From Kiritimatiellia bacterium (GTDB lineage Bacteria; Verrucomicrobiota; Kiritimatiellia; PWTM01), in contig JAOACR010000015.1 of NCBI GenBank assembly GCA_026417735.1, positions 1 to 64,000 on the forward strand: 64,000 nt of DNA, in the 5' to 3' direction. The notes under the pieces are model-generated. The model was not told where the DNA came from. It did not search any database and saw only the letters and a list, made by a program, of their open reading frames with translations. Below, piece by piece: positions 1-64,000 of the stretch (the first letter of the stretch is position 1; each line of letters starts with the position of its first letter). A program made the translations under genes and the position numbers.

Positions 1-26
1 CCCGCAAAGTTTCTCACGTGCCGGTG

Positions 27-53
27 GCCGGCGCAAACCGCGCCCGCGCCGGC
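27..53 (-). terminator. Terminator-like hairpin after serC
   Basis: A perfect 8-bp inverted repeat (gccggcgc at 27-34 and gcgccggc at 46-53) with an 11-nt loop starts 2 nt past the serC stop codon. No T-run follows on the minus strand, so it may be a weak or Rho-assisted terminator, or simply a GC-rich palindrome. Confidence 0.4.
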
Positions 54-54
54 A

Positions 55-1137
55 TCAACCGTTCGCCGCCTGAAACTCCCGCATGAACTCCACCAGCGCA
101 TCAACGCCGGCAGGCGGAAATGCATTGTAAATTGAGGCACGGATTCCGCCGACGGAGCGGTGTCCCTTCAGTCCTTTGAGGCCGCGCGCGGACGCCTCCT
201 TCACAAACTTCTCCTCCAGCGCCTCGGACGGCAGCCGCCACGTTACGTTCATCGTCGAACGAAATTCCGGCACCGCGGTGCCGCGATAAAACCCCCCCGA
301 CCCATCAATCGCCGCGTACAGCTTCGCCGCCTTCTCACGGTTGCGCCGCTCAATCCCCTCCGCGCCGCCCTGTGCGATGAGCCATCGTGTCGTGAGCATG
401 ATCATGTAAATCGTAAAGGTGGGTGGCGTGTTGTAGAGCGACTGTTCCGCGGCATGGGTCCGATAGCGGAAAAAGATGGGCACGTCCTCGGGACAGCGAT
501 CGAGCAGGTCCTTCCGAATCACCACCACCGCGCAACCAGCCGGGCCGAGATTTTTCTGCGCCCCCGCATAGATGAGTCCGAACTGCCGGACGTTGATCGG
601 ACGGGATAGAAAATCCGACGACATATCCGCCACCAGCGGCGTCGGCGTGGTCGGAAAGGTCGGCCACTGGGTACCGGCGATCGTCTCGTTCGAGGTGATG
701 TGAACATAGGCCGCATCGGGCGAGAAGATCAATTGGTCGGCCGGCGGCAGTCGGGTGGGAATGTCCTTGGAGGTATCGGCGACCACGCGCACCGGCCCGC
801 GCACCTTCGCCTCCTTGATCGCCTTGGACGCCCAGGCACCGGAGTTCACATATTCCGCGGTCTTGCCGGCGGTCAACAAATTCAGCGGCACCATCGCGAA
901 CTGCGCGCTGGCACCGCCCTGCAGAAACAGCACGTCGTACTCCTCCGGGAGTGCGAGCAGCCGGCGCAGATTCGCGATTGCCTCCTCATGCACCGCAGCG
1001 TATTCCTTGCCGCGATGGCTCATCTCCATGATCGACATCCCGCTGCCGTGGAAGTCGAGCAACTCCCGCTGCGCCTCCAGCAACGCTTCCTCTGGCAGCA
1101 CCGCGGGTCCCGCTCCGAAATTGTAGACACGCGCCAT
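55..1137 (-). CDS. serC: Phosphoserine aminotransferase
   Basis: PLP-dependent enzyme that converts 3-phosphohydroxypyruvate and glutamate to 3-phosphoserine in serine synthesis, and can also act in the pyridoxal phosphate pathway; cytoplasmic. The protein is about 360 aa, the usual length. It begins MARVYNFGAGPAVLPEE, the classic SerC N-terminus, followed by the SGMSIMEMSHR segment, and carries the PLP-lysine region GAQKNLGPAG. An in-frame extension of 39 codons upstream exists, but ATG 1137 matches the family start and has AGGAG 8 nt before it. A sigma70-like promoter lies about 50 nt upstream, so the gene is probably transcribed on its own. No serA is in the window. Confidence 0.96.
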   Translation of the reverse strand: MARVYNFGAGPAVLPEEALLEAQRELLDFHGSGMSIMEMSHRGKEYAAVHEEAIANLRRLLALPEEYDVLFLQGGASAQFAMVPLNLLTAGKTAEYVNSGAWASKAIKEAKVRGPVRVVADTSKDIPTRLPPADQLIFSPDAAYVHITSNETIAGTQWPTFPTTPTPLVADMSSDFLSRPINVRQFGLIYAGAQKNLGPAGCAVVVIRKDLLDRCPEDVPIFFRYRTHAAEQSLYNTPPTFTIYMIMLTTRWLIAQGGAEGIERRNREKAAKLYAAIDGSGGFYRGTAVPEFRSTMNVTWRLPSEALEEKFVKEASARGLKGLKGHRSVGGIRASIYNAFPPAGVDALVEFMREFQAANG

Positions 1138-1189
1138 GGTCGCTTGCTCCTGTGGCTTTGCGCCGGCCAACCCCGGCAGGCGAGCACGC

Positions 1190-1218
1190 AGCATAGCGAC
1201 AACCTGCGAGCACCGCAA
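1190..1218 (-). promoter_or_regulatory. Putative sigma70-type promoter of serC
   Basis: On the minus strand, TTGCGG (1213-1218) is followed after 17 nt by TATGCT (1190-1195). This would start transcription about 45 nt before the serC ATG. It was recognised by eye only; the match is partial. Confidence 0.35.
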
Positions 1219-1243
1219 CCGCGCAGCGCCGCGCAGGGGCCCA

Positions 1244-1681
1244 CTAACGTGCAACGATCACCACCAGCGTCGTGCCATCGCGACCCGCAAGCCCCGAAAA
1301 CACCAGCGGCGCACCGCGACGCAAGCCGACCTGCGTCTGCACAACCACGCGTCCCCGCTGCTGAATCGTCAGCGAAAGCCGTTCCATGTCGCCCGAACAC
1401 CGCGCTTCAATCTCGCCGCCGACGTTCGCCGTCGCGTTGTTCGCGGGCAGCGGAATCGCGGCCGAACCGACCAGCCGAAAGCGGGTAAACGGCAGGTTTC
1501 GTTTCAGAAGCGGCTCAACGTCGCGAAGCGCCGCATCCACCTCCGGCGGCCCAGACGACGCCGCCACCGCCCGAAGGGTGAGTGTCGCGCCCGCGGCGGT
1601 CTGCGCCACCACCAGGATCGTGCACGCGAACGTCCGCCACGCGACCGCACAGCGCTCCCTGTTGCTCACCCATCCGCTCAT
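1244..1681 (-). CDS. Small secreted protein in ECF sigma operon
   Basis: Unrecognised protein of 145 aa. A hydrophobic stretch at about residues 14-32, ending in small residues (AQTAAGA), looks like a signal peptide with a somewhat long charged start. The rest has alternating hydrophobic residues that suggest beta structure, with a central EPLLKRNLPFTRFRLVG segment. The start overlaps the stop of the membrane protein before it by an ATGA junction, so it is the third translationally coupled gene of a sigma factor / anti-sigma / secreted protein unit. It may be an envelope target or sensor of that regulatory pair; this is inferred from position only. Confidence 0.7.
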   Translation of the reverse strand: MSGWVSNRERCAVAWRTFACTILVVAQTAAGATLTLRAVAASSGPPEVDAALRDVEPLLKRNLPFTRFRLVGSAAIPLPANNATANVGGEIEARCSGDMERLSLTIQQRGRVVVQTQVGLRRGAPLVFSGLAGRDGTTLVVIVAR

Positions 1682-2025
1682 GGCTCACCCCCCGCTGCAT
1701 CCAGCCCGTCAATCGCGACGACGATGCCCGAAGTTGCCGGATCGTGTAACACCATCACGCCCAAGTGGGGTACATTGATTTCCAGCACATCGAGCCGCAC
1801 GCCGGCCGCCTGGGCGGCCGGACCGACTCCCAGCGGCGCCAGCAGCAGCGTCGCCGCCACCACAAGAGCCGCCGCGATCGCAACCGGCAGAGGCCGCACC
1901 ACCCAGACGCTCTCCACCCGCTGCACATCGCCCACCCGCCCGCGGAACTCCGCCCAGAACTCTGGAGCTGGTCGCGGCCCCGACGGGGCGCGCCGCAGCA
2001 GCTCCCATGGAATACGCCGACTCAT
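1678..2025 (-). CDS. Putative single-pass anti-sigma factor-like protein
   Basis: Protein of 115 aa with a polar N-terminus (about residues 1-43), one clear membrane helix (about residues 44-65, rich in Ala, Val and Leu) and a short extracytoplasmic tail. It sits immediately after an ECF sigma gene and overlaps it by ATGA. Size, topology and position fit an anti-sigma factor, but no zinc-binding HxxxCxxC motif is visible, so the call rests mainly on context. The tail contains LDVLEINVPHLGVMVLHDP, of unknown role. The next gene also overlaps by 4 nt. Confidence 0.65.
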   Translation of the reverse strand: MSRRIPWELLRRAPSGPRPAPEFWAEFRGRVGDVQRVESVWVVRPLPVAIAAALVVAATLLLAPLGVGPAAQAAGVRLDVLEINVPHLGVMVLHDPATSGIVVAIDGLDAAGGEP

Positions 2026-2603
2026 CGCTCCGTCGTTCCTCCATGATCGCCTCTGTCCAAATGCTCCCAGATCAGCCGGAGCTTGCGCTTCGCGTTGAAC
2101 AGTCGGGACATCACCGTGCCGATACGCAAACCCATCGCCGCAGCAATTTCCGCGTAGCTCAAGCCGTCTTCGTAGCGCATCACCAGCACGTCTCGATGCG
2201 GAGCATCCAGCCGCGCCAGCGCCGCGCGGAGCATCGCCGCCGCATCCCTGCCGCCGGCAAGCTCCGCGGGCGTGGACACGGTGGGGTCCTCCACGTCCGC
2301 CACCGGCGGCTCGTCTGGCGACTCGCGACTCAACGAGGCGAGCGGACGCGCCGACCTTCTCCGCAGCAAGTCAAGACACGCATTTCGCGCGATCCGCAGC
2401 AGCCATGTCTTCAGTGAAGCGCCGCCGCGGTAGCCCGGCAAATGCGTCCAGGCACGTAGGTACGTGTCCATGACCACATCTTCCGCATCGGACTCGCCGA
2501 CCAGCCGCCGCGCCACCGCGTACACAGCCGGACGCAGCGGCTCAAACAGCGCAGCGAACGCCTCCACGTCGCCAGCCCGGGCTCTCCGCAGCAGCGAGCT
2601 CAT
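2022..2603 (-). CDS. RNA polymerase ECF sigma factor (RpoE-like)
   Basis: Sigma-70 family, extracytoplasmic function type, 193 aa. Region 2 lies at about residues 10-80 (FAALFEPLRPAVYAVARRLV, then SDAEDVVMDTYLRAW). Region 4 lies at about residues 125-180 (LDAPHRDVLVMRYEDGLSYA, then a helix-turn-helix ending in GTVMSRLFNAKRKLR). The linker is rich in Pro, Ser and Glu. It heads a three-gene coupled operon with a membrane protein and a small secreted protein, the usual layout for a sigma factor held by a membrane anti-sigma. About 280 nt of non-coding DNA lie upstream, where its promoter should be; I could not pick out a convincing element there. Confidence 0.93.
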   Translation of the reverse strand: MSSLLRRARAGDVEAFAALFEPLRPAVYAVARRLVGESDAEDVVMDTYLRAWTHLPGYRGGASLKTWLLRIARNACLDLLRRRSARPLASLSRESPDEPPVADVEDPTVSTPAELAGGRDAAAMLRAALARLDAPHRDVLVMRYEDGLSYAEIAAAMGLRIGTVMSRLFNAKRKLRLIWEHLDRGDHGGTTER

Positions 2604-2887
2604 CGCCGCTCACCCGGAACCGACGCATTCCGGCTCACGATATTCAGCGCCGGCGCCTGAGCGGCGAACGGCCGTTGCACTACTGCGGAAGCCGGCGCCG
2701 CCCCCCTCTTGCCGGTGGCAACTCCACAGGTGGTGGGATGATGGCCCATTCGCCCCCCGCGCCAATAGCGTCCGGCCGGTCGGCCCGCCCGTCTTGCCAT
2801 CGCCGCACATCACCCCGCTGCACCCGCCTCCACCGAGATGCTCCCGCCTCTTCGCTCCGCAAGCTACAACCGGACCTCCGGCCCGCC

Positions 2888-3574
2888 CTAAGGGCGCGGT
2901 AGCCGCTCAATCACCCGTCCCCGCCACCTCAGCCGTCCCTCGGTCCGCAGCGAACGTAGCAAACGCGACAATGTTTCCGGCGCCACGCCGAGGGCGGCGG
3001 CGACATCGCGGCGGGTCAGTTGAGTTTCAATACGCCGTGCGGCGCCAAACTGTTCGTCCAAAAAGGCTTCGAATCTTTCCGCAAGATCGGCACCGGCTCG
3101 ACCCGAAAGCTGATCCGCTAGATGACGCAGCTTGCGCATCACCATCGCGAGAAAATCATCCCGAAACTCCTCTTCCCGCAACCGAGCGCGAAGCGCCGCA
3201 GCCGGAACAACAAACAACACACCGTCCTCCAGCGCGGTCGCCGTGGCGGGATAGGCCCGAGTTTCGAACAGCACCACCTCCGCAAAGGTCTCGCCCGGCC
3301 GAATGATCTTCAGCACACGCTCCCGGCCGTCGGCCGTCCGACGGCTCAACCGTACGCGCCCCCGATGACAAACCCACAGGCCCACGCCCGGCTCGCCCTC
3401 GCGGAACAGGACCTCTCCTCGTGAGACGTGACGGATCACGCTCAGTTCCGCCAGCGCCCTCCGAGAGCTCGCCGATAAACCGGCAAAAAACGTCGTCTGG
3501 GACAAGACCGCCGCCGGGTCGGCGCGTGTCCCAACCGCAACGGAGCACCGTCGGGGTGTCAGCGACTCAGCCAC
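2888..3574 (-). CDS. Crp/Fnr family transcriptional regulator
   Basis: About 228 aa. An N-terminal cyclic-nucleotide-binding fold covers about residues 15-130 (FFAGLSASSRRALAEL, RGEVLFREGEPGVGLW, RPGETFAEVVLFE). A C-terminal Crp-type helix-turn-helix follows (TRRDVAAALGVAPETLSRLL). No N-terminal cysteine cluster like that of Fnr is visible, so oxygen sensing through an iron-sulfur cluster is unlikely; the ligand is unknown. The open frame runs much further upstream into uppP, but that part is not Crp-like. GTG 3574 gives a normal family length and overlaps the uppP end by 16 nt; this start is uncertain. It is probably co-transcribed with uppP. Confidence 0.87.
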   Translation of the reverse strand: MAESLTPRRCSVAVGTRADPAAVLSQTTFFAGLSASSRRALAELSVIRHVSRGEVLFREGEPGVGLWVCHRGRVRLSRRTADGRERVLKIIRPGETFAEVVLFETRAYPATATALEDGVLFVVPAAALRARLREEEFRDDFLAMVMRKLRHLADQLSGRAGADLAERFEAFLDEQFGAARRIETQLTRRDVAAALGVAPETLSRLLRSLRTEGRLRWRGRVIERLPRP

Positions 3575-4371
3575 ATCACGAGCGCGGCCAGCAACAGACG
3601 ATACACCGCGAACACGTCCATGCGATGCCGCGAAAGAAACGCGGTCAGCCACCGAATCGCCAGATAGCCCACCCCAAAGGATACAGACAAACCCGCTGCG
3701 AAAAACGGCCACCACTCCGCCGTCAGCGCATTGGCGCCCTGCCACATGGCAAATGCGGAAGCCAGCGCAAGCATCGGCACCGCGGCGAAAAAGGAGTACT
3801 CCGTCGCGGTGCGGCGATCCAGCCCCAGCGCCATGCCCCCGAGGATGGTCGCGGCCGACCGGGACACGCCAGGCCACAGAGCCAGGCACTGAAAAACGCC
3901 GATGCCCAGCGCACGACGCCAATCGAGATCGTCCAGCCCCGAACATGACACCGCGCGATTGCGCGACCGGTGCTCGGCAACGAGCATCCAGACTGCGCCG
4001 GCCGCCAGCCCGACCGCCACCAGCGGCGGTTGAAACGCGTGGCGGACGAGCGCACCGTGCGCCAGCGCCCCCAGCAGCACCGCCGGCAGGGTGGTCAGCG
4101 CCAACAGGCCCAGCCCCCTCGGCCCCGCAAACGCACCAACGGATGAACCCCTCCACATCAGCAGACTGGCGAATCGGCGTGGATAGGCCACCACCACCGC
4201 CAGAATCGCCCCCATCTGGATCACCACATCAAACGATTTCTGGATGGGCTCCGGAATCCGCAGCAGATGTCCGGCCAGAATCAAATGTCCCGTGGATGAA
4301 ACCGGAATGTACTCGGTCAATCCCTCGATCAACCCCATCAGCGCGGCCGAACCCAATCCGTTCGCGGACAT
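3559..4371 (-). CDS. uppP: Undecaprenyl-diphosphatase
   Basis: Integral membrane phosphatase (BacA/UppP) that recycles undecaprenyl pyrophosphate to the monophosphate carrier for peptidoglycan and other polymers; also linked to bacitracin resistance. It has 270 aa, the typical length, with about eight membrane helices. Both signature motifs are present: GLTEYIPVSSTGHLILAG near residue 17 and PGVSRSAATILGGMALG at about residue 168. The ATG at 4371 directly precedes the family N-terminus. Its 3' end overlaps the likely start of the Crp/Fnr gene. Confidence 0.97.
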   Translation of the reverse strand: MSANGLGSAALMGLIEGLTEYIPVSSTGHLILAGHLLRIPEPIQKSFDVVIQMGAILAVVVAYPRRFASLLMWRGSSVGAFAGPRGLGLLALTTLPAVLLGALAHGALVRHAFQPPLVAVGLAAGAVWMLVAEHRSRNRAVSCSGLDDLDWRRALGIGVFQCLALWPGVSRSAATILGGMALGLDRRTATEYSFFAAVPMLALASAFAMWQGANALTAEWWPFFAAGLSVSFGVGYLAIRWLTAFLSRHRMDVFAVYRLLLAALVMWLSR

Positions 4372-4392
4372 GTGCGCGCGGTTCCGTAGGGC

Positions 4393-6459
<2,067 letters not shown>

Positions 6460-6494
6460 GTCATTCTCTCCCCTTCTCCACCGCGTTGCGCCGG

Positions 6495-7721
6495 TCAATC
6501 GATCGCATGCACAAACAGCCCCGAGCGAAGTTTGGGATCAAACCATGTGCTTTTCGGCGGCATTACGCCGCCCGCGTCCGCGACGGCCATAATCTGATCC
6601 ATCGCCACCGGCGGCACCGCAAACACTGCGGCCGCACGCCCGCCGGCGAGCCATTTGGTGAGCTCTTCGAGCGAACCCTCACCCCCCACGAACGCCAGCC
6701 GTGAGTCTCGTCGCGGGTCCGTGATGCCCAGCACCGGCCCGAGCAGGCGATCCTGCAGCAGTTGCACCTCCAACGCAGCCACCGGATCGCTCGGCCGCGG
6801 GCCGATCAGACGCAGACGCCACCAGCCGCTCCGCAACCCCATGACCACTTCGCCGGCCGCCGCCGGCGAGGGCCCCGACAGTGGCTCCAACTCAAACACG
6901 TCCCGTACCCGCGCCAGCAGACGCGCTTCAGTCAGTGGGCCGAGATCCCGCACACAGCGCTGGTAGGGAAGGATCCTCAGACTCGCCGCCGGAAACACCA
7001 CCGCCAGCACCCACGCCCACTCGGCATCCGCATCGGGCGGCACCGCGCCGCCGGCGCGCTCCCGCGCGACGCGCGCGGCCGCCGCCGCGCGATGGTGGCC
7101 GTCTGCGATGTAGGCGGCCGGCTCCGCGGCGAGCAGGCTGACCCATTCCGCCAAGCTCTCCAAACGCCAGCCTCGATGTCGCACCCCGTCCGGCGCGCAG
7201 AAGTCAAATAGCGGATCCGGTCGCTCCGAAACTTCCCGCAGCGCGCGCCACAACGCACCCGCCGCGTCCCGCACCGCCAGAAACACCGGACCCGACTGGA
7301 TGCCGGTCGCTGCGATGTGTCGCGCCCGGTCCGCCTCGGGCTCCGCACGGGTGTGCTCGTGCTTGCGCACCACGCCGAGCTCGTAGTCCGCAACCGGATA
7401 GACCCCAACCACTCCGACCTGGCGATGCCGACCGATCGACTGCTCATACGCATACAGGGAGGGCTCACTGTCCTGAAGGAACCATCCTTCCGCCAGACAT
7501 CGGCGCCAGTTCGCCGCCGCCCGCGCGTACACCTGCGGCGCATCCGCTGGCACCTCGGGCGGCAGCTCCAGGTCGGCGCGGGAGACCCGAAGGAAACAAG
7601 CGGGATTGCCTTCCGCAATGCGCGCCGCTTCCTCGCGGCTCACCACGTCATACGGTGGACTGGCGATCCGGGCGGCCATACCGGCCACTGGGCGCCACGC
7701 TCGAAACGGTCGTATCCGCAT
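6495..7721 (-). CDS. DUF1015 family protein
   Basis: 408 aa, beginning MRIRPFRAWRPVAGMAARIASPPYDVVS, the characteristic DUF1015 opening. Other conserved pieces are KHEHTRAEPEADR, the ADGHHRAAAA motif in the middle, and a C-terminal VFAVPPVAMDQIMAVADAGGVMPPKSTWFDPKLRSGL (given here as landmarks at about residues 365-400). The biochemical role is unknown. The family is often found beside serA or serC in other bacteria, and serC is about 5 kb away here. ATG 7721 fits the family start; upstream in-frame sequence is not conserved. Confidence 0.9.
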   Translation of the reverse strand: MRIRPFRAWRPVAGMAARIASPPYDVVSREEAARIAEGNPACFLRVSRADLELPPEVPADAPQVYARAAANWRRCLAEGWFLQDSEPSLYAYEQSIGRHRQVGVVGVYPVADYELGVVRKHEHTRAEPEADRARHIAATGIQSGPVFLAVRDAAGALWRALREVSERPDPLFDFCAPDGVRHRGWRLESLAEWVSLLAAEPAAYIADGHHRAAAAARVARERAGGAVPPDADAEWAWVLAVVFPAASLRILPYQRCVRDLGPLTEARLLARVRDVFELEPLSGPSPAAAGEVVMGLRSGWWRLRLIGPRPSDPVAALEVQLLQDRLLGPVLGITDPRRDSRLAFVGGEGSLEELTKWLAGGRAAAVFAVPPVAMDQIMAVADAGGVMPPKSTWFDPKLRSGLFVHAID

Positions 7722-7817
7722 AGGTTGGTGCGTCGGCTCCGTCGGTTGCGCCGCATCGTACCGGCCAGCTGCCCCCGCCGCAAACCCGCACCGCGACCCG
7801 CAACCGGTCGAAACCAC

Positions 7818-8777
7818 TCAACCGCGCCGCGCGCGGCGCCCCCCCGCGTCACCCCAGTACTTCCCAAGCCACGCGACCGTCGTGTCCAGCGCCATGCCGT
7901 CCGCGATCGCCGCCAGCTCCCCCATCCGCCGCACATCATCCATCCGAATCACCGCCCCGGACGGGAGCACCGGCTCCAGCCGGTGATACCGGTCGCCCAG
8001 CAGCTGCCGGCACTGATAGTCCGGCACGCCCATGCCGGCCTCCATCATGATGTCGAGGATCGGGCGGCTCCACTGCGCAAGCCCCCAGTCATGCCGCCGC
8101 CCCTCGATGCGCAGCAAGGGCCGACCGGTGCCGATGGACAGCATCACAATCGACGAGAGTCGCGGCCGTGCCCCCTCGTTCCGCGGGTCCTGCGTCTGCG
8201 CCAGCGCCGCCATCGCCGGATTGTTCGCGATCACGCCCCCGTCGATGTAGCCATCGGCGGAGGGAAAATAGGTCGGCGCCGCCGAACTGTACAGCGCCAC
8301 GTCACGCACCCGCCGCTCGCCGTCGCTGTCGGGTCCCGGAAAGTTGTGGAAAAACTTCGGGGCCCAGCTCCGCTTCGCGGGATCCGGTTGCTCATTGTCG
8401 AGGTCAAACGCGGGGATCAGAACCCGCACGGGCAGCTCGCGCAGCCGCAGCTCGCCAAACACCTCCCGAAGCACCTGCCGCAGGCCGCGGTCGTCATACT
8501 GCGCACCGACCGTTCGTCCGAGATCGCGAACGTTGTCGAGCCAATCGTCGCGAAAAATACGCGCGGCATTCGTTTCGTACAGCGCCATCAGCTCCCGGGG
8601 CGTGCGGCCCGCTGCCAACCCCAACGCCAGCAGCGCACCGGTCGAGGTGCCCGCGACAAGGTCAGCGCGCCGCCACCAACCGGGATGCGACTCCGCAAGG
8701 CGATCCATCAGCCGCGCGCTCAGCCAGCCCCGGACACCGCCGCCGTCCAGCGAGAGAATCCGAAAGGTTCGCCCCAT
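7818..8777 (-). CDS. Patatin-like phospholipase
   Basis: Serine-aspartate dyad lipid acyl hydrolase, 319 aa. It carries the oxyanion motif DGGGVRG (residues 11-17), the nucleophile elbow GTSTG with Ser45, and the catalytic Asp179 in YIDGG, so all active-site elements are present. No signal peptide is visible, which suggests cytoplasmic action or non-classical secretion. A GTG at 8852 in the same frame overlaps the stop of the preceding gene, but the extra 25 residues are basic and not family-like, so ATG 8777 is preferred. Substrate unknown; membrane phospholipids or storage lipids are both possible. Confidence 0.92.
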   Translation of the reverse strand: MGRTFRILSLDGGGVRGWLSARLMDRLAESHPGWWRRADLVAGTSTGALLALGLAAGRTPRELMALYETNAARIFRDDWLDNVRDLGRTVGAQYDDRGLRQVLREVFGELRLRELPVRVLIPAFDLDNEQPDPAKRSWAPKFFHNFPGPDSDGERRVRDVALYSSAAPTYFPSADGYIDGGVIANNPAMAALAQTQDPRNEGARPRLSSIVMLSIGTGRPLLRIEGRRHDWGLAQWSRPILDIMMEAGMGVPDYQCRQLLGDRYHRLEPVLPSGAVIRMDDVRRMGELAAIADGMALDTTVAWLGKYWGDAGGRRARRG

Positions 8778-8848
8778 CAACGGCGCATCCCGCGTGCGGC
8801 GCAATCGCCGCCCCCAACGCGCAAAGCTGCCTCGAGCGGGGCCGTCCC

Positions 8849-10159
8849 TCACACCAGCGGATCAGCACCGCTGGCAATGGGATGGAAGAGGCCCGGCCCC
8901 GGTTTCCAGGCGGAAGGTTCCGGAACAAGCGCGTTTTTCGACGCGCCGATCAGCCACTCCCACGAGAACGTCTTGCCGGTGTAGGCGGCGATGCGCGCGC
9001 CGATGGCGGTCAGCGTGCTCTCCGCGATCCGCACGCCCTCGTTCAGCGGCTGACCGCTCCGGATGCTGCGGATGAGATCCACGTGTTCCTGCTCCATTCC
9101 GTTCACCGCCGGTCCGGAGTACGACCAGATCGGCTTCCCCTCATAATCGACCAGCCGTCCCGAACAGTCGCTCCAGCCCTTCGTTCCCACCACCTTCTCG
9201 TTAGAGCGACCGGTGCCGGGGCCGTGCCCGCAGAAGCTCAGGCACCGCGCGCCATTGGGGTATTCCAGCTCCGCCACGATGTGGTCCCAGATGTCACCGT
9301 TATATTTCGCCCAATCCGCTTCATTCCCCAGCGCCTTCGCGACCGCGCGCGCCTGCTGCGAGTAGTCGCGGCACCCCCGCCCCCCGACAGCGGTGAATTT
9401 TTTCGGCGGGCCATTGAAGCACCAGTTGAGCACGTCAATGTTGTGGATGTGCTGCTCGACAATCTGATCGCCCGACAACCACGTGAAGTGGTACCAGTTG
9501 TGGCACTGCCACTCCATTTCGCTCATGCCCGCTTCCGCACCGCGGTACCAAATGCCGCCTCCATACCAGTAACACTGGCCGCCGACCAGTTCGCCGATCG
9601 CGCCGTCGTGAATGCGCTTCATCAGTTCGACCCGGTTCGGCTCGTGGCGCCGCTGGGTGCCGGCAACGATCGATAGCTTCTTCTGCTCGGCGAGACGCGA
9701 GGCCTCAATGAACAGGCGACAACCCGCAACGTCCGTTGCCACCGGCTTCTCCGTGAATACATGCTTGCCGGCCTGCACCGCCGCCATCATCTGCCAGGGC
9801 CGAAACGCCGGCGCGGTCGCCATCAGCAACAGATGCGTGTCGGTCTTCGCGAGCGCCTCATGGCACTGAAACCCACCGAAAATCGCGTCGTCCGGCACCC
9901 GCACCCGGTCCTTGAACTTCGGATCCTTCAACAGCGAATCGCGCAAACGCCGCGCCTTCTCCGGAAACAAGTCCGCCAGCGCGACGACCACCACCCCCGG
10001 ATCCGCCGCCAGACACTGTTTCACCGCACCGCTGCCCCGGCCGCCGCAGCCCAGCAGTCCAACGCGAATCTCGTCCGATCCCGCCGCGTGCGCGGCCCGA
10101 GCCGCCGCCAGCCCCGCCGCCACGCCGCCCGCCGTCATCTTCGACATCGCCCCGCTCAT
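8849..10159 (-). CDS. Gfo/Idh/MocA family oxidoreductase (paralogue 1)
   Basis: 436 aa. NAD(P)-binding motif VGLLGCGGRGSGAV at about residue 32, then the family motif EKPVATDV (about 140) and the substrate-domain segment HIHNIDVLNWCF with the likely catalytic histidine region. Members oxidise or epimerise sugars and cyclitols. The N-terminus has the hydrophobic and cleavage-like part of an export signal (GGVAAGLAAARAAHAAG) but no twin-arginine, unlike its neighbour. AAGGGG 8 nt before ATG 10159 supports the start. It is clearly homologous to the next gene upstream, 46 nt away, so the two form a tandem duplication, probably one operon. Confidence 0.92.
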   Translation of the reverse strand: MSGAMSKMTAGGVAAGLAAARAAHAAGSDEIRVGLLGCGGRGSGAVKQCLAADPGVVVVALADLFPEKARRLRDSLLKDPKFKDRVRVPDDAIFGGFQCHEALAKTDTHLLLMATAPAFRPWQMMAAVQAGKHVFTEKPVATDVAGCRLFIEASRLAEQKKLSIVAGTQRRHEPNRVELMKRIHDGAIGELVGGQCYWYGGGIWYRGAEAGMSEMEWQCHNWYHFTWLSGDQIVEQHIHNIDVLNWCFNGPPKKFTAVGGRGCRDYSQQARAVAKALGNEADWAKYNGDIWDHIVAELEYPNGARCLSFCGHGPGTGRSNEKVVGTKGWSDCSGRLVDYEGKPIWSYSGPAVNGMEQEHVDLIRSIRSGQPLNEGVRIAESTLTAIGARIAAYTGKTFSWEWLIGASKNALVPEPSAWKPGPGLFHPIASGADPLV

Positions 10160-10205
10160 CGTTGAATCCCCTTCGCCTGCTCGATCATCGAAACCTCGCG
10201 GCGCC

Positions 10206-11492
10206 TCACCGCTTCGCTTTGGTTTCCGCCGCCAGCCCCGGCAGCTGGTACACGCCCGGTACCGCGACGGGCGGCACCGGCATCGGATCGCTCAGCTTCA
10301 GATCCGGTTTCGGTCGCAAATCCAGTTCGCACCGCTGCAGGAACCACTCCCGTTTCATCTGCTGCCGCGTGTAAGCCGACTCGCGCGCGATGATTGCGCA
10401 CATCGTGCTCTCGGTCACCTGCCGCGCCTCGTTCAGATACGGCCCTCCCCGAATGCTCTCGATCAGGTGACGGTGCTCCTCCACATACGGGTTCGGCGTC
10501 GGCCCCTCATAGCGCCACTTCGTTTCACCCTCGATCACGCCCGCACAGTTGCTCCACCCTTTGGTGCCCACCACCCGCTCGCTGACGTTGCCCGCCGACC
10601 CCTCGATCTGGCGGCACATGCTGATCGTGCGAACGTCACCGGGATAGAAAAATTCGGTGCCAAAATGGTCGTAAATGTGCCCGTACTCCGGCCCGGTCCG
10701 GAACTGCCGGCCCCCGAGCGAGTGCACCTGCTCCGGCAGCGCGCCAAACGCCCAGTTGATCACATCAATGTTGTGCACGTGCTGCTCGACGATGTGATCG
10801 CCCGACAGCCAGACAAAATAGAGCCAGTTGCGCAGCTGCCACTCGAGGTCGCTCTGGTTCGGTGCGCGCTTTTTCACCCACAGCCCCCCTTGGTTCCAGT
10901 AGCACTGCGCCGAAACGATCCTCCCGATCGCCCCGTCGTGGATCCGCTTCATCGTCTCGACGTACTTCGGATCGTGCCGCCGCTGCGTGCCCGCGGCGAC
11001 GGAAAGCTTCCTCGCCACCGACTTCTCCGCCGCCTCCAGCATCTGCCGCACCCCCGCCGCGCAGACCGCCACCGGCTTCTCGGTAAAAATGTGTTTGCCT
11101 GCCTCCACCGCCGCGCTGAAATGCAGCGGTCGAAACCCCGGGGGCGTCGCCAGGATGACCATGTCCACCTCCGGGAGCGCCAGCACCTCCCGGTAGGCAT
11201 CCAAACCCACGAAGCAACGGTTGTCTGGCACCTTGTACTTCGCCTTTAAGCCGCTCAGGCGGTCCGCGAACACGTCCGCCAGCGCAACGATCTGCACACC
11301 CGGCGCCGCCTCGACGCAGTTGTCGGCCGCGCCAGAGCCACGCCCCCCGCAGCCAATCACACCCACCCGGATCGTGTCGGTGGCGGCCGTGAACGCCACC
11401 CGCGGCGCAGCACCGGCCAGCGCCAGACCGCCCGCCGCCGCCGCCGTACGCCCGAGAAACTGCCGCCGCTTCATCCTTACGCTGTCTGCCAT
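10206..11492 (-). CDS. Gfo/Idh/MocA family oxidoreductase (paralogue 2, Tat signal)
   Basis: 428 aa. It opens with a twin-arginine signal (KRRQFLGRTAAAAGGLALAG), so it is probably exported folded with its cofactor to the periplasm. NAD(P)-binding VGVIGCGGRGSGAADNC follows, then FTEKPVAVCA and HVHNIDVINWAFG. It shares long blocks with paralogue 1, such as MKRIHDGAIG and WLSGDxIVEQH. Three ATGs compete; 11492 has AAGGAG at 6 nt, while 11498 would sit directly on that site. First gene of the pair, behind a plausible promoter at 11553-11582. Exported members of the family are typical of PVC polysaccharide users. Confidence 0.93.
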   Translation of the reverse strand: MADSVRMKRRQFLGRTAAAAGGLALAGAAPRVAFTAATDTIRVGVIGCGGRGSGAADNCVEAAPGVQIVALADVFADRLSGLKAKYKVPDNRCFVGLDAYREVLALPEVDMVILATPPGFRPLHFSAAVEAGKHIFTEKPVAVCAAGVRQMLEAAEKSVARKLSVAAGTQRRHDPKYVETMKRIHDGAIGRIVSAQCYWNQGGLWVKKRAPNQSDLEWQLRNWLYFVWLSGDHIVEQHVHNIDVINWAFGALPEQVHSLGGRQFRTGPEYGHIYDHFGTEFFYPGDVRTISMCRQIEGSAGNVSERVVGTKGWSNCAGVIEGETKWRYEGPTPNPYVEEHRHLIESIRGGPYLNEARQVTESTMCAIIARESAYTRQQMKREWFLQRCELDLRPKPDLKLSDPMPVPPVAVPGVYQLPGLAAETKAKR

Positions 11493-11552
11493 GGCCATCT
11501 CCTTGTCGGTCGACCGGTGCGAGTGCGCATCGTACCGGCACAACAGCAGCGC

Positions 11553-11582
11553 ACTATAGCGCCCGCCCGCGTCGCTGCACAA
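11553..11582 (-). promoter_or_regulatory. Putative promoter of the Gfo/Idh/MocA pair
   Basis: On the minus strand TTGTGC (11577-11582), an 18-nt spacer and TATAGT (11553-11558). The -10 lies inside gcgcactatagcgc, nearly the same string as at the symporter promoter at 15694-15723. Judged by eye. Confidence 0.42.
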
Positions 11583-11706
11583 GCCTGACCGCGCCGCCGG
11601 CATCACAGGTGCCGCCGCCGCTCATCGCTTGCAGCAACGCTCGGCGAGGCGTAGGGTGTCACCAGACGTCGCTACAACGTACGAACATTCACGAGGAGGC
11701 CGTCAC

Positions 11707-12525
11707 ATGCGCCCGTGGTCACTGCCCGCTCTCGCCGCCCTCGCGGTGTTCAGCGCCGGATGCATCGAGAGTCGAATGGTCGTCCACCTGAAGCCAGACG
11801 GCTCCGGCACCATCGTCGCGGAAGACTGCTTCTCGCCCCAACTCACTGCGATGCTGACGCAGTTTGGACAGACCGTCACCGGCACCGGCGCGGTGGCCGG
11901 CGCCAGCGACCCGTTGGCGATGTTCAAGGACCAGATCGAACGGAAAACCAAAGATCTCGGCGGACACGTCCGCCTGGTGCGAAAGGAACCCGCGACCAAT
12001 GCGGCCGGTTGGGCCGGGATCCGGCTCACGTATGCGTTCGACGACATCCGGCAGGTGATGTTGCCCCTGGGCGGCGCCGGCCAGGAGGAAGAAGAAGACA
12101 AACCCTCGGAACACTTCCGGGTCGAGTTCGAGCGAGGCCGTCCCGCGGTGCTGCGGCTGCTGCCGCCGGCCGCGACCGCCGCCGCGCCGGCCGGCCAGAC
12201 CACTGCGCCCGCCACACCCGATGCGAACAGCGCCCAAATGGCCACGATGATGGCACCAATGCTCGCCGGTATGCGCATCGCGCTCGAGCTACGCTTCGAC
12301 GGAACGGTGCTCGGCGCCGAGGGTGCGGAGGTCAACGCCGACCGGCGCAGCGTCACGTTGCTCGACATCGCGATGGACAAACTTATGGGGAACCCCCAGG
12401 CGATGCAGCTGATGATGAACCAGTCGATGCCTGACTCCGAAAAGAGCCGCCGGCTACGGGAGCTGAACATCGCGGGAGTTCGCACCGTCGATCCGAGCCG
12501 CCCAGTCGTGATCCGCTTCGAATAA
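11707..12525 (+). CDS. Putative lipoprotein of unknown function
   Basis: 272 aa. The N-terminus is a lipoprotein-type signal (hydrophobic run ending VFSAGC, Cys19), so it is probably anchored in the envelope. The mature part starts with MVVHLKPDGSGTIVAEDCFS, a beta-hairpin-like opening also seen in uncharacterised PVC lipoproteins, and continues with an acidic linker and a Pro/Ala/Thr-rich segment (about residues 155-180). The last third is mixed alpha/beta (LELRFDGTVLGAEGAEV). GAGGAGG with 7-nt spacing supports ATG 11707. It stands alone, divergent from the Gfo/Idh/MocA pair and convergent with the galactokinase gene. No function assigned. Confidence 0.82.
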   Translation: MRPWSLPALAALAVFSAGCIESRMVVHLKPDGSGTIVAEDCFSPQLTAMLTQFGQTVTGTGAVAGASDPLAMFKDQIERKTKDLGGHVRLVRKEPATNAAGWAGIRLTYAFDDIRQVMLPLGGAGQEEEEDKPSEHFRVEFERGRPAVLRLLPPAATAAAPAGQTTAPATPDANSAQMATMMAPMLAGMRIALELRFDGTVLGAEGAEVNADRRSVTLLDIAMDKLMGNPQAMQLMMNQSMPDSEKSRRLRELNIAGVRTVDPSRPVVIRFE

Positions 12526-12579
12526 GCCAACCGGCACGGCCCGCCGCTCCGAGCGCCCGGACGAAGAGCGCGGTGCCGC

Positions 12580-13821
12580 TCACCCCGCCAGCCGGCGGAC
12601 GTCGACGCCATCCACCAGCGAAAGCTCATGGACGGCGAACTTGCCGGCCAGCGCGGGATGGCACAAGGGATAGGCGGTCTCGATCACCCGGCGCAGCCGG
12701 CGCCCCGCCGACGCCAGCACGAGCGCTCCCGCCGAGCCCTTGTCTCCCCCGCCGAGCATCCGCTCGCCCAACACGCCGGGCACGGTGCGGGCCAGGTCGC
12801 ACATGGTCTCCAGTTCCCGCCCGGAAATTTCGTAGTCGTCGCGCAGACCATGACCGTCCGCCCGCAACACCGCGCCCACCGTCGCCAGATCACCCGCCCG
12901 CCAGGCGCGCAGCATCCGGCGAAAGCGACGCTGCGCATGGAAGATGTAGGTCAGGCGCCGGCAATGCGCGGGATGCGACGCTCCGAAGCGCTCGAGAATT
13001 TGGCGGTACAATGCCGCATCGCGCACGTCCGAGAGCTGCCGGATGCCAAACTCCGGTGCCGCCAGCGCGACGAGCTCCTCGCACTCGGCGCGCCGGATCC
13101 GATAGGTGGATTTCTCCAGCCCGGGGCGCTCCGTGCCGGTGTCCAGGCTGACCAGTCGGAACGCCGGCGCCGACGCCCCCAAGGGAATGTGCCGCACCGC
13201 ACGGGTCGCCGGGCAGTAGTAGGTGCCCATTCCCGCTCTCGCAAACAAAATCATGATCTGGTCCAGCTGGCCGCACGGCGAGCCGATGTAGTCGTTCTCC
13301 ACCGCCTGCGCCATGTCCACCACCCGCAGCGGCGCCGGCGGCGACACGCCGTTGACCTCCAGCATCGTCAGCAGCAGGTTCAGTGTAAGCGACGCGGAAC
13401 GCGACATGCCCCCGCCCGGAATGTTCCCAATCAACACCCCGTCCCACCCCCGAGCGACCGGAAATCCCTCCCGCCGCAACACCCAGACCACCCCGTACGG
13501 GAACCGCGCCCACGACTCGTTCACCGTGCGCGGCGGCGGCACCTCTCCGCCGCGGATCTCCACCACCCCGTCCTCAGGAAAGTTCGCGCTGTACAGCCGG
13601 ATCCGGTCCGTTCCGTTCGCACGGTACGCCAACCAGATGAACCGGTCCGTGCCCACGCCAAACAGATCCGTTCCGTTGTAATCGCCGTGTTCGACACCCA
13701 GGCAAAAGCGGGAGGACGTGCGCCGGATCCATCCCCCATCGACCCGCAACCTGGTCCGGACGGCCAGCCTCCGCAATGCCGCGACCGCCTCGCCGTCCGT
13801 CTGTACGTTCGCCGCGCTCAT
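12580..13821 (-). CDS. Divergent galactokinase (GHMP kinase family)
   Basis: ATP-dependent sugar kinase, 413 aa, expected to phosphorylate galactose or a related sugar at C1. Motif 1 is altered (RFCLGVEHGDYNGTD where galactokinases have GRVNLIGEHTDYN), but motif 2 (IPGGGMSRSASL), the catalytic Asp region (GSPCGQLDQIM) and motif 3 (GGGDKGSAGALV) are intact. Specificity may therefore differ from classical GalK. ATG 13821 lies 7 nt after the symporter stop with a G-rich site before it. With the upstream SSS symporter it forms an uptake-and-phosphorylation pair. No galT or galE is in the window. Confidence 0.85.
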   Translation of the reverse strand: MSAANVQTDGEAVAALRRLAVRTRLRVDGGWIRRTSSRFCLGVEHGDYNGTDLFGVGTDRFIWLAYRANGTDRIRLYSANFPEDGVVEIRGGEVPPPRTVNESWARFPYGVVWVLRREGFPVARGWDGVLIGNIPGGGMSRSASLTLNLLLTMLEVNGVSPPAPLRVVDMAQAVENDYIGSPCGQLDQIMILFARAGMGTYYCPATRAVRHIPLGASAPAFRLVSLDTGTERPGLEKSTYRIRRAECEELVALAAPEFGIRQLSDVRDAALYRQILERFGASHPAHCRRLTYIFHAQRRFRRMLRAWRAGDLATVGAVLRADGHGLRDDYEISGRELETMCDLARTVPGVLGERMLGGGDKGSAGALVLASAGRRLRRVIETAYPLCHPALAGKFAVHELSLVDGVDVRRLAG

Positions 13822-13828
13822 CCCCCGC

Positions 13829-15646
13829 TCACCAGAACGCAATGTAGAGCCCCAACGTCACCAGCACCACCAAGCCGCCGAACACCATCGCGCCACGTGA
13901 CGAGCGCACGTCCACTCGACCGCTCGCCCGAAACTCCACCGGCTGGGGCAGAGGCCGCGCCCACCCGATCAGCTGCATCACCGCCATCACTGCAAAAAAG
14001 CAGATCGCCATGCGGTCGAGAAATGCCACCGAGGGCCATCGCCATGCGATCAGGCCATAGAGGATGGGGTTCAAGAGCAAGCCCACCACGCCGGCAATGC
14101 CGGGCGCGCGACGGTTCAAAAGCCCGAAAACGAACACCGCGAGGATCCCCGGCGACACATACCCTTGAAACTCCTGGATGTACTTGAAGATGCCGCCAAA
14201 CCGGGGATCGTCCAGCAGCGGAGAGATCACACAGCCGATCACCACAAACACGCCAACGCAGATCCGGCCCATCGCCACCAGCAGGCGCTGCGAGGCGTCT
14301 CTCTTCAGATACTTCGCAAACACGTCCATCGTAAAAATCGTCGAAGCGGCGTTCAGCACTGCGGCGAGCGAACTGACGATCGCTCCCAGCATCGCTGCCA
14401 GCACAAAGCCCATCACCCCGCGGTTGCGCGGCACCAGCCGCCCAATCAGCAGCGCCAGCGCCGAATCATGCTTGTGCGACACCGGCCGCCGGATTGTCGG
14501 CGACCGACCCGCCGCGGTCGCGCGCTCGCGCGCCGCCGCATTGTGCAACTCGATCCGCGCGGCAAGCGGTGCCAGCTTCGGGCGGCTCGCCAGGTCAGGG
14601 GGCAGCTCGAATACGTCGGTGGAGTTCGCGGACGCCATCGCGCTTTCCACCAGCCGAACAAAATCATCCTCCGCGCGCGCCGCCATCTCGCCGCTGAACA
14701 GGTTGAACGCCGCCATGCCCGGAAACACGATGATGAACGGGATCAGCAGCTTCAGCGCCGCCGCAAACACGATGCCCTTCTGGCCCTCCCGCAGCGAGGC
14801 CGACCCCAGAACCCGCTGGGTGATGTACTGATTGAGGCCCCAGTAGTAGAAATTCGGAATCCAGAGCCCCACCACCAGCGCCGTCCATGGGATGTTCAGG
14901 TCCGTGCGGGGCAGCACCATGTGCAGCTTCGCACGGTTGAGCGCCAATAGCCGCGCCCAGCCGCCCTCCGGCAACACCGCCACCGCCGCCCCCGCGCCAT
15001 CGACCAGCTCCGCCGGCGACGCCGCGCCCAGCCGCCGCAGCGTGAAGAACAGGATCGCGCCACCCCCGAGCACCAGCGCGCTGCCCTGAATCAGGTCCGC
15101 CCATGCGCACGCCTTCAACCCTCCGAACGCGACATAGGCCGCCGCGATCAGCCCCATCACCCAACAGGCGGCGACCAGCGAAATCGAGTAGCCGTTGTCG
15201 CGCAGCAGGTCCCGCATCGTCAGCGCACCCGCATAGATCACGCCGGAGAGGCTCACGCCGATCAGGATGATCATCATGAACACCGCCATGATCAGCCGAG
15301 CCCAGTGGTTGTAGCGGTGTTCGAGGAACTCCGGAATCGTGTAGATGCCCGCACGCAGAAAGTACGGCAGGAACGCAAACGCGACGACCACCAGCGTGAT
15401 CGCCGCCATCCACTCGTAGCTGGCGATCGCGATCCCGAGATAGTTCGCCGCACTGCCCGACATGCCGACGAACTGCTCGGCCGAAATGTTCGCCGCGATC
15501 AGCGAGATGCCGATCAACCACCACGTCAGCCCCCGGCCAGCCAGAAAATACGCCTCGCTGTCGCCCTCGTGACGAGACTTCAACATCCCGACCGCGAGCA
15601 CCGCCGCGATGAACCCGACAAACACCAGCAGGTCCAGCACGCCCAT
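13829..15646 (-). CDS. Sodium/solute symporter (SSS family), probably sugar
   Basis: 605 aa with about 14 hydrophobic helices. Family features include AYFLAGRGLTWWLIGISLIAANISAEQFVGMSG near residues 32-63 (landmark only), FAFLPYFLRAGIYTIPEFLEHRY, and AMLGAIVSSLAAVLNAASTIFTMD, all typical of SGLT-like Na+/sugar cotransporters. A charged insert of about 60 residues lies near residues 330-400. It would import a sugar with Na+, which fits the Na+-NQR operon elsewhere in the window. It is followed at 7 nt by the galactokinase-like gene, and preceded by an AraC regulator in the same direction. Confidence 0.93.
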   Translation of the reverse strand: MGVLDLLVFVGFIAAVLAVGMLKSRHEGDSEAYFLAGRGLTWWLIGISLIAANISAEQFVGMSGSAANYLGIAIASYEWMAAITLVVVAFAFLPYFLRAGIYTIPEFLEHRYNHWARLIMAVFMMIILIGVSLSGVIYAGALTMRDLLRDNGYSISLVAACWVMGLIAAAYVAFGGLKACAWADLIQGSALVLGGGAILFFTLRRLGAASPAELVDGAGAAVAVLPEGGWARLLALNRAKLHMVLPRTDLNIPWTALVVGLWIPNFYYWGLNQYITQRVLGSASLREGQKGIVFAAALKLLIPFIIVFPGMAAFNLFSGEMAARAEDDFVRLVESAMASANSTDVFELPPDLASRPKLAPLAARIELHNAAARERATAAGRSPTIRRPVSHKHDSALALLIGRLVPRNRGVMGFVLAAMLGAIVSSLAAVLNAASTIFTMDVFAKYLKRDASQRLLVAMGRICVGVFVVIGCVISPLLDDPRFGGIFKYIQEFQGYVSPGILAVFVFGLLNRRAPGIAGVVGLLLNPILYGLIAWRWPSVAFLDRMAICFFAVMAVMQLIGWARPLPQPVEFRASGRVDVRSSRGAMVFGGLVVLVTLGLYIAFW

Positions 15647-15693
15647 CGCTCAACCTCCCAAGCCCCGCCGACCGCGGCCGGCGGTCGCGGCGC

Positions 15694-15723
15694 ACTATAT
15701 CGACCGCCGCGCCTGCGCAGCAA
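15694..15723 (-). promoter_or_regulatory. Putative promoter of the symporter-galactokinase unit
   Basis: Minus strand TTGCTG (15718-15723), 18-nt spacer, TATAGT (15694-15699). Its -35 lies inside the end of the AraC gene. The spacer length and the string gcgcactata match the element at 11553-11582, suggesting shared promoter architecture. Confidence 0.42.
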
Positions 15724-16636
15724 GCCACCGCCCGCCCGCTGCGCCGCCCTGCGCGCGTGCCCGGTAGGCGCTCGGCGTGACGCCGACCTTCGCGTGAAAG
15801 AGCCTCGAAAAGTAGTGCACGCCTCCGATGCCCACCCGCCATGCCACTTCCTGAATCGTCAGCGAGGTGGACCGCAGCAATTCGCAAGCCCGATTGATCC
15901 GCAGCTGCAAATGGTACTGCGCCGGCGAAAACCCGGTAAACGCGCGGAACTTCCTCCGAAACCACGAGTAGCTCACGTGCAACTCCCGTGCGAGCGCGCG
16001 CATGTCCAGCTCCCGATCCGCACACTCCGCCATCTTTGCGCGCGCCTTCAATACCGCCTCCGCCACAGCGTTCCCGGACAGCTGCCGACGCCGCTCCTCC
16101 ACTTCCGCGCGAGCCAGCACCTCGTGGATCCAGGCCGCGATCAGCGCGCGACTCCCGTACCGCTCATGCCGCAGCTCGTCCAAGATTTTCTCGTACACGT
16201 CCACCAGCGCGCGACATTCGCCGGGCTCCCGGATCGGCCGGCGCGGATCAAAACCGTGGCGCGCCATCATCGCCGCCACCTCGGAACCCGAGAACGCCAA
16301 CCAGTACTCGTCCCAGCCGGTCCTCCGCGCCGGGGTGTACCGATGCCAGACGCCGGGGAAGAGCGCCCAGATTTGCCCCGCCCGGACACGTCGGCGCCCC
16401 ACCTCCCGCGACTCAAACCAGCCGCTACCCCGCGTCAGATACACCAGCTGGTACTCGTCCAGCACCCGCCCGCGCCGCCAGGTGAAGTGGTGATCGGTCG
16501 GGTGCTGTGTGGGCGGATAGGGATGGCCCGCCGGCACGCTCGCAAATCCGCACCCAATCACGTACAGCGGCGCGCAGCGCATCGCCGCACTCACCGGCAG
16601 ATACCGGTGCCAGAACTTGGCCGGCGGCACGGACAT
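15695..16636 (-). CDS. AraC family transcriptional regulator
   Basis: 313 aa. The N-terminal half is a cupin-like sugar-sensing domain (HHFTWRRGRVLDEYQLVYLT, then GQIWALFPGVWHRY). The C-terminal 100 residues hold the two AraC helix-turn-helix motifs (MRALARELHVSYSWFRRKFR and IQEVAWRVGIGGVHYFSRLF). It lies directly upstream of the symporter and galactokinase genes and points the same way, so it probably controls that unit in response to its sugar. ATG 16636 is taken because the upstream extension lacks family similarity. Confidence 0.93.
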   Translation of the reverse strand: MSVPPAKFWHRYLPVSAAMRCAPLYVIGCGFASVPAGHPYPPTQHPTDHHFTWRRGRVLDEYQLVYLTRGSGWFESREVGRRRVRAGQIWALFPGVWHRYTPARRTGWDEYWLAFSGSEVAAMMARHGFDPRRPIREPGECRALVDVYEKILDELRHERYGSRALIAAWIHEVLARAEVEERRRQLSGNAVAEAVLKARAKMAECADRELDMRALARELHVSYSWFRRKFRAFTGFSPAQYHLQLRINRACELLRSTSLTIQEVAWRVGIGGVHYFSRLFHAKVGVTPSAYRARAQGGAAGGRWLAAQARRSI

Positions 16637-16729
16637 GCCCCCACTATGCGCGCACCGCCATCCGCTGTCCATTGCACGCGCCCCCGCCATCCGGCATGAT
16701 TCCCCGCTGGCGAAGGAGAGCGACTCCCG

Positions 16730-17818
16730 ATGACTGCGCCCACGTCACCCGCACTGCTGCTCGACGACCTCATCCGGCTCTCCCACGAGTTCGGCACCAT
16801 CGACTTCGTCCGTGGCGGCGGAGGCAACACCTCCGTCAAAACTGCGGATACCCTCTGGGTGAAACCCTCCGGCACCACACTCGCCGATCTCACCGCCGAA
16901 CGGCTCGTGCCGATGGACCGCGCGCGGCTCGCAGACCTCTATGCGATGACCCCGCCCGCCGACCCAGACGCCCGCGAGGCGATGGTCCGCGACGTGATGG
17001 CCGCCGCCCTGCGGCCCGGCGCCAGCGGCCGCCCCTCCGTCGAGGCACCCCTGCACGACACCTTCAGCCGACGTTTCGTCGTGCACACCCATCCCCCCCT
17101 CGTGAACGGGCTCACCTGCGCGGTCCACGGAGAGGCGGCCGCACGCGAGCTCTTTCCGGAAGCCATGTGGGTGCCGTACGTGGATCCCGGCTACACGCTG
17201 TGCATGGAAATCCGCCGCCGGCTCGCCGCCGTTCGCGCGACCCCCGCGGAACCGAACATCGTGCTGCTGCAAAACCATGGCGTCTTCATCGCCGCGGACA
17301 CGCCGGACGAAATCCGCACGCTCTACCGCCATCTGATGTCCACGCTCGCGGCCGCCTACGAGCAGCGGGGCGTCCGCCCCGTCTGGTCGCCCCCGCCGCC
17401 GGTACCGGAGCTGCGCGCCGAGTCGCTACGCGCGGAACTGCGCGCCGCGCTCGGACCGGACGCCGCCGCGATTCTGCTGCGCGGCCGCTTCGAAGTCGCC
17501 GAAGGCCCGCTCTCCCCCGACCACATCGTCTACGCACGGTCGTTTCCGATGACCGGCCCCCTCACCGCGGAAACCGCCGCGGAGTACCGCCAACGCCATG
17601 GCTTCCCGCCGCGCGTGGTCGTCGCGCCCGACGCAGTCGCGGGCGTCGGCGAGCGCCCCCGGATCGCCGAACTCGCAATCGATCTGGCCGAGGATGGCGC
17701 CTTCGTGCTGCGGCTCACCGCCGCCTTCGGCGGCCCCCGCTACCTCGACGACGCCGCCCGGCGGTTCATCGAGCACTGGGAAGTGGAGGCCTACCGTCAG
17801 AGCGTCGCCGCGCGCTGA
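16730..17818 (+). CDS. Class II aldolase, RhaD-type (stand-alone)
   Basis: 362 aa. Zinc-dependent class II aldolase/adducin fold. VRGGGGNTSVK (about 29-39) and TLWVKPSGT match the aldolase part of the bifunctional RhaD-type proteins (rhamnulose-1-phosphate aldolase/lactaldehyde dehydrogenase). Metal ligands are visible in HTHPPLVNGLTCAVHG and QNHGVFIAAD. The short-chain dehydrogenase half of RhaD is missing. It probably splits a ketose 1-phosphate into dihydroxyacetone phosphate and an aldehyde; the substrate is unknown. GGAG about 11 nt upstream supports ATG 16730. AraC genes lie on both sides. Confidence 0.85.
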   Translation: MTAPTSPALLLDDLIRLSHEFGTIDFVRGGGGNTSVKTADTLWVKPSGTTLADLTAERLVPMDRARLADLYAMTPPADPDAREAMVRDVMAAALRPGASGRPSVEAPLHDTFSRRFVVHTHPPLVNGLTCAVHGEAAARELFPEAMWVPYVDPGYTLCMEIRRRLAAVRATPAEPNIVLLQNHGVFIAADTPDEIRTLYRHLMSTLAAAYEQRGVRPVWSPPPPVPELRAESLRAELRAALGPDAAAILLRGRFEVAEGPLSPDHIVYARSFPMTGPLTAETAAEYRQRHGFPPRVVVAPDAVAGVGERPRIAELAIDLAEDGAFVLRLTAAFGGPRYLDDAARRFIEHWEVEAYRQSVAAR

Positions 17819-17892
17819 CGGCCCCCTTCACGGTCCAACGATTGGACGAAATCCCTCGCGTTGCCTCCAACCCTTGGACGCGCCCGCGACGC

Positions 17893-18801
17893 TCAGCGCC
17901 ACGCCCGCCGCCGGAGCTGGCGCGGTGACATCGCAAACAGCCGGCGTACGCAGCGGGAGAAATGAAACGGATTCGCAAAACCGCACCGGTCCGCAATCTC
18001 CGCCACGGACAGCCCCGTCTCGGTCAGCATCGCCGCACCGCGCTCGGTGCGCAGTCGCCAGAGGTACCGGGCGGGAGTTAGACCGGTCGCCGCTCGGAAC
18101 TTGTACAGCAGCGCGTTCGGGGAACAGCAGGCGGCACGACGGGCCCCCTCCAGACATTCCCGGTCGGCGAGGTGCCCCTCCATGTGCCGCAGCGCGCGCT
18201 GCACACACGGGTCGCGCCCCAGCGCCGCCGACGCCTCGCGCCGCAACCGCGCAAACTCCGCCAGCGCCGCGCGACCCAGCGCCTCGACCACCGCCCGCGC
18301 CGCCGCGTGCGCCGGCGGCGGCAACGAGAACGCCGCGGCGAAAATTTTCTCCAGCGCGTCCGACACGGCGACCCCCTCTGCCCCCCCCGCGAGCTCGCGC
18401 CGCAGCACGCCACCGACCAGCGACGGCGCCACCGAGCACCAGGAGTGATGCGTCTCGCCGTCCCGCGCAAACCGGAACAGCTCGCGATGCCCCGGCGTGA
18501 ACAGGTAGACCAGGCCCGGTAGAAGACGCCGTGCCGAACCGTCGACCCGCACCTCGCAGGCACCGCTGTGCAGCATCACCAGCTGATAGTCTCGCTGAAC
18601 CCGCGGGCCGCAGTATCCGCCCGGCTGGTAGCGCACTTGCCCAAACGAAACGTGACGCGTGCGCACCCCGCGGTGGTCCCACGCCACATGCACACCGTCG
18701 TAGTTCGGCCGCAGTTCGCCCACGGCGCCATGATGCGCCCGCCCGCGGCGCGGCGCAACCGAGGTTGTGGTCGCAGATATGTTTTTTGTGCTGCGGGTCA
18801 T
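17893..18801 (-). CDS. AraC family transcriptional regulator
   Basis: 302 aa. N-terminal cupin-like domain (YQLVMLHSGACEVRVDG, LLPGLVYLFTPGH). C-terminal AraC DNA-binding domain with two helix-turn-helix units, the second very typical (LSVAEIADRCGFANPFHFSR). Divergent from the URO-D/GH2 operon with only about 60 nt between the starts, so it most likely controls that operon and perhaps itself. The first 25 residues are poorly conserved in character, so a downstream start is possible. Confidence 0.92.
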   Translation of the reverse strand: MTRSTKNISATTTSVAPRRGRAHHGAVGELRPNYDGVHVAWDHRGVRTRHVSFGQVRYQPGGYCGPRVQRDYQLVMLHSGACEVRVDGSARRLLPGLVYLFTPGHRELFRFARDGETHHSWCSVAPSLVGGVLRRELAGGAEGVAVSDALEKIFAAAFSLPPPAHAAARAVVEALGRAALAEFARLRREASAALGRDPCVQRALRHMEGHLADRECLEGARRAACCSPNALLYKFRAATGLTPARYLWRLRTERGAAMLTETGLSVAEIADRCGFANPFHFSRCVRRLFAMSPRQLRRRAWR

Positions 18802-18847
18802 GGACCCGGACCGCGCGGTGTCACATCATCGAGCGCGGATTGCCCTC

Positions 18848-18856
18848 GGAGGTGAT
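18848..18856 (+). promoter_or_regulatory. Full-length Shine-Dalgarno site (GGAGGTGAT)
   Basis: GGAGGTGAT is complementary over nine bases to the usual 16S rRNA 3' end and sits 5 nt before ATG 18862. It fixes this start and suggests strong translation of the first gene of the operon. The same nonamer precedes the GH16 gene. Confidence 0.75.
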
Positions 18857-18861
18857 CGGCA

Positions 18862-20121
18862 ATGACCTCGCGTGATCGCGTCCGCGCCGCGCTGCGTCAT
18901 CAGGCACCCGATCGCGTGCCGGTGGACCTTGGCTCGACCGCGGTCACCGGCATCCACGTCGCCGCGTTGAACCGGCTCCGCGCCGCGGTGCTGGGACCAA
19001 GCTCCCGGCTCCCCCGGGTGCACGAGCCCTACCAAATGCTCGGTGAGGTCGACCGCGAGCTGCGCGACGCGCTGGGCCTGGACGCGGTGGGCGTCTTCCC
19101 CCGCCAGACCATGTTCGGCTTCGAACGGCGCGACTGGAAACGCATCCGGCTCTTCGATGGCACCGAATGCGAAGTGCCGGGCGGATTCGTGATCACCGAG
19201 ACACCCGAGGGCGACTGGCTGATCCATCCGCAGGGGGACCCCGACGCACCGCCCAGTGCCCGCATGCCGGCCGGCGGCTATTTCTTCGATTCGATCATTC
19301 GCCAACCGCCCATCGACGAGGCGCGATTGGACCCCGCGGACAACGCGGAGGAGTTCACAGACCTGACCGACGAGGACCTCAATTGGTACCGCGCGGAGGC
19401 GGAGCGCGCGGCAGCGGAGGGCCGCGCCGTAGTGCTTTCCATGCCGGGGACCGCGTTTGGGGACATTGCGCTGGTGCCGGCGCCCTGGATGAAGCAGCCG
19501 CGCGGCATTCGCGACGTGGAGGAGTGGTACGTCTCCCTGGCCGCGCGCCCCGCGTACGTGCGGGCAGTCTTCGATCGGCAGCTCGAGATCGCACTCCGCA
19601 ACCTCGAGCGGATGATCGCGCGGCTCGGAGAGCTGGTGGACGTCGTGCTGCTCACCGGGACGGACTTCGGCGAACAGCGCGGTCTTTTCGTTTCGCCCGA
19701 GATGTACCGTGAGTTGTTCAAGCCCTACCACATCGCGGTGAACCGGCTGGTCCACGCGCGAAGCCAGTGGGCAACGATGATCCACTCGTGCGGCTCGGTG
19801 TTCGACCTGATTCCCGACTTCATCGAGGCCGGCTTCGACGTGCTGACGCCGGTGCAGTGCTCCGCGGCGAAAATGGACCCGCGCACGTTGAAACGCGACT
19901 TCGGGCGCGACCTCGTCTTCTGGGGCGGCGGCGTCAACACGCAACAGACGCTCCCGTTCGGCACCCCGGAACAAGTCTACCGCGAAGTGCGCGAGCGCAT
20001 CGAGATTTTCGGGGAGGGCGGCGGTTTTGTGTTCAACACGATCCACAACATTCAGGCCAACACGCCAACGGAGAACATGCTCGCGATGTTCCGCGCAATT
20101 CGAGACAGCGCAGCGAGCTGA
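18862..20121 (+). CDS. URO-D superfamily protein, MtaA/CmuA-like
   Basis: 419 aa. TIM-barrel protein of the uroporphyrinogen decarboxylase superfamily, beginning TSRDRVRAALRHQAPDRVPVD. It has the zinc-site pattern of the cobalamin-dependent methyltransferases MtaA/CmuA: HSCG (about residue 312) followed by a later Cys in PVQCS. It is therefore better read as a methyltransferase-like protein than as HemE. Substrate unknown; methylated compounds set free from polysaccharide are one idea. First gene of an operon with GH2, a sugar porter and a beta-helix protein, with a divergent AraC gene beside it. Confidence 0.87.
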   Translation: MTSRDRVRAALRHQAPDRVPVDLGSTAVTGIHVAALNRLRAAVLGPSSRLPRVHEPYQMLGEVDRELRDALGLDAVGVFPRQTMFGFERRDWKRIRLFDGTECEVPGGFVITETPEGDWLIHPQGDPDAPPSARMPAGGYFFDSIIRQPPIDEARLDPADNAEEFTDLTDEDLNWYRAEAERAAAEGRAVVLSMPGTAFGDIALVPAPWMKQPRGIRDVEEWYVSLAARPAYVRAVFDRQLEIALRNLERMIARLGELVDVVLLTGTDFGEQRGLFVSPEMYRELFKPYHIAVNRLVHARSQWATMIHSCGSVFDLIPDFIEAGFDVLTPVQCSAAKMDPRTLKRDFGRDLVFWGGGVNTQQTLPFGTPEQVYREVRERIEIFGEGGGFVFNTIHNIQANTPTENMLAMFRAIRDSAAS

Positions 20122-20158
20122 TCGGACGTCGCAACCGGTCAACCGCGGGAGGGTCAAC

Positions 20159-22297
20159 ATGCAACGCCCCGTCCAGGCTCCGCGCCTGATGATCCTGCTG
20201 TTCGCGATCGCCGCGCCCCTCGCCCGGGCGGAGCGTCAGGTGATCGCTCTCGACGGCGTCTGGGAAGTCGCCGAAGGCACGCTCGCCACGCCGCCGTCCC
20301 GCTACGACCATACAGTGCCCGTGCCCGGCCTTTTGGACATGGCCGATCCGCCCTTTCAGCAACCGGGCAGTACCGTTTCTTTGGCCGACCGCACAAACCC
20401 CAGGCTGCGGCCCGCCGATCCGCGCCGAGAGGCGTTCTGGTACCGCCGCCTCTTCACCCTCGAAAGGCCGCTGCCGCCGACCGCTCGGCTGCGTATCCGA
20501 AAAGCCTGCTACGGGATCGCGGTGTGGCTGAACGGCGCCGCAGTAGGCGAGCACGACCGGAACTTCACGCCAGCAGAGTTCGACGTGCGTCCTCACCTGC
20601 GCGAGAACGGCACGACGAACGAGCTGGTGATTCGGGTCGGCGCCTCGCTCGCGCAGGTGCCGCCGCACCGCTGCGACGGCTGGGACAACGAAAAAAGCCG
20701 CTACATCCCCGGCATTTACGACTCGGTGGAGCTGATCCTCGCAGGAGAGCCGTACATCCGGAACATCCAAGTCGCGCCGCTGCCACGCTATGGCGCCGCG
20801 CGCGTGCGCGTGGAGCTCGACCGACCGTGGGCCGGCACCGCGACGGTGCAGATCGTGGAATGGCAGAGCCGTGCCCCCGCGGGCGAGGGGCGCCTGGTCT
20901 ACCTGGGCGGTCTGTTGGGCGACGACGAAGTGCCCATCCGCAATCCAAAAACCTGGTCGCCAGAATCGCCTTTTCTCTACGAAGCGGTTGTCACCGCGGG
21001 GACGGACGTCGCCCGCGCCCGGTTCGGGCTCCGCTCGTTTCGGACCGACCCCCCGACCGGTCGGGTGCTGCTCAACGACCGTCCATACTACCTGCGGGGC
21101 TCGAACGTGACGATTTTCCGTTTCTTCGAGGACGCCGAGCGGCGCGAGCTGCCTTGGAATCGCGACTGGGTTCGCCGCCTGCATCGCGCCTTCAAGGACA
21201 TGCATTGGAACGCGCTGCGGTACTGCATCGGATTTCCTCCCGATTTCTGGTACGAGATCGCCGACGAGGAGGGCATTCTCATCCAGGATGAGTTTCCCAT
21301 CTGGTACATCCGCGCCGACACCTGGCCCTCCGCGATCACGGGCGAGCGGCTCGCCGAGGAGTACCGGGAATGGATGCGCCACCGTTGGAACCATCCCTGT
21401 GTCGTGATCTGGGACGCGCAGAACGAAACGCCGAACGACAGCGCGATTCTCCAGGCGATCGCGATGGTGCGCGGGCTCGACCTCTCGGACCGCCCGTGGG
21501 AAAACGGCTGGGGCATCGCCCCGCGCCCCGGCGACATCGTCGAACGCCACCCGTACCGCTCAAACCGCCCCGACTTTCAGTGGGAGGAGTTCGGACGCCA
21601 CTCCGGTATCCCCGGCGTGCCGTTCCCGGAACCCGGTCGCGCGCTGCGCCCACCCTACCTGATCAACGAATACGGATGGCTCTGGATCAACCGCGACGGC
21701 TCACTGCCGACGCTGACCACCGCGGTGTACGAGCGCTTGCTCGGTCCGAATGCGACGGTCGATCAGCGGCGCGAATATTACGCCCGCGCGCTCGCCGCAA
21801 AGACCGAGTTTTGGCGCGCACGGCGCCAGTGCGCCGGGGTGCTGCACTTCTGCGGACTGGGTTATTCCCGACCCGACGGCCAGACCAGCGACCACTGGCT
21901 GGACGTCCGCAACCTCGTGTGGGAACCCCTTTTCTACCGCTACGTCCGCGATGCGTTCGCGCCGGTCGGCGTGATGCTCGACTGGTGGGCAACCACCATC
22001 GCCACGAATGCGCAGTTCCACGTGCCGCTGGTCGTGGTGAACGATCTGGATTCGCACTGGGTCGGCGAAGTGCGCGTGGAAATTCGCCGCGACGGCAACT
22101 TGATTCGCACGGCCCGAGCGACGGTCACCGTGCCCGCTCTGGAAACTGCCACCGTCAGCTTCCCCTACCTGCGCGCGCCCGCCTCGCCGGGGCCGCTGGA
22201 GCTGGTCGCGGTGCTCTCGCCCGGCGTCGGCGGCGGCGAAGTGCGCAGCATCCGGCAAACGCGTGTCGTCGCCGCGCCGCCCCCAACATCCCCATGA
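20159..22297 (+). CDS. Glycoside hydrolase family 2 protein, secreted
   Basis: 712 aa with an N-terminal signal peptide (about residues 10-24, cleavage near LARA). Domain order: jelly-roll sugar-binding domain, immunoglobulin-like beta-sandwich, then TIM barrel. The acid/base Glu423 follows Asn422 in WDAQNE, and Glu504 in INEYGW is the probable nucleophile, so it should be active. GH2 enzymes include beta-galactosidases, beta-glucuronidases and beta-mannosidases; I cannot decide which this is. The in-frame extension before ATG 20159 overlaps the URO-D gene and lacks a signal peptide; GGGAGGG precedes 20159. The stop overlaps the next start (ATGA). Confidence 0.92.
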   Translation: MQRPVQAPRLMILLFAIAAPLARAERQVIALDGVWEVAEGTLATPPSRYDHTVPVPGLLDMADPPFQQPGSTVSLADRTNPRLRPADPRREAFWYRRLFTLERPLPPTARLRIRKACYGIAVWLNGAAVGEHDRNFTPAEFDVRPHLRENGTTNELVIRVGASLAQVPPHRCDGWDNEKSRYIPGIYDSVELILAGEPYIRNIQVAPLPRYGAARVRVELDRPWAGTATVQIVEWQSRAPAGEGRLVYLGGLLGDDEVPIRNPKTWSPESPFLYEAVVTAGTDVARARFGLRSFRTDPPTGRVLLNDRPYYLRGSNVTIFRFFEDAERRELPWNRDWVRRLHRAFKDMHWNALRYCIGFPPDFWYEIADEEGILIQDEFPIWYIRADTWPSAITGERLAEEYREWMRHRWNHPCVVIWDAQNETPNDSAILQAIAMVRGLDLSDRPWENGWGIAPRPGDIVERHPYRSNRPDFQWEEFGRHSGIPGVPFPEPGRALRPPYLINEYGWLWINRDGSLPTLTTAVYERLLGPNATVDQRREYYARALAAKTEFWRARRQCAGVLHFCGLGYSRPDGQTSDHWLDVRNLVWEPLFYRYVRDAFAPVGVMLDWWATTIATNAQFHVPLVVVNDLDSHWVGEVRVEIRRDGNLIRTARATVTVPALETATVSFPYLRAPASPGPLELVAVLSPGVGGGEVRSIRQTRVVAAPPPTSP

Positions 22298-23766
22298 ACA
22301 TGGCTCAGAACATTGCTGGCCCTCCGATCGATCCCCACGTGGGGCTGGCAACCGGCGAGCCCTCCGGCGGCGACCGGCTCGGCGGAACGGTGATCGGCGC
22401 CTCCCTCGTCGCCACGATGGGTGGCTTGCTTTTCGGTTATGACACCGCGGTGATCAGCGGCGCCATCGGGTTTCTTGTGCGGCATTTCCAATTGAGCCCC
22501 GCGATGGAAGGATGGGCCGCCGCCAGCGCGCTGGTCGGCTGCGTGATCGGCTCGGCGCTCGCCGGCCCGATCGGCGACCGCTGGGGCCGCCGCACCGCGC
22601 TGCGCGTCGCCGCAGTGCTCTTCCTGGTTTCCGCGGTCGGGACCGCGCTGCCTCGCACGCTCACGGAGTTCGTGCTGTACCGCGCGCTCGGCGGCATCGG
22701 CGTCGGCGCCGCGGCGCTGACCAGCCCGCTCTACATCGCCGAGCTCGCGCCCGCCCGCCACCGCGGCCGGCTGGTGTCCTGGAACCAGATGGCGATCGTG
22801 ATCGGCATGCTCGTGGTGTACTTCGTCAACTGGGCGATTGCGCGTCAAGGCGACCTGGAATGGAACGTCCGGCTCGGATGGCGGTGGATGTTCGGGTCCG
22901 AGGCTCTCCCCGCCGCCGCCTTCCTCGGCCTGCTGTTCACCGTGCCGGAGAGCCCGCGATGGCTGATCCGGCGCGGCGACCTCGCCACGGCGCGGGCGGT
23001 CCTGGTGCGGATCGCCGGGCCCGCCGCTGCGGAGGCGGAGATCGCCGACGTCACCGAGGCGCTCGCCTCGGAAAGCGAGTCGTTCGGTGAGCTTCTGCGC
23101 CCGCGCTGGCGCCGGCCAATGGCGATCGGGCTGGGGCTGGCGGTGTTTCAGCAGGTGACCGGCATCAACGTCTTCCTTTACTTCGCGCCCGAAATCCTCC
23201 AGCGCATCGCCGGCGCGGGAGTGGACGCCGCCCTCTTGCAGACCGTGCTCGTCGGGGCCGTGAACATGTCCGGCACCATCCTCGCGATTCGGACGGTGGA
23301 CCGCTGGGGGCGCCGACCGCTGCTGCTCACCGGCTACGCCGGCATGGGCGCCGCGCTGCTCACGCTCGGCCTCGCGGCGGCCGCACAGCGAATTGCCGGC
23401 TGGACGCTCGTCCCGATTCTCATCTACATCGCCGCGTTCTCGATGTCGGTGGGGCCAGTCACCTGGGTCGTGCTCTCGGAAATCTTCCCGACGCGGCTGC
23501 GGGCCCGCGCGATGGCGGTCGCCACCGTTGCGCTGTGGACCGCGAACTACGTCGTCTCGCAAACCTTCCCGATGATGGACCGCGATCCGGGGCTCGTCGC
23601 CCGCTTTCACCACGGTTTCCCCTTCCTGATCTATGCGGCGATGTGCGCGGGCGCGTGGGCGCTCGTCGCGCGCGCGGTCCCTGAGACCCGCGGCCGCTCC
23701 CTCGAGGAGATCGAACGCAGCTGGTCCGCCGCAGGGCGGAGCGGCCATCGGGAGACGCCACAATGA
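22294..23766 (+). CDS. MFS sugar porter
   Basis: 490 aa, twelve membrane helices. Sugar-porter signatures are present: FGYDTAVISGAIGFL in helix 1, RWGRRTALR after helix 2, PESPRWLIRRG at the end of helix 6, QQVTGINVFLYFAPEI in helix 7, and PETRGRSLEEIE at the C-terminus. It probably imports a monosaccharide with H+, for instance the product of the GH2 enzyme. The frame is open further upstream, but ATG 22294, coupled by ATGA to the GH2 stop, matches the family start. Its own stop is in turn coupled to the beta-helix gene. Confidence 0.95.
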   Translation: MNMAQNIAGPPIDPHVGLATGEPSGGDRLGGTVIGASLVATMGGLLFGYDTAVISGAIGFLVRHFQLSPAMEGWAAASALVGCVIGSALAGPIGDRWGRRTALRVAAVLFLVSAVGTALPRTLTEFVLYRALGGIGVGAAALTSPLYIAELAPARHRGRLVSWNQMAIVIGMLVVYFVNWAIARQGDLEWNVRLGWRWMFGSEALPAAAFLGLLFTVPESPRWLIRRGDLATARAVLVRIAGPAAAEAEIADVTEALASESESFGELLRPRWRRPMAIGLGLAVFQQVTGINVFLYFAPEILQRIAGAGVDAALLQTVLVGAVNMSGTILAIRTVDRWGRRPLLLTGYAGMGAALLTLGLAAAAQRIAGWTLVPILIYIAAFSMSVGPVTWVVLSEIFPTRLRARAMAVATVALWTANYVVSQTFPMMDRDPGLVARFHHGFPFLIYAAMCAGAWALVARAVPETRGRSLEEIERSWSAAGRSGHRETPQ

Positions 23767-25655
23767 ACGCGATGACGACCAACCGGCCGGCACCGGCCGC
23801 GCTGCTCCTGCTCCTTGCATCGATGATCCCGGCGGCGGGCACGGAGTACCACGTCGCCACGACCGGCGACGACGCCAATCCTGGCACCGCCGCCGCGCCC
23901 TTCCGCACCATCCAGCGCGCGGCCGACCTCGCGCTGCCGGGCGATGTGATCACCGTCCACGCGGGCATCTACCGCGAGCGGGTCAATCCCCGCCGTGGAG
24001 GCGACTCGCCCGAACGCCCCATCGTGTACCGTGCCGCCCCGGGGGAACACGTCGAAATCCGCGGATCGGAGGTCGTGCGGGGTTGGACACCGCTGAGCAA
24101 CGGTGTGTGGCGGATCGTTTTGCCGAACACGTTTTTCGGACCGTTCAACCCCTTCGCCGATCCCATCCGCGGCGACTGGTTCTATCCCCTGAAGCGCCCC
24201 CACCACACCGGCGCCGTGTATCTCGACGGCGAGGAGCTCGTGGAAGCAGCGTCGCTGGAGGAGCTCGAGCGCCCCCCTGCAACACCGCCCGCCCCGGGTT
24301 GGTGGTTCGCAACAGTGGACACCTCGAACACGACGATCCTCGCCAGGTTCGGCGTGGCGGACCCCAATGTTCGCCTCGTCGAGGTGAACGCCCGTCGCAC
24401 CGTCTTCTATCCCGATCGCCCCGGTCGCGACTTCATCACTGTCCGCGGCTTCGTTCTTCGGCATGCGGCGACACCCTGGGCGCCGCCGACGGCCGAGCAG
24501 GTGGGACTGATCGGCACCCACTGGAGCCGCGGGTGGGTGATCGAGCAAAACGTGATCTCCCACAGCCGCTGTGTGGGCGTGACGCTGGGAAAGTACGGTG
24601 ACCAGTTCGACAACACTTCCGAGGACACCGCCACCGGCTACGTCGCGACGATCCATCGCGCGCTTCAACACGGCTGGCACCGCGACCGCATCGGACATCA
24701 CCTGGTCCGCGACAACGTGATCTCCCACTGTGAGCAGGCGGGGCTGGTCGGAAGCCTTGGCGCGATCTTCAGCGTCATCTCAAACAATGTGATTCACACC
24801 ATCCACACCCGCCGGCGCTTTGGCGGTGCGGAGCAGGCAGGCATCAAAATCCATGCCGCGATCGATGCCCGCATCGAACACAATCTGATCGTCAATGCCT
24901 ACCGCGGCATCTGGCTGGACTGGATGGCGCAAGGCACGCGGGTCACCCGGAACGTCTGCATTTCCAATTCCTCCGACGACGTCTTCGTCGAAGTGAACCA
25001 CGGACCGTTCGTGCTCGACCACAACTGGCTCTGTTCCCCAGTGAGCCTCCGCGACTGGTCCCAAGGGGGCGCATTCGTGCACAACTTTTTCGGCGGGAAG
25101 ATCATCTCGCGCCCGGAGCTGGCCCGCGAAACGCCATACCACCGCGCGCATTCGACGGAGCTGGCGGGCATGAGCGCAATCCAGGGCGGGGACCATCGCT
25201 TCTTCGCGAACATTTTTGCGCCACCGGCGCCCGCAAAGGAACATGGCTACGGGCTGCACGCCTACGCGACCAGTGCCCTGCCCGTCTCTGCGAGGGGGAA
25301 CATCTACGCGAACGGCGCCCAACCGTTGCCCGATGAACCGGACGCGGTGCGGCTCGGTGCGCCAATCCAATGGAGCCTCGAGATCGGTCCCGGTGGCCAC
25401 TGGCAGCTGCGGTGGAGCGGCCCCTGCCCGCCATCGGCGCTCGCCGCGCCCATCCGCTCCACGCAGTTCGGCCTCGCCCGTATTCCGAACCTTCCTTTCG
25501 TGAACCCCGACGATTCGCCTATGGTGTTCGACGTGGATTTCGCCGGCCACCCGCGGAGCGCGTCGTCCACCGCGGGTCCCCTGCAGACGTGGCCGGCCGA
25601 CGGCGCGATCACCCTCTGGCCGTCAACGCCCGAGAGGGGCGACCTCCGCCGGTAG
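23763..25655 (+). CDS. Secreted right-handed parallel beta-helix protein
   Basis: 630 aa with a signal peptide (about residues 10-26, AALLLLLASMIPAAGTEY). The start of the mature part (YHVATTGDDANPGTAAAPFRTIQRAADLALPGD) is the DUF1565-type opening of pectate lyase-like proteins. Repeating coils with Asn and Ile/Val ladders follow (HNLIVNAYRGIWLDWMAQGT, VTRNVCISNSSDD). It is likely a polysaccharide lyase or glycosidase acting outside the cytoplasm; I cannot name the catalytic residues. The last gene of the URO-D/GH2/porter operon, starting on an ATGA overlap. Confidence 0.85.
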   Translation: MNAMTTNRPAPAALLLLLASMIPAAGTEYHVATTGDDANPGTAAAPFRTIQRAADLALPGDVITVHAGIYRERVNPRRGGDSPERPIVYRAAPGEHVEIRGSEVVRGWTPLSNGVWRIVLPNTFFGPFNPFADPIRGDWFYPLKRPHHTGAVYLDGEELVEAASLEELERPPATPPAPGWWFATVDTSNTTILARFGVADPNVRLVEVNARRTVFYPDRPGRDFITVRGFVLRHAATPWAPPTAEQVGLIGTHWSRGWVIEQNVISHSRCVGVTLGKYGDQFDNTSEDTATGYVATIHRALQHGWHRDRIGHHLVRDNVISHCEQAGLVGSLGAIFSVISNNVIHTIHTRRRFGGAEQAGIKIHAAIDARIEHNLIVNAYRGIWLDWMAQGTRVTRNVCISNSSDDVFVEVNHGPFVLDHNWLCSPVSLRDWSQGGAFVHNFFGGKIISRPELARETPYHRAHSTELAGMSAIQGGDHRFFANIFAPPAPAKEHGYGLHAYATSALPVSARGNIYANGAQPLPDEPDAVRLGAPIQWSLEIGPGGHWQLRWSGPCPPSALAAPIRSTQFGLARIPNLPFVNPDDSPMVFDVDFAGHPRSASSTAGPLQTWPADGAITLWPSTPERGDLRR

Positions 25656-25739
25656 CGCCTGCCCGGCCGCCGTCCCGGGGTTCATACAACGGCGCTCCGC
25701 TTGGCGGCGCCCGCCCGCTGGTCCACACTCTCCCCGACC

Positions 25740-26294
25740 ATGTACCGACTGCGCATTCGCATTCGCGGACGTCCCCGTGGACGATTGATCGTCAGCGAGC
25801 CGCGCGTCGTCATCGGCTCCGACGCGTCCGCGGAGCTGCGCTGGCTCAACGCGGCGCTCGCACCGCGGCACGCGGAACTGATCGAACAAGACGGCATCGT
25901 TGCGATCCGCGCGCTTTCACCCGATGCGCCGGTGACTGTGGCCGGCCGTCCGGTCGGCAACGAAGCGGTGATCATACCCCCCGACGCGACGGTGCGCCTC
26001 GGCGCGCTGGAGATCGAGCTCGTCGGCGCGCAGGCGGAGCCCCCGCGGATCGAACGGCACCGCATCGGCGCGATGACGGCGATCGCCGCGGCGGCGCTGA
26101 GCGCGACGCTCGCGCTCCAGATCCTCGTTCTGAATCGGGCCGCGATTTGGAGCCGCAAATGGCGAGACGACACCGTCCGACCGCTCCGCGAGGACCCCCT
26201 TGAGCGGCCACCGACCTCGCACCGGAACGCCGCGCACATCGTGAACACCGGCGCGGTTTCCAAGCGGGCGATGGAGACCGGTCCCCGTGAGTGA
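25740..26294 (+). CDS. FHA-like protein with one membrane helix
   Basis: 184 aa. The first 95 residues look like a forkhead-associated domain: YRLRIRIRGRPRGRLIVSE, then VVIGSD and LAPRHAELIEQDG, where the conserved Gly, Arg and His-Ala of FHA domains are seen, although the usual Ser before Arg is Pro. A membrane helix (about residues 110-130, AIAAAALSATLALQILVL) and a short basic C-terminal tail follow. It may bind phosphothreonine proteins at the membrane; no partner kinase is in the window. It overlaps the aminotransferase start by 8 nt. ATG 25740 is chosen because the FHA fold begins at once. Confidence 0.65.
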   Translation: MYRLRIRIRGRPRGRLIVSEPRVVIGSDASAELRWLNAALAPRHAELIEQDGIVAIRALSPDAPVTVAGRPVGNEAVIIPPDATVRLGALEIELVGAQAEPPRIERHRIGAMTAIAAAALSATLALQILVLNRAAIWSRKWRDDTVRPLREDPLERPPTSHRNAAHIVNTGAVSKRAMETGPRE

Positions 26295-27288
26295 GCTGCC
26301 GCTCCTGCCCGTCGGTCAGCCGCCGCCGATTCCGCCTCGGCCGTGGCACGAGCGCTACTACGCGATGTACTCCAGCGAGTGGGATGCGATCACCACCGAT
26401 GCGCGCTGGATGATGGTGCCCGTCGACGACCACGTTGTGCATCGCGGGGACGGCGTATTCGAGACGATGAAGTGCATCGCTGGCGGAATCTATGCGCTGC
26501 GCGAGCACGTCGCCCGCCTCCTCCATTCTGCCCGCTGCGTCGGACTCCAGCCGCCGTGGAGCAACGAGGAGATCCTCTGCCGAATCCTGGCCACAGTTCG
26601 CGCGGGCCGCCGGCCGGACTGTCTGATTCGCGTATTGCTCACACGCGGACCGGGCGGATTCGGCGTCGCACCCACCGAGTGCCCGCGACCGGGCCTCTAC
26701 ATTATCGCCTATCGCTGGACGCCGAGCTTCATGGTCAGTCATCCCGAAGGGGCGCGCGCGACCATCGTGGATGTGCCGTTGAAACCTGGCTGGTTGGCAA
26801 CAGTTAAAACCTGCAATTACTTGCCAAATGTGCTGATGAAAATGGCCGCCAGTGCGGCGGGGGCGGATTTTCCGATCGCGCTCGACGAAACGGGCTGCGT
26901 TGCGGAGGGTGCCACCGAGAACATCGGCGTGGTGATCCGCGGGGAACTCGTGCTTCCACCGCCCGGCCGCATCCTTGACGGAATCACCATGCAACGGGTG
27001 CTCGCACTGGCCGCGAATGCTCCCTGCGGCAGCGGGCTCGCCGGAGTCCGGCGCGCCGCGATACCGAAAGATGAGCTCCTGGCCGCCGATGAAGTGCTGG
27101 TCTTTGGCACGACTCCAGACGTGACCTCGATCGTGTCGATCGACGGCCGCCCCGTGGGGGACGGACGGCCGGGGCCGGTACGCGCCGCACTGCAACAACT
27201 GCTTGAACACGATCAGCTGAGCAACCCCCGGATGCGGACCCTCGTCGGTCTGGTCGGGACTGAGCCGGCCAGCGACGCTGTTCCGTAA
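26287..27288 (+). CDS. Class IV PLP aminotransferase (PabC/IlvE/DAAT family)
   Basis: 333 aa. Fold-type IV PLP enzyme: RGDGVFETMKCIAGGIYAL (N-terminal substrate loop), LKPGWLATVKTCNYLPNVLMKM with the PLP Lys in TVKTCNY, and ETGCVAEGATENIGVV. Branched-chain aminotransferase, D-amino-acid aminotransferase or aminodeoxychorismate lyase activity cannot be told apart by eye. Start is GTG 26287, overlapping the FHA-like gene; the N-terminus carries about 25 extra residues rich in Pro. The gene ends 18 nt from the convergent hydrolase gene. Confidence 0.88.
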   Translation: MSELPLLPVGQPPPIPPRPWHERYYAMYSSEWDAITTDARWMMVPVDDHVVHRGDGVFETMKCIAGGIYALREHVARLLHSARCVGLQPPWSNEEILCRILATVRAGRRPDCLIRVLLTRGPGGFGVAPTECPRPGLYIIAYRWTPSFMVSHPEGARATIVDVPLKPGWLATVKTCNYLPNVLMKMAASAAGADFPIALDETGCVAEGATENIGVVIRGELVLPPPGRILDGITMQRVLALAANAPCGSGLAGVRRAAIPKDELLAADEVLVFGTTPDVTSIVSIDGRPVGDGRPGPVRAALQQLLEHDQLSNPRMRTLVGLVGTEPASDAVP

Positions 27289-27306
27289 CGCACCCGCCGG
27301 CGAGTG

Positions 27307-28041
27307 TCAGGCCTCCACCGCCAGCGCCGCCAGTTGCCTTGCGCCGCGCACCAGCGGCAGATGCCCCACACCGCGGAGAGGCCTCACGTGAACCTGCGGC
27401 CACATCTGTTGAAACCGCCCCACGGAACGGCGTACCGCGCCGAAGGTGTGTTCGCCCACCGCGACCGTGATCGGAAGCCGGAGGTCCGAGAATCGCTCAA
27501 CCGGTTCCAGCTCCCGCAGCATCCGCAACCAGTGTAGCGTCGCATCGTGATCCAGCCCTTCGAACGCCGTCAGAAAGTCATCATCGCTGGACTGCAGGCG
27601 GCGGAGCACCGCCGTGACGATCCGTCGGCCGGCCGCAGTCGCGAAGGAGACATGATATGCCGCGGCACCGGGTGCCCCCCACAGGAACAGGCGGAAGTAC
27701 CACGGCACATACGCGAAGGGATCAATCAGGAACAACCGCTCCACGAGCGCCGGACACCGCTGCGCTGCAAGCAGCGCCAAGATCGCGCCGCTGCAGAACC
27801 CGATCCAGCGCGCGGGGCCAACGCCCAGCCGCCGCAGATCGGCCACCAGCTCGTCCACAATCGCGGTCGCGGTCCAGACCACCGGCCGTGGCGAGCGTCC
27901 GTAGCCCGGCAGGTCCGCGCTCCACAGTCGCCAGCCCGGAGGCAGCCGCGCCGCCAACGGGGCGAACTGACGGTGGTCCCCTCCCCACCCGTGCAGCGCA
28001 ACGATGTCGCGATCACCCGCGCCGAACGTTTCAATGTGCAT
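27307..28041 (-). CDS. Alpha/beta hydrolase with Cys at nucleophile position
   Basis: 244 aa, BioH-like fold: oxyanion motif LHGWGGDHR (16-24), SADLPGYGRSPRP and a C-terminal GVGHLPLV with the catalytic His. The nucleophile elbow reads GFCSG (81-85), so Cys83 stands where Ser is normal, as in dienelactone hydrolases. The usual acid Asp after the sixth strand is not apparent (VAVGEHTFG). Last gene of the crtB-crtI unit, overlapping crtI by 11 nt, so a role in making or modifying a carotenoid is likely but unproven. Not reliably BioH, since no biotin genes are near. Confidence 0.82.
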   Translation of the reverse strand: MHIETFGAGDRDIVALHGWGGDHRQFAPLAARLPPGWRLWSADLPGYGRSPRPVVWTATAIVDELVADLRRLGVGPARWIGFCSGAILALLAAQRCPALVERLFLIDPFAYVPWYFRLFLWGAPGAAAYHVSFATAAGRRIVTAVLRRLQSSDDDFLTAFEGLDHDATLHWLRMLRELEPVERFSDLRLPITVAVGEHTFGAVRRSVGRFQQMWPQVHVRPLRGVGHLPLVRGARQLAALAVEA

Positions 28042-29500
28042 CGGAGAACACCCGCCGCGCGGTCATCGCGCCGGACAGCGCCACCATCGGCAGCCCGGTC
28101 CCCGGCCGCGTGCTCGCGCCCACGTAGTACAGGCCATGCACCTCCACATCGCGATTCGGGGGGCGAAGCGGCCCGATCTGCGCCCGCGTGTGCGCGGCGC
28201 CGAATGCCGAACCGTCGAACAGCCCGTACCGGTCGCGCCAGTCCAGCGGGGTCCAAACAACATCCACTTCCCGCGCCGCCTTGGAAATCGCCCAGCCGTG
28301 TTGGGCAAGCCGCGTCTCCACCTGCCGCCGCACCCGCTCGACAGTGGCCCCCCAGCTGTCATGGTGCTGGCTGATGCAGGGACACGGCACCAGCACGAAC
28401 ACCGCATCCGCACCCGGCGGCGCAAGCGAATCGTCGGTGCGCGACGGCACGCTCACGTAAAAGGGCAGTTCCGCCGGCAACCGGCCCGCCATCAGTTCCG
28501 CATAGGCTCGGCCACTCGTCGTGGGCAGAAAGATCGTATGGTGCGGCATTCCGGGCACACCGCCCCGCACACCCCAGTAGAACGTGATCACGCCGGGCGT
28601 CATTCTCAGCCGCCGGCGCGCGGGGCGGCCCAGCAGCTCTCCCCACGTCGTGGGCACATCGACGTTGGACACCACGCAGCCGGCAGCCTCCACCTCCCCG
28701 TCCGCCAACTCGACGCCCTCCACGCAGCGCCCCTTCGTCCGGATCCTCGAAACCCGTCGGCCGGTGACGATCCGCACGCCGAGTTCACGCGCGAGCGTCT
28801 CGACCGCCTGAATCAGCGCGTACATGCCGCCAGCAGGAAGCCAGAGCCCGTACGCCAGCTCCCCATAGGGCAGAATCGAGAACAGACCGGCCAACTCCGC
28901 GGGCGAGCCGCCAAGATACATCGCATAGGCACCGAACGCCTCTCGCAATCGTGGGCTCCGAAAAAAGCGGCCCAGTTCAGCATCCAGCGAGCGCCAGACC
29001 GCCGTTCGCAACATTTCCCGCGGCGAAAGCGCGGCGAACCAGAACAGCAGACGTTCCCGATCGCTCGTGACCAACTTCCGAAACGCGAGGTTGTATTTCA
29101 CCTCCGCATCGGCGAGAAACTCCATCAAGCCGATCGAATCGCCGGGAGACACCCGCTCGACCTCTTCACGGAGACGGTCGAGCTCGCCGCACAGCGTGAA
29201 CGCACCGCCGTCCGGCCAAACAAAGTGGAGCGCGGGGTCCACCCGCTGCAGTCGCACACGTCGATCAAAGTCCGCTCCCGCCGCTGCGAACAGTTCGCGG
29301 AAGACCCACGGGTAGTTCAGCAGAGACGGCCCCGTGTCGAACCGGTACCCCTGCTGTTCGATCCGTCCCGCGCGCCCGCCGGCCTGCGCGTTGGACTCGA
29401 ACACCGTGACCTGAAGGCCCGCACGACGCAGATGGATCGCCGCGCTGAGACCCCCGAGCCCCGCGCCGATGACGACCGCCCGGTCCGTCCTCACGTTCAT
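28031..29500 (-). CDS. Phytoene desaturase family protein (CrtI/CrtN)
   Basis: 489 aa. Membrane-associated FAD flavoprotein. It begins with the dinucleotide fold (AVVIGAGLGGLSAAIHLRR, then VFESNAQAGGRAG) and ends with the carotenoid desaturase signature (GLYYVGASTRPGTGLPMVALSGAMTA, residues about 450-475). It introduces double bonds into phytoene or diapophytoene made by the upstream synthase; isomerase-type CrtO members share the fold. The start overlaps the synthase end by 4 nt. Whether the pathway is C30 or C40 cannot be read from this sequence. Confidence 0.93.
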   Translation of the reverse strand: MNVRTDRAVVIGAGLGGLSAAIHLRRAGLQVTVFESNAQAGGRAGRIEQQGYRFDTGPSLLNYPWVFRELFAAAGADFDRRVRLQRVDPALHFVWPDGGAFTLCGELDRLREEVERVSPGDSIGLMEFLADAEVKYNLAFRKLVTSDRERLLFWFAALSPREMLRTAVWRSLDAELGRFFRSPRLREAFGAYAMYLGGSPAELAGLFSILPYGELAYGLWLPAGGMYALIQAVETLARELGVRIVTGRRVSRIRTKGRCVEGVELADGEVEAAGCVVSNVDVPTTWGELLGRPARRRLRMTPGVITFYWGVRGGVPGMPHHTIFLPTTSGRAYAELMAGRLPAELPFYVSVPSRTDDSLAPPGADAVFVLVPCPCISQHHDSWGATVERVRRQVETRLAQHGWAISKAAREVDVVWTPLDWRDRYGLFDGSAFGAAHTRAQIGPLRPPNRDVEVHGLYYVGASTRPGTGLPMVALSGAMTARRVFSDAH

Positions 29501-30498
29501 TCGCCGATGCCGGATGGCTGCAGGTAGGCGCGAGGAAGTATCCAGTACTTGCTACATGGCAACACGCGCCACTTCTGGTGGAACGGCACCGAGAGCCGGC
29601 GACCGCCCGCGTCCGGCGCCCGCAGAATCGCCCGGTTCAGCGCTCCATAGACATTGATGCAGGCACGGATCGCGATGCGACTATCCTCCGCAAACGCGTC
29701 GAGTCGCCGGGCCGCCTCGGCATAGCGCCGCTCCGCATCCTCCGCGAGCCGGCGCACCGCCGCCCGTCGCCCCGCCGGCGACTCCCAGTCGCCGTTCCGC
29801 AGATGGCTGACCGGCACATACCGCCGGCCCCGCCCATCGTCCTCAACCACGTCGCGGGCAAAATTGGTCAGCTGCAGCGCAATGCCGAGCTCACGCGCAC
29901 AGCTGAGCGCCTCGCCCCAACGATCGGCCGAGGCGGCCCCATACACATGCGCGAGAAAATAGCCCACCACCACCGCGCTGCCGTAGACGTACGTCTCGAT
30001 CAGATCGTCAAGGTCCTGAAACGGCCGCGGCCGGACATCCCGGCGCATCGCATCGAGAAACTCGTGGTAAAACACCGGCGGAATCCGGCAGCTCTGGATC
30101 ACCTGCGCAAAGCCCGCGACGAAACACGGCACCCGCGCCTCGAGCGCGGATCGCAGATCCCCGCAGGCGAGTCCGCGATCATAGCCCGCCGCCCATTCGT
30201 CGAGCCGCCTCAGCTTCTCCTCCGGCGCAATCGCCAACGTGTCGACCACCTCGTCTGGATAGCGAACCGCGGCATAGATCACTTCAACCCGGTCCCGCTT
30301 CGGAGCCGGCAGAAACCGGCTGACCATGAAAAAGCCCGTCGTGAAGGACCGCATCACATGCCGCGCCGCCCGCACGACGTACCGCCACGGGTCGTTCGAT
30401 GCCAGCGCCCGTTCGCGAACGGACTCCATCAGTGCGTCCCACGCATCCTCGGTCCAAGTGACCGCACCCGTCGGTTTTCCCTGGTGGCGTATGTTCAT
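29497..30498 (-). CDS. crtB: Phytoene/squalene synthase family protein
   Basis: 333 aa. Trans-isoprenyl head-to-head condensing enzyme. Both aspartate-rich motifs are there: YPDEVVDT near residue 82 (DxxxD) and NFARDVVEDDGRGRRYVP near residue 215. It makes phytoene from two GGPP, or diapophytoene or squalene from two FPP. First gene of a three-gene unit with a desaturase and a hydrolase. ATG 30498 is preferred over the upstream codon at 30558, because the intervening region holds a plausible extended -10 promoter. The C-terminal 20 residues are poorly conserved. Confidence 0.9.
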   Translation of the reverse strand: MNIRHQGKPTGAVTWTEDAWDALMESVRERALASNDPWRYVVRAARHVMRSFTTGFFMVSRFLPAPKRDRVEVIYAAVRYPDEVVDTLAIAPEEKLRRLDEWAAGYDRGLACGDLRSALEARVPCFVAGFAQVIQSCRIPPVFYHEFLDAMRRDVRPRPFQDLDDLIETYVYGSAVVVGYFLAHVYGAASADRWGEALSCARELGIALQLTNFARDVVEDDGRGRRYVPVSHLRNGDWESPAGRRAAVRRLAEDAERRYAEAARRLDAFAEDSRIAIRACINVYGALNRAILRAPDAGGRRLSVPFHQKWRVLPCSKYWILPRAYLQPSGIGE

Positions 30499-30526
30499 CA
30501 CGTCGTCACGCTCGAACGGCACGGCG

Positions 30527-30535
30527 ATTATCGCA
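30527..30535 (-). promoter_or_regulatory. Putative extended -10 promoter of the crtB operon
   Basis: Minus strand TGC directly before GATAAT (30527-30532), an extended -10 with one mismatch to TATAAT. No good -35 is visible. Transcription would start about 22 nt before ATG 30498. Confidence 0.35.
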
Positions 30536-30617
30536 AAACCTACGTTTGGTGCCCCCACCTCGCAAGTTTCGCATCACGCGCGCCTCCCCCTCAACGCGAT
30601 ACGGGACCGATCGCTCC

Positions 30618-32678
30618 TCACTGGCCCGGCGGCTCGGACCACTCCCAGCGAACAGCGCGGCGCCGGCCATCCGCCAGCTCGATTTCCAGCTCCTGCTCCG
30701 CGACGCGAACCGAGCGGGGCGGTGGGTCCACCGTCTCGGCAGGGGCGGGACGGAGCACAAAGGTCAGCTCCACGGGTCCCTCGGCGACGCGCTGGAACAC
30801 GACAGTTGGAATGGGACGCATCGCACCATATCCGCGCGATGGGGCCGGTAGCCACCCCAGCACCACCGGATTGGTCTGACCGCGGATGACGTCGACGCGA
30901 TCGGCCCCATAGGCGACCAAACTCAGGTTCGGCCCCGATCGAACCGTGCGCACCCACAGTCCAGAGACCACCGCATCCGCAGCATCGAGGTGAAACAGCG
31001 CCTCGTAACGATGGGCCGTGGTGTCCATCGGCGTGAGACGGTCATGGACAACGAAGAGGTCCGGCAGCAGATGAACAACCCGGCGTCGGTGCACCGCGAG
31101 CCGGCGCGCCTCCCGTCCCCACCCTTCATCGTAGGCCGCCTCCGCGACTGCGACCTCCGCGTTCGTCGCGAAGCGCAGGGCGACGGGCTCGCGGACGACC
31201 CAGGTTTGGCGGGGCGACTTGCGCCGATTTTGTTCGAGACCGTCCATGAGCACCACGTTGTGCGCCCGGCTCGAAAGAACCCAACGCCGCCAGATGCTCG
31301 CGTCGTAGGTGTAGACGCCACCCTCGACCAGCAGCGGCGCGCCGTAGGCGGTGAGGATCACGTTCAGCTTGTCCTCGTGCTGATGGCCATAGCCGAAGGG
31401 TCCCGCATCAAAGCCCAGCCACACCGCGTCCCGCTCCCAACCGCTGCGGAAAAACACCTGCCCGGCGTACCGCAGACACCGCGTGGGCGCAGGCGGCGGC
31501 TCTCCCTCGCGACCGTCCGTCCACAGCCAGCGGAAATCCCGCCGGTGCGGGAACAGACGCACCGCCGTCTCGAAATAACGTGCAACGTCGCCTTCGGAGG
31601 AATCATTGAATGGCGGCATTCGGCGCGTCGGCTGCATCGAACTGAGGAGGTAGTCGTACATTCGTTCGAGCTTCTCGACATAGCCCGGCGGAACCTCGAA
31701 CCCGGTCCTGGAAACAGACTCCACCGGCCCCAAAAAGTTGCAGAGACTCACCGAGTGGTACCCCGGCGCCAACTCGATCTGTGCGCCGTCCGGATAGACC
31801 TGCGCATCCAGTTCCGCCGCAAGCCGCTCGAGCGCGGCCGCTCGCCACAGCGCAGCGTCCCGGAACTCCGGAAACAGCGCGCCCACATGATAGAGGCCGT
31901 TCGCCTCCATCGTGAGCCAGTTCCCCGAGGTTTTGAACCTCATCAGGTACCGCGCGTGATCCACCCAGCTCGCCAGCCACAGCAGCCACGTCTCTTCATC
32001 GAACGAACGAGAGGCCAGCACGCGCGGCCAGACCGCCGGCCAAATGGTACCGCATCGTATGCCCGCTTCGATCGTGCGCCACTTTGAGCCGGGGCCATTG
32101 TCTGCGCGGTCGGTGGGAGGCGGGCACGAACGGATCCAGTCGCGGATGAGCTCGGCGAGCTTGCGGGCATATTGCTCGTCTCCCGTCTCGTAATACGCGC
32201 TCGCCAGATCGAGCCACGCCCTGTGCCGGTTGAGCTGCCAAGTCCACTCGTGGTTGGCCGCCCAGCGTGAGTCGGGCTGAGTGGTCGGGTTGAACCCCCA
32301 GTCGACCGTCTCGCCGAACTGCCACACGATGCCAATCGACTCGAAACGGTTTCGCAGTACCGCACGAGCCCTCGAAACCGACGCATTCGTGGAATGCCCA
32401 ACCGCGAAGGGATCCACCGGCCAGCGGGGTCGTGAACGGGTGCGCAGGTGGCGCACCAGCGCGGTGGCGGCCTCCCGCTCGTCTCCCCTCCGGACCGCCT
32501 GCTGAACTGCCGCCAGTTCGGGTAGCTCAAGGTCCAACGCGGCCAGCAGCTCGGAGCGACTAGTCGCCGGTCCCTGGCGCACAATCCCCGCTGCAGCACC
32601 CGTACGGACCAGCGACACCGACAACAGCAAAAAAACCGTGGACCTGCGCACTGTTCGCCGTCGCATCACTGTATTCAC
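30618..32678 (-). CDS. Heparinase II/III family protein, secreted
   Basis: 686 aa with a signal peptide (about residues 8-30). The N-terminal alpha/alpha toroid (about 40-380) contains HRAWLDLASAYYETGDEQYA and QIELAPGYHSVSLCNFLG with the Tyr-His pair. The C-terminal beta-sandwich carries GYGHQHEDKLNVILTAYG, the HxH signature of the heparinase II/III-like domain. Probably cleaves a uronic-acid polysaccharide by beta-elimination; substrate unknown (heparin-like, alginate or others). The start overlaps the NUDIX stop by 4 nt (ATGA), an odd pairing for a lyase. Confidence 0.88.
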   Translation of the reverse strand: MNTVMRRRTVRRSTVFLLLSVSLVRTGAAAGIVRQGPATSRSELLAALDLELPELAAVQQAVRRGDEREAATALVRHLRTRSRPRWPVDPFAVGHSTNASVSRARAVLRNRFESIGIVWQFGETVDWGFNPTTQPDSRWAANHEWTWQLNRHRAWLDLASAYYETGDEQYARKLAELIRDWIRSCPPPTDRADNGPGSKWRTIEAGIRCGTIWPAVWPRVLASRSFDEETWLLWLASWVDHARYLMRFKTSGNWLTMEANGLYHVGALFPEFRDAALWRAAALERLAAELDAQVYPDGAQIELAPGYHSVSLCNFLGPVESVSRTGFEVPPGYVEKLERMYDYLLSSMQPTRRMPPFNDSSEGDVARYFETAVRLFPHRRDFRWLWTDGREGEPPPAPTRCLRYAGQVFFRSGWERDAVWLGFDAGPFGYGHQHEDKLNVILTAYGAPLLVEGGVYTYDASIWRRWVLSSRAHNVVLMDGLEQNRRKSPRQTWVVREPVALRFATNAEVAVAEAAYDEGWGREARRLAVHRRRVVHLLPDLFVVHDRLTPMDTTAHRYEALFHLDAADAVVSGLWVRTVRSGPNLSLVAYGADRVDVIRGQTNPVVLGWLPAPSRGYGAMRPIPTVVFQRVAEGPVELTFVLRPAPAETVDPPPRSVRVAEQELEIELADGRRRAVRWEWSEPPGQ

Positions 32679-33286
32679 GCGGGCGCCGTTCGCCCTCCCT
32701 GCACAGCGGGCACCGTCTGTACCTCATATGCCAGCATCTGGTCGCCGTCGAACACAAAACGGCCGTCCACCGTTTCCCCCGCAAGAACTTTCGGCAGCCA
32801 AAGAGGATCGTCCGCCCACATGCGTTCGTAGGGAATGGCTTCGATAGGAGTCCAGAACGGCCGGGCTTCTGCGGTTTCCACCGCCCCTCCTTCCGCGGAC
32901 CCGGAAACGAAGATGGCCGCCTCGATGGAAAAACCGTCCGTGAACTGAAAGCGCAGCCGGCCGCGGTATTCCGGGGCCAGTGGCCGCACGCCTACTTCTT
33001 CCATCGTTTCGCGGACCGCCGCGTCAGCCTCGGACTCGCCCGGCTCAACGCGGCCACCTGGCGCATTGACCTTCCCCGCCCCGAGTCCGCGTTTTTTTTC
33101 GATCAGCAGCAGGGCGCCGTCGCGGCGCACCAGCATGAGGGTTGCACGCTCGCGCGGCACCCACCCTGACCACCACCGGGTCCACTCGGAGGTCCCAGGA
33201 CGTGGCCACGAGCCGCTCACGGAATCCGTCGTCTCTTCACTCACGAAGGCACAATAACGCCGCCTACCGACTCGCCGCAACGCCAC
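32675..33286 (-). CDS. NUDIX hydrolase (MTH1-like)
   Basis: 203 aa. The complete Nudix box GGRVEPGESEADAAVRETME-EVGV lies at about residues 76-99 and matches GX5EX7REUXEEXGU. GLGAGKVNAPGG just before it resembles the MTH1/oxidised-nucleotide hydrolase type, so removal of 8-oxo-dGTP or a similar damaged nucleotide is plausible. The start is uncertain: GTG 33286 gives a basic leader, and GTG 33244 would remove 14 residues; neither has a clear ribosome site. It is coupled by ATGA to the heparinase-like gene downstream. Confidence 0.87.
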   Translation of the reverse strand: MALRRVGRRRYCAFVSEETTDSVSGSWPRPGTSEWTRWWSGWVPRERATLMLVRRDGALLLIEKKRGLGAGKVNAPGGRVEPGESEADAAVRETMEEVGVRPLAPEYRGRLRFQFTDGFSIEAAIFVSGSAEGGAVETAEARPFWTPIEAIPYERMWADDPLWLPKVLAGETVDGRFVFDGDQMLAYEVQTVPAVQGGRTAPA

Positions 33287-33450
33287 TCTGGGGAGCTTCC
33301 CAGCCGGCAGCGGCTGGATAAGCCAAAAGCCGATGTGTCCTCCGGCGGAGCGATCCTCCCGGTGTTGCCCCTCGACCGACCGGTTCCACCGCAGCGCGCT
33401 TGACGGAGCAACCCGATTGTGGATGACTGCTGATCAGACCTGTGGCCTAA

Positions 33451-33948
33451 GTGATCACCATCCGCGAAGGGCGGCCAGAAGACCTGCTCGAGATCGTCAA
33501 ACTGGACGGCGAGCTCATGGAGTTCGACCGCACGTTTGACGCGACGTTGGACCTTGACTGGCCAAACAGCGAGTCTGCCCGCGCGTTCTACACCGACCGG
33601 CTCGCCCGGCGGGAGGGTATCGCCCTGCTGGCGGAGGACGGGGGGCGCGTGATCGGTTACCTGCTAGGATGTCTGGAAAGCACGGCGGAGTATTCCGTGC
33701 CCGAGACGGCGGCTGTCATCGAGTGTCTGTTCGTGCGGCCATCCAGTCGCGGCCAGGGGGTCGGGCGCCAGCTGGTGGAGCGCTTCGAGGAGTGGGCGCG
33801 CGCGTCGGGGGCGCACCGGTTGCGAGTGGCGGTCTCGGCGGCCAACCGCGGCGCACTTCGTTTCTACCGCCGGCAGGGATTCCGGCTGTTCGACGTCGTG
33901 CTCGACAAACTGATCGGTGGCGGCCGTCCCGCGGGCTCAGGGGGCTAG
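33451..33948 (+). CDS. GNAT family N-acetyltransferase
   Basis: 165 aa, GTG start. Acetyl-CoA-binding motif A is seen in CLFVRPSSRGQGVGRQLVERF (about residues 90-111), and motif B in AVSAANRGALRFYRRQGFRLF near the C-terminus, which matches the RimI-like and small-molecule acetyltransferases. Substrate unknown. It stands alone on the plus strand, and its last 4 nt overlap the convergent M50 peptidase gene. Confidence 0.9.
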   Translation: MITIREGRPEDLLEIVKLDGELMEFDRTFDATLDLDWPNSESARAFYTDRLARREGIALLAEDGGRVIGYLLGCLESTAEYSVPETAAVIECLFVRPSSRGQGVGRQLVERFEEWARASGAHRLRVAVSAANRGALRFYRRQGFRLFDVVLDKLIGGGRPAGSGG

Positions 33949-34574
33949 ACCAGCAACGCCAGCGTCGCGGACGCCAGACGGGCACCGCCCACCCAGATGA
34001 GCACGCCCGCAGGCGTCAGAAAAATCACCGCCAGTGCGAGCCATGCAAGCAGGCTGCCCGCACGCTCGGCCGCGTCCTCCAGCCGGGGCACCAGCGCCTC
34101 CACCACCCCCCACCCATCCAGCGGCGGTAGCGGCAGGAGGTTCAGGAGCGCGAGCGTCGCGTTCGCACGCGCCGCATAGGCAAGAAGCCAGGGTGCTCCC
34201 TCCACCCGAATCTGAGGCGTCCAACGCAACAGGAGCGCGGAGGCCGCAGAAAACGCCACCATCAACAGCAGATTGGCGACCGGGCCGGCCAGGGAGACCA
34301 GCACGCGATCGAGGGGGCGCAGCCGCCGGGGGCTGACCTGCACCGCGCCCCAGGTCAGACCAAATATCAGCAACATCAGAATTGCTTGAATGCCCATTTG
34401 GCGGGCCGGATCCAGGCAGAGATGGCCCAGCTCGGCCGCGGTGCTGTCCCCGCGCCGCACTGCGAACCATGCGTGCGCAAATTCGTGGACGCAGACCGAG
34501 AACATCACGATCAAGACCCACGCCAGATACTCCCAAGGCGCTTCAAAGAGCCGCGTGAAAAAGAGGCCGCTCAT
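33945..34574 (-). CDS. Site-2 protease family zinc metallopeptidase (M50)
   Basis: 209 aa, about five membrane helices. Zinc motif HEFAH (His30, Glu31, His34) in the first helix and the second motif NLLPLPPLDGW in a late helix are typical of M50 intramembrane proteases. No PDZ domain is present, so it is the minimal form, near the YwhC/Rip3 type. It could cut a membrane anti-sigma factor or other single-pass protein; the natural target is not evident. Separated by 1 nt from the rhodanese gene upstream. Confidence 0.9.
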   Translation of the reverse strand: MSGLFFTRLFEAPWEYLAWVLIVMFSVCVHEFAHAWFAVRRGDSTAAELGHLCLDPARQMGIQAILMLLIFGLTWGAVQVSPRRLRPLDRVLVSLAGPVANLLLMVAFSAASALLLRWTPQIRVEGAPWLLAYAARANATLALLNLLPLPPLDGWGVVEALVPRLEDAAERAGSLLAWLALAVIFLTPAGVLIWVGGARLASATLALLV

Positions 34575-34575
34575 C

Positions 34576-34935
34576 TCATTCCGAGCCGCCGGATTTCAAG
34601 GGCCGCCCTTCAGCGCACCAGCGGCTCATATGTCCCTCCAGCAAACGCACATCTCGGCACCCAAGGTCGCGCAGCGCCGCCGCGACCGCGCGAGCCCGGC
34701 CGCCGTGTGCACACGTCACAACAATCCGTCGTCCCCTCCATCCCGGTTCTCCGACACCCCGTCGCGCGACTTCCGTGTGCGGAAGGTTCACCGCCCCTGG
34801 AATGTGACCGGCGGCGAACTCGGCCGGCGTGCGCACGTCGAACACCAGCGGTGGCTCCTCCCCCTGCATTGCGGCGACCAGCTCCTCCGGCTGGACGGTC
34901 GGAAGTTCCGGGGAGGAGCGGCGAAACGGCCACAT
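34576..34935 (-). CDS. Rhodanese-like domain protein
   Basis: 119 aa single-domain sulfurtransferase. FDVRTPAEFAAGHIPGAVNLPH is the classic rhodanese N-terminal motif, and the active-site loop is VVTCAHGGRARAV with Cys75 in CxxGxR form. Cytoplasmic, no signal. The open frame runs far upstream, but ATG 34935 directly precedes the domain. It lies 11 nt after the GYF-like membrane protein gene and 1 nt before the M50 protease gene, so the three are probably co-transcribed. Confidence 0.9.
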   Translation of the reverse strand: MWPFRRSSPELPTVQPEELVAAMQGEEPPLVFDVRTPAEFAAGHIPGAVNLPHTEVARRGVGEPGWRGRRIVVTCAHGGRARAVAAALRDLGCRDVRLLEGHMSRWCAEGRPLKSGGSE

Positions 34936-34946
34936 CGTGCAGCGCC

Positions 34947-35888
34947 TCACGTCTCGGGCGGCAGCGCGTCCCGATACCAGAGCGCCATCGCCACACCCGC
35001 GTACGGCATCAGAAACAGAAAGCCGATACCGCAGCTGAGCAACGACAGCAGCGCCCATCCGAAGAACCGGAACACAAACCGCACAAACTTCCACTTTCGC
35101 CCTCGCATCAACTGCACGCTGCGACGAACCGCCTGCAACGCGCCCACGCTTGCATCGTCCGCAATGACCAAGAGGGTCAGCACGTACCGCAACGAGACCG
35201 CCAACAACGCTGCAACAATCACCCCCCCCACCACGGCCAGCACAACCCCGTGCGCGGCGCGCCATCCGGCTGGATCGAAACCGGCGCCGAGCGCCGGAAA
35301 TATCAGCGCGGCCAGCAGTCCCACTAGAAACACAATCGCCGCGGACCACAGCATCAGAAAGACAGAAACCAGGAGCTGTGCCGCTAACCCGGCTCCCCAG
35401 CGGACAAACCCGCCAAAAAGGTCGGCCGCCCGCGCCGGCCGGCCGTCGGCCACATTCAACAACACCCGCAACCATCCGAGCGTGAACGGCACGCCCAGCA
35501 CGAACGCCGCGATTGAACCGACCGGCGGCTGCGCCATCTCCAGAACGGCACCAATCCCCTGCACCACCGCGGCAATGACGATCCACAGCAACGTGATACC
35601 GACCATCTCCGCCCAATGGCCGGCTAGCGCGGCCCGTGCGGCGCGGGTGATCTCACCGTTGGGCGTCGTACCCGCTGTCCCCGCCCGCGCGCGCGACTCG
35701 GCCGGGAACACCGCGGCAAGCCCCTGCACCGTGCCAGCTGGCCGCCACTCCGCCCCGAACTCCGGCTGCCACACCAGTTGCTGCGGCCGTAGCCGCCCAT
35801 CCCGCGCGCGCGCCAGCAACTCCTCCAGAGGGAACGGACCGATCGGCTGACCGTCCTCAGCAATGTACCATGAAGAAGTGGGCTCCAT
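34947..35888 (-). CDS. GYF_2 domain membrane protein
   Basis: 313 aa. Residues 1-60 (SWYIAEDGQPIGPFPLEELL, then PQQLVWQPEFGAEWRPAG) form a GYF_2-type domain with its W-Y, G-P-F and W signature. About five membrane helices follow (about residues 95-300), containing ADLFGGFVRWGAGLAAQLLV, a DUF975-like pattern. Function unknown; this combination is common in PVC and Myxococcota. The longer upstream frame overlaps the divergent prmA region and is not conserved in style; ATG 35888 begins the domain. Confidence 0.83.
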   Translation of the reverse strand: MEPTSSWYIAEDGQPIGPFPLEELLARARDGRLRPQQLVWQPEFGAEWRPAGTVQGLAAVFPAESRARAGTAGTTPNGEITRAARAALAGHWAEMVGITLLWIVIAAVVQGIGAVLEMAQPPVGSIAAFVLGVPFTLGWLRVLLNVADGRPARAADLFGGFVRWGAGLAAQLLVSVFLMLWSAAIVFLVGLLAALIFPALGAGFDPAGWRAAHGVVLAVVGGVIVAALLAVSLRYVLTLLVIADDASVGALQAVRRSVQLMRGRKWKFVRFVFRFFGWALLSLLSCGIGFLFLMPYAGVAMALWYRDALPPET

Positions 35889-35924
35889 GGCACGAATAGA
35901 GCACGGGGCGGCCCAAAAAGCAAA

Positions 35925-35946
35925 GCGGCGCAGCTTGCAGCGCCGC
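35925..35946. other. Inverted repeat between divergent genes
   Basis: gcggcgc (35925-35931) and gcgccgc (35940-35946), perfect 7-bp arms with an 8-nt spacer, lie between the GYF-like gene and prmA and end 5 nt before GGAG of prmA. It could be an operator or an mRNA hairpin in the prmA leader, or chance in GC-rich DNA. Confidence 0.3.
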
Positions 35947-35964
35947 ACTCCGGAGTTCGGTGGC

Positions 35965-36840
35965 ATGTGGACCGTCGTGACGCTGCTGACCGCCACTCGG
36001 TGCGCACCGGCCGTGGCAAAGTGGGCTCGGCGCAAGGGGGGTGTGGAGCCGGTTACGTTGACGCGGCCGCGCGACCCCCGCGCGTGGGTTGAACTCTACT
36101 TCCCAAACCGTGCCGACGCCGAGGCGTTTCGTGCGAGCGCCCGGCTCCACGACAAGATCCTCGCGGTCGGCGTGCGGACGGAACGCCTCCGCGACTGGAG
36201 CCGTGCCGTCCGGCACCATTTCGGGCCGGTGTGCATCGGCAATCGCCTCCGCATCGTTCCGGCATGGCAGCCCGGACGGCACTCCGCTCGGATCCCGGAG
36301 ATCCGCCTGGAACCGGGGGCCGGCTTCGGCACAGGTCAGCACTTCACTACCCGGTTCTGCCTCGAGCGGATTGTCGCACACTGTCACCGGCATCCCCGAC
36401 CGCGGAGTCTGCTCGATCTCGGCACTGGCAGCGGCATCCTCGCACTCGCCGCCGCGCGACTCGGTGTGCGGCGTGTCGTCGGTGTGGACAACGATGCCGA
36501 GGCTCTCGCCGCAGCCGCCGCGAACGCTCGCCGCAACGGGCTGGATCGTCGGGTTCGATGGCTGAGGGCGGACCTCCGCGACGGGCTCCCGCGGAGGCGG
36601 TTCGACCTGGTGGCCGCCAATCTGTACGGAGCGGTGCTGATCTGCGCGGCGCGCCACCTCTCGCAGATCACCGACCGCGCACTGATCGTCAGCGGTGCTC
36701 GGGAGAGCGAAGCCGACCGCGTCGCCGACGCCCTTCGCGCAACCGGCCTTCGCGAAGTTCTGCGCGATGGTGACGGAGTCTGGTGCGGAATGGAGTTCGT
36801 GCCCGGCGGGGAGCTCAGCGCTGCTGAGCGGGCCGAATGA
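35965..36840 (+). CDS. prmA: Ribosomal protein L11 methyltransferase
   Basis: 291 aa, the usual PrmA length. SAM-dependent methyltransferase that trimethylates ribosomal protein L11. N-terminal L11-recognition part (WVELYFPNRADAEAFRA), then the linker GAGFGTGQHFTTRFCLE, where most PrmA have GTGxHPTT, and the SAM motif SLLDLGTGSGILALAAARLG. VAANLYGAVL stands for the catalytic loop. ATG 35965 has GGAG about 9 nt upstream and fits the family; an upstream ATG in frame adds a non-conserved tail. Its end overlaps the convergent GH16 gene by 26 nt. Confidence 0.87.
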   Translation: MWTVVTLLTATRCAPAVAKWARRKGGVEPVTLTRPRDPRAWVELYFPNRADAEAFRASARLHDKILAVGVRTERLRDWSRAVRHHFGPVCIGNRLRIVPAWQPGRHSARIPEIRLEPGAGFGTGQHFTTRFCLERIVAHCHRHPRPRSLLDLGTGSGILALAAARLGVRRVVGVDNDAEALAAAAANARRNGLDRRVRWLRADLRDGLPRRRFDLVAANLYGAVLICAARHLSQITDRALIVSGARESEADRVADALRATGLREVLRDGDGVWCGMEFVPGGELSAAERAE

Positions 36841-37639
36841 CCTCGCTGGTCGGTACCGCCGGATCGGTGTACACGCGCACGAACTCCACCTCCATGCGCG
36901 CGGACTTCAGCTCCGGGTCAATCCCCCGCTGACCGCCCCAGTTGCCCCCAATCGCGATGTTCATCAGCAAATACTGCGGTGCGTCAAACGGCCACGCCTC
37001 CAGCCCGGCGCCGGGCTCTTTCGTATAGACGAATCGCTGCTCTCCGTCCACTTCGAACTCCACCCGATCGGGGCGAACGTTCACGGCGTAGTCGTGGAAC
37101 GCTGTCGAGGCACCGGGCAGCGTGAACTTCGCGCTGCGGTGAGTACCACGCCGGTGGTTGTATTTCTCAGTGTGAATGGTCGTGTGGATCACGTCCGGTT
37201 CGAATCCCACCATTTCCATGATGTCGATTTCGCCGCGGCGGGGCCATGGAAGCATCGGGTCATGCACGCCCATGGTCCATAGCGCCGGCCACGTGCCGCG
37301 ACCACTCGGCAACTTCGCGCGAATCACGATGCGGCCATGACGAACGTGCATCCGGCCCAACGTGATCAGGCTCGCCGAGGTCCACTCCCGCCCCTGCCAT
37401 GGTTCGCGCCTGGCCTCGATCACCAGCCGGCCGCCCTCCACCCGCGCATTTTCAGCACGCGCGTGCGTGTAGTACTGCGCCTCCCGATTGCGGATCACGC
37501 CCACCTCGTAGGTCCAACGAGCGGAGTCGGGGAGGCCGTCACGCTCAAACTCGTCCGCCCAGGCCAGCCGCCATTCGGCCTGAGTCAGCGGCGTCACTGC
37601 GAGCACCAGCCCAATGCTCAACCCCCACGTCCTCTGCAT
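36815..37639 (-). CDS. Glycoside hydrolase family 16 protein, secreted
   Basis: 274 aa with a signal peptide (cleavage near TQAEW). GH16 beta-jelly roll: WADEFERDGLPDSARWTYEVG, REAQYYTHARAENARVEGG, and the catalytic EIDIME (about residues 137-142) with nucleophile and acid/base Glu. Fits laminarinase-type beta-1,3-glucanases, although agarase or related specificities cannot be excluded. A full-length Shine-Dalgarno GGAGGTGAT precedes ATG 37639. Follows the DUF3187 gene by 24 nt, probably one operon. Confidence 0.94.
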   Translation of the reverse strand: MQRTWGLSIGLVLAVTPLTQAEWRLAWADEFERDGLPDSARWTYEVGVIRNREAQYYTHARAENARVEGGRLVIEARREPWQGREWTSASLITLGRMHVRHGRIVIRAKLPSGRGTWPALWTMGVHDPMLPWPRRGEIDIMEMVGFEPDVIHTTIHTEKYNHRRGTHRSAKFTLPGASTAFHDYAVNVRPDRVEFEVDGEQRFVYTKEPGAGLEAWPFDAPQYLLMNIAIGGNWGGQRGIDPELKSARMEVEFVRVYTDPAVPTSEVIRPAQQR

Positions 37640-37663
37640 ACATCACCTCCGTAACTCAGGAGT

Positions 37664-38656
37664 CTACCACTGCCAGGTCAGCGCGGCATGCACTCCGACA
37701 TCTGCGCTGTTCGAAAAGCGGAACACGTTCTCCACCAGCGCCACCTCGATGACGAGGCCTTCGCGAAGCCGGTGCTTCACGCCAAGCTGGACCTCATGCG
37801 CCGGTTCGGAAAACGTGTGGTAGCGTCGCGCCACCGGCGAAGTGAGCAGATATTGCGCCAGCAACGCAGTGCGGTCGGTGAGGTCGAACCGCACGCCCGT
37901 CAGCGCGCTCAGCTCCTCCGATCGTAGTTCGATACCCGCCAGCCGGCGCGCCGGCGCATGCGTGAAACTTCCGCCGCCATACACGACCCACCGCGAGCGG
38001 CCCAGACGCTGAAAGGCCAGCAGCGAACCGCCCCACAGCGGATTTCCCAGCCCCTCGAGACGGCGCTGGCGGCCGGTGGGCAGCGTCAGACCAAGGTGCG
38101 CGAAAAGCACCGGCCCCCTCGCCGCGCGGGAACGATGCACGAGCGTCGCAAACACCGGCACATCCCCAATCCCCCAGGACTCGTCGTCATCCTCGAAGGT
38201 CCGTCCATCAGGGCCGGTAAACCGGATCCGGAACCGGTTGCGCGGAAAGTCCTCCCGGTTGGCGTTGCCAATGCGGACGGTGCGATGAAACCATTCGATC
38301 GCTCCGTCACCGACCCCCCCCGACCGACCAATGATCGGCAGCCCCACCGACAGTCGAAAATTCTCCGAAACCGCGCGGGTCAGCGTCACGTCCGCTGCGA
38401 ACCATTCGCCATCCATCAGGTACGCGTCCTGCCGATGCAGCCAGACATTCCCGAGCGTCAGGGCGGCTCTCAAGGCATACCGCCCGGCCCCCAACGTCTC
38501 GGTGCTCGCGTAGCCGACGTTGGGGCGCAGCAAATGCCCCGGAGAAACGGTGCGCAATGCCAGATGGCCAAGCCCGTCGGCGGGAGGAGGCTCGTCGGCC
38601 ACGACCGCCAGGGTCGCGCTGAGTGCCAGAAACAGGACAAAGCCCCCTAACTGCAT
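37664..38656 (-). CDS. DUF3187 family protein, probable outer-membrane barrel
   Basis: 330 aa. Signal peptide (LGGFVLFLALSATLAVVADE), then a series of amphipathic strands (RYALRAALTLGNVWLH, LSVGLPIIGRSGG, FAHLGLTLPTGRQ, ALLAQYLLTSPVAR) ending in an aromatic residue (LTWQW), as in outer-membrane beta barrels. The family is unassigned in function. ATG 38656 is taken because the signal peptide begins there; the frame extends 36 codons more. First gene of a likely pair with GH16; a role in export or uptake of glucan is only a guess. Confidence 0.83.
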   Translation of the reverse strand: MQLGGFVLFLALSATLAVVADEPPPADGLGHLALRTVSPGHLLRPNVGYASTETLGAGRYALRAALTLGNVWLHRQDAYLMDGEWFAADVTLTRAVSENFRLSVGLPIIGRSGGVGDGAIEWFHRTVRIGNANREDFPRNRFRIRFTGPDGRTFEDDDESWGIGDVPVFATLVHRSRAARGPVLFAHLGLTLPTGRQRRLEGLGNPLWGGSLLAFQRLGRSRWVVYGGGSFTHAPARRLAGIELRSEELSALTGVRFDLTDRTALLAQYLLTSPVARRYHTFSEPAHEVQLGVKHRLREGLVIEVALVENVFRFSNSADVGVHAALTWQW

Positions 38657-38727
38657 CGGCCGCAGTGTAGCCGCCGCCGCCCCCGCCGGCGAGTCTGGCC
38701 AACGGAGACGCTCCCCCGCCTTGTGCG

Positions 38728-38757
38728 TGGACAACTCCCTCATTCCACCGGTATCTT
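38728..38757 (+). promoter_or_regulatory. Putative sigma70-type promoter of psd-pssA
   Basis: TGGACA (38728-38733), 18-nt spacer, TATCTT (38752-38757), about 25 nt before the psd ATG at 38789. One mismatch in the -35, two in the -10. Confidence 0.42.
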
Positions 38758-38788
38758 TCCGCATTTACGGGTCACACAGGATCAGCCG

Positions 38789-39454
38789 ATGAGGATCGTC
38801 CGCGAAGGATGGCCGTTGGTGGGCGCGGCCGCAGCGCCGGGCGCATGCATCGCCCTGGTCGCCGGACTGACCGGATCGCCGGCCGGGGTTGCTGGCGGTG
38901 CCGCGCTGGCGACGGTCGCCGCTGGTGCAATGGCATGGTTTTTTCGGGACCCGCCCCGAAACGTACCCGCCGACCCCGATGCGCTCCTTTCGGGCGCCGA
39001 CGGTCGGGTGATGGAGATCGCCGAGGAATCCGAACCGGAGTTCATCCGAGGGCCCGCGGTCAGAATCAGCGTGTTTCTCAGTTTGTTCGATGTGCACGTC
39101 AACCGAGCGCCCATCGCCGGCCGCATTGTGGCGCTCCAGCATCAGCCCGGTCGGTTTCACTTCGCGTTCCTAGCCAAAGCGTCGCGCGAGAATGAACGCA
39201 ACACGATCGTGATTGAGGGGGCCCACGGCATCTGCATCGTCCGTCAAATCGTGGGGCCAGTCGCCCGGCGCGTGGTGCACTGGCTCGAGATCGGTCAGCA
39301 TGTGGGCGCCGGTCAGCGCATCGGCCTGATGAAGTTCGGCTCCCGACTGGATGTTCTGGTTCCGTTCGACTCGATTGAGATTCTCGTTCGACCGGGTATG
39401 ATGGTGCGGGCGGGCGAAAGCAGACTGGGGCGATATCGGACGGCGCGATCGTGA
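38789..39454 (+). CDS. psd: Phosphatidylserine decarboxylase
   Basis: 221 aa, the short archaetidylserine decarboxylase-type form. Makes phosphatidylethanolamine from phosphatidylserine with a pyruvoyl group formed by self-cleavage. An N-terminal membrane segment (about 10-50) is followed by WFFRDPPRNVPADPDALLSGADG and FLSLFDVHVNRAPIAG. The cleavage site is at GLMKFGSRLDVLVPF, with Gly-Ser in place of LGST, normal for this subtype. ATG 38789 follows AGGA at 8 nt. Coupled to pssA by a GTGA overlap, so both steps of phosphatidylethanolamine synthesis are made together. Confidence 0.95.
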   Translation: MRIVREGWPLVGAAAAPGACIALVAGLTGSPAGVAGGAALATVAAGAMAWFFRDPPRNVPADPDALLSGADGRVMEIAEESEPEFIRGPAVRISVFLSLFDVHVNRAPIAGRIVALQHQPGRFHFAFLAKASRENERNTIVIEGAHGICIVRQIVGPVARRVVHWLEIGQHVGAGQRIGLMKFGSRLDVLVPFDSIEILVRPGMMVRAGESRLGRYRTARS

Positions 39455-40200
39455 ACAGCTCGGTGCGAAGAGCAATCGTCAACGCAATGACCCTCGGCGT
39501 GCTCGTTGCCGGCATTGCCGCATTGCTAGCGGGGCTGGCCGAGAACATCTCGTTGGCGGCGGAATTGATTCTGTTGGCCGCGATCATTGACGGCCTGGAT
39601 GGCGCGCTGGCCCGAGCGCTTCGCGCGACCTCGGACTTTGGCGAGCGGCTCGATACCTACGTGGACACCGTGACATTCGGCGTTGTACCCGCCGTCGTCA
39701 CCTATCAGGCGCTGTGGGCGGATTACGGCCTTTGGGGAAGTGCCGCGGCCGGCTTGGTGATCCTGATGGCGGTATTGCGATTTGCACGCGGATGTTCCTT
39801 TGCATCGCCCACCGGCCGGCATGTGTTCCGAGGCCTGCCCATCCCGGTCAGCGCAAGTTGGCTGGCGATCTTGCTGCTGGTGATGGACAAGGACCTTTTT
39901 GAGGTCTCTCCGTTGGCGGCGGACCGCGGAGCGGTGATCGCGGTCTACAGCCTGGTCGCGCTCGTGCTCGTGCTCCTCCAGATCTCTAATGTGCGATATT
40001 TGAAACCGTCGCGCCGACAGCTACGAACTGCGATGTTGGCCGTGCTGGTCGCCGGACTCATCACGCGGCTGCCCTTGACCGCATTTTGTGCGGTCGCCAG
40101 CTTGAGCCTGCTCGTGTACGTGATCGATGGTTTGCGCCGGCATCGTGCGCACGCGCTGCTGGCCCGCGGTGACGAGCATGAGGCGGTGATTCGCCGCTGA
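39451..40200 (+). CDS. pssA: CDP-diacylglycerol-serine O-phosphatidyltransferase
   Basis: 249 aa, GTG start overlapping the psd stop. Membrane CDP-alcohol phosphatidyltransferase making phosphatidylserine. The signature D-G-x2-A-R-x8-G-x3-D-x3-D is intact (DGALARALRATSDFGERLDTYVD, split here by a preceding DGL). About seven membrane helices and a short basic tail. The gene ends before an 8-bp hairpin at 40209-40232. Confidence 0.94.
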   Translation: MNSSVRRAIVNAMTLGVLVAGIAALLAGLAENISLAAELILLAAIIDGLDGALARALRATSDFGERLDTYVDTVTFGVVPAVVTYQALWADYGLWGSAAAGLVILMAVLRFARGCSFASPTGRHVFRGLPIPVSASWLAILLLVMDKDLFEVSPLAADRGAVIAVYSLVALVLVLLQISNVRYLKPSRRQLRTAMLAVLVAGLITRLPLTAFCAVASLSLLVYVIDGLRRHRAHALLARGDEHEAVIRR

Positions 40201-40208
40201 ACCCACCT

Positions 40209-40232
40209 GCGCTTCGCGGCCTCTCGAAGCGC
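40209..40232 (+). terminator. Terminator-like hairpin after pssA
   Basis: Perfect 8-bp arms gcgcttcg (40209-40216) and cgaagcgc (40225-40232), 8-nt loop, beginning 9 nt after the pssA stop. No T-run follows. Confidence 0.45.
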
Positions 40233-40672
40233 TGTGAACTCCGCCGTCGCCCACTGTGGATCGCCGGGCCGATGTTGCCGCCGCGAGACGCTCGTCACTC
40301 CCGTGCGGCGTCCGGAGCCACGAGACGAGCGCGGCATGACAGACCCAGCTGGTCTCCCCGCAGCCTTTTGCGGATGCAGTCCGGCCAGAACCAGTCCGCC
40401 GCCGCGGTGGCTGCTTGCGAAACCGCGTCCCAAGTGCCGTTGCGCGCTCGAGTGGCACCCGGGCGGGGCCGGCGCCCAGTCTCGCACCCGCAGCACCGAC
40501 GCGCCGGCGCATCGGACGCCTGCTCGTTTTGCCACCGACGGCCGACCTGCCCGAACTGTTTCTCCCACTTCGCGCCTGACAGCGACATCGGGGGACCCGA
40601 GCCGCCCGCAACTTCGCTGTGGCCGCAGCACAGACGGGCGACCGAACGCATTCAACCGGTCGGCGGCTCTTT

Positions 40673-40800
40673 CTAAGGTCTCTGCAAAGCCTGACAGAAA
40701 CCGACACGGAAGCCTTCGGTGGACTGACTCGATCGACAAGAAGTCAGGCGGCGTCCACGAGGTGCTTCCGAGGAACGTTGAACCCTCCCTCGGCTGAGTG
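40673..40800 (-). pseudogene. Possible remnant of a formylglycine-generating-enzyme-like C-terminus
   Basis: On the minus strand the last residues before TAG (40673-40675) read SCRSSQSTEGFRVGFCQALQRP, of which CRS...GFRVGF resembles the end of FGE/sulfatase-modifying-factor proteins (RGGSW...CRSA...GFRV). Upstream in the same frame RVQRSSEAPRGRR could be a decayed RV-RGGSW. No intact GNVWEW segment is present. The match is short and judged by eye; chance similarity is quite possible. Confidence 0.22.
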
Positions 40801-41116
40801 TACCGGCTCGGTTTGGGCCTCCACTGGCGGAATTGAGGAAGCGAGGCGCACAAGGGCATTTTCGGAGCTGCGCACGCTGCACCTCCGCGTGCCGAGCCCA
40901 CCACTGGCTGCGGTACCCTTGGCCCCCCGATCAAGCCTCTCCGATCCGACCGCCTGCCTGGATTCGCCACGTCGGTGCAGGCCGACTCGGTCCCCTTATG
41001 GGAAGCCGCTCCAAACCCGCCGGTGGCTGCGCCACAGGCAGGGAAGACCCGCACGGATTTGTGACGATGGGCCGCCCTGTCGTGCCAGTTGTGTCGTGAA
41101 GGGCCTGTTGGGAGGT

Positions 41117-41144
41117 TTGACCGGTGGAGTGCCTGAGCTATATT
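41117..41144 (+). promoter_or_regulatory. Putative strong promoter of the nqr operon
   Basis: TTGACC (41117-41122), 16-nt spacer, TATATT (41139-41144); each hexamer has one mismatch to consensus. The predicted start near 41150-41152 lies only about 8-10 nt before ATG 41160, so the mRNA would have a very short leader. It covers the alternative GTG start at 41124. Confidence 0.55.
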
Positions 41145-41159
41145 GACGCACTTCATCAC

Positions 41160-42548
41160 ATGAAGTCATCCAAACCCCAGGCTGAAGCCGGGCGCCACAT
41201 CTCGGTGCGACAAGGCTTCGATATTCCGCTCGCGGGGCAGCCCGGGCCGGATCTCGAGGTGATCCCTGCGGTGACGCATGTGGCGGTCTTGCCGGTCGAG
41301 TTCTCCGACGTCAAGATGCGGCTGCTCGTTCGGGTGGGCGACCGGGTCAAGCGGGGGTCGCCCTTGGTGGAGGACAAGCGAAACCCGGCGTTTCGGCTGT
41401 GCGCACCCGCCGCGGGGCGAGTTGTAGCCGTTGACCTTGGCCCGCGACGGGCGATCGAGCGAGTTGTGATTGAGCGAGATGGCGACGATGCCGAAGACTT
41501 TGGCACCGCTGGACGCCCGCCCGCGTCGTTGTCTCGTGAAGAAGTTCTGAATGTCCTGCAGACATCCGGTCTGCTGGGACTGATCGAGCAACGCCCCTAT
41601 GGCCGGCTCCCGGATCCCACCGCGAAACCGAAGGCAATTTTTGTGAACGCGATGGGAACCGCCCCATTTTCGGTCAGCGTGGAGGTGGCGCTGAAGGGAC
41701 GAGCTAGGGAGTTCCACGCGGGCCTCGCAGCTCTGGGGCGGCTCACCGATGGGCCGGTGAATCTGGTGGCGGCTGGCGGACCCGTGAAGGCGGAGGCGAT
41801 CGCAACGGTCGGCGACCTGGCGCGTCTGTACACCTTCAGTGGTCCCCACCCGGCGGGCAACACGAGCGTGCACATTCACCACATCTCCCCCATTCGGCCC
41901 GGAGAGGTGGTGTGGGCGGTGAAAGCGCCTGATGTCGTCGCGATCGGTAGTTTGCTGCTGACCGGCTGTTTCCCCACCGACCGTGTGATCGCGCTGGGTG
42001 GCCCGGCTGTGTACGCCGGAAAAGCCCGACACTACCGGCTGCCTTGGGGGTGCCCGCTGAGCGCGCTGCTCGAGGGCCGGATCGAGAAGGGCGCACGCGT
42101 GATCGCCGGCGATGCGCTCAGCGGCTCCGCAGTTCGCCCAGACAGTTACCTCCCGATGCGAACCAGCTCGATCACCATCTTGCCCGAGGACAGGTCGCGC
42201 CACTTCCTCGCCTGGGCAAATCCACTGGCAAACGGCGTGAGCGCGTCGCGGCTGTTCCTTTCCTCATGGCTGCCCCGCGTACCGCGGCCGCTCGGAACCA
42301 ACCGACATGGCGCGGTCCGCGCAATGATCGTCACGGGCCTGTATGATCGCTTCTTACCCATGCGCATCCGGCTGGACTTTCTGATCCGGGCAATACTCTC
42401 CCGCGACTGGGAAGAAGCAGTTCAGCTCGGCCTGCTCGAGATTGTGCCGGAAGACGTGGCGTTGGCGGCCTACGCGTGCCCGTCCAAAATGGACCTGGTC
42501 GGCATTGTGCGCGAAGGTTTGCGCCTTGCAGCGGCGGAGGGCATCTGA
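41160..42548 (+). CDS. nqrA: Na+-NQR subunit A
   Basis: 462 aa. Peripheral subunit of the Na+-translocating NADH:quinone oxidoreductase, which couples NADH oxidation by ubiquinone or menaquinone to Na+ export. The family start ISVRQGFDIPLAGQP is at about residue 14, followed by RVGDRVKRGSPLVEDKRNPAFRLCAPAAG (landmark at 60-90), a biotin-lipoyl-like fold also seen in RnfC. Two starts compete: GTG 41124 has GGAGG at 8 nt, but a good promoter overlaps that stretch, so ATG 41160 with an extremely short leader is preferred. First of six nqr genes. Confidence 0.95.
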   Translation: MKSSKPQAEAGRHISVRQGFDIPLAGQPGPDLEVIPAVTHVAVLPVEFSDVKMRLLVRVGDRVKRGSPLVEDKRNPAFRLCAPAAGRVVAVDLGPRRAIERVVIERDGDDAEDFGTAGRPPASLSREEVLNVLQTSGLLGLIEQRPYGRLPDPTAKPKAIFVNAMGTAPFSVSVEVALKGRAREFHAGLAALGRLTDGPVNLVAAGGPVKAEAIATVGDLARLYTFSGPHPAGNTSVHIHHISPIRPGEVVWAVKAPDVVAIGSLLLTGCFPTDRVIALGGPAVYAGKARHYRLPWGCPLSALLEGRIEKGARVIAGDALSGSAVRPDSYLPMRTSSITILPEDRSRHFLAWANPLANGVSASRLFLSSWLPRVPRPLGTNRHGAVRAMIVTGLYDRFLPMRIRLDFLIRAILSRDWEEAVQLGLLEIVPEDVALAAYACPSKMDLVGIVREGLRLAAAEGI

Positions 42549-43760
42549 GTGGACACGCTGCTGAAACTTCTCGAACGTTGGCGGCCGAAGTTTGAAACTG
42601 GTCCGCTGCGGCCCCTTTGGCCGGTCTACGAAGCACTCGAAACCTTCCTGTTCACGCCGGCGCACACCACCGACGGGCCGCCGCACCTTCGCGATCAGCT
42701 CGACATGAAGCGCTACATGATCACCGTCCTGTATGCGCTGGTCCCCTGTATCCTGTTCGGTATGTACAACGCCGGTGTACAGGCCTACAAGGCCGCCGGT
42801 ATCGCGGGCGCTCCCTTCTGGCCCACCCTGGCGCTCGGTGCCCGACTGGTGTTGCCCATCATCATCACCTCCTATGCGGTGGGTGGCTTGTGGGAAGTGT
42901 TGTTCGCGGCCGTACGCAAACACGAGATCAACGAGGGATTTTTGATCACGGGGATCCTCTTCCCCTTGACGCTCCCGCCGACGATCCCCCTCTGGCAGGT
43001 GGCCGCCGGCATTTCGTTCGGCGTCGTGATCGCGAAGGAAATCTTCGGCGGAGTCGGTTTCAATGTCCTCAACCCCGCCCTCGCCGCACGCGCGTTTCTG
43101 TATTTCGCATACCCGGCACAGATTTCGGGCGACCGGGTGTGGGCCGCCCTGCCGCCCGGCGCCACGCTGGCCGACGGCTTCAGCGGTGCGACCTCGCTCG
43201 CGGTCGCGAAAGCCGCACCCGCCGGTGCGAACGCGGCACAGCTTCTTGCGGATGCCGGCTTCCCGTTCCGCACCATGGTCATGGGATTTGAACCTGGGAG
43301 TATCGGTGAAACCTCGGCGATCGCTGTGCTGCTGGGCGCCCTCCTCCTGCTGCTCACCGGCACCGGGTCATGGCGGATCATGGCCGGCGGTTTGATTGGT
43401 CTGCTCGGCACAGCATGGCTCGTAGGGCGCCTCCCCCCCTCGGTGCTCGCCGCGCACCCGTTTCTCTCGTTGCCTCCCCACTACCATCTGGTAATGGGAA
43501 GCTCCCTCTTCGGCATTGTCTTCATGGCCACCGATCCTGTCTCTGCTGCCGCCACCAATGAGGGGAAATGGATTTATGGGGCACTGATTGGAGCCCTGAC
43601 CGTGATTGTACGTGCGTTCAACCCCGCCTACCCCGAAGGAACCATGCTGGCGATCCTGTTCATGAACGTGATGGCACCGCTGCTCGACTACCTTGTCCTC
43701 CGCGTTCACATCCGCAACCGCAGGCGGTATCTGGAGAGTTTTGCCCGTGCCGACGTCTAG
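42549..43760 (+). CDS. nqrB: Na+-NQR subunit B
   Basis: 403 aa, GTG start directly after the nqrA stop. Integral membrane subunit with about ten helices that carries covalent FMN and riboflavin and forms the Na+ path. The flavinylation motif SGAT is present in DGFSGATSLAVA, so Thr215 should bear the FMN attached by ApbE. Conserved FGGVGFNVLNPALAARAFLYFAYP and MATDPVSAA are also seen. The stop overlaps the nqrC start by 14 nt. Confidence 0.97.
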   Translation: MDTLLKLLERWRPKFETGPLRPLWPVYEALETFLFTPAHTTDGPPHLRDQLDMKRYMITVLYALVPCILFGMYNAGVQAYKAAGIAGAPFWPTLALGARLVLPIIITSYAVGGLWEVLFAAVRKHEINEGFLITGILFPLTLPPTIPLWQVAAGISFGVVIAKEIFGGVGFNVLNPALAARAFLYFAYPAQISGDRVWAALPPGATLADGFSGATSLAVAKAAPAGANAAQLLADAGFPFRTMVMGFEPGSIGETSAIAVLLGALLLLLTGTGSWRIMAGGLIGLLGTAWLVGRLPPSVLAAHPFLSLPPHYHLVMGSSLFGIVFMATDPVSAAATNEGKWIYGALIGALTVIVRAFNPAYPEGTMLAILFMNVMAPLLDYLVLRVHIRNRRRYLESFARADV

Positions 43761-44448
43761 CGAACGTTACGTTCTGGTCTACGCCGGTGTCGTCTGCCTG
43801 CTGGCCAGCGTTGTGCTGACCTCCGCGGCGACCGGCCTCCGACGCCGCCAGGAACAGGCAGCCGAACTGGATCGTAAGTTCAACGTCCTAAAAGCCTTTG
43901 GCGCAGAGGTCGTCGCCCCGGACGGACGCCGGCTGCCGCCTGCGCGCATCGAGGTGATGTATCGCGATCATGTGCGCGAGCTGTGGGTCGACCCCCGCAG
44001 CGGCGCGTCGCTCGAGAGGCCATCGGGACCGGAGGCCTTGCCGGTCTACCAGTGGATGGAAAACGGCCGGCCAGTAAAGACCGCCATCCCTGTCTCGGGC
44101 AAGGGGCTGTGGTCCACCATTTACGGCTACCTGGCGCTGGACGCGGAGCTCGATGAAATTGTGGGTCTTACGTTCTACCGCCACGGCGAAACGCCGGGAC
44201 TCGGCGGTGAAATCGAACAGCCGTGGTTCCAGGACCAGTTTCGCGGCCGCCGTATCGCGCGCAACGGCGAGTGGTTGCCGATCGTCGTCGCGAAGGGGGT
44301 CGCCTCACCGGAAGCGAAGTCCGATCCGCACCGACTGGTGGTCGACGGCATCAGCGGGGCGACGTTGACCGGCCAGGGCGTAACGCGGTTTCTCAACGAG
44401 TGTGTAAAAAAATACGAGCCATACCTGCGCACCGCGAGAAAGGGGTGA
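43747..44448 (+). CDS. nqrC: Na+-NQR subunit C
   Basis: 233 aa. One N-terminal membrane helix (about residues 8-28) and a periplasmic FMN-binding domain. The motif [13 protein letters not shown] puts covalent FMN at Thr206. [14 protein letters not shown] and [11 protein letters not shown] are conserved family pieces. GTG 43747 is chosen because GGAGAG lies 8 nt upstream; TTG 43741 would have only 2 nt spacing, and the ATG further upstream overlaps nqrB too far. Confidence 0.95.
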
Positions 44449-44453
44449 CGGCG

Positions 44454-45074
44454 ATGGCGTCCGCTTGGAAGCACTTCCGCGATCCGCTCTCCGAGAACAA
44501 TCCGATCACCGTCCAGATTTTGGGCATCTGTTCGGCTCTCGCGGTGACCGTCAAGCTGGAAACGGCGCTGGTGATGGCGCTAGCGCTGACGGTCGTGACG
44601 ACGGGCTCGAATCTGGTCATCTCGCTGATCCGCAACACCGTTCCGGCTCGGATTCGCATGATTGTGGAGATGGTGGTGGTGTCCACATTGGTCATTCTTG
44701 CCGATCAGATCCTGCGCGCCTATGCCTACGACGTCAGTCGCCAGCTCAGCGTATTCGTCGGGTTGATCATCACCAATTGCATCGTGATGGGTCGGCTCGA
44801 GGCCTTCGCGCTGAAAAACCCGCCGCTGCCGTCCGTGCTCGATGGTCTCGGCAACGGCCTCGGATATGGAGCCGTGCTGGTGTTGGTGGCGTTCCTTCGG
44901 GAGCTGCTTGGCTCCGGACGCCTGCTCGGCCACGCGGTGGTGCCGGCCGCGCTCTACCGGCAGGGCTATGTCAACAACGGCCTGATGCTGCTGGCGCCGG
45001 GCGCCTTCATCGTTCTGGGACTGCTGATCTGGGCGCAGCGGACCTTGATCCGCCGCTTTGAAACAGACGGTTAG
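44454..45074 (+). CDS. nqrD: Na+-NQR subunit D
   Basis: 206 aa, six membrane helices. Homologous to NqrE and RnfE, and helps bind the iron centre at the NqrD/E interface. Family start [28 protein letters not shown]; a conserved Cys lies in GICSAL (about 24) and in TNCIVMGR (about 112). AGGGG at 8 nt precedes ATG 44454. The frame is open upstream inside nqrC, but that part is not NqrD. Confidence 0.97.
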
Positions 45075-45088
45075 TCGAGGTGCACCTC

Positions 45089-45703
45089 ATGGAACTGCTC
45101 AGTCTTGCGGTCAAGTCCATCTTCATCGAGAACATCCTGCTGGCGTCGTTCCTAGGGATGTGCTCGTTTCTTGCGATCTCAAAACGGATTGAAACCGCGA
45201 TGGGGCTGGGGCTGGCGGTGATCGTGGTGCAGACGATCACCGTACCCACCAACTGGCTGCTGCGGCGGTTCTTCCTTGCACCCGGCGCACTCGCGTGGAC
45301 GGGTGTTCCCGCGCTTGCCGGTCTGGACCTCTCCTTTCTCACTTTTGTGGTGTTTATCGCGACAATCGCCTCGATGGTGCAGCTGGTTGAAATGACGCTC
45401 GACCGTTTCTTTCCACGACTGTACCAGTCGCTCGGCATATTCTTGCCGCTGATCACCGTGAACTGCGCGATCCTCGGCGGCTCGCTGTTCATGGTGGAGC
45501 GCAACTACAACGCGGCGCAGTCGGTGGTGTTTGGCGTTGCGTCGGGTGCCGGCTGGGCGTTGGCGATTGTCGCGATGGGCGCCGTGCGCCGGAAGCTCCG
45601 CTACTCAAACGTTCCGCCGGCACTGCGGGGGCTCGGCATCACGATGATCATGACCGGCCTGATGGCCATGGCGTTCATGATCTTCTCCGGCATCCAGCTC
45701 TAG
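45089..45703 (+). CDS. nqrE: Na+-NQR subunit E
   Basis: 204 aa, six membrane helices. Partner of NqrD. Starts [20 protein letters not shown], with the conserved Cys in [11 protein letters not shown] (about 26) and in [13 protein letters not shown] (about 120). GAGG 8 nt upstream favours ATG 45089 over GTG 45080, which would start on that site. Confidence 0.97.
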
Positions 45704-45722
45704 CTCGGAGGGATGGGCGGCG

Positions 45723-46955
45723 ATGAGCAACTGGATTCTGCTACTGTTCATCAGCGCGCTGGTGTTCACGGGGCTGATCCTTGTGTTCGTCGCGGGGCTC
45801 AATGCCGCCTCTCGCCGGCTGGCACCGTCCGGTCCGGTCACGATTGACATCAACGACGGTGAAAAGCGCATCACCGTCGACAGCGGCTCGTCCCTGCTGG
45901 CCGCGCTCGCCGCCCAGAAGATTTTCCTGCCATCGGCGTGCGGCGGCGGAGGCACCTGCGCGATGTGCAAATGCGTTGTCACCGAGGGCGGCGGCGACCT
46001 GCTGCCGACCGAGGCCGGCCACATCTCGCGCGCGGAGGCGAAACAGGGTTGGCGGCTGGCCTGCCAGCTCAAGGTGAAGCGGGATCTGAAAATCCGCGTG
46101 CCGGCGGAGGTGCTGGAAATCCGGAAGTTCGAGGGAACAGTCCGCTCGAACCGGAATGTGGCCACGTTCATCAAGGAGCTGATCGTCGACCTTCCACCCG
46201 GCATGACGCTCAATTTCCGCGCCGGCGGATACATCCAAATCGATGTCCCGCCCTACCGCGAGATCTCGTTCCGCTCTTTCGACATCGATGAACGTTTTCG
46301 CGACGCATGGGACCAGTACAACCTTTGGGAGCTGTCCGCCTCCAACCCGGAGCCGATCTTTCGTGCCTACTCGATGGCGAATCACCCCGCGGAGGGCAAC
46401 ATCGTGATGCTGAACGTCCGCATCGCGACGCCCCCGCCGGGTATGAACGTGCCGCCGGGCATTGCCTCGACGTACATCTTCAGTCTGAAGCCCGGCGACA
46501 AGGTCGTCATGAGCGGCCCGTTCGGCGAGTTCTTCGCAAAAGACACCAATCGCGAAATGGTCTACATCGGCGGCGGCGCCGGCATGGCCCCCATGCGCAG
46601 CCACATTTTCGACCTCTTCAAGACGCGGCGGACCACGCGAAAAGTTAGCTTCTGGTATGGCGCCCGATCGCGCCGCGAGATGTTCTATGACGAGGAGTTC
46701 CGCGCGATTGCGGCGGAGTTCCCGAACTTCCGGTACACCGTCGCGCTCAGCGAGCCGCTTCCAGAAGACCACTGGGACGGCCCGACCGGCTTCATCCATA
46801 AGGTCGTGTATGACCTCTACCTGAAGGACCATCCTGATCCGACTGAGATCGAATACTACCTCTGCGGCCCGCCGATGATGATTGCGGCGGTCAACCGGAT
46901 GCTCGACGAGCTCGGCGTCGAGAAGGAGATGATCGCCTACGACGAATTCGGTTGA
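45723..46955 (+). CDS. nqrF: Na+-NQR subunit F (NADH-oxidising)
   Basis: 410 aa. N-terminal membrane helix (3-26), then a 2Fe-2S ferredoxin domain with Cys73, Cys79, Cys82 and Cys114, then an FAD domain (RAYSMANHP) and an NADH-binding domain (YIGGGAGMAPMRSHIFDLF, YYLCGPPMM). It ends with the usual YDEFG. It takes electrons from NADH and passes them to the membrane subunits. All key residues are present. Followed closely by the apbE homologue. Confidence 0.98.
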   Translation: MSNWILLLFISALVFTGLILVFVAGLNAASRRLAPSGPVTIDINDGEKRITVDSGSSLLAALAAQKIFLPSACGGGGTCAMCKCVVTEGGGDLLPTEAGHISRAEAKQGWRLACQLKVKRDLKIRVPAEVLEIRKFEGTVRSNRNVATFIKELIVDLPPGMTLNFRAGGYIQIDVPPYREISFRSFDIDERFRDAWDQYNLWELSASNPEPIFRAYSMANHPAEGNIVMLNVRIATPPPGMNVPPGIASTYIFSLKPGDKVVMSGPFGEFFAKDTNREMVYIGGGAGMAPMRSHIFDLFKTRRTTRKVSFWYGARSRREMFYDEEFRAIAAEFPNFRYTVALSEPLPEDHWDGPTGFIHKVVYDLYLKDHPDPTEIEYYLCGPPMMIAAVNRMLDELGVEKEMIAYDEFG

Positions 46956-47004
46956 GCCTTCGCGGGCACGTTGCGTTCAACCGCGCCGCCTGTCGCCACT
47001 GGCG

Positions 47005-48087
47005 ATGCTCTCGGCCGCGGCGCTGCTCGGTGTGTTGACCTTCCGGTCCACTCGTCAGCCGCCGTCCGCGCCGGCTAGGATGTTTGCGTGGGAGGGTGAA
47101 ACGCAGGGCACACGCTACCACGTCCGGGTTGTCGAGCCCCCGCCCGGGCTAACCCCGCACCAGTGTCGCCAGATCGTCGCACAAGTGCTCGAACAGGTGG
47201 ACCGCACGTTTTCGCGGTGGAGGGATGACAGCGAGCTTTCGCAACTGAACGCGAAACCTCCGGGCGAGCGGGTGCGGGTGAGCGACGCGCTGGGCCACGT
47301 CGCCGAGCAGGCGCTTCGACTCGCCGAACAGACCGGCGGCGCCTTCGATCCCACCCTTGCGCCCCTTCTCCGCCTGTGGGGATTTGGGCCGGCGCCAGCA
47401 TCAGCTCATCCCCCGAGCGACGACGCCGTGATGTCCGCCACGCGTCGGGTCGGCTGGCGCCGCGTGGAGCTCACTCGTGATGGCAGTGCATGGGCGCTAG
47501 TGAAAGGCGCGGAGGGTGTGGAGCTCGATCTGGACGCCGTCGCCCAGGGGTATGCGGCCGACGCGGTCGCCGCCGCTCTGCGCACGGCCGGCGTCACCAA
47601 CATGATGATCGAAGTGGGCGGCGAAGTGGTGGTCTCCGGCCACAACGCAGAGCGAAACCGATGGCGTATCGGCGTGGATCTGCCGCTGCCGGACAGCCAG
47701 CCCGGCGAGCGGCTCGCTGGCGTCCTTCATCTCACGGACCGCGCGATCGCGACCTCCGGCGGCTACCGCCAGCGCCGCCGCGGCAGCAGCGGCCGAACTG
47801 TGATCCACATATTTGACGGCCGCACCCGACGGCCGCTCGAACGTGAGCGAACGAGCGTGACCATTGTCGCGCAGAACGGTCTCACCGCCGACGGCCTGGC
47901 GACCGCCGCGTTCATCCTCGGTCCGGACGCGGCGATCGCCTGGCTCACGAACCAGTGGCCCGACGCCGATGCGCTGTTTCTTCAGGTCGAGCCCGACGGC
48001 GCGGTGGCGGAGATCACCACGCCCAACTTCGCCGCGCGGACGGGCTATGTCCGGCTCCACGGCGTTTCGACGCCCGCCACCAGGTGA
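47005..48087 (+). CDS. apbE: FAD:protein FMN transferase (ApbE family)
   Basis: 360 aa. Mg-dependent periplasmic enzyme that attaches FMN from FAD to Thr in SGAT motifs, here expected for NqrB and NqrC. Family elements: ETQGTRYHVRVV, DRTFSRWRDDSELSQLN, LDLDAVAQGYAADAV, IEVGGEVVVSG, DRAIATSGGYR, HIFDGRTRRPLE and TADGLATAAFILG. The N-terminal hydrophobic stretch is a signal anchor; a TTG at 46972 in frame would add RSPRRLSP, a better signal n-region, so the true start may be there. The end overlaps convergent argF by 43 nt. Confidence 0.93.
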   Translation: MLSAAALLGVLTFRSTRQPPSAPARMFAWEGETQGTRYHVRVVEPPPGLTPHQCRQIVAQVLEQVDRTFSRWRDDSELSQLNAKPPGERVRVSDALGHVAEQALRLAEQTGGAFDPTLAPLLRLWGFGPAPASAHPPSDDAVMSATRRVGWRRVELTRDGSAWALVKGAEGVELDLDAVAQGYAADAVAAALRTAGVTNMMIEVGGEVVVSGHNAERNRWRIGVDLPLPDSQPGERLAGVLHLTDRAIATSGGYRQRRRGSSGRTVIHIFDGRTRRPLERERTSVTIVAQNGLTADGLATAAFILGPDAAIAWLTNQWPDADALFLQVEPDGAVAEITTPNFAARTGYVRLHGVSTPATR

Positions 48088-48998
48088 AGCAGCACCGCCT
48101 TGTGAACGTGCAGACGATTCTCTGCCTCGTCCAGCACGACGGACTGCGGCCCATCAATCACCTCCGCGGCGACCTCGTAGCCCCGAGTGGCGGGTAGACA
48201 GTGCAGAAATATCGCGCCCCGGCGCGCACGGCGCATCAGCGCAGGCGTCACCTGGTACGCCGCAAATCGCGCCCGACGCTCTTCGAGTTGATCCGGCGGA
48301 ATGTGGTAGGACATCCACGAGTCCGTGTACACGATGTCCGCTCCGCGCACCGCAGAGGAGGCGTCCTCGGTGATCGTGATGTCCACCCCCGTCCCTCGCG
48401 CGATGCGCCGAGCACGCGCAACCACCGCCGGATCGGGACGGTAGGCGGGGTCGTCCGGGCAGCCCACGCGCATATGCAACCCCATCCGCGCTGCGGCCAG
48501 CAGCAGCGAGTGGGTTACGTTGTTCAGACCGTCGCCGACATACGCCAGCGTGAGGCCCCGCAGCCGTCGCTTGTGCTCCAGAATCGTCATCAGATCCGCG
48601 AGAATCTGCGTCGGATGCTCGTCGTTCGTCAGCCCGTTGATCACCGGTATTGTCGCGTGACGCGCGAGCGCGACGATGTCCGCGTGGCGAAATAAGCGCG
48701 CCATGATGGCGTCGCAGTAGCGGCTGAGCACGCGCGCAGTGTCCTCCACCGTTTCCTTCCCGCGTCCTAGCGGGGACGTGCTCAGGTCGTAGTAGATCGC
48801 ATGGCCGCCCAGCTGCGTCATCGCCGCCTCGAACGAGACCCGTGTGCGCAGGCTGGGCTTCTCGAACAGCATCACCAGCGTCCGGCCCATCAGCGCGTGT
48901 CGGTATTCGCCAGGACGTCGCTTCAGGTCCACCGCCAGTTCGAGAACCCGCTGGATTCGTGCCGCTCCCCACTGCGAAATCGAAATCAGGTCTTTCAT
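48045..48998 (-). CDS. argF: Ornithine carbamoyltransferase
   Basis: 317 aa. Cytoplasmic enzyme making citrulline from ornithine and carbamoyl phosphate in arginine synthesis. Carbamoyl-phosphate site FEKPSLRTRVSFE (Ser49-Leu-Arg-Thr52), HPTQILADL, and ornithine-site HCLPATRGYEV identify it as an OTCase. The SLRT form occurs in several bacterial groups. Starts 21 nt after the pyrB stop, so the two carbamoyl-phosphate users are probably co-transcribed. Its 3' end overlaps apbE. Confidence 0.95.
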   Translation of the reverse strand: MKDLISISQWGAARIQRVLELAVDLKRRPGEYRHALMGRTLVMLFEKPSLRTRVSFEAAMTQLGGHAIYYDLSTSPLGRGKETVEDTARVLSRYCDAIMARLFRHADIVALARHATIPVINGLTNDEHPTQILADLMTILEHKRRLRGLTLAYVGDGLNNVTHSLLLAAARMGLHMRVGCPDDPAYRPDPAVVARARRIARGTGVDITITEDASSAVRGADIVYTDSWMSYHIPPDQLEERRARFAAYQVTPALMRRARRGAIFLHCLPATRGYEVAAEVIDGPQSVVLDEAENRLHVHKAVLLHLVAGVETPWSRT

Positions 48999-49019
48999 CG
49001 CCGCTCCGGCACCGCGAGC

Positions 49020-50099
49020 CTATCTCACCAGATCATTGTAGTACTGGTGCACCTCGGCCTCGCGCGCAAACATCGTCAGAATCAGCGCAACCCGAATCCA
49101 CATGCCGTTGCGCACCTGGCGCCAATACATCGCGCGGGGGTCGCGGTCCACCTCTACCGCGATTTCATGCCGGCGCGGCAGCGGATGCATCAGGATCGCG
49201 TCCGGCCGCAGAATCGAGAGATGTCGCACCCCAAACGCAAAACGATCTGCATCCGCGGATGTCCGCTCGCCCGGCGCATCCCACTCGTCCTGGATGCGGG
49301 TCATGTACACCGCGTCCGCCGCCGCCACCGCGGCGTCGAAGTCCTCGGTCAGCTCGTACCGTACCCCCGCCGCGTCGAGCCGCTCGAGAATGTCGGGGCC
49401 GATTTGCAGTCGGGGCGGCGCAACAAAGAGCATCCGCACTCCCGGATACAGCGTCAACACCTGCGCGAGCGACCGCACGGTGCGTCCTCGCTGCAAATCG
49501 CCGACGAACGCGATCGTTTTCCCCTCGATTCCGCCCCGCGTTTCGAAGCTCCGCTGCAGCGTGTATATATCCAGCAGCGCCTGCGTCGGGTGCTCGTCCT
49601 TGCCCGACCCCGCGTTGATCACGGGCACAGCGCGCTCGGTGGTGGATAACAACCAGGCAATCCGCTCGGCGAATCCCCCCTCCGGATGGCGCATGATGAT
49701 GAGATCAAAATACGAGCTGAACGTGCGAACGGAATCCTCGGGAGACTCCCCCTTCAGCTCGCTCGAAGTGTGTGTGTCCCGAACCTCCGCGGGATGAAGG
49801 CCCAGGATCTGACAGGCCGCATAAAACGACAAAAACGTCCGCGTCGAGGGCTGCGCGAAGTACAGCATCGCTCGCCGGTCGGCGAGAAGGCTTTGAAGAA
49901 AAAGCCGCCCCCCTTTCGTCTTCGCAATGCGCCGCGTGCGCGTCGCCAGCTCTCCCAGGTGGTCGAGAAACGGCCGGTCAAACTGTTGCGCGAATAGAAC
50001 ATGATAGGGACGGCCGTCCGCACCGCGCAGCAGAGCGGCCTTTTCGGCCGGACTGAGCGCACGGTACACGTCCCACGCCGGCAACGTTGGGGCGTCCAT
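49020..50099 (-). CDS. pyrB: Aspartate carbamoyltransferase with N-terminal extension
   Basis: 359 aa. Catalyses carbamoyl-aspartate formation in pyrimidine synthesis. YFAQPSTRTFLSFY holds the carbamoyl-phosphate site, HPTQALLDIYT and HPLPRRHEIAVEVD are the other signatures, so it should be active. It is about 45 residues longer than E. coli PyrB at the N-terminus (LSPAEKAALLRGADGRPYHV and on). No pyrI regulatory subunit is seen nearby. ATG 50099 follows GAGGA at about 10 nt; the frame continues upstream but without family similarity. Confidence 0.93.
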   Translation of the reverse strand: MDAPTLPAWDVYRALSPAEKAALLRGADGRPYHVLFAQQFDRPFLDHLGELATRTRRIAKTKGGRLFLQSLLADRRAMLYFAQPSTRTFLSFYAACQILGLHPAEVRDTHTSSELKGESPEDSVRTFSSYFDLIIMRHPEGGFAERIAWLLSTTERAVPVINAGSGKDEHPTQALLDIYTLQRSFETRGGIEGKTIAFVGDLQRGRTVRSLAQVLTLYPGVRMLFVAPPRLQIGPDILERLDAAGVRYELTEDFDAAVAAADAVYMTRIQDEWDAPGERTSADADRFAFGVRHLSILRPDAILMHPLPRRHEIAVEVDRDPRAMYWRQVRNGMWIRVALILTMFAREAEVHQYYNDLVR

Positions 50100-50245
50100 C
50101 GCCACCGCGTCCTCGCAGCTCGCGATGCTAGACCGGGCTGCACATAGGGGCAAGTCCGCTTCGTCAACGTCCCGCGATCGCCCTTGCGCAGCCGGCCCCA
50201 ATCATCTAATGTGCGAGCCGACCCCGCCGCCGGCGTGGGCAGCTG

Positions 50246-51382
50246 ATGAGCGCGCCGACCGAACGCCGGCGGCCGAGGCAAAACAAAGGGCTCACATTGG
50301 GTTTCCTCGAACGGCTCTCTTCCCTGACCGCTCGCGCCACGCTGGCCGGGGCACTCTTGTGCCCGGCGGTTGCCCCCGGCGCTGATCCGCCCCCCGTTCG
50401 GCCCCCGGCCGCAGCGCCGCCGCGTTTCAGCGACGAGTCACGCCGCGGCCGTCCTTTCGCGAAAGACCCCAGCGTGGTTCGCCTCGGCGACCGCTACCTC
50501 ATGTATTTCTCACTCCCGCCCTGGAGCTCGAATCTTGCACCCCCAAACGCCACCCGTGGCTGGAGCATCGGCATTGCGGAAAGCCGGGACCTCATGACCT
50601 GGCGGAAAATCGCCGAACTAATGCCGCAGCAGCAGTGCGAACGAAACGGCATCTGCGCGCCCGGCGCCCGCGTGATCGGCGAACGGGTCGTTCTATTGTA
50701 TCAGACCTATGGCAACGGCCCGCGCGACGCGATTTGTCTGGCGACATCCACGGACGGCATCACTTTCGAACGGCATCCGGACAATCCCGTGTTCCGGCCG
50801 ACCGGCGCCTGGACGTCCGGCCGCGCGATCGACGGTGAACTGGTCCTCTTCCGCCGCCGCCTCTGGATGTTCTTTGCCACGCGGGATCCGTCCATGACCA
50901 CCCAGATGATCGGCGTGGCCAGTGCCGATCCGGCCTCGAATCTCGGACCGAGCGCATGGAGACTGGAACGTGATGGGCCGATTCTTGCGCCGGAACTTCC
51001 CTGGGAGCGTTGTTGCGTCGAAGCCCCGTCCGTTGTGGAGCGTGGAGGCCGGCTCTGGATGTTCTATGCGGGCGGCTACAACAACGAGCCACAGCAGATC
51101 GGTGTGGCAGTCAGTGACGATGGTCGCCAGTGGAGCCGGTGGTCGAAGCAGCCGCTCCTGCGCAACGGTTCTCCGGGTGACTGGAACGCATCCGAGAGCG
51201 GCCACCCGGGCTTTTTTGAAGACCGGGACGGCCGCAGCTATCTCTTCTTCCAGGGCAACAACGACCGAGGTCACAGCTGGTGGATCTCATGGGTGGCCGT
51301 AGAGTGGGGTGCGCAAGGCCCGAGAATTGTAGACATGAACGCGCGGGCGGCAGAATCAAGCATCAGTGGCCGGCTTTGGTGA
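50246..51382 (+). CDS. Secreted GH43-like five-bladed beta-propeller protein
   Basis: 378 aa. A long basic N-region and a hydrophobic segment (about 30-46) suggest a signal peptide. Propeller signatures: KDPSVVRLGDRYLMYFSLPP, SIGIAESRDLMTWRKI, ICAPGARVIGERVVLLYQ and VEAPSVVERGGRLWMFYAGG, the repeating Asp-Pro/Ala-Pro-x-Val blades of GH43, GH117 and GH130-type enzymes. Asp near residue 73 and Glu near 260 could be catalytic. It probably acts on plant or algal oligosaccharides; the exact family is unsure. Divergent from pyrB, alone on its strand. Confidence 0.85.
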   Translation: MSAPTERRRPRQNKGLTLGFLERLSSLTARATLAGALLCPAVAPGADPPPVRPPAAAPPRFSDESRRGRPFAKDPSVVRLGDRYLMYFSLPPWSSNLAPPNATRGWSIGIAESRDLMTWRKIAELMPQQQCERNGICAPGARVIGERVVLLYQTYGNGPRDAICLATSTDGITFERHPDNPVFRPTGAWTSGRAIDGELVLFRRRLWMFFATRDPSMTTQMIGVASADPASNLGPSAWRLERDGPILAPELPWERCCVEAPSVVERGGRLWMFYAGGYNNEPQQIGVAVSDDGRQWSRWSKQPLLRNGSPGDWNASESGHPGFFEDRDGRSYLFFQGNNDRGHSWWISWVAVEWGAQGPRIVDMNARAAESSISGRLW

Positions 51383-51445
51383 GCCGCTTCGATCGCCCAC
51401 CGGTTCGCGATGGGAAACGCACGCCGCCGCCGGCGGAAACGCACC

Positions 51446-52438
51446 TCAGCGGTCGGCCACCGGTGCCCAGAGATCAACGCCCCCGCCGAGTAGCTCCAGC
51501 ACGGGCCTTGTGACCTTCGCCAATTCTTCGCAGACGGCCGGCGGCAATACCAGACTTCCGGCGCGCGCGTTTCGTCGCACCTGAATTGTGCTCGACGCGC
51601 TGACCGCCACCGCCGCCACGAACGCGCGGGACAGCAACCAAGAAAGCGCCACATCGCCCACCGGTTCACCCAGCTCGCCAGCGATGCGGCGAATCTCTCT
51701 GAGTGCCGTGACCACCGTCTGGCGAAGGCTCTCCCGGCGGCTGCCCCGCCCCCCGGACGGCGCCAGCTGAAAATGCGGCAGCCGCGCAACATGAGGCGGC
51801 AGCTCGCCTTCCGGATCGTACCGCCCCGCCAGCAGGCCCAGCAGCAAGGGTGACGTCGCGATCAGCGGAAGTCGGGCCTTTCGGCACACTGCCTCCAGTT
51901 CGATCTCCACCCCCCGAAACAGCAAGTTGTAATCGGCCGCAACCACCACAGGCGGCGTGGGAAGCCGCAGCGCCGCCGAAAGCATCGCGCCATCATAGCG
52001 GCTGACACCGAACCCACGAATTTTCTTCTCCTCTCGAAGCTTCGCCAATGTGGGCAGAATTTCCCTCGGTTCGAGGTGCGGATGACGCCGATCCAGCAAC
52101 ACCAGGTCCAACCGGTCGGTCCCCAGCGCCCGAAGGCTCTCCTCCACCGCCCGCAAAATCTCGCGGGGGTGCTGGTGTTCTGGTCCGAGCCGCTTCGCGA
52201 TCACAATCTGATCCCGCACATCGCCCAGCGCCGCGGCGATGCACTCCTCCGCCATGTGCTCGACGTCATCCTCACAGGTGAGGAAGAAGTTGATGCCGTT
52301 CTCCCACGCCGTCCGGAGAATCGCCTGACCGTCATACGGCGACATCGCGCTCCCCCCGGGGCGGCCTGTGATCGCGCAGGTCGCCAGCGCGATCCGGGAA
52401 ACCTCGCAACCCGTGGTGCCCAATGGCGCACTTTTCAT
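51446..52438 (-). CDS. Aldo/keto reductase family protein lacking the catalytic tetrad
   Basis: 330 aa TIM barrel. Family features: PLGTTGCEVSRIALAT, ENGINFF, and RALGTDRLDLVLLDRRHP. In normal members GINFFDTA-x-x-Y-G holds the catalytic Asp and Tyr; here it reads GINFFLTCEDDV, so Asp is Leu53 and Tyr appears lost. Lys82 remains, but the His of the LLH motif is Asp116. Reduction by the standard mechanism is therefore doubtful; it may act on another substrate or have a binding role. CAGGAG 8 nt before ATG 52438 gives a firm start. It follows the RluA gene by about 66 nt. Confidence 0.85.
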   Translation of the reverse strand: MKSAPLGTTGCEVSRIALATCAITGRPGGSAMSPYDGQAILRTAWENGINFFLTCEDDVEHMAEECIAAALGDVRDQIVIAKRLGPEHQHPREILRAVEESLRALGTDRLDLVLLDRRHPHLEPREILPTLAKLREEKKIRGFGVSRYDGAMLSAALRLPTPPVVVAADYNLLFRGVEIELEAVCRKARLPLIATSPLLLGLLAGRYDPEGELPPHVARLPHFQLAPSGGRGSRRESLRQTVVTALREIRRIAGELGEPVGDVALSWLLSRAFVAAVAVSASSTIQVRRNARAGSLVLPPAVCEELAKVTRPVLELLGGGVDLWAPVADR

Positions 52439-52504
52439 GCTCGACTCCTGCCGGAGCGGCAGCACTCTATCACGCCGGAGCCCCTCAGGCGATGACGACC
52501 CCGG

Positions 52505-53473
52505 TCAGTCTTGCCCGCGCAAAACGCCGTACCATTCCGCCGGCGGTGGACAGACAACGCGCTGGCGCCCCCCGCTGTCGGGATCGTCAAACTCGATTTC
52601 CGCCGCATGCAGCCAGTGCCGCTCCGGCCGACGGTGAGGCCCCGCGCCGTACTGCGAATCACCCACGACGGGGTGTCCGAGATGCGCGAGCTGGCAGCGA
52701 ATCTGATGAGTCACTCCGGTCAGGATCTTCACCCACAGCAGTGTTCGATTTCCGCAACAGCGCAACGGCGAATACTCGCTCACCGCCCACAGGGCCCGTG
52801 CGCCCCCTGCGGCCGCAGGATGCGCCACCACCCGCATGTGACCCGGTCGGCCGGGGGTGTGCGTGAGCCATGAACTCACACGTCCGGGCGCACGGACGAT
52901 CCCTTCCACGACCGCCAGGTACACTTTCTCCACGCGACCCTGCGCAAACTGGTCTCGCAGACGCTTCCACGCGTCCGCGCGCCGAGCCACGAGCACCACG
53001 CCGGACGTGCCGGTGTCGAGCCGGTGCACAATGCCACCCATCCCAGTTTCCACCTCACCCACCGCAAGGCAGTCCGGAACACGCGCCGCGAGCGCGTTCG
53101 CGAGTGTACCCAGTTCATCCAGCCGCAACGGATAAACCGGCACACCAGCCGGCTTGCTCACCGCCAGCCAGGAGCTGGCCTGTGCGAGGATCTCGAACGG
53201 CACTTCAAAATCCGGCCGCACCCATGATTCCCCTCGCTGGGGCAGCGCGCCGACTTCGATCAAATCGCCCACCCTCACGTGGCGGCCTTTCCGTCGGACG
53301 ACCGCGCCGTTTACGCGGATCTCGCCGGCCTCAATTGCGCGACGGACCAGACCACGAGAGGTGGTGGGACACGCCAGAAGAACCGCGCGATCCAACCGCG
53401 TCCCCGCCGTGGCCGAGTCCACTTTCCACCGGATGTTCCGCAACACACGATCGCGCCCGTTTCCGAGCGCCAA
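52505..53473 (-). CDS. RluA family pseudouridine synthase
   Basis: 322 aa. Modifies uridines in rRNA or tRNA. An S4 RNA-binding domain (about 20-75; GTRLDRAVLLACPTTSRGLV, RKGRHVRVGD) is followed by the catalytic domain with HRLDTGTSGVVLVAR, whose Asp is the catalytic residue. THQIRCQLAHLGHPVVGDSQYG is the typical C-terminal motif. The start is TTG 53473, with AGGA about 9 nt upstream. 12 nt after the DUF4340 gene. Confidence 0.92.
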   Translation of the reverse strand: MALGNGRDRVLRNIRWKVDSATAGTRLDRAVLLACPTTSRGLVRRAIEAGEIRVNGAVVRRKGRHVRVGDLIEVGALPQRGESWVRPDFEVPFEILAQASSWLAVSKPAGVPVYPLRLDELGTLANALAARVPDCLAVGEVETGMGGIVHRLDTGTSGVVLVARRADAWKRLRDQFAQGRVEKVYLAVVEGIVRAPGRVSSWLTHTPGRPGHMRVVAHPAAAGGARALWAVSEYSPLRCCGNRTLLWVKILTGVTHQIRCQLAHLGHPVVGDSQYGAGPHRRPERHWLHAAEIEFDDPDSGGRQRVVCPPPAEWYGVLRGQD

Positions 53474-53485
53474 GACGGCAGTCCT

Positions 53486-54811
53486 TTAGCCCGTGGGGCC
53501 GGGAGGAGCATTGGTTGCCGGCGCATCGGGGGAGGGCGCCGCGGGCGGTGGTGTGGACGGGCCTCCTTGCGAGGGCGCGTTGGTCACGCCGCTCGCCGCC
53601 GGCGCGGTCGCTGAGGCCGGAGCCGCGTTCGTCGCTCCTTCGCCCGAAGTGCTTGCCGGGGCCGGCGGCGGCTGCAGGAGATCCTTCCGCTCCTGTGGAA
53701 GGTTCTCAAACCTGGACCCTTCCACCAGATACACCCACCGCGCTGTGCGCTCGTTCAGCTCCCGGATCTCCGCCTCAATCTTCTCATTCTCTTCCTTGAT
53801 CTTCTTCGTCTCCTCTTCGTGCCGCTTCTTCTGCTCTTCGCTCGCATCCGCGGCCGGCGCAGCTGGCAGCGGCTTCGGCGCCGCAAATGCCGCCGAGACG
53901 CTGACATACCGCTGCGCATTGGTGCCCGCCTCTCGCCCGATCTTCACCGTAAACTCGCGCCCGTTCTTTGCGCGCGCCACAAGTACCGCAGGCTGATCCA
54001 AACCAGTCTCTGACGGCGGCAATGAAGGATCCGCGACCTGGGCGAACCGCAGCCAGCTGACGATTCCACTGAGCCGGCTGACCTTGAGCGAGTCCATCGT
54101 TTCATTGGTCGCCAGATTGGCGAGCTTCAGCTCGCCGGCGATGTTCGTCAGTGTCAGCGGCGGTTTCGCCGGTGGTGTCCAGGTCAGCGTGTCAATGTCC
54201 GAGCTGAAAAGATCCACCAGCTGGGTGTTCATCCAGTCCTCCGGCCGCGTCGGCAGGCCGGAAAATGTCTCGGCGACCAGCGCGGGTTTGCCGCCCGCCA
54301 GCACGAACCGTCCGTCCGCAAAGCCCGTTTCCCCTCCTCGTCGGCGGTTCTTGCCCAGGATCACGCTGGCCAGCTCCGCACCATTCGTGCCGACCAGGCG
54401 AACAAGAGTGCCGCTGCCCGCGCGCGGCCGTCCGTTCGTGTCCAGCGCCGGCGGCAGCAGCTCGAGTGCGACGCGCGCCGAATCCCCCCCCGGTACCGCC
54501 TGACCCACCCTCAAGTCCGCCAACGCCAGCAGGAATTTCCGCACCTCCTCGGCCTTCACCGGATGGCCATAGCGGTCGGGGCTCACCCACCGGCCGCCCG
54601 TTCGCGTCACTCGAACCGTAGAATCGGCACGGATGAACTCGATCCCCGCCACCGCGTTCAAGGTCTCCGCCTTTTGCAGCGCGGGCACCACGACCGCACC
54701 CACTTCGTCTGCCGGCCGTCGCCGCGCCGCCTGGCTGTAGCGCATCCACATCGCGATCGCGATGAGCACCAACGCGGTGACGAGCAACTTGAGCAGCTTG
54801 TCCGTTTTCAT
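53486..54811 (-). CDS. DUF4340 domain protein
   Basis: 441 aa. One N-terminal membrane helix (about 8-24) with the rest outside the cytoplasm. The core (WVSPDRYGHPVKAEEVRKFL, LPTRPEDWMNTQLVDLF) fits DUF4340. A charged coiled-coil-like stretch (about 330-370, rich in Glu and Lys) and a Pro/Ala/Thr-rich tail of about 60 residues end the protein. DUF4340 genes regularly follow Gld-type ABC genes, as here. Molecular role unknown; a periplasmic partner of the transporter is likely. Confidence 0.87.
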   Translation of the reverse strand: MKTDKLLKLLVTALVLIAIAMWMRYSQAARRRPADEVGAVVVPALQKAETLNAVAGIEFIRADSTVRVTRTGGRWVSPDRYGHPVKAEEVRKFLLALADLRVGQAVPGGDSARVALELLPPALDTNGRPRAGSGTLVRLVGTNGAELASVILGKNRRRGGETGFADGRFVLAGGKPALVAETFSGLPTRPEDWMNTQLVDLFSSDIDTLTWTPPAKPPLTLTNIAGELKLANLATNETMDSLKVSRLSGIVSWLRFAQVADPSLPPSETGLDQPAVLVARAKNGREFTVKIGREAGTNAQRYVSVSAAFAAPKPLPAAPAADASEEQKKRHEEETKKIKEENEKIEAEIRELNERTARWVYLVEGSRFENLPQERKDLLQPPPAPASTSGEGATNAAPASATAPAASGVTNAPSQGGPSTPPPAAPSPDAPATNAPPGPTG

Positions 54812-54845
54812 CGCGACGTTCGTGCCTCCGCTATCGTTCGCCGCC

Positions 54846-56804
54846 TCACCGTCGGCTGCGGCGCCACAGCCCGAAGCCGATGCCCCCCAGGCCGACGAGC
54901 AGCGGCATCCCCAAAATGTTCACGGCTTTCACCACCGCGCCCAGCCGCTCGATGTCGGCGCGCAGATTCTTTCGCACCTCCTTCAGCTTCCGGCTGGTTT
55001 CGAGCTCCTCGCGCCGGAACCGCTCGATCTCCACTTTCTGTTCGGGCGTCAGCACCAGATCCTGGCGGTTCCCCTTCTGCGCCTGCAGCTCCTCCAAACG
55101 TCGCTTCGTCTCTTCGAGCTTCTGCTCGAGCGCGCGCTCCTCCGCCAGGTGACGCTCCTGCGCAGCGCGCAGCAGCGCCACCACCACTTCAAACGGCCGC
55201 TCCATCCGCCCCCGGGATCGGATCTGCGCCAGTCGCGCACCGCCGAGCAGCTCCTCCACCGCCCCAAAGAAAAATGTCAGGTTGTCGTTCATCGGCGTGT
55301 ACGCGGTTTGACCGAAGAGCCGCACCTCTCGCAGGCAGAAGTGGTCGTACAACAAGTCCGCATCCGCGACCAGCACCACCAAGCCGGGCTCGCGGCTCTT
55401 CCCGAGGTGACCAGCCCCTGCGGTCGTCGGCGCCACGTTGGTGGTGGCGGACGCCGCAGCCTCGTTGGTGATCGCGGTGTTGGCCACCGCATTCGTAGGG
55501 GCCGACGTCGTCGAGGTCGTGTTGGTGTCGCCACCGGGCTCTCCCTTCGGAAACGCGGTCGAAAAGGTCCCGCTCAACCGCACCGCCAGCACCTCACGCC
55601 GGCGACCGGGCTGAAACTCGCGCCCCACGCTCTCCCCGAAACGAGCGGTCATGGAGTCCACAAACCCGGCCGCCTCAGAACTGCGGATCAACGGCCGCGC
55701 CTCCACTCCTTCCGGCGGCTCCACCTTGAACGCACCGGGGGTGGGCATCAGCAATGTCTCAATTTTTGCGGTGAGCCGGTCGTCGGCCATGTTCGCGGGG
55801 CGGAGGCTCAGCCACATCGGGTTGTTCACCGCCCGACCATCACGGCTGCGCAACAGCGTCGCCGCCTCCAGATCGGCCAGCACACGCGAGTTCTCCCAAG
55901 TCACCCCCCATGCGCCCAGCAGCGGTCCCAACGTGGAGCCCTCCGCACCGAAGTTCATCATGCCCATCGGCCCGCGCGACTGGTCCTCCGCGAGGCACAG
56001 CGGATCGAGAAACGCCAGAATCTTCCCCCCGCGCAGCAGATACTGATCGATCGCGTAGAGTAGCTTCTCCGAAAGATTCTTCGGATGGACGATCACCAGC
56101 ATTTCCAGATCGTCCTCCAACGTTTCCGCCGTTTCACTGATCTGCCGAACCGTGTAGTCCTTCTCCAGATCGGTGAATGCGAACCAGCCGCGCTGGGGCT
56201 GCGGACCAAACGGCATGCCGCCCAGCCCTCCCAAGAGGGGCAGTGAGCTGATCAGCCCCACCACCGGCTTCTTCGGCTTCGACAGCCGTGCGATCAACCG
56301 CGTAATGTCATACTCGAGCCGCTCCTGGTCCTCCGGGTTCAGATACGGGATCACCGCCTCCGCATCGCCCTTGGCCGCCACCAGCCCGAACATCACCTCG
56401 GGGCCGAAAAAGCCCGCCGGCTGCGGCTCGATCCCGTACCGCCTCGCCCAGTCCGCAGCGTCCGAGTCCGGCACCGGATCGTACGTCTCCACGACGATCT
56501 TGCCGCGACCTTCAATCTCGTACTCGCGCAGCAAATCGGACACCGCCCGCGCGTAAACCCGTAGGTGCGGCGGCACCTGCGGATCGCTCGCGTTGAAGAA
56601 AAACTTCAGCGTCACCGGACCGTCCAGCTCTCGCAAAACCGCCCGCGTACCCTCCGAAAGCGTGTAGATCCGGTCCTCCGTCAGGTCCAATCTCCACACC
56701 ACCCCGCCGAGAATCACGTTCACCGCGACGACGATCGCCGCGACGACCACAAATGCCGCCAGACTGCTGCCGAGCAGTCGTCCGCCGCGAGGTTGATTCG
56801 TCAT
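54846..56804 (-). CDS. GldG-type ABC transporter auxiliary protein
   Basis: 652 aa. N-terminal membrane helix, then LTEDRIYTLSEGTRAVLREL, the typical GldG opening, and the large extracytoplasmic ABC_transp_aux domain (PF09822-like; EVMFGLVAAKGDAEAVIPYL, QYLLRGGKILAFLDPL). A low-complexity Thr/Asn/Ala linker sits at about 415-455, a coiled coil near 560-620, and a C-terminal membrane helix (MPLLVGLGGIGFGLW). In Bacteroidetes gliding it works with GldA and GldF; in PVC bacteria such modules occur without gliding, and their substrate is unknown. Confidence 0.88.
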   Translation of the reverse strand: MTNQPRGGRLLGSSLAAFVVVAAIVVAVNVILGGVVWRLDLTEDRIYTLSEGTRAVLRELDGPVTLKFFFNASDPQVPPHLRVYARAVSDLLREYEIEGRGKIVVETYDPVPDSDAADWARRYGIEPQPAGFFGPEVMFGLVAAKGDAEAVIPYLNPEDQERLEYDITRLIARLSKPKKPVVGLISSLPLLGGLGGMPFGPQPQRGWFAFTDLEKDYTVRQISETAETLEDDLEMLVIVHPKNLSEKLLYAIDQYLLRGGKILAFLDPLCLAEDQSRGPMGMMNFGAEGSTLGPLLGAWGVTWENSRVLADLEAATLLRSRDGRAVNNPMWLSLRPANMADDRLTAKIETLLMPTPGAFKVEPPEGVEARPLIRSSEAAGFVDSMTARFGESVGREFQPGRRREVLAVRLSGTFSTAFPKGEPGGDTNTTSTTSAPTNAVANTAITNEAAASATTNVAPTTAGAGHLGKSREPGLVVLVADADLLYDHFCLREVRLFGQTAYTPMNDNLTFFFGAVEELLGGARLAQIRSRGRMERPFEVVVALLRAAQERHLAEERALEQKLEETKRRLEELQAQKGNRQDLVLTPEQKVEIERFRREELETSRKLKEVRKNLRADIERLGAVVKAVNILGMPLLVGLGGIGFGLWRRSRR

Positions 56805-56820
56805 CGTTGCCGCCCTCCCG

Positions 56821-57567
56821 TCACGCCGACTTGCGATTCTCGAGCACCAGATAGGCGCCGAACAACGCCAGCACCATCACGCTCGCGTAGTAGACCACGT
56901 CCCGCAGATCAATTACGCCGCGCTGCAGCGATTCAAAATGCGGCATCACGCTGAGGGACGCGACCGCGTTCACCAGCCAGGACGGCGCCCACCGGTTCAC
57001 GATGTCCACGACCGGCGGCCAGCCCGCCAGCGCCAGGAACAGGCACACCACAAACGCGAGCACAAAGCCGATCACCTGGTTCCGCGTCGTTGTCGAGGTG
57101 AGGATTCCCACCGCGACGTACGCGCCGGCCAGCAGAATCGCGCCGATGTACCCGCCGACAATCGCTCCCCCGTCCGGGTTGCCCAGCCAGGCGGTCGTGA
57201 TCACGATCGGAAACGTGAGGACCGTCGCCAGCGACATGAACGCCCACGCCGCGAAAAACTTGCCCGCGAGCGCCTCGGTCAGCGTCACCGGAAACGTCAG
57301 CAGCAGCTCGATCGTGCCGGTGCGCCGCTCCTCCGCCCACAGCCGCATCGTCGCGGCGGGCACCAACAACAGGTTCACCCAGGGGAACCAGAAAAAGAAG
57401 TACTTCAGATCCGCCTGGTTTGCCTCGTAAAACCGGCTGACGAAGAACGTCAGAAACATGATCAGCATCAGGTAGAAGACGAGAAACACATACGCGACGG
57501 GCGATTCAAAGTACGCCCGGAGCTCCCGCTTGAAGATTTCCCAGGTGGTCCGCGAACAGAGCTTCAT
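56821..57567 (-). CDS. ABC-2 type permease (GldF-like)
   Basis: 248 aa with six membrane helices. Begins TTWEIFKRELRAYFESPVAYVFLVFYL, the usual GldF/NosY-like N-terminus, and has SRFYEANQADLKYFFFWFPWVNL in the first outside loop. Membrane part of the ABC complex with the ATPase encoded 17 nt upstream; the GldG gene follows after 16 nt. Ends with a short basic tail. Confidence 0.92.
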   Translation of the reverse strand: MKLCSRTTWEIFKRELRAYFESPVAYVFLVFYLMLIMFLTFFVSRFYEANQADLKYFFFWFPWVNLLLVPAATMRLWAEERRTGTIELLLTFPVTLTEALAGKFFAAWAFMSLATVLTFPIVITTAWLGNPDGGAIVGGYIGAILLAGAYVAVGILTSTTTRNQVIGFVLAFVVCLFLALAGWPPVVDIVNRWAPSWLVNAVASLSVMPHFESLQRGVIDLRDVVYYASVMVLALFGAYLVLENRKSA

Positions 57568-57583
57568 CGCCTGCCTCCTGCAG

Positions 57584-58324
57584 TCAGCGGTGCGCGGTGA
57601 CCTGCTCCGCCGTGCCTTGGGTTAACATCCGGAAGACCTCATCCAGACGTCCGGAGGGATGTTTCGTCTTCAGCTCCGCCGGAGAGCCCTCCGCGACGAT
57701 CCGACCCGCGTCAATAATGATCGCCCGCGTGCAAACCGCCTCGACCTCCTCGAGGATGTGCGTCGAAATCAGAATCGCTTTCTCTGCCGCCATGGAGCGA
57801 ATCATTTCGCGAACCACAAACTTCTGGTTCGGATCCAGACCGTCGGTCGGTTCGTCCATCACCAGCAACAAGGGATCGTGCAGTACCGCCTGCGCGAAGC
57901 ACACACGCTGTCGGTAACCTTTGGACAGCGTCTCAATGGGCTGATGCCGCACCGCGTCCAGACGGCAGCGTTGGATTGCCGACTCGACCCGATCGCGCCG
58001 TTCTGAACCGGAATAACCCCGCACGCCGGCCACAAAGTCCAGGAACCCCGTGACCGTCATCTCCGGATACAACGGGGCATTTTCCGGCAAATAGCCGATC
58101 CGCCGCTTCGCTTCAATCGGCTGCTCCACAATGTCGAAACCAGCGATCACCGCAGTGCCCGCGGTCGGTGGCAGAAAACCGGTGATCATCCGCATCGTCG
58201 TCGATTTGCCGGCCCCGTTCGGGCCCAGCACGCCCAGAATCTCCCCCTTCGCCGCGGTGAAGGATATCCCCCGCACCGCTTCGATCATGCCGTACCGCTT
58301 GTGCAGGTTCCTGACCTCGAGCAT
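57584..58324 (-). CDS. ABC transporter ATP-binding protein (GldA-like)
   Basis: 246 aa. Walker A GPNGAGKST, signature LSKGYRQRV, Walker B LLVMDEPTDGLDP and the switch His in ISTHILEEVE are all intact. KRRIGYLPENAPLYPEMTV is typical of ABC-2 drug/Gld-type ATPases. ATG 58324 (MLEVRNLHKRYG) is the family start; a GTG or ATG 27 nt further up adds non-conserved residues. Heads the operon ATPase, permease, GldG, DUF4340, and perhaps RluA and the aldo/keto reductase. Confidence 0.95.
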   Translation of the reverse strand: MLEVRNLHKRYGMIEAVRGISFTAAKGEILGVLGPNGAGKSTTMRMITGFLPPTAGTAVIAGFDIVEQPIEAKRRIGYLPENAPLYPEMTVTGFLDFVAGVRGYSGSERRDRVESAIQRCRLDAVRHQPIETLSKGYRQRVCFAQAVLHDPLLLVMDEPTDGLDPNQKFVVREMIRSMAAEKAILISTHILEEVEAVCTRAIIIDAGRIVAEGSPAELKTKHPSGRLDEVFRMLTQGTAEQVTAHR

Positions 58325-58418
58325 GCCCCGTTCCTTCCCTGGTTCAGCCACGGCGGAGCCGCCGGGCCGGATCGGACCTTTTCGACTCCACCCGACTGCA
58401 AAGCGTTCAAATGGTGAC

Positions 58419-58446
58419 GCACCCGCCCGGTCAGACGGGCGGGTGC
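58419..58446 (-). terminator. Hairpin terminator after class II aldolase gene
   Basis: Perfect 11-bp arms (gcacccgcccg at 58419-58429, cgggcgggtgc at 58436-58446) with a 6-nt loop directly follow the aldolase stop. The stem is very stable, but the following minus-strand bases are only moderately T-rich. Confidence 0.6.
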
Positions 58447-59403
58447 TCAGGCGCGGGGTTTAACCACCGCCCGCACGGCGTCGAGCTGACCGGCGCTCCC
58501 GAGCACCTCGTTCTTGTGCGCGATGAACGCCGCATACTCCTTCATGAAAATCTTTCCTGGCGCGCGCAAATCGAAGTTCTCGGGATGATCGCGGAAATGC
58601 TCCCGGTGCACGCGGCACCACACCAGCCGGCCGTCCGTGTCGATGTTCACCTTGGTGACGCCCAGCTGCGCCGCGCGCTTGAACTGCGACTCGTCCACCC
58701 CTTTCGTGCCCTTGAGCTGCCCGCCCGCCGCGTTGATCCGGTCCACTTCCTCCTTCGGCACCGAGCTGGAGCCATGCATCACCAGCGGGAAGCCCGGCAG
58801 ACGCTTCTGAATCGCCTCCAGCACCTCGAAGTGCAGCGTCTGCCGACCGCTGAACTTGTAGGCGCCATGGCTGGTGCCGATCGCGCAGGCCAGGCTGTCG
58901 CAACCGGTCCGCTTCACGAACTCCTCGGCTTGCGCCGGATCGGTCAGCTTCGCGTCCGACTCCGCCACCGAGACGTGCTCCTCAACGCCGCCCAACATGC
59001 CGAGCTCCGCCTCGACCACCACGCCCTTGGCGTGCGCAGCATCCACCACGCGCTTGGTAATCTCGACGTTCTTTTCGAACGGCTCCGAGCTCGCATCAAT
59101 CATCACCGAGCTGTAAAAACCGCTGTCGATGCAGTCGTAACAGGTCGCCTCGTCACCGTGGTCGAGGTGCACCGCGAAAATCGCATCGGGGAAGATCTCG
59201 TTCGCGGTCCGGATCAGCGCCTCCAGCATCTTCTTGTGGGTATACGACCTGGCGCCCTTCGAGATCTGCACGATGAACGGGGCGCGGCTCTGAACGTTCC
59301 CCTGAAAGAGTCCCATGCACTGCTCGAGGTTGTTGATGTTGTACGCGCCGATCGCATACCGGCCGTACGCGTGCGCGAACAACTCCTTCGTCGTCACAAT
59401 CAT
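58447..59403 (-). CDS. fba: Class II fructose-bisphosphate aldolase
   Basis: 318 aa. Zinc aldolase of glycolysis and gluconeogenesis, splitting fructose 1,6-bisphosphate to DHAP and glyceraldehyde 3-phosphate. GAYNINNLEQCMG at the start, zinc site FAVHLDHGD, SSVMIDASSEPFEKN, and the second metal ligands in GTSHGAYKF and MHGSSSVPKEE. NIDTDGRLVW is the phosphate-binding end. It fits the FbaA-like subfamily with insertions (EEHVSVAESDAKLTDP). AGGA 8 nt upstream supports ATG 59403. Tagatose-bisphosphate aldolase activity cannot be ruled out by eye. Confidence 0.93.
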   Translation of the reverse strand: MIVTTKELFAHAYGRYAIGAYNINNLEQCMGLFQGNVQSRAPFIVQISKGARSYTHKKMLEALIRTANEIFPDAIFAVHLDHGDEATCYDCIDSGFYSSVMIDASSEPFEKNVEITKRVVDAAHAKGVVVEAELGMLGGVEEHVSVAESDAKLTDPAQAEEFVKRTGCDSLACAIGTSHGAYKFSGRQTLHFEVLEAIQKRLPGFPLVMHGSSSVPKEEVDRINAAGGQLKGTKGVDESQFKRAAQLGVTKVNIDTDGRLVWCRVHREHFRDHPENFDLRAPGKIFMKEYAAFIAHKNEVLGSAGQLDAVRAVVKPRA

Positions 59404-59509
59404 CGGCTCGATCCTTTCCTTGAAACCACGGGCCGCTGCGCGGCGCCGCGAAACAGGCCACAAAGACTATCGTGGGCGATCGCTCGCGTCAACGTCGAGG
59501 CGCCCCATT

Positions 59510-59537
59510 TTGCGCCCGCGGCCCAGCTTGATATGAT
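59510..59537 (+). promoter_or_regulatory. Putative short-leader promoter of the CDF gene
   Basis: TTGCGC (59510-59515), 16-nt spacer, TATGAT (59532-59537). The predicted start near 59544 is only about 3 nt from ATG 59547, which has no Shine-Dalgarno, so the mRNA may be leaderless. Confidence 0.42.
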
Positions 59538-59546
59538 GTGCGCAGA

Positions 59547-60812
59547 ATGGTCGACTCAGCGCCCTCGCCCGACCCCGGCACGCCTGCTCGGTTGCGCGGA
59601 TGGACCGGATGGCTCATCCGGCGCGTGCTCGGAGACGGGCATGACCCCGCCGAGACGGCCGCCCGGCAGCGTCTCGGCGAGTTCGAAGGTTTTTTGAGCG
59701 CCTCCGTCAGCCTCGCGCTGGCCGCAGCCAAAGCGGTGCTGGGGCTTTGGTCCGGCAGCATCTCGTTGATCGCCGACGCGGTGAACAACTCGGCGGACGT
59801 CGCCAGCAGCCTGGTCATCGCATTGAGCTGTCGCTGGGCGCGCCGGCCCGGCGACCGCCGCCATCCGTTTGGCCACGGCCGCCTGGAGACGGTCGCCACA
59901 CTGGTGCTGTCCTTCTTTCTGTTGGCGGTCGCTCTTCAGGTCGGCGCAGCGGGCGTGCGGCGTCTGTGGCGCCCCGAGCCCGCCGCGAGTCCCGGATGGT
60001 TGCTGATCGCGGTGTCGTTGACCATCGGACTCAAGTCAGCACTTGCACACTTCGCGCGGACCGCCGCGCGACTGTCCCGTTCCTCCGTCATCGAAGCCGA
60101 TTCCTGGAACCATCTGTTCGACATCGCCGCGACGTCGCTGGTGTTCGTTGCGCTGCTCGGCAACCGGCTGGGGCATCCACGGCTCGATGGTTGGGCCGCC
60201 ATCGGTGTCGCCGCATTCATCGCGGGGACCGGCGTGCGTTTCGCGCGCTCCGCGCTCAGCGCGCTGATCGGTGAGAGCGTCGACGATGCACAACTGGCGC
60301 GCATCCGTTCGCTCGCCGCCTCGGTCCACGGCGTGCGCGGTGTGCACGACGTGCTGGTGCACAGCTATGGTGACGCGCGCCTGATCTCGCTCCACATCGA
60401 GGTGGATGCCGCGCTCACCCTGATGGAAGCCCACGCGATGGCCGAAGAGGTCGAGCGCCGCATCGCGCAGGCGACCGGTGCAAAGGTCGTCGCGCACACC
60501 GATCCGGTGGACCGGGCACACCCCGAGTACGAGGCCGCGCGCCGATCGCTGGATCGTTACGCCCACGATCATGCGGACGTGGCCGGTTTTCACGACCTCC
60601 GCCTCACCGGCCCCGCCGGCGGTGCGGACCTCTCCGTCGACATCGTGCTGCACGCCGAGGACCGCCGCCGCGGTGAACACGAGGTGAGCGAGCTTCGCGA
60701 CCGCCTCTGCGAACGGCTGCGCCGCGACGTGCCGGGGCTTCGACGCATCGATCTCGGTTTCGAGACTGAAAGCGGCGCAACGCACGAGGAGCGCCGCAGT
60801 TACCCACCATGA
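59547..60812 (+). CDS. Cation diffusion facilitator family transporter
   Basis: 421 aa. Six membrane helices and a long cytoplasmic C-terminal domain. Metal sites: DAVNNSADV in helix 2 (Asn where His is common) and DSWNHLFDI in helix 5 with His and Asp. It exports divalent metal (Zn, Fe, Mn or Co) in exchange for H+; the ion is not certain. The C-terminal part has the CDF dimer domain and additional ferredoxin-like sequence. GTG 59538 is an alternative start. Ends by ATGA overlap with the recombinase gene. Confidence 0.92.
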   Translation: MVDSAPSPDPGTPARLRGWTGWLIRRVLGDGHDPAETAARQRLGEFEGFLSASVSLALAAAKAVLGLWSGSISLIADAVNNSADVASSLVIALSCRWARRPGDRRHPFGHGRLETVATLVLSFFLLAVALQVGAAGVRRLWRPEPAASPGWLLIAVSLTIGLKSALAHFARTAARLSRSSVIEADSWNHLFDIAATSLVFVALLGNRLGHPRLDGWAAIGVAAFIAGTGVRFARSALSALIGESVDDAQLARIRSLAASVHGVRGVHDVLVHSYGDARLISLHIEVDAALTLMEAHAMAEEVERRIAQATGAKVVAHTDPVDRAHPEYEAARRSLDRYAHDHADVAGFHDLRLTGPAGGADLSVDIVLHAEDRRRGEHEVSELRDRLCERLRRDVPGLRRIDLGFETESGATHEERRSYPP

Positions 60813-61807
60813 GCCGCGACCAGCCCGGTTGCGCTCCCTTGGATCCTCGGCTGGCCGCCGATCCGGCCGTGCGTCGCTTTGTGGAGTACCTCCGCGCGGA
60901 ACGGGACGCCTCGCCGCACACCATGTCCGCCTATTTGGGAGACTTGCGACAGTTCGTGGACGCCGTGTGGGGAGCGGGCGCGAGTCCGCCACATCCCTGG
61001 ACCACCTGCGACCGATACGCCGCACGCCGGTTTCTGGTCGAGCTGCACCGCGACGGCCATTCGCCCGCTACGGTCGCCCGCAAGGCGTCGTCGCTGCGCT
61101 GCTTTTTCCGTTTTCTGCTGCGCGAGAACCTTGCCGCGGCCAATCCCTTTCGCGGTGTGCACCTTCCAGCGCGGCAGCGACGGCTCCCGTCGGTACTAAC
61201 GGTCGCCGAGGTCGGCCGGCTGTTGGACGCACCCGCTCGCCTGGCCGACATTCGCCTCGCCCGCTGCGACGATCCTCAACGTCGCCGGTGGATCGAGTAT
61301 GCCGCCGCCCGTGACCGCGCGATCCTCGAACTGCTCTACAGCACCGGCATGCGGGTCGGTGAATGCGTGGGTCTGCGGGCGGCGCAGGTGGATGAGCTGT
61401 CCGGAGTCGTCCGCGTGCTCGGCAAGGGACGCAAAGAGCGTATCTGCCCGCTGGGCCGCCCTGCGCTTCGCGCGCTACGCACCGCGCTGAAGCTGAGAAA
61501 CGAGCTTTTCCCCACGCTTCAGGGACCCACAGCACCACTGTTTGTGAATCGCCGTGGCGGCCGCCTGGGCGCGCGATCCGTACAGCGGATCCTCAAACCG
61601 TACCTCGCGATCGCGAACCTCTCCGCCGAGGTGACGCCCCACACCCTCCGCCACAGTTTCGCCACTCACCTCCTTGATGCCGGCGCGGACCTGCGCAGCG
61701 TGCAAGAACTGCTCGGCCATGCAAGCCTCTCCACGACGCAGCTCTACACCCACGTGTCGATCGAACGCCTGCGCGAGGTCTACGAACGGACCCACCCCCG
61801 GCCCTGA
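60809..61807 (+). CDS. Tyrosine recombinase XerC/XerD-like
   Basis: 332 aa. N-terminal SAM-like DNA-binding domain (FVEYLRAERDASPHTMSAYL), then the catalytic domain with the full set: Arg182, Lys206, His278, Arg281, His304 and Tyr313 (LYTHV). Normal length for XerC/D, without a transposon context, so it is probably the chromosome dimer resolution enzyme; an acquired integrase is less likely. Coupled by ATGA to the CDF gene. The recombination site dif is not evident here. Confidence 0.93.
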   Translation: MSRDQPGCAPLDPRLAADPAVRRFVEYLRAERDASPHTMSAYLGDLRQFVDAVWGAGASPPHPWTTCDRYAARRFLVELHRDGHSPATVARKASSLRCFFRFLLRENLAAANPFRGVHLPARQRRLPSVLTVAEVGRLLDAPARLADIRLARCDDPQRRRWIEYAAARDRAILELLYSTGMRVGECVGLRAAQVDELSGVVRVLGKGRKERICPLGRPALRALRTALKLRNELFPTLQGPTAPLFVNRRGGRLGARSVQRILKPYLAIANLSAEVTPHTLRHSFATHLLDAGADLRSVQELLGHASLSTTQLYTHVSIERLREVYERTHPRP

Positions 61808-61823
61808 GCCGCACCGGCCACGC

Positions 61824-62660
61824 TCACCTCACGCGTACCCGGTAAAAACGGGTCGGAGCGTTGTTGGTGTCAGCATAGGTGATCACGGGCGCAGCGGAAA
61901 CCCCTGACCAGACCACGGTCCAGGGACCGGCCGGGGAGGTGGCCGCTTCAAGATGGTTCGTCAGGCCGACCGCGGTCGGCCAGCTCAAAATCCGCGCCCC
62001 CGGCGCGTTCGACACAGAGATCCGCAGCAGGCTGATCTCGCAGTAAATGAGATTCCCGAATGTCGGAGGTTGTTGACCCGCATAGTTGACCGGCAGATCC
62101 TCGAACGGCTCACCGACATCCACGATCCCCACGCCTTTCGACAAAGAGTTCCAGAAGTCCAGCGCGCCCTGCGGATCAGAAATCACGCGCCCAAAGACCG
62201 TGAACCCGCCATTCTGGGTGTCGAGGTTTGCGGAGTTGTCACCAAGGTTGATGAAAAACTGGCACGTCGCGGAATCCGGGTCGCCCGCGACTTTCGCCAT
62301 CGCCAGCGTGCCGCGCACATTGGATCGCAACGGACCAGTGGCAAACTCGTTGGAGATCGCTCCGAAGTGGGGCACCTCTTCCACGCCGGTGTAGGAGGGG
62401 CTGGCGCGATAGCCGCCCCCCTGAATCACGAAACCCGGGATCAACCGGTGAAAAAACATCCGCGCATACGCGCCCGATTCCACCAGCCGGACGAAGTTCG
62501 CAACGGTGAGGGGCTTTTCCTCGTCAAAAAGCTCCACTTCCAGCTGAATGTTCAGCGAATAGCCTAAGATCCGGAATTGCGCCAGCGTGTTGGCCGGAGC
62601 GGAGCTGGCCAACACGCCCACCAGCAGCATGCCGCCGACAAACCGATTGGCACTTCGCAT
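61824..62660 (-). CDS. Secreted cyclophilin-type peptidyl-prolyl isomerase
   Basis: 278 aa. Signal peptide (LLVGVLASSAPANT), then a cyclophilin domain (about 30-200): FHRLIPGFVIQGGG, with the catalytic Arg, and ATCQFFINLGDN and GGFTVFGRVI. The C-terminal 75 residues (ILSWPTAVGLTNHLEAATS...FYRVRVR) form an add-on beta module frequent in Verrucomicrobia exported proteins. It should assist folding of proteins in the envelope. A good GAGGAG site precedes ATG 62660. Follows the PQQ-repeat gene by 32 nt. Confidence 0.92.
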   Translation of the reverse strand: MRSANRFVGGMLLVGVLASSAPANTLAQFRILGYSLNIQLEVELFDEEKPLTVANFVRLVESGAYARMFFHRLIPGFVIQGGGYRASPSYTGVEEVPHFGAISNEFATGPLRSNVRGTLAMAKVAGDPDSATCQFFINLGDNSANLDTQNGGFTVFGRVISDPQGALDFWNSLSKGVGIVDVGEPFEDLPVNYAGQQPPTFGNLIYCEISLLRISVSNAPGARILSWPTAVGLTNHLEAATSPAGPWTVVWSGVSAAPVITYADTNNAPTRFYRVRVR

Positions 62661-62692
62661 CGTGGTCTCCTCCTCAGGCCGCCGCGCCCTCT

Positions 62693-63973
62693 TCAGGGAG
62701 CGAGCCGAAGGTCGTAACAGAGCACCAGCGACTGATCCCGCAGGTACAATCGCCCCCCTGCAATGACCGGGTGCGGCCACGCTTTTTCTTCACTCCGATC
62801 CGGCTGCTCGAACCGTCCCCGCTCGATGTAGGCCACAGGATTGGCCTCCACCAGCGCCACCGGGCCGTTCTCACTGCGCACGTACAGACGCCGGCCGGCC
62901 GCAGCGATGGATCCTTTGCCCACCGAGGGCGCCGACCAGGCAATCCGGCCGGTCGCCAGCTCGACACAAAACAGCTGGCTGGCGCCGGTACCATACAGAT
63001 GGCCGTCCACCAGCACCACTCCCCCGTGGTGGTTCTGAAACTCCCGGAGGAACCACATCGGCCGCACCTCAAAGTTGTCGGCGCGCCGCACGATGCGCGC
63101 CGCCCCACCACCCGTGTTGTAGGCAGACGCCGCAAACACCACGTCGCCGGCTACGATGGGCGTCATGCAGTTCGCAACCGGGCTCGCGGGCGCGTCCCAT
63201 GCCCACAGCAGTCGTCCATCCTCCGCCGCCACACCGACCACGCCGCCGTCAAGAAACTGCACGTATTGCCGGACGCCTCCAATCTCCGCCGCAACAACCG
63301 AGGCATAGCCCGCGGTTCCGTACGGCCGCCGTGAGCGACGCGCACCAGTTTCGGTCTCCCGCGCACGCCGCACCGCACACGTCCACAACGTTCGCCCGTT
63401 CGCCCGGTCCAGCGCCACGATCGTCGCGTTCGTGCCACCCGGCGTGCAAATAACACGGTCCCCATCCACCAGCGGTGACTCCGCATATGCCCACGAACCG
63501 CAACGGCCGTCAAACTCAGCGACGAGGTCCCGCATCCACACGCGCGCGCCGCTGGGGGCCTCTGCACACAACAGTTTTCCGTCCGAACTCAGTACGAACA
63601 GCCGGCCATCCGCCCACGTCGGCGTCGAGCGCGGCCCCGGATGACCCCCTTGCATGCGCCCGAAGGGAGTCGCCCAAACGCGTCGACCGTCCCTCGCATC
63701 CAGCGCAATAAGGCTTTCTGTCTCCCCCTCCAACGTCCCCAGCAGGTACAGGCGGTCGCCCACCTGCACGGGCGTGGAGTAACCGCGGCCCGCCTCCCGC
63801 GATGTCCAGAGCAACCGCGGCCCACCCTCCGGCCATGACTGCAGCAATCCCTCTCCGGTCACCACGCCGGTCCGATCCGGACCTCGCCATTGGGGCCAGT
63901 CGCCGCTCGCTCCCCGCACCAGCGACCCCATCCCCAACGGAGCAGCCATCCACACCCACAGCCAACGATGCAT
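62693..63973 (-). CDS. PQQ-like beta-propeller repeat protein, secreted
   Basis: 426 aa. Signal peptide (about 3-22), then WPQWRGPDRTGV, a typical start of PVC PQQ-repeat proteins, and repeats of the PQQ type such as LIALDARDGRRVWATPF, LLCAEAPSGARVWM and IVALDRANGRTLWT. It forms an eight-bladed propeller similar to BamB and quinoprotein dehydrogenases, but no clear quinone-binding catalytic residues are visible, so a scaffold role is possible. ATG 63973 has a G-rich site before it; an in-frame start at 63997 is less likely. Confidence 0.88.
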   Translation of the reverse strand: MHRWLWVWMAAPLGMGSLVRGASGDWPQWRGPDRTGVVTGEGLLQSWPEGGPRLLWTSREAGRGYSTPVQVGDRLYLLGTLEGETESLIALDARDGRRVWATPFGRMQGGHPGPRSTPTWADGRLFVLSSDGKLLCAEAPSGARVWMRDLVAEFDGRCGSWAYAESPLVDGDRVICTPGGTNATIVALDRANGRTLWTCAVRRARETETGARRSRRPYGTAGYASVVAAEIGGVRQYVQFLDGGVVGVAAEDGRLLWAWDAPASPVANCMTPIVAGDVVFAASAYNTGGGAARIVRRADNFEVRPMWFLREFQNHHGGVVLVDGHLYGTGASQLFCVELATGRIAWSAPSVGKGSIAAAGRRLYVRSENGPVALVEANPVAYIERGRFEQPDRSEEKAWPHPVIAGGRLYLRDQSLVLCYDLRLAP

Positions 63974-64000
63974 CCCAAACACCCCCTTGTTGCACAAGGA

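Follow-up and report, generated by a model that had tools for sequence, protein, structure and literature searches.

A URO-D superfamily protein in a glycan operon of a Kiritimatiellia bacterium as a possible substrate-side methyltransferase in anaerobic sugar O-demethylation

The closest described systems to the one studied here are the three-component O-demethylases of acetogens and methoxydotrophs (MtvB/OdmB/VdmB, and MtoB with its corrinoid protein, activase and MT-II). Ours would share with them a substrate-side methyltransferase (MT-I) of the URO-D superfamily, a separate corrinoid protein, an activase and a methyl-folate type transferase (PMC8630106, PMC13222342). The known O-demethylases act on aromatic methyl ethers and are encoded beside their partners, whereas the gene described here belongs to a sugar operon and its putative partners lie elsewhere in the genome. 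The CoM methyltransferases MtaA and MtbA, and the Mlp proteins of type 1 mlp gene clusters (PMC10418091), have the fold and the H-x-C motif in common with our protein, and the operons of its relatives likewise include a corrinoid protein and an activase. Our protein differs from them in its low score against the family profile, in a histidine (His395) that takes the place of the third Cys, in having no CoM or selenium context, and in its sugar-related neighbours. The chloromethane MT-I CdmB is also a member of the superfamily with a corrinoid partner, but its gene context differs; it is reported to contain no zinc and to have a hydrophobic haloalkane channel (PMC13222342). The corrinoid methyltransferases known in this superfamily are those that demethylate aromatic ethers or act on haloalkanes (PMC8630106, PMC13222342), beside the S/Se enzymes (PMC10418091). 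The only sugar demethylase among CAZyme genes in the literature that we found is an oxygen-dependent P450, which demethylates 6-O-methyl-D-galactose and is encoded in porphyran loci, likewise among CAZymes that include a GH2 (PMC10033563). That route yields formaldehyde (PMC10033563), whereas the system proposed here would be independent of oxygen and would keep the methyl group. Our literature search retrieved no paper linking URO-D proteins to sugar demethylation, an absence that is no proof of novelty; a URO-D corrinoid methyltransferase within a sugar operon is probably a new combination with a new class of substrate.

The window, by which we mean the whole stretch of 64,000 nucleotides analysed, contains a unit of four genes on the forward strand, in the order URO-D, GH2, sugar porter, beta-helix protein. 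The URO-D gene (18862..20121, +, 419 aa) is preceded by a full-length Shine-Dalgarno sequence, GGAGGTGAT (18847..18855, +), just 5' of its ATG. Its stop codon lies 37 nt before the start of the GH2 gene (20159..22297, +, 712 aa), with no overlap between the two. The porter gene (22294..23766, +, 490 aa) and the beta-helix gene (23763..25655, +, 630 aa) are each joined to the preceding gene by an ATGA overlap (22294-22297 and 23763-23766). An AraC-family gene (17893..18801, -; HTH_18 and AraC_binding over cut-off) is divergent from the URO-D gene at a distance of 60 bp, recurs at the loci of relatives, and probably encodes the regulator of the unit. The common strand, the ATGA overlaps, the Shine-Dalgarno sequence and the divergent AraC gene had been pointed out in the preliminary description and were all verified in the sequence; its four domain calls also hold, each family being confirmed by Pfam and NCBIfam. 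Upstream of the AraC gene lies a class II aldolase-like gene (16730..17818, +; PF00596), and further away a sodium:solute symporter (13829..15646, -) and a GHMP kinase (12580..13821, -). The unit and these flanking genes are conserved in a sister species (L046), and the membership of the flanking genes in the pathway is uncertain. A search with PADLOC gave no match. We consider it rather likely that the URO-D protein is the substrate-side component (MT-I) of a sugar O-demethylase that works without oxygen and uses a shared corrinoid hub, its substrate presumably being a methylated sugar.

The beta-helix protein can be aligned over nearly its whole chain with the beta-xylosidase XylC (PDB 3vst, 2e-144) and carries the GH120 insertion domain (PF21258, 88 bits). 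Its D386 and E410 align with D382 and E405 of XylC, which we take to be the catalytic pair of that enzyme, so that the beta-helix, the insertion domain and the catalytic Asp/Glu of a GH120 are all present. Compared with XylC, the protein has a signal-like N-terminus and shares an operon with a URO-D gene. The GH2 protein matches PF00703 and PF02836 over their cut-offs, has GH2 relatives in the PDB, and has two candidate catalytic Glu, E423 and E504, in the motifs WDAQNE and LINEYGW. The porter is a member of the sugar porter family (TIGR00879, 401.5 bits for a cut-off of 237.8) that remains below the XylE equivalog (NF007484, 512.4 for a cut-off of 608); its closest match in the PDB is the D-xylose:proton symporter XylE (4gby, 1e-126). 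The GH120 beta-xylosidase kinship, the XylE-like porter and the GH2 together point to a xylose-containing glycan. Read by eye in the sequence rather than with a prediction tool, signal-like segments are found at the N-termini of the GH2 and GH120 proteins and not on the URO-D protein, which is therefore more likely to act in the cytoplasm on an imported sugar than on the polysaccharide itself. According to the preliminary description, the unit may remove both sugars and methyl groups from a methylated polysaccharide: the methyltransferase-type fold described below agrees with methyl removal, an imported sugar now seems the likelier target than the polysaccharide, and the methylated sugar as donor is our presumption.

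The gene order recurs in other genomes. The pairing of URO-D with GH2 was found in four of them (G001, G002, G008, G212), and in the sister species G003 the porter is broken. At the 66 loci of relatives we identified a porter at 22, an AraC gene at 14 (mostly divergent), a GH120 at 13 and a GH2 at 8. Compared with position shuffles, these families are found next to the URO-D gene in excess, with 15 loci for the porter (4.4 expected), 8 for GH120 (3.3 expected) and 7 for GH2 (1.7 expected), AraC also being enriched at adjacent positions; the counts are approximate because home-made gene calls shorten some starts in high-GC loci. Sulfatase and SSF genes recur at these loci too, with an adjacency not above chance in the shuffles, and the Pfam tally of the remaining neighbours revealed no other dominant family, only scattered GH106, 95, 43, 29, 97 and 35.

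The operons of paralogues sharpen the link of URO-D proteins to sugars. The genome has 10 URO-D genes, and many relatives have more candidate places. Its own paralogues are found beside rhaM and a GH29 (C23), beside a GH29 (two places on C9) and beside a GH106 (C20). In other genomes, one run of genes on a single strand comprises rhaT, rhaM, URO-D, a corrinoid protein and a B12 activation domain (L170), another locus comprises GH2, URO-D, a corrinoid protein and a downstream gene like that of the former (L171), and a third has GH29, an SSF symporter, rhaM and URO-D with a 4-nt overlap (L190). It is paralogues, about 28-44% identical to our protein, and not orthologues that have the rhaM/rhaT and GH29 links. 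These contexts bear on the possibility that, as a corrinoid MT-I, the URO-D protein uses a donor other than a sugar, be it a methoxylated phenolic aglycone or another small methyl compound. The GH2 and GH120 proteins could free such aglycones, and the characterised O-demethylases of the superfamily that are named in PMC13222342 act on methoxylated aromatics, others on haloalkanes. However, what recurs around these genes is a sugar porter, an AraC regulator and exo-glycosidases of several sugar types, and rhaM and rhaT, to which the paralogues are coupled, deal with monosaccharides in free form. We thus regard a donor other than a sugar as unlikely and retain the methylated sugar as the favoured substrate.

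The URO-D protein itself is clearly within the superfamily (PF01208, 65.8 bits for a cut-off of 23.9). Its earlier label, 'MtaA-like', is loose: the URO-D/MtaA fold is shared, but the profile of the MtaA/CmuA family (TIGR01463) matches only residues ~215-415 and scores 42.2 bits for a cut-off of 235.4, which leaves the protein outside that family. The hemE equivalog (TIGR01464) gave no match to it at 1e-3, and a separate HemE candidate is encoded in the same genome (360 bits). Since searches of PDB sequences with the protein or its profile gave marginal matches only, we compared folds. The AlphaFold model (mean pLDDT 94.4, pTM 0.92) predicts a URO-D TIM-barrel of the methyltransferase type, and the protein carries a candidate metal-site motif. 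Over ~300 aligned residues it has a Z of 23 to MtaA and of 23-25 to HemE, the predicted fold being equally near to both. The structures of CdmB and MtoB were absent among the fold matches, which is not evidence against kinship.

Residues H308, C310, G311, Q332, H395 and N396 are invariant in the alignments of relatives (38 and 21 sequences). In the alignment with MtaA, the HSCG of our protein (H308-S-C310, 19783..19791, +) is opposite the HICG of MtaA, and H395 (20044..20046, +) is opposite the third ligand, a Cys. The HxC...C zinc pattern proposed initially thus stands for its H-x-C part and fails for its second Cys, C333 (19858..19860, +), which is replaced by Ser or another residue in relatives. 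The third position being His395, the protein does not have the His-Cys-Cys zinc site of MtaA/CmuA; another URO-D protein of the genome (C3:148345) has the full set, and the genome's HemE lacks the HxC motif. From these alignments, H308 and C310, probably with H395, would form a putative metal site. In this superfamily the His-Cys-Cys site is reported to be that of the S-methyltransferases, and the O-methyltransferases to swap one or both Cys (PMC10418091), so that a protein with His395 fits an enzyme of the O-type better than MtaA. An MtaA-type CoM function was rejected on account of the missing third Cys.

Three lines of evidence tie the URO-D family to corrinoid methyl transfer: co-occurrence, the operons of relatives, and the partners encoded in the same genome. 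We searched 388 genomes of the phylum for the family (E<=1e-30) and for a methyltransferase-type corrinoid protein (E<=1e-46). The latter is present in 75 of the 77 genomes with the family and in 49 of the 311 others (Fisher, 8e-44). With the family narrowed to close relatives (E<=1e-100), the corresponding fractions are 36/37 and 88/351 (8e-19), and a rough count at the level of genera gives about 9e-15, all three values ignoring kinship. One genome with the family and a missing corrinoid match, G203, is 91% complete.

At nine loci, relatives with 48-55% identity form an operon or cluster with a corrinoid protein, often joined by an activase and by a further methyltransferase. The corrinoid gene adjoins the URO-D gene at six of them (L118, L127, L152, L165, L166, L167) and is in the same gene cluster at the other three (L148, L168, L169). 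Gene order is UROD-CORR-MtaA-like MT in the two loci of Acidobacteria (L118 and L127), CORR-UROD-UROD2 in L152, L165 and L166, the first of which additionally has DUF1638 and activase genes, and CORR-UROD-MT-cobW/DUF1638-activase in L167. In L152 and L167 alike, the activase is of the RACo type, and a cobW/DUF1638 protein is encoded along with another URO-D methyltransferase. In the tree, the corrinoid-linked members are in one part of the subfamily (27 rows), mixed with members linked to porters and GHs. The clade of the window protein (37 rows) has porter and GH neighbours and none of the corrinoid operons, which are found in its sister part only. The function that we infer for our protein would thus be transferred from one clade to the other, a step that is helped by the invariance of the active-site residues.

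One may also suppose that the URO-D protein catalyses a non-methyl reaction, such as a sugar-acid decarboxylation or a tetrapyrrole side reaction, and that its association with corrinoid proteins reflects the shared lifestyle of anaerobic glycan degraders. The predicted fold, the His that HemE also has where H395 sits, and statistics that disregard kinship are all compatible with this view. Yet the HxCG motif is missing from the genome's true HemE, and the operons join the family directly to a corrinoid protein and an activase in several families and in more than one phylum. A reaction without methyl transfer therefore seems to us distinctly improbable, and we hold to a corrinoid-dependent methyltransferase.

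The genome encodes the corrinoid protein sought elsewhere than in the operon, and with it an activase and a methyl-folate methyltransferase. The sole corrinoid protein matched by the profiles (B12-binding_2/B12-binding, 209 aa, C17:165116-165742) is adjoined by a RACo/AcsV-like activase gene. This cluster consists of these two genes only, a dedicated corrinoid protein and its reductive activase, and the pair is conserved within the family (L179-L182). The MT-II would be an AcsE-like methyl-folate:corrinoid methyltransferase (C3:57089-58102), whose relatives adjoin a corrinoid gene in three genomes (G145, G371, G274). MetE is complete, so methionine synthesis needs no corrinoid, and a search of the genome for a MetH-type corrinoid domain gave no match; on these grounds we rejected methionine synthesis as the sole role of the corrinoid protein. 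Together, the corrinoid protein, the activase and the AcsE-like protein make up a methyl hub that methionine synthesis does not explain. It is very improbable that the URO-D protein is instead the acceptor-side enzyme (MT-II) of such a hub, with a thiol, for instance homocysteine or a CoM-like compound, receiving the methyl group carried by the corrinoid. This role is that of MtaA and MtbA in the superfamily, and the homocysteine methyltransferase in the L148 and L168 clusters could suggest it, but the His-Cys-Cys site of S-methyltransferases is absent, the second URO-D protein of the corrinoid operons suits the role better, and the gene is part of a sugar operon in a genome that has MetE.

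With the URO-D protein as MT-I, the operon would serve to degrade and import a methylated, xylose-containing glycan without oxygen, assuming that the target glycan is O-methylated. The GH2 and GH120 proteins would act outside the cytoplasm and free mono- or oligosaccharides, which the XylE-like porter would bring in. The URO-D protein would then take the O-methyl sugar at its H308/C310 site and transfer its methyl group onto Co(I) in the separately encoded corrinoid protein, which the neighbouring activase would keep reduced. The AcsE-like methyltransferase would move the methyl group to tetrahydrofolate, and the demethylated sugar would enter normal catabolism.

The glycans of algae, cyanobacteria and plants commonly contain O-methylated sugars. 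More tentatively, the large expansions of URO-D genes in PVC and related glycan degraders may be sets of O-demethylases, each specific for a sugar, that all deliver methyl groups to a single shared corrinoid protein. Methylated sugars of the xylose, fucose and rhamnose types would then have a general route that needs no oxygen. If the proposed function is true, this oxygen-free counterpart of the P450 would account for the use of methylated sugars by anaerobic glycan degraders and for the fate of the methyl carbon. Many genes now annotated as uroporphyrinogen decarboxylase would also gain a function, one that could be tested with a simple assay of methyl-corrinoid formation.

Among the paralogues, sugar genes are associated with a corrinoid methyl system in a single same-strand run of rhaT, rhaM, a URO-D gene, a corrinoid protein gene and a B12 activation domain gene (L170:7671-11790, reverse strand), in which the methyl system is coupled with a deoxysugar transporter and mutarotase. 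A second cluster (L171:7150-15043) consists of a GH2 gene, a URO-D gene, a corrinoid protein gene, a gene resembling the activation-domain gene of the first run and a second URO-D gene, with an AraC-like gene divergent to it; its genome (G236) is one contig.

DUF1638, with or without cobW, repeatedly adjoins URO-D, corrinoid and activase genes (L101, L152, L167, L169, L183); it may act as an accessory to corrinoid methyltransferases. A thioredoxin-like domain is fused to a URO-D protein at two loci, beside a cobW-type GTPase (L056:10175-12515) or beside this GTPase and DUF1638 (L152:6217-9309). F-x-C replaces H-x-C in the URO-D part of these fusions, which are perhaps acceptor-side methyltransferases (MT-II) or metal/redox service proteins.

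In the window, a GHMP kinase, a sodium:solute symporter, a second AraC gene and a class II aldolase (12580-17818) adjoin the operon, all four syntenic in the sister species (G003), and perhaps serve additional sugar catabolism. In G003 itself, a deletion and frameshifts disrupt the sugar porter gene (L046:12744-13448), while the URO-D, GH2 and GH120 genes flanking it are intact. The window also encodes a heparinase II/III-like protein adjoined by phytoene synthase and desaturase-type genes (28031-32678, reverse strand), and NqrA, NqrB, an Rnf-Nqr membrane subunit and an NqrF-like flavoprotein of a Na+-translocating NADH:quinone reductase (41124-46955).

Elsewhere in the window's own genome, a stand-alone corrinoid protein is accompanied by a RACo/AcsV-like activase (L052:9617-12196, contig C17). 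The two are conserved as a pair throughout the family, and are a candidate shared methyl hub.
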